Origin: Chloroflexota bacterium
GTDB lineage: Bacteria; Chloroflexota; Anaerolineae; Aggregatilineales; Phototrophicaceae
DNA length: 33,744 nucleotides
Assembly: GCA_026713245.1 (NCBI GenBank)
Contig: JAPOOU010000113.1
Coordinates: 1 to 33,744 of the forward strand
Direction: 5' to 3'
In this document: one piece after another, positions 1-33,744 of the stretch
How positions within the stretch are numbered: position 1 is the stretch's first letter
Layout of the letters: each line of letters starts with the position of its first letter
Program-made: the position numbers and the translations under genes
Notes under the pieces: generated by a model
Database searches by the model: none
Seen by the model: the letters and a program-made list of their open reading frames with translations, nothing else
Told to the model about the DNA's origin: nothing

Positions 1-854
1 ATCTCGTTCTCATAGACGCTGAAGCTGACGTGTTTGAGCAACTGATGGCCGCTGTCGTCGGCGTAGGTCAAGTCTTGGACATCCAGTACGGAGGATCCGC
101 GCTTCACTTCCGGTCGATCGACCTGCATGAAGACCTCGCGCCCGACCATCATGCGCGCCAATTCGCGCTCATCCGTCTCGGCGGTATTGACCGTGCCGAT
201 CACCCGGGCGTCGCGCATGACCGTGACGCGGTCGGATATCTCGATCACTTCCTTGAGCTTGTGCGTGATGAAGATGACAGTCTTGCCGCCCTCGACCAGG
301 TTGCGAATGGCCGCAAACAGGTCTTGGGTCTCGCTCGGCGTCAAGACAGCGGTCGGCTCATCGAGGATCAATATCTCTGCGCCGCGGTAAAGCGCCTTGA
401 GGATCTCCACCCGCTGCCGCATGCCCACCGGGATATCCTCGATTTTGGCATCCGGATTGACATTCAAGCCGTATTCTCCAGACAGCGCTACTGTATCGGT
501 GACGGCGCCCTGAATGTCGATGGACATGCCCTGTTTGGTCTCGCGATTGAGGATGATGTTCTGCGCCACCGTGAAGGAATTCACCAGCATGAAGTTCTGG
601 TGCACCATGCCGATGCCGTGTTCGATGGCGACCTGAGGATTGCCGATTTCGACTTCCTGCTCGCGGATGAAAATGCGCCCCGACGAAGGATGCTCCAGAC
701 CGTAGAGGAGTTTCATCAGCGTTGATTTGCCGGCGCCGTTCTCGCCGACCAGTGCGTGGATCTCCCCCTGCTCGACCGCAAAGCTGATGTCATCGTTGGC
801 GTGCACGCCGTTGGGATAAATCTTGTGGACATTTTGGGTTTCGATTATGGGCAT
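1..854 (-). CDS. ABC transporter ATP-binding protein, BMP/nucleoside-type importer (partial)
   Basis: This gene runs off the left edge of the window, so the ORF track misses it; 284 codons are visible from an ATG at 854. It encodes a cytoplasmic ATPase that would energise an importer. The first nucleotide-binding domain is complete: Walker A GENGAGKST near residue 40, a VGMRQRVEI signature in place of classical LSGGQ, Walker B ILILDEPT, then ITHKLKEV. The modified signature is usual in ATPases paired with BMP-family binding proteins (YufO/NupO type), which normally carry two fused domains; the second begins just before the edge. The upstream neighbour on the same strand is a BMP-family binding protein, so an operon of binding protein, ATPase and then permeases (outside the window) is expected. 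The likely substrate is a nucleoside, inferred from family only. Confidence 0.93.
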   Translation of the reverse strand, partial: MPIIETQNVHKIYPNGVHANDDISFAVEQGEIHALVGENGAGKSTLMKLLYGLEHPSSGRIFIREQEVEIGNPQVAIEHGIGMVHQNFMLVNSFTVAQNIILNRETKQGMSIDIQGAVTDTVALSGEYGLNVNPDAKIEDIPVGMRQRVEILKALYRGAEILILDEPTAVLTPSETQDLFAAIRNLVEGGKTVIFITHKLKEVIEISDRVTVMRDARVIGTVNTAETDERELARMMVGREVFMQVDRPEVKRGSSVLDVQDLTYADDSGHQLLKHVSFSVYENE

Positions 855-921
855 TAGTTTTCTTCAAGCGAGCCATGTAGGGCCTGTGGCTCGCCTGCCT
901 TCAATTCACTTATTCGTGTAG

Positions 922-987
922 GGGCGACCCAAGGGTCGCCCGTCTATTATTGACCTGTATACCTGCGGGCGACTCAATGAGTCGCCC
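922..987. repeat. Two tandem short palindromes of the GGGCGAC-type dispersed repeat
   Basis: Two perfect hairpins lie 25 bp apart between the BMP gene and the ATPase gene. At 922-941 the 9-bp arms GGGCGACCC/GGGTCGCCC enclose AA; at 967-987 the arms GGGCGACTC/GAGTCGCCC enclose AAT. The same arm family recurs at 23082-23102 and 26222-26246. They look like REP-type palindromes. Between a binding-protein gene and its ATPase they could also stabilise or attenuate mRNA, but no T-tract follows. Confidence 0.7.
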
Positions 988-1059
988 ATGCAGTTCATTT
1001 TAACGACGTTGGAAGCGGGTCAGCCGGCGGCCGACCCGCTTTACCAACCTGTAACGTGT

Positions 1060-1091
1060 CTCCCCCTTCCCCGTAAAAGGGGGAGGGGGAG
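1060..1091. repeat. C-rich/G-rich hairpin repeat downstream of the BMP gene
   Basis: CTCCCCCTTCCCC and GGGGGAGGGGGAG flank a 6-base GTAAAA loop and pair with one mismatch. The hairpin sits 12 bp past the stop of the BMP gene. It lacks a T-tract, so intrinsic termination is doubtful. Similar C4TC4...G-rich elements occur at about 3990, 16653 and 22968, always in intergenic DNA, so it is probably a dispersed repeat. Confidence 0.55.
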
Positions 1092-1102
1092 GGGGACGAA
1101 AA

Positions 1103-2251
1103 CTACATATCGTCCATCATCATGTCGTCCATGCTCATGTCGGCGCTAGGCATATCGGCGCAAGCCGTTCCAACCGCCGCCATCATGTCCTCGCTGGTGA
1201 AGACAGTCTGAACTTCGATATCACCATTGACGACGGCGGCTTCGGCTGCTTCCACCATTGCCTTGATGTCGTCAGACGTGGCCATGTCGTAGAAGTCGTT
1301 CTTGGCCAGGCCAACGCCGCCTTCGGGAATACCCAGGTTCTCAACCGAGCCGTAGGGCAGCTCGCCATCAAGGTGCAGCGTGACGGCGCGGAAGATCGAA
1401 TTGTCGACATTCTTGAGCATGCTGGTCAGAATGCGCTCGGCTTGGTCGGGATCGGTCTCGGCCACAATTACGGCCTGGTCGGAATCGACGCCGATGGCGT
1501 AGCGCCCTTGTTCGTACGGCGCTTCAAAGACGCCTACACCGGTGCCGCCCGCGATCTGGAAGACAATATCAGCGCCCTGCTCGTACATGGCCAGGGTGAT
1601 TTCCTTGCCGCGGGCCGGGTCATTCCAGCTACCGGCGTATTGCACGATGCTCACGGTATCCGGATTGACCAGGCAAGCGCCCTGCTCGTAACCGACGATG
1701 AAGTCGTCGATGACCGGAATCTGCTGCCCGCCGACGGCGCCGATGGTCGGGGCGTCATTGGCGCCGTCGATCCCGCTGATAGTGACGGCAGCGGCGTATA
1801 CGCCGGCCAGGAAGGAGCCCTGATTCTGCGCATAAGTCATCGAATAGACATTGGCACAGGCATCGACACAGGTTTCCGCATCGTCATAGGGCATGCCGGC
1901 ATCGTAAAACATGAAGTGCTTGTCGGGATAGTTGTGGGCGTTGGCCGCCATGAAACCAACCATCTGCCAGGTGCCGGCGATCAAGATGTCGTAGGAATCG
2001 GTATCGGACATGACATCCAGCAAGCCCGGTTCCCAATTGGCGGGATCAATGCCGAGTTCGACCGTATCGGTCTCGATATCGTATTCATCCGCAATGGCGT
2101 CCATACCACGCTGGGCGCTATCGAAGAAGGACTTGTCGCCGAGCGTACCGTTGATCACGGAAACGACGCGCAGCGGTTCGTCCTGCGCGAGAGCGGCAAA
2201 CGCCGTCAGGAACACGAGCATAGCGACTAGCAGAATACTAAACTTCCTCAT
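1103..2251 (-). CDS. BMP-family (Med/PnrA-like) ABC transporter substrate-binding protein
   Basis: This is a secreted binding protein of 382 residues for a nucleoside-type importer. The N-terminus (MRKF, about 17 hydrophobic residues, then ALAQ) is a Sec signal peptide with an AxA-like cleavage site; there is no lipobox cysteine, unlike most BMP proteins. The mature part shows family features: GTLGDKSFFDSAQRGM near the start, a DILIAGTW segment, QNQGSFLAGVYAA, then DIVFQIAGGTGVGVFEA and AIGVDSDQA. Length suits the family. The last 15 residues form an unusual Met/Asp-rich tail (MSMDDMMMDDM). The start is supported by GGAGGAATCAA just upstream. The ATPase gene follows on the same strand after a 248-bp gap with hairpins. 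Purine nucleosides are the usual BMP ligands; the actual ligand is not shown. Confidence 0.92.
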   Translation of the reverse strand: MRKFSILLVAMLVFLTAFAALAQDEPLRVVSVINGTLGDKSFFDSAQRGMDAIADEYDIETDTVELGIDPANWEPGLLDVMSDTDSYDILIAGTWQMVGFMAANAHNYPDKHFMFYDAGMPYDDAETCVDACANVYSMTYAQNQGSFLAGVYAAAVTISGIDGANDAPTIGAVGGQQIPVIDDFIVGYEQGACLVNPDTVSIVQYAGSWNDPARGKEITLAMYEQGADIVFQIAGGTGVGVFEAPYEQGRYAIGVDSDQAVIVAETDPDQAERILTSMLKNVDNSIFRAVTLHLDGELPYGSVENLGIPEGGVGLAKNDFYDMATSDDIKAMVEAAEAAVVNGDIEVQTVFTSEDMMAAVGTACADMPSADMSMDDMMMDDM

Positions 2252-2279
2252 TTGATTCCTCCATTAAAAACTTGGCTTG

Positions 2280-2333
2280 ATCAGATTCAATTCTGATTTG
2301 GCTATTATACCCATGTTTTTCCCGAATGGGCAA
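2280..2333 (-). promoter_or_regulatory. Predicted sigma70 promoter and inverted repeat upstream of the BMP gene
   Basis: On the minus strand TTGCCC (2328-2333) and a perfect TATAAT (2304-2309) are separated by 18 bp, a good housekeeping promoter. Just downstream of the -10 lies an inverted repeat ATCAGA-N6-TCTGAT (2280-2297), where a repressor could bind over the transcription start. The BMP start codon follows at 2251. No candidate regulator is adjacent. Confidence 0.55.
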
Positions 2334-2365
2334 AATCCCGCACGGGGATATGCGCTTACAGAACA

Positions 2366-2398
2366 TACAAAACAAAAGCCCGCCCCTGCGGGCGGGCT
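2366..2398 (-). terminator. Rho-independent terminator (minus strand)
   Basis: A perfect 9-bp stem AGCCCGCCC/GGGCGGGCT (2377-2398) with a 4-base loop is followed on the minus strand by TTTTGTTTTG. It lies about 150 bp downstream of the small ORF at 2550-2651 and upstream of the BMP promoter, so it would end the small gene's transcript and insulate the BMP operon. Confidence 0.75.
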
Positions 2399-2549
2399 AT
2401 GCGATAGCTGGGCTCGCTCAATGCCAGATGTGAAGCAAGCCCCGTCCGATTTGAACAACATCCACCGTAGCCGCTCATTTTACGATTGCTGAAGAATAGG
2501 AACACCGCAATCCGAGCAAGAAGGAGATGAAGTTCCCCAGAATATGAAG

Positions 2550-2651
2550 TCAGGAACTTTCGCGCCAATCGCGATACAGGTACACCCATGCGGCAATCAA
2601 AAGCACATTTAGCGCCACGACAAACGCGATAACCAGATTGTCTCCGTACAT
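2550..2651 (-). CDS. Small single-pass membrane protein (33 aa), not in the ORF track
   Basis: An ATG at 2651 is preceded by AGGGGAGGACGAG, one of the best Shine-Dalgarno sequences in the window. The 33-residue product starts MYGDN, has one strongly hydrophobic helix at about residues 6-26 (LVIAFVVALNVLLIAAWVYLY), and ends with the charged tail RDWRESS. This is the layout of small inner-membrane accessory proteins, which often act on transporters or oxidases. I do not recognise the family and no partner gene adjoins it. A terminator follows on the same strand. The strong ribosome binding site, clean helix and terminator argue for a real gene; its brevity is the main doubt. Confidence 0.6.
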   Translation of the reverse strand: MYGDNLVIAFVVALNVLLIAAWVYLYRDWRESS

Positions 2652-2987
2652 CTCGTCCTCCCCTTCAATCTAGGCTTTCTTGACATTTGTTGCCGATCTC
2701 GATTGAGAAAACAGGATCTATACCTTTTACGATTCTCTACAAGCTGGCGATAAAACCGTATTTCAGCAAATGGCGCAATGTCCTATGCTCTTCCAGACCG
2801 CGGCGCCTCGCATTTGGCACGCGCCGATTCCAGTCGGCATCTTCACTCTCATTGAACGGCAATTATAAGCCTATGTCAATGTTGATTTATACAGTTTGCA
2901 CAAGTATATTCGCAATTTGATTATATAGTTTACCTAGTTTTTCATCCTGGACCAGCTTGTGATGGATGCACTTGGGTCGATACCTGT
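2652..2987. other. Intergenic region without a convincing gene; AT-rich direct repeat
   Basis: No coding signal is convincing here. An AT-rich patch holds an imperfect direct repeat, GATTTATACAGTTTGC (2884-2899) and GATTATATAGTTTACC (2919-2934), 35 bp apart and ahead of the nucleoside hydrolase promoter. It could be a paired operator. The short ORFs listed across it lack ribosome binding sites and family features. Confidence 0.35.
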
Positions 2988-3015
2988 TTGGCGGGCGACA
3001 TGACCGTGCTATATT
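2988..3015 (+). promoter_or_regulatory. Predicted promoter of the nucleoside hydrolase gene
   Basis: TTGGCG (2988-2993) and TATATT (3010-3015) are 16 bp apart. The expected start of transcription is near 3022, giving a leader of about 30 bases with GAGGAG ahead of the ATG at 3053. Confidence 0.4.
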
Positions 3016-3052
3016 AAGGTGGAAATATTTGCCCGAAGAGGAGCAGATAAAT

Positions 3053-3985
3053 ATGAAAATGGTCATTGATACGGACGCCGGCGTCGACGACGCGCAAGCG
3101 ATCATGCTGGCGCTGACCCACCCCGATGTCGACGTGTTAGCCATCACGACTTTGACCGGCAACGTGCATATCCGCCAGGTCAATCCCAACGTCCTGACCA
3201 TCCTCGAAATCATGAACAGGGACGTGCCGGTTTACGCCGGCATCGACCGTCCATTGATCCAGCCCTGGGAAGACGCGGCCGAGTTCCACGGCGGCGACGG
3301 ATTAGGCGACTTCCGCGACCGTCCGCCGGTGACGCGCTCGATCGCGGACGAGCATGCGGTTCCAGTGCTGTTGCGGCTGTCGCGCGAATACATGGGCGAA
3401 CTGACCTTGATCGCGCTGGGCCCGCTGACCAACCTGGCCGCCGCTATCCGCCTCGATCCGGAATTTCCTGCGCGCATCAAGCAATTTGTCTTCATGGGCG
3501 GCACGATCGCGGCGCATGGAAACACGCCCAACCTGACCGCCGAGTACAATATTTACACCGATCCCGAAGCGGCTTTCATCACGCTTGCTGCCTTCGAGGA
3601 CGCCACCATGCTCAGTTGGGAGACGACGCTTGCGCATGGATTTACCTGGGACAAGTTCAACGCGCTTTGCGCTATCGACACGGTCAACGGGCGCTTCTTC
3701 GACAAGATCTCCGGCAAAACGGCCCAGCGCCTGCAGCATACGTACAGCCGGCCGGCCTACTTGCTGCCGGACCCATTGGCGATGGCGGTCACGCTAGAGC
3801 CGGCATTGATAAGGCAGAGTAACAAGTTCTTCGTCACCGTCGAGCTGAACGGTCAGCATACGCGCGGACAAACGGTCATTGATTACAACCACATGAGCGG
3901 ACACGCGTCCAATGTGAACGTGATTCAAGCGCTGGATACCGACGGCGTGCACGCGATGTTCGTCAAGGCGCTTTCGCAGAGCTAG
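3053..3985 (+). CDS. Inosine/uridine-preferring nucleoside hydrolase family protein
   Basis: The 310-residue product is a cytoplasmic N-ribohydrolase that splits nucleosides into base and ribose. The ATG at 3053 is chosen over the upstream track start because GAGGAG precedes it and the conserved domain begins immediately: DTDAGVDDA (residues 6-14) is the calcium- and ribose-binding signature, normally DTDPGxDDA. Other family blocks are ALGPLTNLAAA, FMGGTI, AEYNIYTDPEAA and LPDPLAMAV, the last carrying the fourth metal-binding Asp. The histidine that often precedes that Asp in purine/pyrimidine-specific members is a Pro here, so specificity cannot be assigned. The nearby BMP importer and cytosine deaminase fit nucleoside salvage. 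A second, different paralogue lies at 29200-30105. Confidence 0.92.
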   Translation: MKMVIDTDAGVDDAQAIMLALTHPDVDVLAITTLTGNVHIRQVNPNVLTILEIMNRDVPVYAGIDRPLIQPWEDAAEFHGGDGLGDFRDRPPVTRSIADEHAVPVLLRLSREYMGELTLIALGPLTNLAAAIRLDPEFPARIKQFVFMGGTIAAHGNTPNLTAEYNIYTDPEAAFITLAAFEDATMLSWETTLAHGFTWDKFNALCAIDTVNGRFFDKISGKTAQRLQHTYSRPAYLLPDPLAMAVTLEPALIRQSNKFFVTVELNGQHTRGQTVIDYNHMSGHASNVNVIQALDTDGVHAMFVKALSQS

Positions 3986-3989
3986 CCAA

Positions 3990-4030
3990 CCCCTCCCCCA
4001 GCCCCTCCCCGAAGCATCAGGGAGGGGAGC
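3990..4030. repeat. CCCCTCCC/GGGAGGGG hairpin repeat
   Basis: Arms CCCCTCCC (4002-4009) and GGGAGGGG (4020-4027) enclose a 10-base loop just after the nucleoside hydrolase stop codon. There is no T-tract. It belongs to the same C-rich/G-rich element family as those near 1060, 16653 and 22968. Confidence 0.5.
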
Positions 4031-4197
4031 CCAACGTATGCGGGCCTGATGTGTAACAAGTTTTAATAATAAGCGGTTTGCTCTATCAGATTGAGCCCCG
4101 GACAGCGCGCCTGACGCCATCTACGCGTGGTTGGCGCGGTTGCGGGAGCGCTCACATTTGTGATACCGTAGCCGAAACCAGCGATAAAGGGAAAGCG

Positions 4198-4680
4198 ATG
4201 GGCGAAAATGACGTGCAAAAGGAATTCGATGCGTGGTTCAAGAAATTGAAGCCGCTACCAAAAGACCACTACGGCCGGACGGTGCAAATAGCCAAGGAGC
4301 TAGCAGACGGGGTTCCTCGGGGGTTCTGGGGACAAAATGTAGAGCGTACTGGATCACCAGGCGACCCAGTTTATGAACGGAAACGTAGGTTTTGGTCCGA
4401 GCGAATTTCCAACAAGAACCGCTCAGGCACGAATCAAGAGAGCGATTTTCAAGCCATGCGAGCAAGCTTAGTAACTGCAAGCTATGTTGAAGAAACGCGG
4501 GGGCGTTTAGAATTAACGCCAATTGCGTTTTCATTGCTTCGGAAACCGACGCGCATAGAAAGGATTGACCGCTGGCAAACCGCGATCGAGATTGCGCTCC
4601 TACTTATCTTCCTTGCTCATTTTCTGGTGCTACTGTCACCGGCTGTTGAATCAACACAAAGGCTTTTCAACTTATCCTAG
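4198..4680 (+). CDS. Hypothetical protein with a C-terminal membrane helix
   Basis: The 160-residue product is not recognised. The ATG at 4198 is preferred over the upstream TTG of the track because AAGGGAAAG lies just upstream. The N-terminal 125 residues are charged and soluble, and a hydrophobic stretch near residues 131-148 (ALLLIFLAHFLVLLSP) predicts one membrane helix close to the C-terminus, a tail-anchored layout. The sequence is visibly less GC-rich at third positions than neighbouring enzymes, which could mean recent acquisition. It stands alone between the nucleoside hydrolase and the metallopeptidase gene with no obvious functional link. It could also be a spurious ORF. Confidence 0.5.
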   Translation: MGENDVQKEFDAWFKKLKPLPKDHYGRTVQIAKELADGVPRGFWGQNVERTGSPGDPVYERKRRFWSERISNKNRSGTNQESDFQAMRASLVTASYVEETRGRLELTPIAFSLLRKPTRIERIDRWQTAIEIALLLIFLAHFLVLLSPAVESTQRLFNLS

Positions 4681-4738
4681 TGATTCATTTCAATCCATTG
4701 CAATGCAGGGTGACGAGTAGTGGGTTGGACATCATTAT

Positions 4739-4769
4739 CTCTCTGTGCCCTCTGTGTCTCTGTGGTGAA
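4739..4769 (+). repeat. CTCTGTG-type low-complexity repeat
   Basis: An imperfect run of CTCTGTG/CTCTGTGT units ends in GGTGAA just before the start of the metallopeptidase gene. Elements of this wording are, to my recollection, widespread dispersed repeats in large environmental genomes. Here it supplies the only weak ribosome binding site (GGTGA) for the next gene. Confidence 0.4.
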
Positions 4770-4776
4770 TTAACCT

Positions 4777-5877
4777 ATGACAACACCTCACATTCGAGAC
4801 TTGCTCGCCCACATCAGCGCCGACGCGGCCAGCACGCCTGAGGCGATCACCGCGCGGTTGACGCGCCTGCTGGATGCGCCCGCCCCTGCCAACAGCTGCG
4901 TGCTGCCGGGGGCGGTCGGCGATGTCATCCGCGCCATCGCAGCCGAGCTTGACCTGCCCTGCGCGCCCTTGGGCTCAAGCGGCAACCTCGGCATAGAACT
5001 CGGCGACCTCGACGCCCCGCTGGACCTGCTGGTGACGGCGCATATGGACCGCCCCTGCTTCCGCGTGCGCAATCTGGCCGAGGCGACGCTGTATCCGCTC
5101 TGCGCCATACGCGTGCCGGGCGATGGTTATACCTGTGAAGCGCGGGCGCTGCGATTTGTCGACGGGCGCGTGAGCACGGTTGCCAGCGGCCGGCTACATT
5201 TCGCGGGGGACGGGGATGACTATCGCATCCGCTTCCTGGCGGACGAAGGCGAGCTCGCTTGGGGCGACACGGTGATGATGCACTGCGCGCCGACGCTGAG
5301 CGAAGGCCTGATCAGCGGCACGGGCCTCGACAACGCTATCGGGGTGATACTGGCGCTGCTAAGCGCGCATTCGCTGAATCAGCACGCAGCCGACAGCCTG
5401 GAAGGGCGCCGCCTGCTCTTCGCGCTGACCGATCAAGAAGAGGGGCCGCCGGTCGGCCTATTCGGGCAGGGCGCCGCCCGTCTGGCGCATGCGCTGGAAC
5501 CGCCGCACCTGGGTTTCATCAATATCGACGCCCACAATGTCGGTGCGTCGACCGGTCATGCGCCCGGCATTGGCGCGTCTCATGCTTTCGTTTCCGGCTA
5601 TGGACGCGGCTCGGTCGTCCCGCTGGATTATCAGGCGCTGGCGACGGACTTGGCCGAGGCGGTCAATCGGGCGCGGCCGGGCACGGTCAAGCTCAATTAC
5701 GGATACGTCTCGCGCAGCGATGATATGCTGCTGAGTTTGAACGCGCGCTGCCTGGCTTTGACCGGCGTCGTGCTGGAAAACGCGCATACGACTGATGAGA
5801 CTGTGGCGCTGGGGGATCTGGTCGCGGGCGTGCTGTGGCTTAGCGGCTTCGTATCGAAGATACTTGAAAGTAAATGA
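4777..5877 (+). CDS. M42/M28-like zinc metallopeptidase (aminopeptidase-like)
   Basis: The 366-residue product fits the M42 glutamyl aminopeptidase/cellulase-like fold, a cytoplasmic di-metal exopeptidase. Metal-site blocks appear in the expected order: TAHMDRP (His and Asp ligands), GTGLDNAIGV (bridging Asp), TDQEEGPPVG (catalytic Glu and Glu ligand), INIDAH (Asp ligand) and a final NAHTTDE (His ligand). Length is usual for M42. The sequence is diverged and the middle segment, normally the inserted beta-rich domain, is short, so a related M20/M28 function is possible. Start: the ATG at 4777 has only a weak GGTGA upstream, but the conserved region supports it. Neighbours give no clear operon; about 65 bp separates it from the coiled-coil gene. 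Confidence 0.8.
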   Translation: MTTPHIRDLLAHISADAASTPEAITARLTRLLDAPAPANSCVLPGAVGDVIRAIAAELDLPCAPLGSSGNLGIELGDLDAPLDLLVTAHMDRPCFRVRNLAEATLYPLCAIRVPGDGYTCEARALRFVDGRVSTVASGRLHFAGDGDDYRIRFLADEGELAWGDTVMMHCAPTLSEGLISGTGLDNAIGVILALLSAHSLNQHAADSLEGRRLLFALTDQEEGPPVGLFGQGAARLAHALEPPHLGFINIDAHNVGASTGHAPGIGASHAFVSGYGRGSVVPLDYQALATDLAEAVNRARPGTVKLNYGYVSRSDDMLLSLNARCLALTGVVLENAHTTDETVALGDLVAGVLWLSGFVSKILESK

Positions 5878-5943
5878 AACCGATGTTAAGATAGAGTATG
5901 AATCAGTCGACGCGGTACGCTGAAGACATGCAAGGATACATAC

Positions 5944-6387
5944 ATGGCAAGCGGCACTGAATTGGAAAGAATCGCTTCACTCGAAACAGCCGTTCCACAT
6001 CTGGCAACCAAGGCGGGCCTCGAAGGCGTCAGAGTTGACGTCGAAAAAGTACGAACCGAAGTCGAGAGCGTCAAAGTCGATGTGGCAGTCCTCAAGACGG
6101 ACGTTGCGAGTCTCAAAGCGGACGTGGCGGTTATGAAAACGGATGTAGCCGACCTTAAAGCTGACGTGGCGGTTCTTAAGACAGACGTTGCAGGTCTCAA
6201 AACGGATGTGGCCGACCTTAAAGCAGACTTCGTCGTACTCAAAACAGACGTGTCAGTTCTCAAAACGGACATGAAGAGTGTGCGATCCGAGTTGAGAGTC
6301 TTCCGTTGGTTCATCGGGCTAGCAGCCACATTTGGCGCTGCCGTATCCTTACACATCATACAGCTTCTCAATCAGGTCCTCGCCTAA
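5944..6387 (+). CDS. Membrane-anchored heptad-repeat coiled-coil protein
   Basis: The 147-residue product is dominated by a long coiled coil: about ten heptads of the pattern V-x-x-L-K-x-D (VLKTDVASLKADVAVMKTD and so on) over residues 45-115. A single hydrophobic helix follows (FRWFIGLAATFGAAVSLHII), then a short C-terminal tail. The layout resembles small tail-anchored coiled-coil proteins of bacteria (DUF1640- or XhlA-like), which oligomerise at the membrane; no enzymatic role is visible. AAGGAT lies upstream of the ATG. The antisense ORF of 161 residues is a shadow of the repeats. It has no clear functional link to its neighbours. Confidence 0.75.
   Translation: MASGTELERIASLETAVPHLATKAGLEGVRVDVEKVRTEVESVKVDVAVLKTDVASLKADVAVMKTDVADLKADVAVLKTDVAGLKTDVADLKADFVVLKTDVSVLKTDMKSVRSELRVFRWFIGLAATFGAAVSLHIIQLLNQVLA
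6079..6270 (+). repeat. In-gene 21/42-bp tandem repeat encoding coiled-coil heptads
   Basis: The DNA repeats with a 21-bp unit (one heptad), with stronger similarity at 42 bp, of the form GTGGCGGTTCTTAAGACAGA. Copies differ mostly at third positions. Such arrays change length by slippage, so copy number may vary between strains. Confidence 0.7.
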
Positions 6388-6595
6388 ACGAGATCTTCCG
6401 TCATCTGAAATACATTTGGCACGTGTCGCAGGGACGATACTTAACCTAGCACTGATCGCTGCGACATTCTCATGTGTCTCCGAATCGCTCGGAGCGGCGT
6501 TCACGTATCGTGCGTCGTTTGATTCTGCTGATTGACTTTGTTAAGCTCTCTCGCATCATTACATGCTTGAATGACCACGAAAGGACAGCACCCAC

Positions 6596-7759
6596 ATGCC
6601 CGACCGCTCCCCCATGCACCAACAAATCGACACGCTGCCCGGCCTCATTCGCGAGATCGTCAAACCCTTCGACGCCGCGGCCCGGCGCGCCTTCGACTTC
6701 GAGACCTGCACCTCGGTCAAGCGCATCTATCTGGTCGGCTGCGGCGACAGCCATCACGCGCCGGTGGGCGCCGAACTGGCTTTTCATCAGTTGACCGGCG
6801 TGCCGACGCAGGCCCTCAGTTCTTTGCCCTTCAGTCGCTATAGCGCCGGCTTCCTGCCCGATACCGGCCCAGGGACCAATCTGGTCATCTGCGTTTCGGT
6901 CTCGGGCGAAGTCAGCCGCACGATTGAAGCGATGGATTTGGCGCGGAAAGCGGGCGCGACCGCCGTCGCGCTGACCGGCAATCCTGGCGGACCTCTGGGC
7001 GCCGTCGCCGAGACCGTGTTCGAAACCGCCGTGCCTCCCCTGCCCGATGAACTGGCGGGCATGGTCGTGCCCGGCATCCGCTCCTATCTGGCTTCGCAGA
7101 TCGCCCTGCTGCTGGCGGCTCTGCGTATCGCCGAAGTGCGCGGCTCCCTCACCACCGCCGCTGCCGATGCCGAACGAGAGGCCATCGCCGAATTGGCCGA
7201 CGCGGTCGAGGAGACCATCCGGGTATGCGAACCGATCGCCGACGACTTGGCGCAGCGCTGGCGCGACGCCAGGCTCTTCGAATTTGTCGGCGCGGGACCT
7301 CTTTACGGCGTGGCCATGTTCAGCGCGGCAAAAGTCCTGGAAGCCAGCGGCGACGCCGCCCTGGCCCAAGAGACCGAGGAATGGTCGCATTTGCAGTATT
7401 TCGCCGCGGCTGCGGATACGCCGCTGATTTTGCTCTCGGCGAATCAATTCGACGCCGACCGCATGGCGGAGGTGGCGCGCGCGGCCCAGAGCATTTCACG
7501 TCCCATCGCCCTGGTTTCTACGGATGACGCGACTGAGATTCGCCGTTATGTCGATACGCTGCTTCCGATCCCGCGGCGGATCCCGGAGCGCTACGCCGCG
7601 ATCGTTTACAGCATCCCGGGCGAGCTCTTTTCCGCAGCCCGCGCGGCTGCGTTGGGCGCGCCCTATTTTCGCAATTTCGAGGGCGGCCGCAGTCCCGATT
7701 GGGCGGACGGCGCCAGCCAGATTCGCTCCAGCCACATGATCAGCGAACTCAAACGTTAA
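6596..7759 (+). CDS. SIS-domain sugar isomerase/deglycase-like protein
   Basis: The 387-residue product has two SIS (sugar isomerase) domains, the fold of the GlmS isomerase half, AgaS and fructosamine-6-phosphate deglycases (FrlB). The first domain begins at about residue 40 with IYLVGCGDSHHAPVGAEL, followed by the sugar-phosphate loop VSVSGEVSRTIEAM and GATAVALTGNPGG. The second starts around FEFVGAGPLYGVAMFSAAKVLEASG and includes AQETEEWSHLQYF, like the GlmS/FrlB QETEEF/EFxH block. There is no glutaminase domain, so it cannot be a full GlmS. The PfkB-like kinase gene starts 3 bp after its stop. A kinase plus SIS deglycase pair resembles fructoselysine catabolism (FrlD/FrlB); that substrate is a guess. 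Confidence 0.85.
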   Translation: MPDRSPMHQQIDTLPGLIREIVKPFDAAARRAFDFETCTSVKRIYLVGCGDSHHAPVGAELAFHQLTGVPTQALSSLPFSRYSAGFLPDTGPGTNLVICVSVSGEVSRTIEAMDLARKAGATAVALTGNPGGPLGAVAETVFETAVPPLPDELAGMVVPGIRSYLASQIALLLAALRIAEVRGSLTTAAADAEREAIAELADAVEETIRVCEPIADDLAQRWRDARLFEFVGAGPLYGVAMFSAAKVLEASGDAALAQETEEWSHLQYFAAAADTPLILLSANQFDADRMAEVARAAQSISRPIALVSTDDATEIRRYVDTLLPIPRRIPERYAAIVYSIPGELFSAARAAALGAPYFRNFEGGRSPDWADGASQIRSSHMISELKR

Positions 7760-7762
7760 GCC

Positions 7763-8680
7763 ATGACCGCGCCAAAGTTCATCGCCGTCGGCAGCATCAT
7801 CATCGACGACATCGTCTATCCCGACGGCCGCACCAGCATGGGCGTGCTGGGCGGCGGCGGCACGCACGCGGCCTATGGCATGGCGCTGGCGGGAGAGCGG
7901 CCCGCGTTGGTCGGGCTGGTGGGCGAGGACCTGCCGGCGGATATCCGCGCGCGGCTGGAAAAAGACTTCGATACATCGGGTCTAGCCTGGACCCGTCATC
8001 CGCAAGTGCGCGGCTGGCAGATCTTCGAATGGAACGGCGTCCGCAACGAGATCTTCCGCGTCGATGTCGTCGAACCATTCATGTATGGACCTGGCGCCGA
8101 CAGCCCGCAAGTCCCCTTCACCCGCGCGGCCGGCATGACGCTGCTGCGGGGAGCGGATCATGTGGCGGCTTGGCGGCGGCGCTTTCCGGATGCCATATTG
8201 CTCTGGGAACCCGTGCGCATTTTCATGCTCAGCGCCGACCACGCGGCATTCCTTCGCGGTATTGCCCACGCGGATATCATTTCGCCCAATCTGCACGAGG
8301 CCCAGACCATGTACGGCGTCGAAGACGAAGCCGAGATTATGCGGCGCATGCTGGCCGACGGCTGCAAAATGGTCGCCCTGCGCATGGGCGAGCTTGGCTC
8401 GCTGGTGGCGCGTCAAGGGGACGATAGAGCCTATGCCATTCCAGCGGTCGAGGTCGGCGACGTTGTGGACCAAACCGGCGCGGGCAATGCTTATTGTGGC
8501 GGCTTCGTCGTCGGCTGGCGCCGGGATCAAGACCTGGAGACTGCCGGCTGCTATGGCGCGGCGGCCGCGTCTTTCACCCTGGAGTACGTCGGCTGCGCCG
8601 ATATACCCGCGGAGCTCGACATCGAATGGCGCCGGCGCTTGGCGGAGGCGCGCGCCGGTGTGAGCATCGTCGCTCTGTAA
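7763..8680 (+). CDS. PfkB-family (Mak32-like) carbohydrate kinase homologue with GAGN in place of GAGD
   Basis: The 305-residue product has the ribokinase fold: an N-terminal FIAVGSIIIDD strand, the glycine-rich substrate motif GGGGTHAAYGMAL (residues 30-42), SPNLHEAQ, and the C-terminal nucleotide-binding motif DQTGAGNAYCGGF (236-248). In active PfkB kinases that motif reads GAGD and the Asp is the catalytic base; here the codon is AAT (Asn242). The rest of the anion hole is intact. GAGN variants occur, as I recall, in Mak32-like proteins of fungi, so this may be a natural subfamily with altered or no kinase activity. The gene is translationally coupled to the SIS gene. Its stop codon is followed in the same frame by the alcohol dehydrogenase remnant. 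Confidence 0.85.
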   Translation: MTAPKFIAVGSIIIDDIVYPDGRTSMGVLGGGGTHAAYGMALAGERPALVGLVGEDLPADIRARLEKDFDTSGLAWTRHPQVRGWQIFEWNGVRNEIFRVDVVEPFMYGPGADSPQVPFTRAAGMTLLRGADHVAAWRRRFPDAILLWEPVRIFMLSADHAAFLRGIAHADIISPNLHEAQTMYGVEDEAEIMRRMLADGCKMVALRMGELGSLVARQGDDRAYAIPAVEVGDVVDQTGAGNAYCGGFVVGWRRDQDLETAGCYGAAAASFTLEYVGCADIPAELDIEWRRRLAEARAGVSIVAL

Positions 8681-9040
8681 CGCGTCGGGGCGGCGACCAT
8701 CTGTGGCGCGGATCTGAAAATAGTTGCTGGGAAAAAGACCAGAGGCCTGCGGATTCCGTCGATATTGGGACGCGAAATCGCCGGCGAGATCGTCGCTGTC
8801 GGCGCCCATGTCAGCGACTGGCAGGTCGGTGAGTTTGTCGTCGTCGCGCCGGTCATCGCTTGCGGGGAATGCTATTACTGCCTGCGCGATCTCGAGAATC
8901 TTTGCGCGGGGCGCAAAGCGCTGGGATACGAGTACGACGGGGGATTCGCCGAGTCCCTGCGCGTACCGGCTCCGGCCGCCAGCTATGTCGGCGTCGACCT
9001 GGTTTCTTTGTGCGGCCCGGAATCCGTACGCGCCGAACAA
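8681..9040 (+). pseudogene. Remnant of a zinc-dependent medium-chain alcohol dehydrogenase
   Basis: Directly after the kinase stop, and in the same frame, there is open sequence without a start codon that clearly encodes an inner piece of a zinc alcohol dehydrogenase. It holds ICGAD (catalytic-zinc Cys), then RIPSILGREIAGEIVAVG, VGEFVVVAPVIACGECYYC with the structural-zinc cysteines, LENLC, and ALGYEYDGGFAESLRVP. In intact enzymes the His of GHE is a zinc ligand; here it reads GRE. About 30 N-terminal residues and the whole Rossmann domain are missing. Similarity fades near 9010, and the frame runs to a stop at 9130 with unrelated residues. The region from there to 9170 has no recognisable gene. 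This is a decayed gene, truncated at both ends, probably by deletion. Confidence 0.8.
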
Positions 9041-9170
9041 GCCAATCTCAGTTGCGCTTGTCGAGTGCGAGAAAGGTCGCGTACGACATGGATTTTGACG
9101 CTATGGTCGAGCTTTATGTTTCAGCCTTGACCGGGCGCTAGCGAGCCGGTGGAACCTGCGGGAGGCGATA

Positions 9171-9608
9171 ATGGATCAGTTCATGCGCGCGGCGCTGGAC
9201 GAGGCAAAGCGAGGTCTGGCGGAAGGCGGCATCCCGATCGGGTCGGTCCTGGCGCTCGACGGCGCGATTGTCGGCCGCGGCCACAACCGGCGGGTACAAC
9301 GGGGCAGCCCCGTGCTTCACGCGGAAATTGATTGCCTGGAAAACGCCGGGCGCCTCGGCGCGCGTGATTATCAACGGACGACCTTGTACACAACCTTGTC
9401 GCCCTGCGATATGTGCAGCGGCGCTATCTTGCTTTACAAGATACCTACGGTCGTCATCGGCGAAAACCGCAGTTTTCAAGGTCCCGAGGATTACTTGAGC
9501 GCTCGCGGCGTGCATCTGATTCAGCTTGATGACGATGATTGCTACCGGCTGATGCAGGATTTCATTCGCGACAATCCCGGGCTTTGGAACGAGGACATCG
9601 GCGTATAG
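9171..9608 (+). CDS. Cytosine deaminase, fungal Fcy1-like type
   Basis: The 145-residue product is a zinc-dependent deaminase of the CDA superfamily that would convert cytosine to uracil plus ammonia in the cytoplasm. Zinc-site motifs are complete: LHAEID (His50, Glu52) and LSPCDMCSGAI (Cys79, Cys82). Beyond these, several segments read like yeast cytosine deaminase from memory: GGIPIGSVL, GRGHNRRVQRGS, CLENAGRL, TTLYTTLSPCDMC, VVIGENRSF and the C-terminal WNEDIGV. Length is close to the yeast enzyme (158 aa). The start has GGGAGGCGATA upstream. This is a different family from E. coli CodA (amidohydrolase fold). It fits with the nucleoside hydrolase and BMP importer upstream as base salvage. 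A related deaminase specificity (e.g. guanine) is less likely. Confidence 0.88.
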   Translation: MDQFMRAALDEAKRGLAEGGIPIGSVLALDGAIVGRGHNRRVQRGSPVLHAEIDCLENAGRLGARDYQRTTLYTTLSPCDMCSGAILLYKIPTVVIGENRSFQGPEDYLSARGVHLIQLDDDDCYRLMQDFIRDNPGLWNEDIGV

Positions 9609-9823
9609 CCGCGGCCGGCGCGCAGTTCCGCGAATGGCGCGGCAAGTTGCTTCTGTCGGTTATTCCTTGTTATACTGCAAGCTAAACAAAATGAGGCTTG
9701 GTTAGTTGGCGCGTCGCGCGAGCGCGACCTGGGGCGGGCATGATCAGTTGACCTGTAGATTGTTCCGCCGCCCAATGCATACTTAAAGATTGTTTGTCTT
9801 GAAGAAAATGCTTGGTATATAAC

Positions 9824-11314
9824 ATGTCTCGATCCATCCTCGAAATGCGAGGAATTACCAAGACCTTCCCCGGCGTCGTCGCGCTTGACGGCGTCGATCT
9901 GGATATCGAGCCAGGCGAAGTCCACGCTGTCGTTGGCGAAAATGGCGCCGGCAAATCAACCTTGATGAAGATCCTGTCCGGCGCCTATCAGCGCGACGCC
10001 GGATCCATTTTCTTAAATGGAGAGCCGGCCAATATCAGCGCGCCCGCCGATGCCATTCGACAAGGCATCGGCATCGTCTATCAAGACCTGCCCCTGGCGC
10101 CGGCGCTTTCGGTGCTGGCCAATATCTACCTTGGACGGGAAGAGACGACCCGCCTGGGCAAGATTGATCGCGCGACCCATCTGGCGCGTTATGAGCGGCT
10201 TTGCGACAGCTTCGGCATCTACCTTCCGCCTGATAGTCGCATCCGCGACTTGAGCGTCGCCGAACGCCAATTGGTCGAGATTTTGAAGGTACTTGACCGT
10301 GATGCCCAGGTCATCGTCATGGACGAGCCAACAGCGACCCTGGACCAGAATGCCAAGCAGGCGCTCTTCCAGACCGTGCGTCAATTGCAGACGGCGGGCA
10401 AGTCCTTTATTTTCATCACCCATTTTATTGACGAAATATTCGAAATCGCCGACAGGGTGACCGTATTGAAGGATGGCTGCCGCGTCGACACCCTCAAGAT
10501 TGACCAAACAAGTCCGCAAGAAGTAGTGGCGATGATGATCGGGCATTCGCCAAGGGACATGTTCCCCGAAAAGGCAGGCACAGCAAGCGGCAAACCCATC
10601 CTCCAGTTGCGAGAGATCAACGCCGGCGCCCGCATTCGTGACTTCTCGATGACGCTCCATCAGGGAGAGATCCTGGGCTTGACCGGCCTGGTCGGCAGCG
10701 GCTGCAGCGACATCGGCCATCTGATCATTGGCAACCTCGCCTATGATAGTGGCGCGGTCTTGCTCGATGGCGAGCCGACGCGCATCTCGTCGCCGTACGA
10801 AGCGATCAAGCGCGGCATCTGTCTGCTGCCCAGCGACCGCAAGGGGAGCGGCTTGCTGCTGGATTTCGAATTGGCGCAAAACGTAAGCCTGTCATCGATC
10901 GAGAAAATCTCGCCCCGGCAGGTGATTCAGTTCCAGCGCGAACGCCAGATCGCCGCCGATTTCATCGAGCAATTGCGTATTGTCACGCCGTCTGCCCGGC
11001 AGCGCGTGCGCAATCTAAGCGGCGGCAATCAACAGAAGGTTGTATTGGCGCGCATGCTGCATACCGACGCCCGCATCCTGGTCCTCGATGAACCGACGCA
11101 GGGTATTGACGTGCGAGCCAAGGAAGAGATCTTTCTCTTGATGCGACAGTTGGCCGGTCAAGGCAAAGCCATCTTGTTCATCTCGTCAGAATTCAAGGAG
11201 ATAGCCGGCGTCGCCGACCGCGGCATAGTCCTGCGCAACGGAGCCATCACCGCCGCGCTTGAACGCGACGACATCAGCGAGGCGCGGCTGGTGGCCGCGG
11301 CGACCATGCTCTAA
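9824..11314 (+). CDS. Ribose/galactoside-type (CUT2) ABC transporter ATP-binding protein
   Basis: The 496-residue product has two fused ATPase domains, as in RbsA/MglA, and powers sugar uptake from the cytoplasmic face. Domain 1 has Walker A GENGAGKST, the family-typical diverged signature LSVAERQLVEI and Walker B VIVMDEPT. Domain 2, from about residue 250, has the usual degenerate Walker A (GLVGSGCSD), a canonical LSGGNQQKV and ILVLDEPTQGID. The ATG at 9824 is preferred to the in-frame TTG at 9812 because the conserved start ILEMRGITKTFPG follows closely. There is no clear Shine-Dalgarno sequence; the preceding bases are TATATAAC, so the start is less certain than the gene. The permease gene follows after 12 bp, then the binding protein. 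Confidence 0.94.
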   Translation: MSRSILEMRGITKTFPGVVALDGVDLDIEPGEVHAVVGENGAGKSTLMKILSGAYQRDAGSIFLNGEPANISAPADAIRQGIGIVYQDLPLAPALSVLANIYLGREETTRLGKIDRATHLARYERLCDSFGIYLPPDSRIRDLSVAERQLVEILKVLDRDAQVIVMDEPTATLDQNAKQALFQTVRQLQTAGKSFIFITHFIDEIFEIADRVTVLKDGCRVDTLKIDQTSPQEVVAMMIGHSPRDMFPEKAGTASGKPILQLREINAGARIRDFSMTLHQGEILGLTGLVGSGCSDIGHLIIGNLAYDSGAVLLDGEPTRISSPYEAIKRGICLLPSDRKGSGLLLDFELAQNVSLSSIEKISPRQVIQFQRERQIAADFIEQLRIVTPSARQRVRNLSGGNQQKVVLARMLHTDARILVLDEPTQGIDVRAKEEIFLLMRQLAGQGKAILFISSEFKEIAGVADRGIVLRNGAITAALERDDISEARLVAAATML

Positions 11315-11326
11315 TCGGGAGCGGAT

Positions 11327-12301
11327 ATGACCACGAAGCGACAACAAGAGGGACACACCCGCCTTTCGACCTTGATGAAAGCCCTCTCGCTACAAAACAT
11401 GGCCATCGTCTATGTATTCATCATCCTGTGTATTGTCCTGGCATTGTCTTCCGACGCCTTCTTGCGGCCGCGCAACATCATCAACATCATCCGTCAGGCA
11501 TCGGTTGTCGGCGTTCTGGCAATCGGCATGACTTTTCTGCTGTCGACCGCTCAATTCGATCTGGCAGTGGGCGCGCAAGCGGGCTTTACCGGGGTGGTCA
11601 TCCTCTTGTTGATCCCGGTCATCGGCTTTATTCCCGCCCTGTTGTCGTCGCTTGGCACCGCCGTCATCATCGGTACGATCACCGGCGTCATCATCACCAA
11701 GATCGGCGTCAACTCTCTGGTGACAACCTTGGGCACGCTGTCAATCATCAAGGGTTTGCTGCTGGTGCTAACCGACGGGCGCATCCTGCGCGGCGCGACG
11801 CCGGAATTGCGTTGGTTCGGCAGTGGCGAGATCTTGTCGATTCCCTTTCCCGTCATCGCCTTCCTGGGCTTGGGCATCCTGGGCGAATTCGTCCTGAACT
11901 ACACGCGTTACGGCCGTTATCTGCTGGCGATCGGCGGCAATAGAGAAGCCAGCAAGCTGGCTGGCTTGCGCGTCGACGAGATCATCATCAGCGCCTTCGT
12001 TCTCAGTTCGATTTGCGCCACCATCGGCGGCATCATCTTGCTGGGCCGCATCTATTCGGCTTCGCCCCTGGGCGGTGTAGGCACGGAGTTCATCGCGATC
12101 ACGGCGGCGGTGCTGGGCGGCACCAGCATTTTCGGCGGAGAGGGCAGCGTTTGGAAAACGGTGGTCGCTGTCCTTCTGCTGCAAGTGCTGGGCAATGGCT
12201 TCAATCTCTTGAATATCGGCGCGAATTATCAGGAGTTGATACAGGGATTCATCATGATCGGCGCCGTCGCGCTCTATACGTATCAGCGCCGTCGACAATA
12301 G
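11327..12301 (+). CDS. CUT2-family ABC sugar transporter permease (RbsC-like)
   Basis: The 324-residue integral membrane protein forms the channel of the importer with the upstream ATPase. It shows 8-10 hydrophobic segments, for example AIVYVFIILCIVLALSSDAF, VVGVLAIGMTFLL, VILLLIPVIGFIPALLS and VVAVLLLQVLGNGF. Family landmarks are NIINIIRQASVVGVLAIGMTF, the FDLAVGAQAGFTG region (the usual IDLSVG motif, here altered), YGRYLLAIGGNREASKLAG, and the C-terminal AVLGGTSIFGGEGSVWKTVVA. GGGAGCGGAT precedes the ATG. It is cotranscribed with its neighbours. Confidence 0.93.
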   Translation: MTTKRQQEGHTRLSTLMKALSLQNMAIVYVFIILCIVLALSSDAFLRPRNIINIIRQASVVGVLAIGMTFLLSTAQFDLAVGAQAGFTGVVILLLIPVIGFIPALLSSLGTAVIIGTITGVIITKIGVNSLVTTLGTLSIIKGLLLVLTDGRILRGATPELRWFGSGEILSIPFPVIAFLGLGILGEFVLNYTRYGRYLLAIGGNREASKLAGLRVDEIIISAFVLSSICATIGGIILLGRIYSASPLGGVGTEFIAITAAVLGGTSIFGGEGSVWKTVVAVLLLQVLGNGFNLLNIGANYQELIQGFIMIGAVALYTYQRRRQ

Positions 12302-12330
12302 CCGCGCGGCGGCGGCGAATTAGTCCGACG

Positions 12331-12369
12331 CGCTCACGCAAAACGGCAAGCGTTCTCGCCGTGTGAGCG
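12331..12369 (+). other. Intercistronic two-step hairpin between permease and binding-protein genes
   Basis: Outer arms CGCTCAC/GTGAGCG and inner arms ACGGC/GCCGT form a bulged hairpin in the 167-bp gap between the permease and binding-protein genes. No T-tract follows. Such structures often protect or process the downstream binding-protein message so that it is more abundant than the permease message; that role is inferred. Confidence 0.45.
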
Positions 12370-12468
12370 ACGCGGCTCATGTAAACAGGATAGAAAGGGG
12401 GCCATATCAGAAAAGTCTATACAGGAGCGTGTTTCTGTTCGAATGAGTAGCTTTTTAGGAGACAAATC

Positions 12469-13524
12469 ATGAAGTTTCATAAGTTCATGCTAGCGTGCGC
12501 GCTATTGCTGTTTGTGCCGCTGCTCATCCTGCCGGGCGCGGCCTTTGCGGACGACGAGGATGAGGCGGAAATGGAGATGGAAGCGGTTGATCTGTCCTTC
12601 CTCTTTGAACTGGGCGACAACGGCATGCCCATCATGTCGCCCTACGAGACTACTGATACCTATCTGATAGGCGTATCGCAGATCGGCAACAACTTCCCCT
12701 TTGTCGTCGCCATGGTGGAAGGCTCGGATCAAGCGGCGGAAGATATGGGCTTCGAGCAGATCCTGACCGACGCCCAATTTGACGTTCAGAAGCAGATCAC
12801 GCAACTGGAAGACATCCTTGCCCTGGACCCCGACGGAATCGTGTTGGTCGCCCTGGACGCCGAGGCAGTCATTCCACAACTGGAAGCTGCGGTCGCTGCC
12901 GATATCGCCGTTCTGACCTGTTGGAATGATCTTGGCGGGCCGCCCCGCGCCAATTACGAAGGCAGCGTGAGCTTGATCGGCGTTGACGAAGTTCAAACCG
13001 GGCGCGATGTCGCGCAATTCGTCCTTGAGTTGCTGCCCGACGGCGGGCAAGTCGCCATTGTTGAGGGCGCCGCAGGTTTCCAGGCCTCTATCGAGCGCTC
13101 CGAGGGATTTGTCGAGGCGCTGGAAGCGAATCCCGATATCGAGATCGTGGCTTCGCAGCCGGGCAACTGGACGCGTGAAGATGCCCTGGCCGTCACCGAA
13201 AACTACATCCAGGCCTATCCGGATATTGACCTGATCTATGCACATGACGACAACATGGCGATGGGGGTCGTATCCGCCTTGCGAGATGCTGATCTGCTGG
13301 CCGACGTGCGCGTGATCGGCATCGGCGGCAGCGTAGAAGGTCTGGAATCGATTGCTAACGGCGAACTCTATGGCAGCGTCTTCGATTCGCCGCGGGCAGC
13401 CGCCTACATTTGCTCGAAAGCCCTGATCGCGCACCTCGAAGGCGCCGAGATCCCCAGCGATATCTTTCTGCCGCGTCCGATCGTGACGCAAGAAAACGTG
13501 GCAGACTTTGAAGGCGAGTGGTAG
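12469..13524 (+). CDS. CUT2-type sugar-binding protein (periplasmic-binding-protein-like, RbsB fold)
   Basis: The 351-residue secreted protein would deliver the ligand to the upstream permease/ATPase pair. A Sec signal peptide spans about residues 1-27, ending PGAAFA; no lipobox is evident. An acidic linker (DDEDEAEMEMEAVD) follows. The binding domain begins at about residue 62 with YLIGVSQIGNNFPFVVAMVEG and continues with the type I binding-protein pattern: ITQLEDILALDPDGIVLVALD, VAILTCWND-like hinge, GQVAIVEGAAGFQASIERSEGF, and DLIYAHDDNMAMGVVSALRD. A strong TTTTAGGAGACAAATC precedes the ATG. The ligand is unknown; pentoses, hexoses or autoinducers are all possible for this family. Confidence 0.93.
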   Translation: MKFHKFMLACALLLFVPLLILPGAAFADDEDEAEMEMEAVDLSFLFELGDNGMPIMSPYETTDTYLIGVSQIGNNFPFVVAMVEGSDQAAEDMGFEQILTDAQFDVQKQITQLEDILALDPDGIVLVALDAEAVIPQLEAAVAADIAVLTCWNDLGGPPRANYEGSVSLIGVDEVQTGRDVAQFVLELLPDGGQVAIVEGAAGFQASIERSEGFVEALEANPDIEIVASQPGNWTREDALAVTENYIQAYPDIDLIYAHDDNMAMGVVSALRDADLLADVRVIGIGGSVEGLESIANGELYGSVFDSPRAAAYICSKALIAHLEGAEIPSDIFLPRPIVTQENVADFEGEW

Positions 13525-13618
13525 AAATCGCGCGTACCCGTTAGGATAGCCGGCCTTGGCGTCGGCTATCCCCCGGCAATTGCAAAATCTCTGCTCGCAA
13601 GCGGAGGGAGAAGAGATC

Positions 13619-14422
13619 ATGGCAAATGGCGGTCCTTTTCGCCGTATGGTCGTTCTGGGCGACAGCAATTCCTATGGCATGTGCGCGCGCGAGCCAGGCA
13701 ACGAATGGAATCAAGTCCTGGCCAACTGGCTGCGGCACTTCCAGGACGAGCCGCTGGAAGTCTTCAATCGCGGTTTGCCGGCGGGGGTTGTTTCTCCGCG
13801 TTGCCCGGGCTATGCCGATTCAGCCAAGCCCAGCTTGATGGAGCGCTACCAGCGACACTGTATCGACCTCGATCCGGATCTGGTCGTCGTAGCGCAAAGC
13901 TTGAACGATATGCGCGCGGGCATGCCGCTGCAAGAATACCTGGCAGATCTTGGCGATATCGTCTCCGACATACAGGCGCGGACAGCGGCCTTGGTAGTCA
14001 TGCCCGGCGTCTATCATCAGATCCACGGCCGGGGCGTAAACGACCCGGCGCTTTACCCGACCTGGTCGCGCTGGAATGACCGGGAAGCCCAGGCCTACAA
14101 CCACGCCATCGGCTTGCTCGCGGCGGAGCTCGGCGCCTTGTATGTTGATACCCGCGCGGTCTTCGCCGGCGCTGATTGGGCCTTGCATTCGGATTGCTGT
14201 CATCTCAACGACCTGGGCCAGGTGCTGATGGGCAATGCCGTCTTTCAGGTCATCGCCACCCATTGCGCCGGGATCGCGGACAAAACCATGCGCGTCATGA
14301 AGGAAGAAGCGGTGTCTATCCTCAACACTGGCGGTACCGACACCGACGAGGAGATTCGCGCGCTCTGGAACGAGGCGCTGGATCGTTTCACGATTGAATT
14401 TGATGACGACTTGAAAAAGTGA
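13619..14422 (+). CDS. SGNH/GDSL-family hydrolase, copy 1
   Basis: The 267-residue product is an SGNH-fold esterase. It has block I VVLGDSNSYG (Ser nucleophile), RGLPAG with the oxyanion-hole Gly, block III SLNDMRAGM (Asn), and block V DCCHLND (catalytic Asp and His). There is no signal peptide, so it acts in the cytoplasm. The ATG at 13619 is chosen over the upstream track start because GGAGGGAGAAGAG lies ahead of it and the paralogue begins at the same place. It lies 94 bp after the sugar-binding-protein gene and 13 bp before a close paralogue, so it is probably part of the importer operon. It may deacylate an imported sugar ester; the substrate is not visible. Confidence 0.88.
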   Translation: MANGGPFRRMVVLGDSNSYGMCAREPGNEWNQVLANWLRHFQDEPLEVFNRGLPAGVVSPRCPGYADSAKPSLMERYQRHCIDLDPDLVVVAQSLNDMRAGMPLQEYLADLGDIVSDIQARTAALVVMPGVYHQIHGRGVNDPALYPTWSRWNDREAQAYNHAIGLLAAELGALYVDTRAVFAGADWALHSDCCHLNDLGQVLMGNAVFQVIATHCAGIADKTMRVMKEEAVSILNTGGTDTDEEIRALWNEALDRFTIEFDDDLKK

Positions 14423-14435
14423 CGGGATTAAGCTT

Positions 14436-15224
14436 ATGAACCATGGTCCATTCCGCAGAATGGTGGTCTTAGGAGACAGCATCTCCTACGGAATGTGCGC
14501 GTCGGAGCCCGCGAACGAGTGGAACCAGGTGGCGGCGAATTTGCTGCGTAAGTTCCAGGACGAGCGCCTGACGGTATTCAACCGCGGTCTGCCGGCCGGC
14601 GTGATATCTCCCCGCTGCCCAGGTTATGACGAATCGGCCAAGCCGAGCTTGCTGGAGCGCTATCGACAACATTGCATCGACTTGAAGCCGGACCTGGTGC
14701 TAATTGCCGAAGGCGTCAACGATATGCGCTCGGGCATGCCTCTGGGGGAATACATCGAAGACCTGGAGAGCATCGTCAGCGACATTCAAGAGCAGACCGG
14801 GGCGCTGATTGTCTTGCTCGGCGTATATCATCAAACTTACGGGGTGGGCGCCAACGACCCGGAAGTCTACCCCACCTGGACCCGCTGGAGCTACGAGATA
14901 TCCCGGGCCTACAACGTGGCAATTCGGAAAGTCGCGGAAAAGTATCGCGCGATCTTCGCCGATGCCGAGCAAATCATGGGCGGCGCTGACTGGTTGCTGC
15001 ATGTCGATGCCTGCCACCTCAACGACCTGGGGCACGTCCTGATCGGACAGGGCATCTTCCAGGCGATTGCTACACGCTGCAAATCGGTCGCGGACAAGAC
15101 ATTCCGAGTCATCCAGGAAAAGGATGTATCGATCCTGAATACCGGCGGCGCGGATACCGACGACGATATTCAGCAACTGTGGGCGACGGCGCTAAGCCGC
15201 TTCACCGAACACCTCGATGAATAA
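14436..15224 (+). CDS. SGNH/GDSL-family hydrolase, copy 2 (tandem paralogue)
   Basis: The 262-residue product aligns end to end with copy 1, with clearly more than half of residues identical by eye. Catalytic blocks are kept: VVLGDSISYG, GVNDMRSGM and DACHLND. Both copies share the family-specific segments FNRGLPAGV, SPRCPGY, AKPSL and SILNTGG, so this is a distinct SGNH subfamily that has duplicated in tandem. There is no signal peptide. The start has only weak ribosome binding sequence (GACGGGATTAAGCTT), which suggests translation coupled to copy 1. Differences in the region around the substrate pocket (VVVAQSLND against VLIAEGVND) may mean different acyl or sugar specificity. Confidence 0.88.
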   Translation: MNHGPFRRMVVLGDSISYGMCASEPANEWNQVAANLLRKFQDERLTVFNRGLPAGVISPRCPGYDESAKPSLLERYRQHCIDLKPDLVLIAEGVNDMRSGMPLGEYIEDLESIVSDIQEQTGALIVLLGVYHQTYGVGANDPEVYPTWTRWSYEISRAYNVAIRKVAEKYRAIFADAEQIMGGADWLLHVDACHLNDLGHVLIGQGIFQAIATRCKSVADKTFRVIQEKDVSILNTGGADTDDDIQQLWATALSRFTEHLDE

Positions 15225-15268
15225 GCCGCCGGCGCGTTACCCGCGAATCTGGGCTACGGCGCTTGCGG

Positions 15269-15297
15269 AAAAAAATCGGCGCGCTCGGCTAGCGCGC
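15269..15297 (-). terminator. Rho-independent terminator of the binding-protein-fold gene
   Basis: On the minus strand, arms GCGCGCT/AGCGCGC with a 5-base loop are followed by CGATTTTTTT. It lies about 30 bp after the stop of the gene at 15325-16482, in the convergent gap with the second SGNH gene. Confidence 0.75.
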
Positions 15298-15324
15298 ATC
15301 GCGGTTTATCAAATCGACGGGAGC

Positions 15325-16482
15325 TCAGGCGTATAAGGCTTTGGCTTCTTGAAACAGCCGCTTCAACTCGGCGAGCACTTGCCGGGCATCGCCTCCCCGC
15401 ATCAAATACTGGCGGATGGGCGCGCCGCCGTGATCCTGAAAATGCAAGTAACCGGGGAATCTCGGCCGCAGGTAAGCCCGGTCGAGCGCGGGCAAGGTAT
15501 TGCGGAAGTAGTTGCTGCTGCGGCGATTAACCTCGTCGTCGGTCCAGGCGCCGCGATGACCGGGCTGGCCGCCGTTCTCGAAGAACAGCGTTCTCTGGAT
15601 GACCGGGCTGGCGCTAAACATGGCGTAATCGCGCGCGATCTCCACCGACTTGCAGCCCGTGGAAATCGAGAGTCCGGTGCCGCCCAGCGTACTTTGGCAG
15701 CGCCCCTGGCCATCGATGTCGACCATGTCATCAAAAACCAGCACATTGTCCGAGTAGCCGGGGCGCGAATAATTAGAGTATCCGTAGGCGAAGGGACAGT
15801 AGACGTAATCTGCGCGCCGCGAAAGCGCTTCATATACGGCAATCGGATTCCAGGCGAAGATCTCCCGCGGGCACAGGCTGGCCAGTTCTCGCAATTGCTC
15901 CAGGGCGCTTAAGCTCATCTCGTCGGACACCGCCCATTCATCGTCGACGAAGGGCGCTTCGCCCCGGGTGGCGCAGAGCATGTAGAAATTCATCAGCGTA
16001 TCGATTTCTATGCCGGGCATAATAACCCGACCCTGCCGCGCCAGCGCCAGCAAATCGCTCCAGGCATCCGGCTTACGCAGATCGTAACGCGCGAGCAAAT
16101 CCGGCCGATAGGAAGCCACGGGTGTGGCCGCGTCAATGGCCAGGGCGCATTGATTGCCGTTGAAGATATAACTGGCGTGCGAATGCCCGACCGAGTTGGC
16201 TGCCTGATCCGCCATATAGTCGGCCGGGATGATTTCCTGTAGCGGGACCAAGACTTGACTGAAAGCCGCGTAACCGGCCCAAGGATGATCGATCACCAGC
16301 ATGTCATAGTCCTCGGCCAAGCCTTGAATCGGCGCGTCGGCGAATTCCTGCAATGAACGCTTCTCCCAGACGATTTCCACGTCCGGGCGCATCTCGCAAA
16401 AGCGCTGCGCGGTCGCAACCACCGATACAAAACCGCGTGAATGATTCCAGGTGATGCCACGTAACAGGGTCTTCGCCGTCAT
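15325..16482 (-). CDS. Solute-binding-protein-fold protein without signal peptide
   Basis: The 385-residue product resembles family-1 extracellular solute-binding proteins (RPDVEIVWEKRSLQEF, AEDYDMLVIDHPWAG, GTGLSIS, and a hinge-rich C-terminal half). The well-supported start (GGAGGCGAGAAC before the ATG at 16482) gives the N-terminus MTAKTLLRGITWNHSRGF, with no hydrophobic leader. The longer track ORF adds only a polar, Arg-rich extension, so a signal peptide is not being missed. No permease or ATPase adjoins it. It is therefore either a cytoplasmic ligand sensor or enzyme-like protein derived from a binding protein, or a misplaced transporter subunit. Related signal-less proteins, to my recollection, accompany CoA-transferase/MaoC/IclR genes in other bacteria. 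A strong promoter with tandem palindromes lies upstream. Confidence 0.75.
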   Translation of the reverse strand: MTAKTLLRGITWNHSRGFVSVVATAQRFCEMRPDVEIVWEKRSLQEFADAPIQGLAEDYDMLVIDHPWAGYAAFSQVLVPLQEIIPADYMADQAANSVGHSHASYIFNGNQCALAIDAATPVASYRPDLLARYDLRKPDAWSDLLALARQGRVIMPGIEIDTLMNFYMLCATRGEAPFVDDEWAVSDEMSLSALEQLRELASLCPREIFAWNPIAVYEALSRRADYVYCPFAYGYSNYSRPGYSDNVLVFDDMVDIDGQGRCQSTLGGTGLSISTGCKSVEIARDYAMFSASPVIQRTLFFENGGQPGHRGAWTDDEVNRRSSNYFRNTLPALDRAYLRPRFPGYLHFQDHGGAPIRQYLMRGGDARQVLAELKRLFQEAKALYA

Positions 16483-16542
16483 GTTCTCGCCTCCAGTCGG
16501 TCCCGAATTGCGGTGTCGGCCGCAGCTGCGAGTGGCGGCCGG

Positions 16543-16602
16543 TTTTGCTTGCAAAAGTCAGTTTTATATGCAAAATATAGTGAGCGGGTTGCTCCTTGTC
16601 AA
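16543..16602 (-). promoter_or_regulatory. Near-consensus promoter with tandem TTTTGCnnGCAAAA operators (site 1)
   Basis: On the minus strand TTGACA (16597-16602) and TATATT (16574-16579) are 17 bp apart. Two 14-bp palindromic units follow: TTTTATATGCAAAA (16562-16575, plus-strand reading), overlapping the -10, and TTTTGCTTGCAAAA (16543-16556), with a 5-bp gap. The layout is the same as at site 2, pointing to repression by a dimeric regulator pair. The plus-strand gene MaoC starts 200 bp away, and TTGCAA-N16-CAAAAT on the plus strand could serve it, so the site may control both directions. Confidence 0.75.
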
Positions 16603-16652
16603 CCGGCGCGCGGTTTGGGAGCGGTGAATATGGCGCAGATCGCAATTTCTAA

Positions 16653-16684
16653 CCCCTCCCCAACGCATCCGAAGTAGAGGGGAG
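16653..16684. repeat. CCCCTCCCC...AGGGGAG hairpin repeat
   Basis: CCCCTCCCC and AGGGGAG flank a 16-base spacer in the gap upstream of the MaoC gene. It shares a GCATC-containing spacer with the element near 4010, supporting a common repeat family. Confidence 0.45.
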
Positions 16685-16781
16685 ATTATGTGCGGATCTA
16701 AGACACCAGACAAGTATTTCTTGTCCACGATGTTCACCACTCCCGCGTTTTCGTCCCCAGAGTGATAGACAGGAAGGGCTG

Positions 16782-17240
16782 ATGATCAAGACCAGGTATT
16801 ACGAAGATTATCTGATCGGGGAAAGCCGCGAGACCTTTGGCAGAACGATCACTGAAGCCGATATCGTGCTCCATGCCGGTCAAACGGGAGATTTTTTCCC
16901 GCACCACATGGACGCCGAGTGGGTTAAGACCCAGGTATTCAAAGAGCGCGTGGCGCATGGCACCTTGATCCTGTGCGTAGCCATCGGTATGACGGCCAAC
17001 GAGATCAATCCCGTCGCCTTCTCCTACGGCTACGACCGCGTCCGTTTCATTCGGCCGGTTTTCATCGGCGATACCATCACGGTCAAGGCGACCATCAGCG
17101 AAAAGCGCGATTATCCCAAGCGTCCCGATCACGGTTATGTGGTTGAGCAGGTCGAGGTCTTTAACCAGCATAACAAGATTGTTCTTGCTTGCCAGCATCT
17201 GTATCTGGTCCAACGCAAGGAAGGCGTGGAAAGCGACTAA
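16782..17240 (+). CDS. MaoC-like hot-dog dehydratase/hydratase
   Basis: The 152-residue product is a single hot-dog domain of the MaoC/(R)-enoyl-CoA hydratase type. The hydratase motif is present near residues 36-44 as GDFFPHHMD: Asp37 and His42 stand at the spacing of the catalytic dyad in GDxNPx[10 protein letters not shown] and [11 protein letters not shown] are standard family blocks. It probably adds or removes water on a CoA thioester in the cytoplasm, as a dimer. AGGAAGGGCTG precedes the ATG. The IclR regulator follows after about 55 bp, then an oxidoreductase, so these three probably form one transcript. A second MaoC protein at 22007-22510 lacks the motif histidine and may be its partner. 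Confidence 0.88.
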
Positions 17241-17295
17241 CTCGGCAAGACGAGCAATATACGGACAGACAGGAATCAATCACTTCAAATCAACA

Positions 17296-18108
17296 ATGAA
17301 TGAGCAAAAAGCGGGTCCCAATTACAGCGTCCCGGCTTTGGAGAAAGGCTTGGCTGTTCTGGAATTGCTTGCCGAAGCGTCCGAGCCGCTTTCGCTATCC
17401 CAGATCTCGGAGAAGACCGAGAACAGCACCAGCCAACTCTTCCGCACCATGACCTGCCTGGCGGAAAGCGGCTTTGTCATCAAGGACGATGTCTCTGGCA
17501 AGTACATGCTGACGCTAAAGCTCTTTGAACTGGCGAATCGACATTCGCCGCTGGAGCATCTGCTGCAGATGGCGGATTTGCCAATGCAAGAACTCGCGTG
17601 GACGATCCGCGAGTCCTGCCATATCAGCATTATGCAGCAGCGGCAGCTCCTGGTCGTCGGACAGGTGGAAAGCCCGGAGAAGGTGCAGATCATCGTCTCG
17701 GCAGGCGCTACCTTTCCGCTGACGCGGACGGTTTCGGGGCGCATATTACTTTCGTCCACACCCGATAGCAGCATCGAAATGACACTTGAACACGATCCCG
17801 AGTACTGCAGTATGAGCGCTGAAGAACGCGAGCTCTTTTGGCAGCGCATTGCTGATATTCGCCGTACCGGCATTTCAACCGCCGTGGACGAATCCTTCAT
17901 CGGCATGAAGGATACCGCCGTCCTTGTCGGCAACCCGGCAGTTGGGGTGACGGCAGCGGTCGCCGTCACGCAATTGACGGCGACCCGTCGCAGCAGCGAA
18001 CCGCATAAAGTAGTGGCAGCTTTGCGCCAGTGCGCGCGTCAGATCAACGAACGCGCCGGCTTGAGTTATGGATTGGAAAAGCCGATCTTGGTGGCGGACG
18101 CTGTCTGA
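17296..18108 (+). CDS. IclR-family transcriptional regulator
   Basis: The 270-residue product has an N-terminal winged helix-turn-helix at about residues 12-72 (VPALEKGLAVLELLAEA, LSLSQISEKTENSTSQLFRTMTCLAESGFV, KYMLTLKLFELA), then a C-terminal ligand-binding domain with RESCHISIMQQRQLLVV, FPLTRTVSGRILLS and a GISTAVDESFIGMKDTAVLVG block. This is the standard IclR layout and length; such proteins bind as dimers or tetramers to paired palindromes and respond to small acids or aromatics. The ATG at 17296 is preferred over the long upstream extension, which overlaps the MaoC gene. It is the only transcription factor gene in the window and lies at the centre of the genes carrying the tandem TTTTGCnnGCAAAA sites, so it is the natural candidate to bind them. 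Confidence 0.92.
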   Translation: MNEQKAGPNYSVPALEKGLAVLELLAEASEPLSLSQISEKTENSTSQLFRTMTCLAESGFVIKDDVSGKYMLTLKLFELANRHSPLEHLLQMADLPMQELAWTIRESCHISIMQQRQLLVVGQVESPEKVQIIVSAGATFPLTRTVSGRILLSSTPDSSIEMTLEHDPEYCSMSAEERELFWQRIADIRRTGISTAVDESFIGMKDTAVLVGNPAVGVTAAVAVTQLTATRRSSEPHKVVAALRQCARQINERAGLSYGLEKPILVADAV

Positions 18109-18222
18109 TCCGGACCAACAACCGCCCGGCGCGAATACGGCGTAAGTGTCTGTCACGCTTGCACAAAATAACAAGCCTGCTCCTTGCCCGACCAAGGGGT
18201 TGTAGACAAGAAGGAATATGCC

Positions 18223-19305
18223 ATGCCTCCATTCAGCGTTCGACAAAAGGCGATCTTGCCGGCAAACCCGCCCCCGATCGTAAGCATCGGCCTGGGCGGG
18301 ATCGTGCACGACGCCCATTATCCGGCTTATCACATCGCGGGCTTCGAGGTGGCCGGCGGCTTCGATATCGACGCCGAGCGCGCCGCTATGATGAAGGACA
18401 AGTTCTCAATACCGCGCATCTACGAATCACTCGGCCAGGCGATCGAAACGGCCCCGGAAAATGCTGTCTTTGATGTCGCCGTACCGGGCAGCGCAATCAG
18501 CGAAATAATCCGCGAAATCCCGGCCGGGCGCGCCGTTCTCATTCAAAAACCCATGGGGGAAGACATGGCGCAGGCGCGGCAGATCCTCGACCTTTGCCGC
18601 GAACGAAATCTGTTGGCAGCCATCAATTTCCAACTGCGCTTCGCGCCCTTTATCATCGCCGCGCGCGACATGATAGCGCAGGGTCTGATTGGCGAGCTCT
18701 GCGATTTGGAATTCCGCGTACAGTGCAATACGCCCTGGCGCCTGTGGGGCTTCCTCTTTCCCCTGCCTCGCGTCGAAATCCTGTATCACAGCATCCATTA
18801 TGTCGATCTGGTTCGGTCCTTCTGTGGCACGCCGACATCGGTATATGCCAAGACAATGAGCCATCCATCCGCGCCGGAACTGAAGGGCGGCGTCCGTTCC
18901 ATGATCATCATGGACTACGGCGAGAACCCGCGCGTCAACGTGATGACAAACCACAGCCACGCCTACGGGCCGGAAAAGCAGCAATCCTACGTCAAGTTCG
19001 AAGGCAGCAAGGGGGCCATCCAGATCCGCGCCGGATTGAATATGAATTATCCGGACGGCGTACCCGACCGCTTCGAGTACGTTTTGCCGGATGGCGAAAC
19101 GGAGCCCGAGTGGCAGTCGCTGAATATAGAAGGGACATGGTTCCCGGAAGCATTCATCGGCGCCATGGCCAGCTTGATGCGCTGCGCCAGTGGCGAGAGC
19201 GATGTTCTGCCGACATCGGTTGAAGACGCCATTGAAACGATGGCGACTGTGGAAGCGGCCTATGCATCCAGCGCGCAAGGCGGGACTGCGTTGCCTGCAT
19301 GGTAA
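18223..19305 (+). CDS. Gfo/Idh/MocA-family NAD(P)-dependent oxidoreductase
   Basis: The 360-residue product has the two-domain layout of the family. The N-terminal Rossmann fold begins PPIVSIGLGGIVHDAHYPAY, with the acidic cofactor-binding FDID at the end of the second strand, and VLIQKPMGED supplies the family EKP-type lysine motif (here QKP). The C-terminal domain includes NFQLRFAPF, VEILYHSIHYVDLVRSFCG with the usual active-site D-x-x-x-H-like histidine segment, and DVLPTSVEDAIETMATVEAAY near the end. Such enzymes oxidise or reduce sugars, sugar acids or inositols in the cytoplasm. The start is supported by AAGAAGGAATATGCC. Placed after the IclR gene and near a lactonase-type hydrolase, it could be the sugar dehydrogenase of the pathway; the substrate is inferred. 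Confidence 0.88.
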   Translation: MPPFSVRQKAILPANPPPIVSIGLGGIVHDAHYPAYHIAGFEVAGGFDIDAERAAMMKDKFSIPRIYESLGQAIETAPENAVFDVAVPGSAISEIIREIPAGRAVLIQKPMGEDMAQARQILDLCRERNLLAAINFQLRFAPFIIAARDMIAQGLIGELCDLEFRVQCNTPWRLWGFLFPLPRVEILYHSIHYVDLVRSFCGTPTSVYAKTMSHPSAPELKGGVRSMIIMDYGENPRVNVMTNHSHAYGPEKQQSYVKFEGSKGAIQIRAGLNMNYPDGVPDRFEYVLPDGETEPEWQSLNIEGTWFPEAFIGAMASLMRCASGESDVLPTSVEDAIETMATVEAAYASSAQGGTALPAW

Positions 19306-19392
19306 CGGGGTGGCAGGTATACGATTATTGCTGAAGGCGAGTTTGATCTAGAATGCCAGTTGGTGACGTCACAGCGGACCGGGAGAATTCCA

Positions 19393-19656
19393 ATGGAAGG
19401 GAATTCAGTTGTATCGATCGACATCATCATCCTTGCCCTGATTATACTTGTTTCCTTTCGCTGGCTTGAATGGAGGATAGACCGTCGCTCAGCCGGGTTT
19501 CAGCGGAAATCCAAAAGGAAAAGGCGCGAATTCTCCAGCGAAGGATATGGCGTGAAATCTGATGTGCGCTATGAGCTGCGAGGAGATATCATGCGCGTCG
19601 AGGCGAAAGTCGATGATGCCAGGCGGGCGACTAGCACGCATAGAAGAAAGACTTGA
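19393..19656 (+). CDS. Hypothetical small membrane/coiled-coil protein, probably frameshifted
   Basis: The 87-residue ORF starts MEGNSVVSIDIIILALIILVSFRW, one clear membrane helix, then a basic region and an amphipathic stretch (YELRGDIMRVEAKVDDA). After DDA the frame soon ends (TSTHRRKT), but the neighbouring frame continues the helical pattern with RLARIEERLEIREERAEAA. RVEAKVDDxR...RLARIEERL is a natural continuous coiled coil in related proteins, so a 1-base indel near 19623-19630 seems likely. The intact product would reach about residue 110-120 near 19700. Whether this is a decayed gene or an assembly error cannot be told here. The rest of the 407-bp gap between the oxidoreductase and the amidohydrolase shows nothing else. 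Confidence 0.45.
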   Translation: MEGNSVVSIDIIILALIILVSFRWLEWRIDRRSAGFQRKSKRKRREFSSEGYGVKSDVRYELRGDIMRVEAKVDDARRATSTHRRKT

Positions 19657-19712
19657 AATACGCGAGGAGCGGGCAGAAGCTGCGCCCCTCCAGCTACTGC
19701 CTAAGTGTTCGA

Positions 19713-20558
19713 CTACAAACCGAGACTGTAAAAGCTATTGGCCGTGCCGCCGAGCAAGGCGTCTTTATCCGCGTCGGACAAATCGGCGATGGCTTTATTG
19801 GTTTCGTCCCAGACCTTGGCGTAATCGCCGGCCAGCACAGCAACGGGCCAATCGCTGCCGAACATGAGCCGATCAACGCCGAATTGCTCGATCGCAAAGT
19901 CGATATGCGGTTTGATATCCTCGTGGGTCCAGTTCTCGAAATCGGGCGTAACCGTATTCAAGCCGGACAACTTGGCGAAGACATTGGGACTTTCCGCAGC
20001 GGCAGCCATCTGGTCGCGCCAGACCGCGCGGTCGGCTTCGTCCAGCGGCGGCTTCGCCAGGTGATCGATGACCATTTTCAGGTTGGGCACGCGTTCGACC
20101 AGCTCCGGCACGTGCTTGAGATGATTGGGAAACACCGCCACCACATCAAAGGTCAAGCCGCGGTCCGCCAGCAACTGCAAACCTTCGATCACCTGTTTCT
20201 GGATGACCCAATCGGGATTTCCCTCTTCGTGGATCAAATGGCGCATGCCCTTGAAATAAGGGTTCCGCGCATATTCATCCAGCTTTCTGTCGGCCTCTGC
20301 AGGATCATGCAGCGGCGCCCAGCCGACCACGCCGGCCACCCAGTCCTCTGCCGCCGCGATCGCCAACATCGAGTCGGTATCGGCATAGGAATCCATCGCT
20401 TGAACGATGACTGTCTTGTCGACGCCGGACGCCGCCAACTGCGGCGCCAGTTCCGCGGCATCGAAATTGCGGTAGATCGGCCCATAAGCAGGCACCAGCC
20501 AAGGGTATGCCACTTCATCAAGATTCCAAAAATGCTGGTGGGTATCAACTCTTAGCAT
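19713..20558 (-). CDS. Amidohydrolase-family lactonase (L-fuconolactonase-like, COG3618 type)
   Basis: The 281-residue product is a TIM-barrel amidohydrolase. The metal-binding HxH lies at the start (VDTHQHFWN, His7 and His9), followed by [25 protein letters not shown], a strand-4 MVIDHLAKP, and GSDWPV with the catalytic Asp. These blocks match the COG3618 lactonase group that opens fuconolactone, rhamnonolactone and related sugar lactones. GGGGAGGCAAGC before the ATG at 20558 sets the start and excludes the longer track ORF. It is transcribed divergently from the CoA-transferase, sharing a 149-bp control region with tandem palindromes. With fuconate dehydratase at 27933 it would supply consecutive steps of L-fucose oxidation. 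2-pyrone-4,6-dicarboxylate-type hydrolases are a more distant alternative. Confidence 0.87.
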
Positions 20559-20609
20559 GCTTGCCTCCCCGCTGGCTTGCGCCCGCCGCGGCGGACCGCG
20601 AAATTCGAT

Positions 20610-20669
20610 TTGACAGATCTGGTTTTGCTGACTATATTTTACATACAAAAAGTGTTTTTGCAAGCAAAA
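20610..20669 (+). promoter_or_regulatory. Near-consensus promoter with tandem TTTTGCnnGCAAAA operators (site 2)
   Basis: TTGACA (20610-20615), a 17-bp spacer and TATATT (20633-20638) make a near-ideal promoter for the CoA-transferase gene. The palindromic units TTTTACATACAAAA (20637-20650) and TTTTGCAAGCAAAA (20656-20669) begin at the last two bases of the -10 and are 5 bp apart. Read from the transcribed strand, this is the same order and spacing as site 1: a weaker unit on the -10 and a perfect unit downstream. The divergent amidohydrolase gene has TTGCAA-N16-TAAAAT within the same element. Confidence 0.78.
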
Positions 20670-20707
20670 CAGAATCACGGCGCGTGACGGGGGAGAACAA
20701 GGCCACT

Positions 20708-21865
<1,158 letters not shown>

Positions 21866-22006
21866 GCGCGACGCGCGGTAGAGCGGGCCGGTCGCGTAGG
21901 TCGCGCAAGTCGCGTAGACACTGACCCCTGACACGGACCGTCAAGCAAAAAACGTGAGAGCGCGGCAGACCTTTTGCCCTGCCGCCGAGCGGCTGAGGAG
22001 GCACCC

Positions 22007-22510
22007 ATGCCGGAAAACACACCTGTTGAAATGCACAAAGGCCTGCCCCTGTTTAATACCGAAACCTGGATGTACGAGGACTTCGAGATTGGCGCCAAGA
22101 TCAAATCGATTCGGCGCACGCTTTCCGAAGGCGAGTGCATGATCTTCAACGCCATCGTGCTTGATATGCACCCCTATGTTGCCGATGAGATATTCGCGCG
22201 GGACGAAGGCATCTTCGACAAACGGCTAGTCGCCGGCTCGATGGTTTTCAGCATCGGCCTTGGCTTGATGGCGCATAACAACATTCACACCTTCAGCTAC
22301 GGCTATGACAAGCTGCGCTTCATCAAGCCGGTTTTCATCGGAGATACGATCTATACCGTGCGCACGCAACTGAGCAAGGAACCGAAATACCCGGAGATGG
22401 GTCTGGTCAAAGTCAGTTACGAGATATACAAAAATGAAGGTGTGCTGGCTCTGTACTGCGAGCACCTGCAGACCGTGAAATATCGCCATCCGGAGAACTT
22501 CAAATCGTAG
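22007..22510 (+). CDS. MaoC-like hot-dog protein lacking the motif histidine
   Basis: The 167-residue product is a hot-dog domain related to the MaoC protein at 16782: [57 protein letters not shown] and a C-terminal [17 protein letters not shown]. At the hydratase motif it reads LDMHPYVAD (residues 52-60): the Asp is present, but the position of the catalytic His (Asp+5) is Val58. A compensating His at Asp+2 exists, as in GDxHPxH variants, but the dyad is incomplete. It may be a non-catalytic partner in a heterodimer with the first MaoC protein, as in mycobacterial HadAB, or bind CoA esters. GAGGAGGCACCC sets the start at 22007. Confidence 0.87.
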
Positions 22511-22609
22511 GTCGGCAGCGTTTAGGATTCCCACAGGCGCTTCGCGGTGACAATTGCAGCATTGAGCGCATTTTCGGATTCAGTTAGCGGTGACAAACAG
22601 GAGAGCAAC

Positions 22610-22933
22610 ATGCAACGGTTTGGACAAGTGATCGGCATCAAGAAAGAGCATCTGAAAGAATACACGGAACTGCATGCCAATACCTGGCCCGGCGTGCTCA
22701 AGAAGATCGAAGAATGCAATATCCGCAATTATTCGATTTTTCACTACGGCGATCTGCTTTTTGCTTACATGGAATACCATGGCGACGACTTTGAAGCCGA
22801 TATGGCAAAAATGGCGGCCGATGAGACGACACAGAAGTGGTGGGATATCTGCATGCCAATGCAGAATCCCGTACCCGACCGCGCCGAGGGCGAATGGTGG
22901 AAGACGCTCGACGAGGTCTTCCACACCGATTGA
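22610..22933 (+). CDS. L-rhamnose mutarotase-family protein (RhaM/YiiL-like)
   Basis: The 107-residue product is a small ferredoxin-like-fold mutarotase that interconverts sugar anomers. Family features are RFGQVIGIKKEHLKEYTELHANTWPGVLKKIEECNIRNYSIFHYGDLLFAYMEY with the conserved catalytic His and Tyr, TQKWWDICMPMQNPVPD and a closing WWKTLDEVFHTD. Length equals the family norm (about 104). Homologues act on L-rhamnose or L-fucose; the second fits the fuconate dehydratase nearby. CAGGAGAGCAAC precedes the ATG. It is the last gene of the CoA-transferase/MaoC transcript, with hairpins following. Specificity cannot be read from the sequence by eye. Confidence 0.92.
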   Translation: MQRFGQVIGIKKEHLKEYTELHANTWPGVLKKIEECNIRNYSIFHYGDLLFAYMEYHGDDFEADMAKMAADETTQKWWDICMPMQNPVPDRAEGEWWKTLDEVFHTD

Positions 22934-22967
22934 CGCTCCCAACGCCATCAGCAACGGCCCTTGCGAT

Positions 22968-22992
22968 CCCCTTCCCCGAGAGGGAAGTGGGG
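22968..22992 (+). terminator. Hairpin terminator candidate after the mutarotase gene
   Basis: CCCCTTCCC and GGGAAGTGGGG pair with a one-base bulge around a short loop and are followed by ACAGTTTT. It lies 34 bp after the stop. It is also similar to the dispersed C-rich/G-rich repeats, so termination is only probable. Confidence 0.45.
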
Positions 22993-23028
22993 ACAGTTTT
23001 GAATCAACACAGAGTGCGCCGATATAGC

Positions 23029-23102
23029 GGGTCAGCTGATAGCTGACCCCTACAGGGTCAATGTATATTTGAAAACAGTAGGGGCGACCAATCTGGTCGC
23101 CC
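23029..23102. repeat. Two short palindromes in the convergent gap
   Basis: GGGTCAGCT/AGCTGACCC around GAT (23029-23049) and GGGCGACCA/TGGTCGCCC around ATC (23082-23102) are perfect 9-bp hairpins with 3-base loops. The second matches the family at 922-987 and is preceded, as at 918, by GTAGGGGCGACC. They lie between convergent genes, where they may also limit read-through. Confidence 0.65.
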
Positions 23103-23225
23103 GAAAATCACCGCAATATATACAGATTCTATAGCGATATCGCGCCCGACGAAAACATGTGCTCTCCTCAGCCCATTGAAGAGGAAAGGGGCTGGGAGAC
23201 TTGCCGGTCAGGTGAACTAGCGCCC

Positions 23226-24344
23226 TTAATGAACCGCAATTGTAGCGTTGTCGATGAAATCCCAATCCCATTCGATGCCCGTGCCGGCGCCCTGCGGCGG
23301 ATGCGCGTAACCCTCGGCGTCTATATGAATCGGATTCTTGACACCCAGCCTCATCAGCGTGCTCGGGATCAGCGCTTCGAAGAATTCGCAATTGGCGATG
23401 GCGCAGCAACAATGCAAGTTGACGATATCAAGAGCGGGATAGACAGCCGTGTGCACTTCGCAACGAATGCCAAATGACTCCGCCAGATGCGCCGTTTTCA
23501 TCAAGGCGGTCACGCCGCCCTTCCACGAGACATCGCTGCGCACGATGTCCACCACGCCGCTGGCGATACACTCCGCCGTTGAATAGTGCGAGCCAACCAG
23601 CACCTCGGTGCCGGCGATGGGAATATCCAGGTCGCGCGCCAGGCGCCGCAAGCCATGAAAGTCGACATCATAAAGCGGTTCCTCGAACCAGTGATAGTTG
23701 AGCTTTTCCAGTTCCCGTCCCATGCGCAAGGCCTCATCGTAATAAAGATGCGCCGTTACCGGATCCGCCATCAACTTGAAATGCGGATCATCGCCGATTT
23801 GCTCGCGGCACAAGCGATAGGCTTCCAGGGCTTCGTTATAGTCGCCCGGCGGGTGCAGCTTGTAGCCATGGAAGCCCTGCTGCTTGAATTCGGCGACTTG
23901 ATCGGCATAGTCACCTGGCGAATCCAGGAACAGCGAACTAACGTAGGTCGGCACTTTTTCGCGATAGTGTCCCAACACCTTGTACAGCGGAAGATCGGCA
24001 ATTTTGCCGGCGATATCCCATAGCGCGATATCAAAGGGACCGTAAGAATAGATCGGCGGGAAGTGCCAGAAGCGATCATAACGCCGAAAGTCGTGCCAGT
24101 GTTTTTCGCGCGCCAACGCATCCTTGCCCAGGAAAAAAGGCTTGAGCGAATCGACGGCAATTGCGCCGGCCATTTCGGCGCCCATGCCGGCGAAGCCCAT
24201 GCTGATGCCGTCAATGCCCGCGTCCGTCGACAGCTTGACCATGATGAATTGCAGGTCGGAGCTTTGCACGTCGCGCATCTCGCCCTCAGCCATGACGGAT
24301 TCCTGGTGCTTGCAAACGCGGATTTCGATATCTGTGATTCTCAT
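23226..24344 (-). CDS. Mandelate racemase/muconate-lactonizing-type enolase-superfamily enzyme
   Basis: The 372-residue product has the enolase-superfamily capping domain and TIM barrel. Predicted metal ligands are Asp194 (LMADP), Glu221 (WFEEPLY) and Glu247 (AGTEVL). The end-of-strand-2 motif is K162-L-H164 (GYKLHPPGD) rather than the usual KxK, and a possible strand-7 base is His298 (CEVHTA). The nearest recognisable group is the mandelate racemase/sugar-acid dehydratase branch. It would abstract a proton alpha to a carboxylate and dehydrate or epimerise a sugar acid. It is the last gene of the operon with two permeases and a binding protein, 23 bp after the second permease gene, so its substrate is probably derived from the imported compound. 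Confidence 0.87.
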   Translation of the reverse strand: MRITDIEIRVCKHQESVMAEGEMRDVQSSDLQFIMVKLSTDAGIDGISMGFAGMGAEMAGAIAVDSLKPFFLGKDALAREKHWHDFRRYDRFWHFPPIYSYGPFDIALWDIAGKIADLPLYKVLGHYREKVPTYVSSLFLDSPGDYADQVAEFKQQGFHGYKLHPPGDYNEALEAYRLCREQIGDDPHFKLMADPVTAHLYYDEALRMGRELEKLNYHWFEEPLYDVDFHGLRRLARDLDIPIAGTEVLVGSHYSTAECIASGVVDIVRSDVSWKGGVTALMKTAHLAESFGIRCEVHTAVYPALDIVNLHCCCAIANCEFFEALIPSTLMRLGVKNPIHIDAEGYAHPPQGAGTGIEWDWDFIDNATIAVH

Positions 24345-24367
24345 GTCTCGCTCCAGTTATTGGCGGC

Positions 24368-25237
24368 TCAGCCCTTGACCGCGCCGAAGGTCAAACCGCT
24401 GACCAGGTTGCGCTGTACCAGAATGACAAAGATGACCGCGGGCACCATCATGATCACGCTCATGGCGGCCATGCCGCGCCAATCTACCGTGAATTGCTCG
24501 GTAAAGGCGAACAGGCCGGGCGGGAATGTTTTGGCGGCGTTATTGCGCGCCAGGACGCTGACGATCTGAAATTCGTTCCAGGCAGCCAGAAAAGCGAAGA
24601 TGGCAGCCGTCGCCAAGCCGGGCAAGGAGAGCGGCAGTTCAATACGCCAGAAGGCCGACCAGTGTCCGCAGCCGTCGATATAGGCTGATTCAGTCAGCTC
24701 CTGCGGGATCTGGCGGAAGAAGCCATCCATCAGCCAAGCAGTGAAGGGGATATTGACGGCGATATAAACAAATGCCAGGCCGAAAACATTATTGGTTAGT
24801 CCGGCCCGGTTAAAGAGCAAGAAGAGCGGCAAACTCAGGGCGACGCCTGGTACCGAGCGCGAAAGCATGATGCCGAGGAAAAGCGTGGTATGAAAGCGGA
24901 AGCGGAAGCGAGCAAAGGCATAACCGGCCAGCGTGCCCAGCGAAACCGCGACGATCGTGCTGGTGCCGGCCGCTAGAAGCGAGTTGCGCAGGTAGGCTTC
25001 GACCGCGACGCGCTGCTGCACTTCGGGGTTCAAGCCGAACATATTGGCGTAGGCTTCCAGCGTCAGCCGCTGCGGGATCCACACTGGCGGGAAGGAATTG
25101 ATTTCGGAATTAGGGCGGAAAGCCGTCGTGATGATCCAGAAGGCCGGCAGCGCCAAAGCCAGCAGCGCCGCCCAGGCGACGGCATTCCAGATGGCGTCGT
25201 TGCGGCGGCGGTTCGGTCCCACGCTGCGCGTGTTCAT
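24368..25237 (-). CDS. CUT1 ABC sugar transporter permease (MalG-like)
   Basis: The 289-residue inner-membrane protein has six predicted helices, among them AVAWAALLALALPAFWIIT near the N-terminus and VIMMVPAVIFVILVQRNLV near the end. The EAA loop that contacts the ATPase is ESAYIDGCGHWSAFWRIELPLSLPG, and the C-terminus LTFGAVKG is typical of MalG-type subunits. The ATG at 25237 overlaps the stop of the preceding permease by 4 bp, so translation is coupled; the longer track ORF is spurious. The operon contains no ATPase gene. Confidence 0.92.
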   Translation of the reverse strand: MNTRSVGPNRRRNDAIWNAVAWAALLALALPAFWIITTAFRPNSEINSFPPVWIPQRLTLEAYANMFGLNPEVQQRVAVEAYLRNSLLAAGTSTIVAVSLGTLAGYAFARFRFRFHTTLFLGIMLSRSVPGVALSLPLFLLFNRAGLTNNVFGLAFVYIAVNIPFTAWLMDGFFRQIPQELTESAYIDGCGHWSAFWRIELPLSLPGLATAAIFAFLAAWNEFQIVSVLARNNAAKTFPPGLFAFTEQFTVDWRGMAAMSVIMMVPAVIFVILVQRNLVSGLTFGAVKG

Positions 25238-26190
25238 CGCACAATTCTCGCTTTGACCAATTGCCGGAAGAAATACAGCGTGAAAAGCACCGACAGGAAA
25301 ACTGTGATCCAGGACATCGCGCTGCCCAAGCCGAATTTGGTATTCTCGATGGACAGGCGGGTGATATAGGTCCATAGCATCTCGGTGCGATGGGCGGGGC
25401 CGCCGTCGGTCATGATGCGCACGATATCAAAAGCGCGGGCGATATCCAGTGACATGATCGTCAGGGCGATGTAGGTGAAAGGCGCCAGCAGCGGAAAGGT
25501 AATGAACCGAAATTTCTGCCAGCCCGAAGCGCCATCAACCTCCGCCGCCTCAAAGGTTTCAGTCGGCAGAGACAGTGTGCCGGCAAGCAAGATTATCGTC
25601 AGCACCGGGATATTCATCCACACCGAAGCCACGATGATGGAGAACATGCCCAGCGGCACATCGACCAGCCAGGCGATCTGGCCTTGAGCCTGGATTAAGC
25701 CCAGGCTGTAAAGGAAGTTGTTGACCAAACCGACGCTGGCATTGAAGAACCAACGGAATTGCATGCCCACCAAGATTGGCGCGAACATCATCGGCACCAT
25801 CAACAGCGTGCGCAAGATGCTCTGGCCCACTGTCACCCTCGCCAGCAATTGCGATAGCGCCAAAGATAGCGCGTAACTCAAATTGACCGAGACGGCCAGG
25901 AAAATAATCGTATTGCCCAGCGAGCGCCAAAAGATCGCGTCATCCAAAAGTTTTTCATAATTGCGCAGCGCCTTGCCGAGCGTGAAGTTCAAACTATTAG
26001 GGCGCAGCAGCTCATAAGGCGTGAAGCTGACATATAGGGAATAGACCAGTGGAAAAGCAATGACGAGCAGGATGACGACGACGGAGGGCAGAATCAACAT
26101 ATAGGGGAAGGCGCCAGCCTCCAGCCGATTACTGTGGGCGACCTGGATCGGCGCTTCTTCTTCGGTATTCCTTGAGCGGTTAAGAGTCAT
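25234..26190 (-). CDS. CUT1 ABC sugar transporter permease (MalF-like)
   Basis: The 318-residue inner-membrane protein carries a polar N-terminal tail of about 27 residues, then FPYMLILPSVVVILLVIAFPLVYSLYVSF and further helices (TIIFLAVSVNLSYALSLALS, FSIIVASVWMNIPVLTIILL). The EAA loop is EAAEVDGASGWQKFRFITFPLL and MTDGGPAHRTEMLWTYI is the usual MalF-type block. It pairs with the downstream MalG-like protein. A 165-bp gap with hairpins separates it from the binding-protein gene upstream, a common way to make the binding protein in excess. Confidence 0.92.
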   Translation of the reverse strand: MTLNRSRNTEEEAPIQVAHSNRLEAGAFPYMLILPSVVVILLVIAFPLVYSLYVSFTPYELLRPNSLNFTLGKALRNYEKLLDDAIFWRSLGNTIIFLAVSVNLSYALSLALSQLLARVTVGQSILRTLLMVPMMFAPILVGMQFRWFFNASVGLVNNFLYSLGLIQAQGQIAWLVDVPLGMFSIIVASVWMNIPVLTIILLAGTLSLPTETFEAAEVDGASGWQKFRFITFPLLAPFTYIALTIMSLDIARAFDIVRIMTDGGPAHRTEMLWTYITRLSIENTKFGLGSAMSWITVFLSVLFTLYFFRQLVKARIVR

Positions 26191-26221
26191 GGACCGAGCA
26201 ACAGCAAAGTTTGCACATAAG

Positions 26222-26246
26222 GCGGGCGACTCGCGAAGTCGCCCGC
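26222..26246. repeat. GCGGGCGACT/AGTCGCCCGC hairpin in the binding-protein/permease gap
   Basis: A perfect 10-bp stem with a 5-base loop lies after the binding-protein gene and before the permease start (minus-strand operon). Its arms belong to the GGGCGAC family seen at 922-987. It probably attenuates read-through or blocks RNA decay, favouring binding-protein expression. TTTT follows only on the plus strand, where no gene ends. Confidence 0.6.
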
Positions 26247-26355
26247 TTTTGGTGATGTATTAGAGCCTTGCCGCGTTCAAGAGAGAATGGGAGTGTGTCA
26301 CTAGCGAAACAGTCCCATCCTCCTTGTGGGGCCCCGGGTGGGGATTTGTCAGGCT

Positions 26356-27723
26356 CTAATCGTAATAGCCCGCATCCGCCATCAGCTCGCGGGTATCGGC
26401 CGCGGCTTGGTCCAAGCCTTCCTGCGCGCCGATATCACCCAGCATGATGGCTTGCACTTTGGGATACAGAATGTTGGAGAAGGGAATCCACTCTGCGATC
26501 AGGGGCGGCGTGCGGAAGTCTTCAGCCACTTGCAGCTTTGCCAGCTCCAGCCGTTCGCGGTCAAGCGCGCGGTCGGAGGCTGCGGCATCCGCGATCACGC
26601 GATCCCATACATCGTCACGTGTCGGCAGGTAACCCAACTGCGCTTCTTCATAAGCAACGCGTTCGGAGCTCAGGAACTTAATCAGCTGTATACCCGCCTG
26701 CGGATTCGGCGCGGAGGCCGGCACGGAGAAGGCATGGGCGCCAGCCCAGCCGGAGGGACGAACCGCGTCGCCGCCGATGCTCAAGCCGGTGAAGCCGCGC
26801 GCCAAACCGAAGTTCTCGCTGATGTTCGGGCAGTTTTCAGGATCCTGGAAGTAGGCGTACCAGCCGTACCATTCCAGCTTAATGGCGGTATCGCCGTTGC
26901 AGAAGTAGGCAGCCACGCCATCCCATACCAGCGAGGTGGTATCGGCCGGGATGATGCCATCCTGATACCAGCCGCGCAGCATCTCGGCCACAGCCACGCC
27001 GATTTCGTCGTTGAAGACGGGCTCCCAATTCTCGTCGAACATGGCGCCGCCGCTGGCGAAGACCATCTCGTAGAAGCGGCCATTGAGGGCTTCGTCGCGG
27101 CCCGCCAGGGTGTAGCCATAGGTGCTATGGTCATTCTCGACGAAGAATCGCGCCTGGCGATCAATCTGCTCGAGTGTGCTCGGCACTTCCAATGCCTCGC
27201 CTGTGGCTTCCATGTAGGCGGCGGCAATCGCTTCGTCCTCATAGAGGTCCTTGCGATAGTGGATAGGGCTGATATCCGCGTGGCGTGGGATGAGGTAGAG
27301 GTTGCCGTCGATGGTGGCGGCGTCCAGGATGGCGGGGCTAAAGGGCGCCAGTTCTTCTTCGCTGAAGTAATCTTGGAGCGGCAGCAAGAAAGGCGTGTAC
27401 TGGGCGACGAAGCTGGTGTGATCCCACGCCACGTCATAATCGGCCGCGCCGGTGGCGAAGTCTACTTTGAGTTTCTGGTCTATGGCGAAGCCATCCAGCA
27501 GGGCCACTATCTCGACCGTGGCGCCGGTGGCTTCTTCAAAAATGGGAATGGATTCGTACATGGCTTCATAGGTGCCACCGCCGATATTCGCCATCTTGAT
27601 GTTGATGCCAGACAGATCCATGTCCAGGCCGGCGTACTGCGGCTCGTCCTGCGCTGTCGCCGGCAGGGCGAGCAGCCAGACCAGCGCCAAGACCAACACA
27701 ATTAACGAGAGTTTGCGAATCAT
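26356..27723 (-). CDS. CUT1-type extracellular sugar-binding protein
   Basis: The 455-residue secreted protein has a signal peptide (MIRKLSLIVLVLALVWLLALPATAQ, AxA cleavage, no lipobox) and the solute-binding family 1 pattern: IPIFEEATGATVEIVALLD, AADYDVAWDHTSFVAQY, LYLIPRHADISPIHYRKDLYED, WEPVFNDE, and a C-terminal WAGAHAFSVPASAPNPQAGIQLIKFLSSE. The ATG at 27723 is chosen because AAGGGAGAAG precedes it and the signal peptide starts there; the upstream extension is polar. It heads an operon with two permeases and an enolase-superfamily enzyme. Operators of site 3 lie upstream, shared with the divergent fuconate dehydratase gene, which suggests a fucose-related or similar sugar ligand (inference). 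Confidence 0.92.
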   Translation of the reverse strand: MIRKLSLIVLVLALVWLLALPATAQDEPQYAGLDMDLSGINIKMANIGGGTYEAMYESIPIFEEATGATVEIVALLDGFAIDQKLKVDFATGAADYDVAWDHTSFVAQYTPFLLPLQDYFSEEELAPFSPAILDAATIDGNLYLIPRHADISPIHYRKDLYEDEAIAAAYMEATGEALEVPSTLEQIDRQARFFVENDHSTYGYTLAGRDEALNGRFYEMVFASGGAMFDENWEPVFNDEIGVAVAEMLRGWYQDGIIPADTTSLVWDGVAAYFCNGDTAIKLEWYGWYAYFQDPENCPNISENFGLARGFTGLSIGGDAVRPSGWAGAHAFSVPASAPNPQAGIQLIKFLSSERVAYEEAQLGYLPTRDDVWDRVIADAAASDRALDRERLELAKLQVAEDFRTPPLIAEWIPFSNILYPKVQAIMLGDIGAQEGLDQAAADTRELMADAGYYD

Positions 27724-27867
27724 TATCTGTCTTCTCCCTTCTTTCAGATAATCCTGCAATTGAACTGCTAGTGCCATAAATCAGTACATTCGCTTATATC
27801 TTACCCCTTTCGCAATGCATTCGCTATCCCGCCTGCGGGAGCCAAAAAAGGCTGCTAAGCTATAAGG

Positions 27868-27912
27868 ACTATAGCAAGATTTTGCCAGCAAAACAAGTTT
27901 TTGCCAGCAAAA
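27868..27912. promoter_or_regulatory. Divergent control region with two identical TTTTGCCAGCAAAA operators (site 3)
   Basis: Two identical copies of TTTTGCCAGCAAAA (27880-27893 and 27899-27912) are 5 bp apart, the same spacing as at sites 1 and 2, and are preceded by GACTATA as there. They lie 20 bp before the fuconate dehydratase start. On the minus strand, TTGTTT (27891-27896) and TATAGT (27868-27873) at 17 bp form a plausible promoter for the binding-protein operon lying within the element. A -35 for the plus-strand gene is not clear. A GCTATA/TATAGC inverted repeat (27859-27875) adjoins. Confidence 0.75.
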
Positions 27913-27932
27913 CTCTGTTCAGGAGCATTCAC

Positions 27933-29174
27933 ATGCGCGACATATCCATCAGCAGAATAAGCACCCATGACCTGCGATTTGCGCTGGAAGAAGGCGCCGG
28001 CGCCGACAGCGTGCATTCCAATCCGCAGTATTCATACGCCGTAACAGAGATCCAGACAAATGGCTACCTGTCCGGCATCGGATTGGCCTTTACCCTGGGC
28101 GGCGGAAACGATCTGGTCTGCCGCGCCATCGACGATCTGGCTGGTGTGTTGGTCGGCCGCGAAGTCGAAGCGCTGATGGCAGAATTTGGGGCCGTCTACG
28201 CGCTCATGCTGGAACATCCACAGTATCGCTGGCTGGGTCCCCACAAGGGCGTTGTGCATCTGGCCCTGTCGTCGATCGTCAACGCCTGCTTCGACCTGTG
28301 GGCCAAGGCGCGAGGCTTGCCCCTGTGGCGGCTGCTGCTGGATTTGACGCCGGAGCAACTGCTGGCGACGCTGCATCTGCGCTACATCGACGATGCGCTG
28401 AGCGCGGACGACGCATTGGCGATTCTTCGGAACGAGCATCGGCTGCGGGGACAGCGGATGGACATTCTTGAACAGGGCTATCCCGGCTACGACACGTCGA
28501 TTGGATGGATCCAGTACACCGATGACACCATCAAAGAGAACCTGGTCAAATCGATGGATCAGGGTTTCGATTCGGTCAAACTCAAGGTCGGCTCGGATGA
28601 TCCGGCGCGCGATATCCGCCGCGCCTTTCTGGTGCGCGATACAGTCGGCGACGACGCCCGCGTCATGCTCGATGTCAATCAACAATGGACCTTGCCGCAA
28701 GCGCTGGAAATGTGCCGGGAACTACGCGCGATGAATCCCTACTGGATCGAAGAACCCACGCACCCCGACGATGTGCTGGCTCATCAGGCGCTGGCTCGCG
28801 CCGTCGCGCCGATGAAGCTGGCAATCGGCGAGCACCTGCCCAATCAAGTCCTCTTCAAGAATTATCTCCAGGCCGATGCCGCGGGATTCCTGCAGCCGGA
28901 TTGCGTGCGGCTCGGCGGCGTCAGCGAATTCATCGCGGTGAGTTTAATGGCGCGCAAGTACGATATACCGGTCGTGCCGCATGTCGGCGACATGGGCCAG
29001 ATCCACCAGCATCTGGTACTCTTCAATCATATCGCCTTGGGTCACGAAGCGATCTTCCTGGAATACATTCCGCACCTGCGGCAGCATTTCACGGCGCCGG
29101 CGCGCGTGGAAGGCGGGGTCTATGCGACGCCCCAAGAGCCGGGCAGCAGTTCCGATCTGAAGGCGCTACGCTGA
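27933..29174 (+). CDS. fucD: L-fuconate dehydratase (enolase superfamily)
   Basis: The 413-residue product matches the fuconate dehydratase subgroup (bacterial FucD, human ENOSF1) and would convert L-fuconate to 2-keto-3-deoxy-L-fuconate in the cytoplasm. Catalytic residues fall almost exactly where I recall them in the Xanthomonas enzyme: K216-L-K218 (SVKLKVG), Asp247 (MLDVNQQW), Glu273 or Glu274 (WIEEPTHPDD), Glu300 (IGEHLPNQVLFK) and His350 (VVPHVGDMGQ). The early GLAFTLGGGND and GPHKGVVHLALSSIVNACFDLWAK blocks also fit. Length is normal. AGGAGCATTCAC sets the start. It is divergent from the CUT1 operon and shares its operators. Activity on another 6-deoxy or pentonic acid is possible. Confidence 0.9.
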   Translation: MRDISISRISTHDLRFALEEGAGADSVHSNPQYSYAVTEIQTNGYLSGIGLAFTLGGGNDLVCRAIDDLAGVLVGREVEALMAEFGAVYALMLEHPQYRWLGPHKGVVHLALSSIVNACFDLWAKARGLPLWRLLLDLTPEQLLATLHLRYIDDALSADDALAILRNEHRLRGQRMDILEQGYPGYDTSIGWIQYTDDTIKENLVKSMDQGFDSVKLKVGSDDPARDIRRAFLVRDTVGDDARVMLDVNQQWTLPQALEMCRELRAMNPYWIEEPTHPDDVLAHQALARAVAPMKLAIGEHLPNQVLFKNYLQADAAGFLQPDCVRLGGVSEFIAVSLMARKYDIPVVPHVGDMGQIHQHLVLFNHIALGHEAIFLEYIPHLRQHFTAPARVEGGVYATPQEPGSSSDLKALR

Positions 29175-29199
29175 GCGTCCACAAGCGCCTGTCGCCAGG

Positions 29200-30105
29200 T
29201 CATCGCGCCAGGCGGTCAATCAAGAAATCCTCGAAGCCCTTGGCATCAACATCCAGCGCGACTCGAGCGTTCTCGGGCCAATCGGCATCCGGCGAGCGCA
29301 TGAAGGTCACGCCGGCCGCGAAGCGCCCGCCCGTCTCCACATCCACGTGAAGCGGGGTCAAGCTGACCAGCTCCGGTCGGATCAAGATCGCCGCCGCCAG
29401 GGGATCGTGCATGAAGGTCCAGCCGCGGTCGGCGAAAAAGGGATAAAGGTCGATCTGATCGGCCACCGCACTGTGGAAGGCTGTGCCCGCCGCGCGTATC
29501 CGCGCCGAGCCCTCGCGCCTGACCCGCACTTGCAACGTAACATCAAGCGGAATCAGTGTGATAGGCGCGCCGGACGTGAAGACGATATGCGCCGCTTCCG
29601 GATCGCTGACGATGTTGTGCTCGCCGTAATCGGCATAGACATCGGCCGAGCGCTGGAAAGCGCCGCCCATGATGGTCAGCCCGGCAAGGTTTTCCGCAAG
29701 GCGCGGCTCTTGACGAAGCGCCAGGGCGGCGTTGGTCAAGGGACCAATGCAAAGCAGATGAATTTGCCCGGGATTGTCCATCACGGCACGGACGATGAAA
29801 TTGACTGCGGATTCCGAAGCCGGTTGCAGGGCCTCGTCATCCTCGTTCAGGAAACCTTGTCCTTCGTGCCCGCCCCAATAAACCGGACGCGTACCGAGCA
29901 AGGGCTTGGTCGCGCCCTGCGTCACCGGCACATCGCTCCGCCCGCGCATGCGCAAGAGCTTCAGCGCCATGCGCGCCCTCAACAGCACATCGCCATAGAC
30001 GCAGGTCACGCCGACAAGCTCGGTCTCAGGCGAATTGAGCAAGAGCGCCAGGGCGACGATGTCGTCCACATCGGTGCCGATATCGGTATCAAATATGACT
30101 TTCAC
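29200..30105 (-). CDS. Inosine/uridine-preferring nucleoside hydrolase family protein (second paralogue)
   Basis: The 301-residue product has the DTDIGTDVDD calcium/ribose-binding motif (residues 6-15), a variant with two extra residues that marks a different subgroup from the paralogue at 3053. Other blocks are CIGPLTNAALAL, TIMGGAF, EHNIVSDPEAA and MHDPLAA, where the His-Asp pair expected in active hydrolases is present (the 3053 protein has Pro-Asp). It is the last gene of the operon of the second CUT1 importer, 63 bp after the permease gene, which points to a nucleoside or ribosylated compound as the imported ligand. It is convergent with fucD, 25 bp apart. Confidence 0.92.
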   Translation of the reverse strand: MKVIFDTDIGTDVDDIVALALLLNSPETELVGVTCVYGDVLLRARMALKLLRMRGRSDVPVTQGATKPLLGTRPVYWGGHEGQGFLNEDDEALQPASESAVNFIVRAVMDNPGQIHLLCIGPLTNAALALRQEPRLAENLAGLTIMGGAFQRSADVYADYGEHNIVSDPEAAHIVFTSGAPITLIPLDVTLQVRVRREGSARIRAAGTAFHSAVADQIDLYPFFADRGWTFMHDPLAAAILIRPELVSLTPLHVDVETGGRFAAGVTFMRSPDADWPENARVALDVDAKGFEDFLIDRLAR

Positions 30106-30168
30106 TTTTCACCCCGAATCTGCCATTTTGTCATTGGAAAGGAAGCGCGCTGTAGAGCCGACGCAGCT

Positions 30169-31035
30169 TCAGCCCTTCAACCCAGAGCCCAAAATCCCCC
30201 CGACGTAGTAGCGCTGGAAGGGCAATATCAAGAGGACCGGGACCAGCATCGCCAGTGTCGAGCTGGCGAACATTTGCTCCCACAAATGGACTTGCTGTTC
30301 GATGCCGATGATGGACACCGCGACTTGCACCACCCGCAATTCCGGATCCGGCGCCACCAGCAGCGGCCAAAAGAAATTATTCCATTGGCCCAGGAACAAG
30401 ATCACGCCGGCGCTGATCAAAGCCGGCTTGGAGATGGGCAAGATGATCTGAATAAAGACTTGCAGCCAAGTCGCGCCATCAACGCGCGGCGCGTCAATCA
30501 AGTCTTGTGGGATCTCGGCGAAGAACTGGCGGAACAGAAAGATGATGATGCCGTTTGCCAAGCCCGGCACGATGAGACCCTGCCAGGTACCGAGCCAGCC
30601 CAAATCCCGCACTAACACAAAAGACGGGATGATCGTCAGGTCACCGGGGATCATGAAGCTGAAGATGACCAGGGCAAACAGGAAATTCTTGGCGCGGAAC
30701 TGCAAGCGCGCGAATGCGAAGCCCGACATCGCCCCGACCGCGATGCCAAAGACGACTGTCACCGCGCCCAGGAAAAAGGTGTTCAACAGCGCCCGGCCGA
30801 AGTCTTTATCGAAGATGGCGTGGTAGCCGTCCAGCGTGAAATCGGCCGGGAAGAATGCCCGCCAGGAAAAGGGCAAGACGTTTTTCCATACGGTCTCGCG
30901 CGTGGTAAAGGACGAGGCGACGATCCAGGATATCGGCAAGATGATAACAATCGCGAGCGCGATCAGCAGGGCATAAAGCAAAATGTGCCGGCGCGCTTTG
31001 CGCAAGCGCAGGAGGGTCGCGTTATCCCGGTTCAT
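30169..31035 (-). CDS. CUT1 ABC transporter permease (MalG-like), second system
   Basis: The 288-residue inner-membrane protein starts with a basic cytoplasmic tail, then LLYALLIALAIVIILPISWIVASSF and five further helices. The EAA loop is DAPRVDGATWLQVFIQIILPISKPA, with Pro replacing a usual Ala/Ser in the first part. The C-terminus GGILGSGLKG is typical of MalG-type subunits. It lies 65 bp after its MalF-like partner gene and before the nucleoside hydrolase gene on the same strand. Confidence 0.92.
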   Translation of the reverse strand: MNRDNATLLRLRKARRHILLYALLIALAIVIILPISWIVASSFTTRETVWKNVLPFSWRAFFPADFTLDGYHAIFDKDFGRALLNTFFLGAVTVVFGIAVGAMSGFAFARLQFRAKNFLFALVIFSFMIPGDLTIIPSFVLVRDLGWLGTWQGLIVPGLANGIIIFLFRQFFAEIPQDLIDAPRVDGATWLQVFIQIILPISKPALISAGVILFLGQWNNFFWPLLVAPDPELRVVQVAVSIIGIEQQVHLWEQMFASSTLAMLVPVLLILPFQRYYVGGILGSGLKG

Positions 31036-31100
31036 GTCGCACCGCCGCTATGCATTTGCTTGTCGCTTCCTCTGATCTTTCGTTTGCGCATCGGACGCGG

Positions 31101-31976
31101 CTAGTGCCGCGGACGCAGCACGATAAATTCGACCGCGACGAATGCTACTACAACGATTAGCAAGACTGAAATAATGGCCGAAGCGATACCGATATCGCCA
31201 TAAACCAAGCCGCGGCGATAGGCTTCGTACATGACTAGATGGGTGGAAAGCTGGGGTCCCCCGCGCGTGATCAGATATATGGGCGCGAACAAGGTGAAGT
31301 TCACCACTGTATCGGAGACCAGCACAAAGGCGATGATACGGCGCAGCAGCGGCAGCTTGATCGAAATGAAAGTGCGCAGACTGCCTGCGCCGTCCACATG
31401 CGCCGATTCCAGCACATCTTTGGAGATGCCTTGCAGACCGGCCAGGAAAAAGAGGCTCCAATAGGGTACGCCGATCCAACTGATAATGCCGATGATCGAC
31501 CAGAGCGCCTGGCTCGGATGCTGCAGAAAGGGCTGGCGCGGCAAGCCCAAGGTGCGAATGATGCCGTTGATCAAGCCGTAGTTGGGGTCCAGCGCCAAGC
31601 CCCAGGCGATGGCTGTGACATTCATCGATATGGCGACAGGCACCAGATAGATGGCGCGGAACACGGCGATGCCCGGCACGCGCTGGTTGATCAATTCCGC
31701 CAGCAAGAGCGCCAAGCCAACTTGCAGCGGATTCACTACCAGGCTGAAAATCAGCGTCGTTTTGAAGGAACCCCAAACCACCGGGTCCTCAAAGACCGCG
31801 ATGAAGTTGGTCAACCCGACGAACTTGCGCGCGCCGGCCAGACTCAGCGAATTGGTATAGAGCGCTTCTTCGAAGCCGAGGACAATAGGAATATAACGGA
31901 AGACGATCAGAAGGATGATCGCGGGCGCCAAAAAGAAAGCCGGCGTCCACCGTTCCAGGCGCAGCTTATTCAGCAC
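31101..31976 (-). CDS. CUT1 ABC transporter permease (MalF-like), second system
   Basis: The 291-residue inner-membrane protein begins WTPAFFLAPAIILLIVFRYIPIVLGF and shows six helices with the EAA loop ESAHVDGAGSLRTFISIKLPLLRR, followed by LITRGGPQLSTHLVMYEAYRRG. It pairs with the downstream MalG-like protein. The gene lies 66 bp after the binding-protein gene. As in the first CUT1 operon there is no ATPase gene, so a shared ATPase (MsmX/UgpC type) encoded elsewhere must serve it. Confidence 0.92.
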   Translation of the reverse strand: MLNKLRLERWTPAFFLAPAIILLIVFRYIPIVLGFEEALYTNSLSLAGARKFVGLTNFIAVFEDPVVWGSFKTTLIFSLVVNPLQVGLALLLAELINQRVPGIAVFRAIYLVPVAISMNVTAIAWGLALDPNYGLINGIIRTLGLPRQPFLQHPSQALWSIIGIISWIGVPYWSLFFLAGLQGISKDVLESAHVDGAGSLRTFISIKLPLLRRIIAFVLVSDTVVNFTLFAPIYLITRGGPQLSTHLVMYEAYRRGLVYGDIGIASAIISVLLIVVVAFVAVEFIVLRPRH

Positions 31977-32042
31977 GGTTATGCTCCGAGCGGCAAGCCG
32001 GGGGATAGCCGCCCCAGCCTGCCCCTACCGGAAGATAAGGAA

Positions 32043-33317
32043 TTATTCCCGGTATTTGTCCATTTCGCGCTCGATACGGCCTGCCGCCTGGCCCAGGGTC
32101 TCGGCGACATCGGCGCCGTTGCGGATGTCCTCAAAGGCGTCAGAGAGAATCTCTTCATATTCGAGATAGCCCACGGTCAGCGGCCTGGGCGTGACGTAAG
32201 GCGCTTCGCCCGCCGCCACAACGAAGGCCAGGTTGGGGAATTCGGCATTGGCGGGGTCTTCGGCGAATTCGGCCAGCATCGCTTCGTGCGCGGGCCATAC
32301 GCCCCAGACATCAAACCAGATGCGCCCGGCTTCCGGTGAACTGGCGAAGGCGACGAAGGCCGCGGCTTCCTCAGTATGTTCGCTATTGGGGTTGACGCCC
32401 AGATGCCAACTGTCGCCCGGCACCGTGACCTCGCCGCCATCCCAATAGGGATGCGGCGCAACGCCCCAGTCAAATTCAAGCGGATTGTTGATGAACTGGT
32501 TGATCATCCAGCCGCCGTCAACATAGATGCCCAACTGGCTATTGCGGAACAACTCGCCGGAACTGATGCCGCCCTGCGGCGAGACGTTCAAGGTGTTGTG
32601 CAGATCGGAGAACCAGGTGAATGCTTTGACCCAGTCTTCGGAATCGATGACCCCCTCGACAGTCAAGCCGTCGTCGCCTAGCACCGCCGTGGGCAAGCTT
32701 TCTGGAATGGGCTGCAATTGATAGATGCGATTGTACTGGCCGAATTGCAAACCCCAGACATCGTTTACCCCGTCAGCGTCAGCGTCGCTTGCCAGCGCCT
32801 GAGCCGCTTCCGTCACTTGTTCCCAGGTCCAGCGTTCATCGGGCGCGGGCGGCGTGATGCCAGCCGCTTCCATCAGCGCCCCGTTGTAATACATGACCTG
32901 GGCGGAATTCCAGATCGGCGGCGCCAGCAGTTGCCCGTTATACATGCTTGAGGTGTGCAGGGCGTCCACCCAACCGTCGATCTGCTCGGCCGGGATGGCA
33001 TCGTCCAGCGGCAGCAGCCAGCCGCGGAAGCCGTAAGAGGCCACAACCGGCGCGTCCACGCTGACAATATCCGGCTCGGAACTGCCGGATCCCAAGCGAA
33101 TCTGATTCTGTTGGAAGACTTCGCGGAAGGATACCTTATCCACGCGAACGGTGATATTCGGATTGTATTCGGTGAACCTGGCGGCGACTTCTTCCGCGCC
33201 CGGCAAGTCGGTGATCCAACTCAATTCCACCGCGTCCTGGCCGGTGACCGCAGTCGCCGCCAGCAGCAAGATCAACAGCGAGAGTCCAAACAGTCTGAGG
33301 AGTTTACAAACAAACAT
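32043..33317 (-). CDS. CUT1-type extracellular solute-binding protein, second system
   Basis: The 424-residue secreted protein has a signal peptide (about residues 1-26, ending AVTGQD; no lipobox) and the family-1 binding pattern: LPGAEEVAARFTEYNPNITVRVDKVSF, EPDIVSVDAPVVASYGFRGWLLPLDD, APPIWNSAQVMYYNGALMEAAG, then GGWMINQFINNP and VPGDSWHLGVNPNSEHTEEAAAFVAFASSPEAG. The ATG at 33317 is preferred because AAAGGAAAAAC precedes it and the leader starts there. It heads the operon binding protein, MalF, MalG, nucleoside hydrolase. The ligand is unknown; the hydrolase suggests a nucleoside-like compound. Confidence 0.92.
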   Translation of the reverse strand: MFVCKLLRLFGLSLLILLLAATAVTGQDAVELSWITDLPGAEEVAARFTEYNPNITVRVDKVSFREVFQQNQIRLGSGSSEPDIVSVDAPVVASYGFRGWLLPLDDAIPAEQIDGWVDALHTSSMYNGQLLAPPIWNSAQVMYYNGALMEAAGITPPAPDERWTWEQVTEAAQALASDADADGVNDVWGLQFGQYNRIYQLQPIPESLPTAVLGDDGLTVEGVIDSEDWVKAFTWFSDLHNTLNVSPQGGISSGELFRNSQLGIYVDGGWMINQFINNPLEFDWGVAPHPYWDGGEVTVPGDSWHLGVNPNSEHTEEAAAFVAFASSPEAGRIWFDVWGVWPAHEAMLAEFAEDPANAEFPNLAFVVAAGEAPYVTPRPLTVGYLEYEEILSDAFEDIRNGADVAETLGQAAGRIEREMDKYRE

Positions 33318-33744
33318 TGTTTTTCCTTTCGAAACTAACACTAACGATTTAGATTCCAGATCTTCGGCGCTGCGCCCCCAATGCTACTCCATCATTGACA
33401 TAGTATAACAACGACGAACCAGCCCCTGCCAAAAAGCAGGCAATGGGTAGTGTATGCTTTTCGGTTGAAATACTTCGTGGCCAGTTCTCGACATGAGATC
33501 CTTAAGCGAAAACAGGAACGATGTTGCTCGGCGCCAGCGCTCTGTGAAGCGCAATTCGCCCTCCAATGCTCGAAAGTTGCACTGATTTTGCCTCATTTGC
33601 TCTCATTTTACCCTCTTTTTGCCCTCTTTTTGGGTAACAGTATAGATACAGTATGTATACGGGGGGGGGGGGAGGGGGGGACCCCCCCCCCGGACATAGG
33701 GCAAAACCATACTTTACCACAGAAAAAAAAGTTTAGACGATGTA
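33318..33744. other. Intergenic right end without a convincing gene
   Basis: No ORF here has a ribosome binding site with family features. The minus-strand sequence TATACT at about 33398-33403, with TTGGCA 19 bp upstream, is a weak candidate promoter for the binding-protein operon. A small hairpin CCTGC/GCAGG lies near 33424-33439, and a pyrimidine-rich stretch (TTTTGCCCTCTTTTTG) near 33610. Confidence 0.4.
33661..33692. repeat. Poly-G/poly-C tract near the right edge
   Basis: Twelve G, an A, seven G, an A, then ten C form a self-complementary homopolymer tract about 50 bases from the end of the window. It is unlike anything else here. It may be a real phase-variable tract, but its position suggests a sequencing or assembly artefact at a contig edge. 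Confidence 0.6.

Follow-up and report, generated by a model that had tools for sequence, protein, structure and literature searches.

The question raised by this locus is what a protein with the fold of a transport receptor, and apparently no signal peptide, does beside genes for a CoA-transferase, MaoC-like hydratases and an IclR-family regulator. The window, that is the whole stretch of 33,744 nucleotides that was analysed, comes from a Chloroflexota bacterium of the family Phototrophicaceae, and the gene in question is called here SBP_A. The first-pass annotation, made from the letters alone, regarded it as a real gene with a strong Shine-Dalgarno sequence, a polar N-terminus, a binding-protein fold and its own near-consensus promoter, operators and terminator, but with no signal peptide and no transporter partners. 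A cytoplasmic homologue of binding proteins serving a CoA pathway was proposed, as a sensor, a chaperone or an enzyme. Structure prediction and a gene-neighbourhood survey were recommended, and signal peptides or permease neighbours in homologues were named as findings that would refute the proposal. The gene and its signals are the following.

15325 to 16482, minus strand: SBP_A, cytoplasmic (predicted) solute-binding-protein-fold protein, 385 aa
16574 to 16602, minus strand: sigma-70-like promoter of SBP_A, TTGACA-17-TATATT, matched at 11 of 12 positions
16543 to 16575, no strand: paired 14-bp palindromes (TTTTGCNNGCAAAA, 19-bp spacing), at and just downstream of the SBP_A -10 element
15279 to 15297, minus strand: intrinsic-terminator-like hairpin and T run, 3' of SBP_A

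The open reading frame begins with ATG at 16482, preceded by GGAGG at a distance of a few bases, and its stop codon ends at 15325. The N-terminus, MTAKTLLRGITWNHSRG, is polar, and the first conserved residues lie 6-7 positions past the Met. The individual operator-like palindromes occupy 16543-16556 and 16562-16575. The description of a real gene with its own promoter, operators and terminator therefore holds in full.

The binding-protein fold was likewise upheld. SBP_A exceeds the curated Pfam cut-offs for SBP_bac_8 (31.1 versus 27 bits) and SBP_bac_1 (30.6 versus 26), while no NCBIfam model matched. An AlphaFold (AF2) model built from a 55-sequence alignment reached a pLDDT of 94.6 and a pTM of 0.92; it was used instead of the single-sequence model, with a pLDDT of only 36.9. 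Foldseek aligned it over its full length with MalE3, SmoF and other sugar receptors at TM-scores of 0.82-0.85, whereas nothing beyond weak PBP-like matches came from a viral structure library. Since the similarity to sugar receptors is full-length, the model predicts a complete two-lobe MalE-like fold. It is shared with receptors of sugar ABC importers of the SBP_bac_1/8 families, such as Thermotoga maritima MalE3 (6dtq), SmoF (7ofy) and Thermococcus litoralis TMBP (1eu8), and the last of these also has weak sequence homology to SBP_A (E 1e-14 with the family profile).

The 55 sequences, 38-84% identical to the window protein, have 53 invariant positions, including W12, H14, R16, R42, D65, H66, Y105, D117, Y235, N237, R339 and R341. 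The counterpart of R339 in SmoF and other sugar receptors is the conserved Arg of their RP motif. Where sugar-binding proteins have the Trp of LGGW, which stacks on the sugar, 52 of the 55 sequences have Thr and the other three Ala or Val, so that the binding site appears, from the alignment, to be retained but remodelled. SBP_A further differs from the sugar receptors in having a strongly conserved N-terminal motif, GITW[ND]H[SP]RG, in lacking both a signal peptide and a permease partner, and in having a CoA-transferase as its genetic partner.

A scan of genome contigs placed relatives of SBP_A at no fewer than 582 confirmed positions, in Chloroflexota, Bacteroidota, Bacillota, Gammaproteobacteria and other groups; at the DNA level the Citrobacter copy has no match in E. 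coli genomes. The locus survey took in the nearest 80 relatives, and its counts therefore refer to the closer members of the family. For the 96 homologues with the first invariant motif, TWxHxRG, the nearest ATG, or GTG where ATG was absent, was taken as the start, which falls about 7-12 residues before the motif. An in-frame stop lies within 15 codons upstream of the motif in 33 of the 96, leaving no space for a signal peptide in those proteins, and a mis-called start of SBP_A was rejected on account of these stops. A signal-like N-terminus was defined as a best 11-residue hydrophobicity reaching 2.0 within the first 40 residues. By this measure a hydrophobic stretch was found in none of 95 homologues, compared with 13 of 16 transporter binding proteins from the same loci (8/11 and 5/5, some starts being over-extended). 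SBP_A is thus predicted from sequence to be cytoplasmic, and the absence of a signal peptide to be a family trait; the first of the two potentially refuting findings did not appear.

The partner of SBP_A in the window is encoded 4 kb away.

20708 to 21865, plus strand: class III (CaiB/Frc) CoA-transferase, SBP_A partner, Asp kept in VVDLFAG; start assigned by inspection

This protein, referred to below as CoAT, contains a CoA_transf_3 domain (Pfam, 311 bits) and matches 10uh (E 2e-58), the Asp of VVDLFAG being aligned with the class III catalytic Asp; it also matches the benzylsuccinate CoA-transferase subunits 9fn0. The Asp is kept in the CoATs according to a pattern or visual check of 139. 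The partner gene is therefore a clear member of the class III transferases, which include Frc, CaiB, succinate-HMG CoA-transferase and BbsEF.

The recommended neighbourhood survey covered 63 loci outside Chloroflexota, from Bacteroidota, Bacillota, Gammaproteobacteria, Planctomycetota and Acidobacteriota. In 60 of them a CoAT lies within 300 bp of SBP_A on the same strand, and in 50 of those 60 the two genes overlap or are separated by no more than 10 bp. The pairing also occurs on annotated plasmids of Rufibacter, Persicobacter, Martelella, Sinorhizobium, Nitratireductor, Roseibium, Methylobacterium and Ponticoccus, and tblastn detected copies of SBP_A in Ensifer, Rhizobium and other Alphaproteobacteria, where the neighbours were read only in part. 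Of 248 Bacteroidota genomes, 14 encode SBP_A; the same 14, and no others, encode a CoAT pair, in each case as two adjacent genes. Among 34 congeners of the window genome, 27 have both SBP_A and CoAT (two of the SBP_A copies being fragments reaching contig ends) and seven have neither. Mean p-distances are 0.342 for SBP_A and 0.348 for the adjacent CoAT, showing that SBP_A diverges equally slowly.

The association has exceptions. One locus (L078) has the order Gfo-SBP_A-lactonase with no CoAT within 10 kb, and in another (L019) a relative of SBP_A adjoins GntR and FAH-family genes, again with no CoAT within about 10 kb. An orphan relative, 39% identical and without recognisable pathway neighbours (L020:9207-10352), is present in the large congeneric genome G033, one of the seven that lack SBP_A and CoAT. 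No fusion of SBP_A and CoAT was found in the 248 Bacteroidota genomes, where the open frames measure 379-436 aa. In a mirror-tree comparison all operon genes correlate with one another (r 0.83-0.95), and the method consequently does not single out CoAT. At a further locus (L017:9182-13291) a relative 46% identical to SBP_A over 353 aa overlaps a class I CoA_trans gene (PF01144), and a class III CoA-transferase gene follows the two.

The CoAT A/B pair of Bacteroidota resembles the heteromeric class III CoA-transferases. The gene order in this phylum is SBP_A, CoAT-A, CoAT-B, SBP_B, Gfo and MaoC, where SBP_B denotes a second signal-less subfamily of binding proteins beginning with F[RK]IAVRKFGPFE (L013:13634-14788, L014:13451-14683). 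Of the 14 Bacteroidota genomes with SBP_A, nine also have SBP_B, which adjoins the second CoAT paralogue in these and in some other loci. The occurrence of two binding-protein subfamilies beside two paralogous transferases fits a role as binding partners better than chance reuse.

In the window, where SBP_A and CoAT are separate, further copies of the paired palindrome and a candidate regulator were found.

20637 to 20669, no strand: paired palindromes between the divergent CoAT and lactonase genes
27880 to 27912, no strand: third paired-palindrome site (perfect), between the ABC importer and the second enolase-superfamily gene
17296 to 18108, plus strand: IclR-family regulator, IclR_C found; start assigned by inspection

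A search for the pattern TTTTGCNNGCAAAA-5-TTTTGCNNGCAAAA with up to three mismatches returned exactly three sites in the 4.87-Mb genome, and the reversed pattern, used as a control, returned none. The promoters of SBP_A and CoAT are near copies of one another, and in congeners the paired operator again precedes both genes. Judged by these elements, SBP_A and CoAT form a predicted regulon governed by a common paired operator. The pair at 27880-27912 suggests that the ABC importer probably belongs to it as well. The IclR-family protein of the cluster is inferred to be the likely binder of the operator.

The importer consists of the following genes.

24368 to 26190, minus strand: two UgpAE-type ABC permeases (open reading frames, used as permease seeds in the survey; no Pfam search was run)
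26356 to 27723, minus strand: ordinary signal-bearing solute-binding protein of the ABC importer, N-terminus MIRKLSLIVLVLALVWLLALPATAQ

The claim that there are no transporter partners stands for the SBP_A gene and its family, which have no adjacent permease, but not for the window, since the importer at 24368-27723 is part of the same predicted regulon. Permease neighbours, the second potentially refuting finding, were sought in the homologues: no Ugp-type permease lies within 3 kb of SBP_A in any of the 63 loci outside Chloroflexota, and 56 of the 63 have no recognised permease in the whole locus, as far as Ugp- and Rbs-type seeds can detect. RhaT occurs at many Bacteroidota loci and at the enterobacterial ones, the Bacteroidota loci have SusCD and no ABC permease, and the locus of M. 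nodulans has an MFS transporter. Several Alphaproteobacteria resemble the window in having an ABC importer with its own receptor a few kilobases from SBP_A. Because the family lives without permeases elsewhere, SBP_A is not considered the receptor of the window importer, and this candidate role was rejected, the importer having a receptor of its own.

The substrate of the pathway was approached through the other genes of the cluster.

16782 to 17240, plus strand: MaoC-like (R)-enoyl-CoA hydratase 1
18223 to 19305, plus strand: Gfo/Idh/MocA oxidoreductase; start assigned by inspection
19713 to 20558, minus strand: Amidohydrolase_2, L-fuconolactonase-like lactonase (NF052480); start assigned by inspection
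22007 to 22510, plus strand: MaoC-like hydratase 2
22610 to 22933, plus strand: RhaM-family L-rhamnose mutarotase
23226 to 24344, minus strand: enolase-superfamily sugar-acid dehydratase
27933 to 29174, plus strand: second enolase-superfamily dehydratase; start assigned by inspection

The lactonase scores 206.8 bits against NF052480, under the cut-off of 400. Three enterobacterial loci (L068, L073 and L091) combine genes for RhaT, RhaM, Gfo, lactonase, MaoC, a DHDPS-family aldolase and a FucO-type protein with an SBP_A-CoAT-CoAT arrangement, and a fourth (L088) has a gene set like that of L068 without FucO. The FucO of L068 matches the NCBIfam lactaldehyde reductase model (666 bits, cut-off 537), and lactaldehyde as a product points to a 6-deoxyhexose substrate. 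No enolase-superfamily gene was found in these four loci, the rest of the genomes not being excluded, and the list of open reading frames of L068 contains none of the size of IlvD. The neighbours thus suggest the oxidation of a 6-deoxyhexose, similar to L-fucose or L-rhamnose. L068 itself (L068:3808-13412) is a locus of Klebsiella spallanzanii with a near-complete 6-deoxysugar route.

Among 60 long loci outside Anaerolineae, CoAT is present in 59, MaoC or ECH in 56, an IclR gene nearby in 36 and an enolase-superfamily dehydratase in only six. The prevalence, within these loci, of MaoC or ECH over enolase-type enzymes suggests, but does not prove, activation of the acid to a CoA thioester followed by dehydration through MaoC or ECH. 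The loci partly match the non-phosphorylative oxidation of L-fucose and L-rhamnose through dehydrogenase, lactonase, dehydratase and aldolase, with which they share a mutarotase, a fuconolactonase-like lactonase, a DHDPS-family aldolase and a lactaldehyde reductase; unlike that route, most of them lack an enolase-type dehydratase. To our knowledge, the classical route includes no CoA-transferase, MaoC or solute-binding protein.

An even chance is given to the favoured explanation, that SBP_A is a cytosolic substrate-binding protein and an obligate partner of this CoAT subfamily in 6-deoxyhexose oxidation, the ligand, the contact and the activity all being inferred. SBP_A would have been recruited from the receptor of an ABC importer. 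Its cleft would bind the sugar-acid substrate or product and present the sugar acid to CoAT, or SBP_A may instead keep CoAT in an active complex. The sugar acid would be converted to a CoA thioester and dehydrated by the adjoining MaoC or ECH enzyme, and the DHDPS-type aldolase and lactaldehyde reductase would complete the route where present. This is supported by the fold, the lack of signals in all 95 homologues, the strict co-occurrence, the mostly tight linkage and the common operator. The absence of fusions in the 248 Bacteroidota genomes, the few loci without CoAT and the unspecific mirror tree count against it, and we know of no class III transferase, whether Frc, CaiB, succinate-HMG CoA-transferase or BbsEF, that requires a partner of this fold, such enzymes working without one. 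The earlier idea of a cytoplasmic homologue serving a CoA pathway gains support from the missing signals and the linkage to CoAT. Its three options are narrowed towards a direct partner of CoAT by the exceptionless co-occurrence of the two genes in two genome sets, although the survey does not discriminate between binding subunit, enzyme and sensor.

An enzymatic role, for example as a dehydratase or lyase acting on a sugar acid or its CoA ester, is the chief rival; it remains possible, although doubtful, and any catalysis is inferred. MqnA (chorismate dehydratase) and cyclohexadienyl dehydratase are enzymes on related folds, and MqnA-type proteins provide a precedent for this fold in the cytosol. 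The invariant positions, a divergence as slow as that of CoAT and the loss of the LGGW Trp would suit an enzyme, and since most loci have no enolase-superfamily dehydratase a catalytic gap may exist. However, MaoC or ECH could already perform the dehydration, no catalytic signature was recognised in SBP_A, and a conserved ligand pocket would produce the same conservation. The precedents are drawn from general knowledge and no homology to SBP_A has been shown; MqnA belongs to another cluster of the fold. A soluble sensor that reads the level of the pathway acid and regulates CoAT or the IclR-family repressor accordingly is distinctly unlikely. Binding proteins of this fold change conformation upon ligand binding, an IclR gene is often near, and the window genes have a common specific operator, but IclR proteins have a ligand domain of their own (IclR_C) and SBP_A tracks CoAT (59/60) rather than IclR (36/60).

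Retention through operon position alone, either as a passive remnant or to buffer a toxic acid, would account for the few orphan copies such as L020; it is very improbable given the strict co-occurrence, the residues invariant across several phyla and, in Anaerolineae, the status of SBP_A as a separate transcription unit with its own operator and promoter. Hardly tenable, and already largely refuted, is the view that SBP_A is exported as the receptor of an ABC importer, its start having been mis-called or its export being non-classical: receptors are the usual members of SBP_bac families, and 8 kb from SBP_A lies an importer assigned to the same predicted regulon, but in-frame stops bar a signal in a third of the homologues, that importer has its own signal-bearing receptor, and most loci have no recognised permease, with RhaT or, in M. 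nodulans, MFS instead. The Bug/TctC proteins of Betaproteobacteria, orphan binding proteins often found near CaiB-type CoA-transferases, belong to a different Pfam family (TctC) and are exported, while SBP_A is MalE-like and predicted to be cytoplasmic.

If the partnership with CoAT is extended to the whole pathway, a new route can be proposed, tentatively and as rather unlikely to hold in full: a CoA-dependent dehydration of 6-deoxyaldonic acids in which CoAT, often as an A/B pair, works only with SBP_A, SBP_B or both. One or two cytosolic, transporter-derived binding proteins would capture the polyhydroxy acid and pass it to the transferase, and MaoC or ECH would dehydrate the thioester, replacing the enolase- or IlvD-type sugar-acid dehydratase. 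No description of an SBP_A-CoAT module was found in the open-access PMC literature searched, nor is it mentioned in the passages found in a study of catabolic gaps (PMC9007349). The name 'extracellular solute-binding protein' is given to many genes, whose products are presumed to be transport receptors. For the SBP_A relatives examined, cytosolic by sequence and tied to CoAT, the word 'extracellular' misleads. A true partnership would mean that receptors of transporters have been put to use inside the cell, handling substrates for a metabolic enzyme, and that a CoA-dependent processing of deoxy-sugar acids is still undescribed.

Two minor observations were also made. In Ammoniphilus resinae a single cluster contains two SBP_A genes, each adjoined by a CoAT gene (L046:6671-11137). 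In the window, just downstream of SBP_A and on the opposite strand, two tandem and closely similar genes for GDS-motif (SGNH-like) hydrolases (13556-14422 and 14436-15224) lie beside an Rbs-type ABC importer.

What the first reader, a model, noticed from the sequence alone, without database searches (positions are those of the whole stretch)
16543..27912. Tandem 14-bp palindromes with fixed 5-bp spacing define a local regulon
Three intergenic regions (16543-16575, 20637-20669, 27880-27912) each contain two palindromes of the form TTTTGCnnGCAAAA, always separated by exactly 5 bp (19-bp centre spacing, nearly two helical turns). In each a GACTATA or CACTATA box stands just upstream on the transcribed strand, and at two sites the pair overlaps a TTGACA-N17-TATATT promoter. 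They flank the signal-less binding-protein homologue, MaoC-IclR-oxidoreductase, lactonase, CoA-transferase, fuconate dehydratase and the CUT1 importer. The IclR protein at 17296, the only regulator here, is the likely binder and probably regulates itself. All coordinates and spacings were read directly; the regulator assignment is inference.
Basis: partly seen in the sequence, partly recalled or inferred. Interest (0 to 1): 0.85.

Follow-up and report, generated by a model that had tools for sequence, protein, structure and literature searches.

The report
IclR repressor's three-operator catabolic regulon
Three promoters in this Chloroflexota genome carry a unique pair of DNA palindromes that is present or absent together with a neighbouring IclR-type regulator gene, so they are almost certainly its operators for a small sugar-acid/CoA catabolic gene set: a well-supported but fairly ordinary regulatory circuit.

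Summary
Each reported position carries two 14-bp palindromes with a 5-bp gap (19-bp centre spacing). In the 4.87-Mb genome the pair occurs only at these three places (about 7e-5 expected by chance). Across 811 genomes of the phylum the exact pair occurs in 25, each with an IclR homologue. In the family, 24 of 24 genomes with the IclR orthologue have it and 0 of 74 without.

All 68 pairs in those 24 genomes lie at the same three promoters: SBPx/MaoC-IclR-oxidoreductase, lactonase/CoA-transferase-MaoC-mutarotase, and CUT1 importer/fuconate dehydratase. Five genomes of the genus keep these operons but lack both iclR and every operator; four still show the TTGACA-N17-TATAGT core promoter at the CoA-transferase gene. 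This is one clade, one event. A genome of another family has the pairs directly upstream of a 40%-identical IclR.

Likely mechanism: an autoregulated IclR repressor, two dimers side by side, blocking these promoters. Tandem operators 18-22 nt apart are known for about half of IclR groups (PMC8222616), so this is a new member of a known kind. The half-site fits neither published consensus exactly. Binding is not shown experimentally.

The parts
16543..16575 (.). Operator S1: tandem palindromes TTTTGCTTGCAAAA-N5-TTTTATATGCAAAA, between SBPx and MaoC1-IclR-GFO
   Evidence: conserved at the same promoter in relatives
16574..16602 (-). SBPx core promoter TTGACA-N17-TATATT (-35 at 16597-16602, -10 at 16574-16579), overlapped by S1; the same ATATA core gives TATAGT (16576-16581) as a possible -10 for MaoC1-IclR on the plus strand
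   Evidence: sequence; conservation and the G305 split, (use as promoter is inference)
20637..20669 (.). Operator S2: TTTTACATACAAAA-N5-TTTTGCAAGCAAAA, between lactonase-like gene and CoA-transferase
20610..20638 (+). CoA-transferase core promoter TTGACA-N17-TATATT, overlapped by S2; kept as TTGACA-N17-TATAGT in IclR-minus genomes
27880..27912 (.). Operator S3: TTTTGCCAGCAAAA-N5-TTTTGCCAGCAAAA, between CUT1 importer and fuconate dehydratase
27868..27896 (-). Likely importer promoter TTGTTT-N17-TATAGT (-35 inside S3)
   Evidence: sequence; TATAC/TATAGT conserved on this strand in relatives, (inference)
17296..18108 (+). IclR-family regulator, proposed binder
   Evidence: Pfam HTH_IclR 3e-11, IclR_C 9e-25; co-occurrence
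15325..16482 (-). SBPx, solute-binding-protein homologue starting MTAKTLLRG without an obvious signal peptide
   Evidence: Pfam SBP_bac_8 3e-7
16782..17240 (+). MaoC1 hydratase, first gene of the IclR operon
   Evidence: Pfam MaoC_dehydratas 1e-22
18184..19305 (+). GFO/IDH/MocA oxidoreductase
19713..20561 (-). Amidohydrolase_2, L-fucono-1,5-lactonase-like
20708..21865 (+). Family III CoA-transferase
   Evidence: Pfam 8e-93
22010..22510 (+). MaoC2 hydratase
22610..22933 (+). RhaM, L-rhamnose mutarotase family
   Evidence: Pfam 3e-32
23226..24344 (-). Mandelate racemase/muconate lactonizing enzyme (MLE2)
24368..27777 (-). CUT1-type importer: two permeases and solute-binding protein
27933..29174 (+). 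L-fuconate dehydratase homologue
   Evidence: PDB 2hne 1e-103

Best explanation
The pairs are the operators of the IclR-family regulator encoded at 17296-18108. Two IclR dimers sit side by side, 19 bp apart on one face of the DNA, and cover the -10/start region at S1 and S2 and the -35/spacer at S3. They block RNA polymerase at three divergent promoters, including the one for the regulator's own operon. A catabolite, probably a sugar acid or a related CoA-pathway acid, is expected to release them. Shown by comparison: uniqueness of the sites, fixed spacing, conservation at three orthologous promoters, and joint presence or absence with iclR. Inferred: physical binding, repression rather than activation, tetramer, ligand.
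For: Pair unique to the three promoters in the genome. 24/24 family genomes with the IclR orthologue have exact pairs, 0/74 without (Fisher 2e-23, not corrected for relatedness). All 68 pairs (up to 2 mismatches) lie at the same three promoters. With gaps of 0-30 allowed, every exact pair has N5. Five genomes keep the operons without iclR and without any operator; four of them keep the CoA-transferase core promoter. In G305 SBPx moved away with its own operator copy. In G143 (other family) two tandem pairs stand upstream of IclR (40%)-MaoC1-GFO. No other DNA-binding regulator found in the window. Tandem palindromes 18-22 nt apart are predicted for 94 of 181 IclR groups (PMC8222616).
Against: No binding or expression data. 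The joint absence is one clade, so one evolutionary event with weak branch support (60/59). The palindrome matches neither published IclR consensus exactly. The recognition-helix region of the G143 IclR is not specially conserved (4 of 19 identical). G454 has a displaced SBPx without an operator. The MaoC1-IclR promoter in this window is uncertain, with no good -35.
Confidence: 0.86

Rival explanations
1. A different transcription factor, encoded elsewhere in the genome (for example LacI- or GntR-type), binds the pairs, and iclR is merely a neighbour.
For: Binding was not measured; symmetric A/T-rich palindromes occur in several regulator families; the other regulators of the genome were not listed.
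Against: Operators vanish exactly where iclR is missing while the operons stay. The G143 operator stands at the promoter of its own iclR. The 19-bp tandem spacing is a known IclR-family trait (PMC8222616). No other DNA-binding regulator found in the window.
Confidence: 0.08
2. The same IclR binds the pairs but acts as an activator or as a dual regulator rather than as a simple repressor.
For: The IclR family includes activators and dual regulators (PMC8222616); the divergent layout would allow opposite effects on the two directions.
Against: The pair overlaps the -10/start region at S1 (SBPx) and S2 and the -35/spacer at S3. The S2 promoter is near consensus (TTGACA-N17-TATATT) and a similar core promoter persists in genomes without IclR, as expected if no activator is needed.
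Confidence: 0.15
3. The palindromes are an RNA hairpin, a terminator-like element or a dispersed repeat rather than protein-binding DNA.
For: They are inverted repeats, and part of S1 and S2 would be transcribed.
Against: Only three copies per genome, always at the same promoters. At S3 the pair lies over the -35/spacer of the proposed importer promoter. The 5-bp gap varies in sequence but hardly ever in length. Half-sites vary within R-Y classes (TTTTGC, TTTTAC, TTTTGT, TTTTAT).
Confidence: 0.02

Closest known systems
Tandem operators of IclR-family regulators (Suvorova and Gelfand 2021, PMC8222616)
   Same: Two palindromes 18-22 nt apart centre to centre (here 19), small local regulon, autoregulation, sugar-acid genes; COG3254 and COG3618 named there as frequently associated in IclR regulogs.
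   Different: Palindrome TTTTRY-N2-RYAAAA has a 2-nt centre and T/A where group 1 (GKTYCRYW3-4RYGRAMC) has C/G; it also does not fit group 2 (TGRAACAN1-2TGTTYCA).
TtgV of Pseudomonas putida (PDB 2xrn/2xro)
   Same: IclR-family protein crystallised on operator DNA; family relative of this IclR (2xrn, 2.5e-11); binding as tetramer is cited for the family.
   Different: Weak sequence relation; TtgV controls solvent efflux pumps, not sugar-acid genes; operator sequence not compared here.
KdgR (IclR-family regulator of pectin and oligogalacturonate use)
   Same: IclR regulator of sugar-acid catabolism; model hit 3.5e-23, far below its cutoff.
   Different: Operator RWWGAAACGNCGTTTCAKKA (PMC8222616) is unlike TTTTRYN2RYAAAA.
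Oxidative L-fucose catabolism (lactonase, mutarotase, L-fuconate dehydratase)
   Same: Lactonase-like, mutarotase-family and L-fuconate dehydratase homologues present.
   Different: A family III CoA-transferase and two MaoC hydratases are in the same regulon, and fuconate dehydratase was found in only 10 of the 30 genomes compared, so the pathway is not settled.

Membership tests
IclR-family regulator | N-terminal IclR winged helix-turn-helix plus C-terminal IclR effector domain, about 250 aa | tested here: met
   HTH_IclR 3.2e-11 at 14-64 and IclR_C 8.8e-25 at 88-251, both above curated cutoffs
IclR tandem-operator regulon | Tandem palindromes with 18-22 nt between centres | tested here: met
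   19 bp at all sites in the window and in every exact pair of 24 genomes; one 18-bp site in G463
IclR tandem-operator regulon | Palindrome of group 1 GKTYCRYW3-4RYGRAMC or group 2 TGRAACAN1-2TGTTYCA | tested here: not met
   Consensus over 136 palindromes is TTTTRYNNRYAAAA; shares the RY..RY core with group 1 but has a 2-nt centre and no C/G outside it
IclR tandem-operator regulon | Sites present in genomes with the regulator and absent without it | tested here: met
   24/24 versus 0/74, including five genomes with the operons but no iclR
IclR tandem-operator regulon | Regulator binds the site, as a dimer or tetramer | not testable with these tools
   Needs gel shift or footprinting
Oxidative L-fucose catabolism | Dehydrogenase, lactonase, fuconate dehydratase and final cleavage enzymes together | tested here: inconclusive
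   Lactonase-like, mutarotase and fuconate dehydratase present; no aldolase or ketodeoxyfuconate step recognised among the window proteins scanned; extra CoA-transferase and MaoC genes

The most novel reading that the evidence does not exclude
This IclR lineage recognises an operator architecture (TTTTRY-N2-RYAAAA half-sites, 2-nt centre, tandem at 19 bp) outside the two published IclR motif groups, and it controls a so far undescribed route that joins sugar-acid dehydration to CoA-thioester chemistry in these Chloroflexota.
Probability: 0.3. Interest if true: 0.5.

Novelty: new member of a known kind. Interest (0 to 1): 0.36.

Why it matters
It gives a clean regulon for an uncultured Chloroflexota lineage: one regulator, three operators, and a natural 'deletion' clade in which regulator and operators are gone while the operons remain. 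It ties CoA-transferase/MaoC genes and a signal-less solute-binding protein of unknown role to sugar-acid catabolism, which can guide enzyme assays. It also adds an operator sequence that falls outside the published IclR consensus groups.

Tried and rejected
Mobile repeat or widespread element: rejected, three copies per genome, all at promoters. Variable spacing: with gaps of 0-30 only N5 was found. A separate GACTATA box: rejected, it is the -10 region. SBPx as the gene that tracks the operator: it is missing from the locus in IclR-minus genomes, but three of them keep it elsewhere on the same contig without an operator. The G397 two-mismatch hit has no homologue of the window genes on its 10-kb contig and no IclR orthologue in the genome, and is treated as chance. 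The 33302 three-mismatch site is too weak to count. Conserved recognition helix in G143: looked for and not found. The first literature query for tetrameric IclR operators returned nothing relevant. More distant copies: the MaoC1 search in G143's family found only G143 itself.

Full report
Observation. Reading the three regions confirms two 14-bp palindromes at each reported position with a 5-bp gap. Four of six are exact TTTTGCnnGCAAAA; the form that fits all is TTTTRYnnRYAAAA. In the whole 4.87-Mb genome the loose pair TTTTN6AAAAN5TTTTN6AAAA occurs only at these three places, against about 7e-5 expected from base composition. All four exact TTTTGCnnGCAAAA of the genome lie within them. Allowing three mismatches adds only three weak sites.

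Spread. The exact pair was searched in 396 genomes of the class, all 98 held of the family and 400 of the phylum, 811 different genomes by handle number. It occurs in 25: 24 in the family and G143 of another family. In the family the IclR orthologue is present in exactly those 24 genomes. The 74 genomes without it have no exact pair and one two-mismatch hit (G397), on a contig with no homologue of the window genes. With the gap free between 0 and 30, every match has a gap of 5. The named close relatives are metagenome-assembled Chloroflexi/Anaerolineae; a sponge origin is suggested by bin names only and was not checked.

Position. Mapping the window's proteins onto the related regions places all 68 pairs of the 24 genomes at the same three divergent promoters. 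S1 lies between SBPx and MaoC1-IclR-GFO, S2 between the lactonase-like amidohydrolase and CoA-transferase-MaoC2-RhaM, S3 between the CUT1 importer and, where present, fuconate dehydratase. Three genomes have fewer than three pairs: G019 and G456 have contig ends there, and in G463 S3 is present but one base shorter. Among divergent genomes the palindromes average 84-100% pairwise identity, while most flanks average 28-39%. The exceptions are core promoter elements: S2 upstream with TTTGACA..CTATA, and S1 downstream with the SBPx -35.

Natural experiment 1. Five genomes of the genus (G191, G319, G344, G453, G461) keep most of the operons in the same layout, with MaoC1 81-90% identical. The iclR gene is absent from between MaoC1 and GFO, no IclR orthologue was found in these genomes, and the best pair in each region has 6-8 mismatches. 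In the four whose lactonase/CoA-transferase spacer was read, the core promoter is TTTGACA-N17-TATAGT and the operator that should follow it is missing. These five form one group in a tree of six linked proteins, so this is one event; branch support is only 60/59.

Natural experiment 2. In G305 SBPx has moved 13 kb and carries its own operator copy and its -35, while MaoC1-IclR keeps another copy that has lost that -35 but kept TATAGT. This suggests that the operator serves both directions and that the shared ATATA core provides a -10 on each strand (inference). A counter-example is G454, whose displaced SBPx has no operator.

Natural experiment 3. In G143, a genome of another family found only by the DNA pattern, the match is directly upstream of IclR (40% identical), MaoC1 (82%) and GFO (53%). 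A second, weaker pair, also spaced 19 bp, lies 80 bp further. Its first pair has TTTTAY half-sites rather than TTTTGC, and its recognition-helix region differs. This is compatible with co-evolution but rests on one case.

Mechanism. At S1 (for SBPx) and S2 the pair starts on the last two bases of the -10 and covers the start point. At S3 it covers the -35 and most of the spacer of a likely leftward promoter. These are blocking positions, next to near-consensus promoters at S1 and S2, so repression is the most economical reading. S1 also precedes the regulator's own operon, so autoregulation is expected. A spacing of 19 bp places two dimers on nearly the same DNA face. Suvorova and Gelfand (PMC8222616) predict tandem palindromes 18-22 nt apart for 94 of 181 IclR orthologous groups (181) and link this to tetramer binding. 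Binding, ligand and sign of regulation remain inferred here.

What is regulated. Fuconate dehydratase is clear (PDB 2hne, 1e-103). The amidohydrolase resembles L-fucono-1,5-lactonase (NCBIfam 3e-61, but below its cutoff; PDB 4dlf). RhaM is a mutarotase family member. COG3254 and COG3618, to which RhaM and the lactonase belong by my own knowledge, are named as frequently associated in IclR regulogs (PMC8222616). The family III CoA-transferase and two MaoC hydratases do not belong to the usual fucose route. On G143's 12.5-kb contig only GFO, MaoC1, IclR, SBPx and CoAT were recognised besides a distant SBP, so the oldest shared core may be a CoA-thioester pathway. The substrate is therefore open.

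Comparison and verdict. Membership of the IclR family is met by domains. The tandem geometry and regulon layout match the known kind. The sequence of the palindrome does not match either published consensus group, and that feature is recorded as not met. It is a well-supported new member of a known kind, of moderate interest.

Noticed in passing
15325-16482 (-): SBPx, a solute-binding-protein homologue without an obvious signal peptide, is conserved next to IclR/MaoC1 in most relatives and even in G143 of another family (66% identical). Its role inside the cell is unknown.
   Followed up: partly
8765-9130 (+): Short open frame with only the N-terminal alcohol dehydrogenase domain (ADH_N), probably a truncated gene.
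   Followed up: no
13556-14422 and 14436-15224 (+): Two adjacent paralogous GDSL/SGNH hydrolases next to a sugar ABC importer.
   Followed up: no
5944-6387 (+): Small coiled-coil protein with a repeated LKTDV/LKADV heptad; a coiled-coil protein of similar look stands between GFO and the lactonase in IclR-minus genomes (L129 8023-8487, L131, L132).
   Followed up: no
3050-3985 (+) and 29200-30105 (-): Two inosine-uridine nucleoside hydrolase homologues, each near ABC importer genes.
   Followed up: no
L096 3943-11328: In G451 about 7 kb is inserted between GFO and the lactonase, splitting the cluster, yet all three operators remain (one with 1 and one with 2 mismatches).
   Followed up: no
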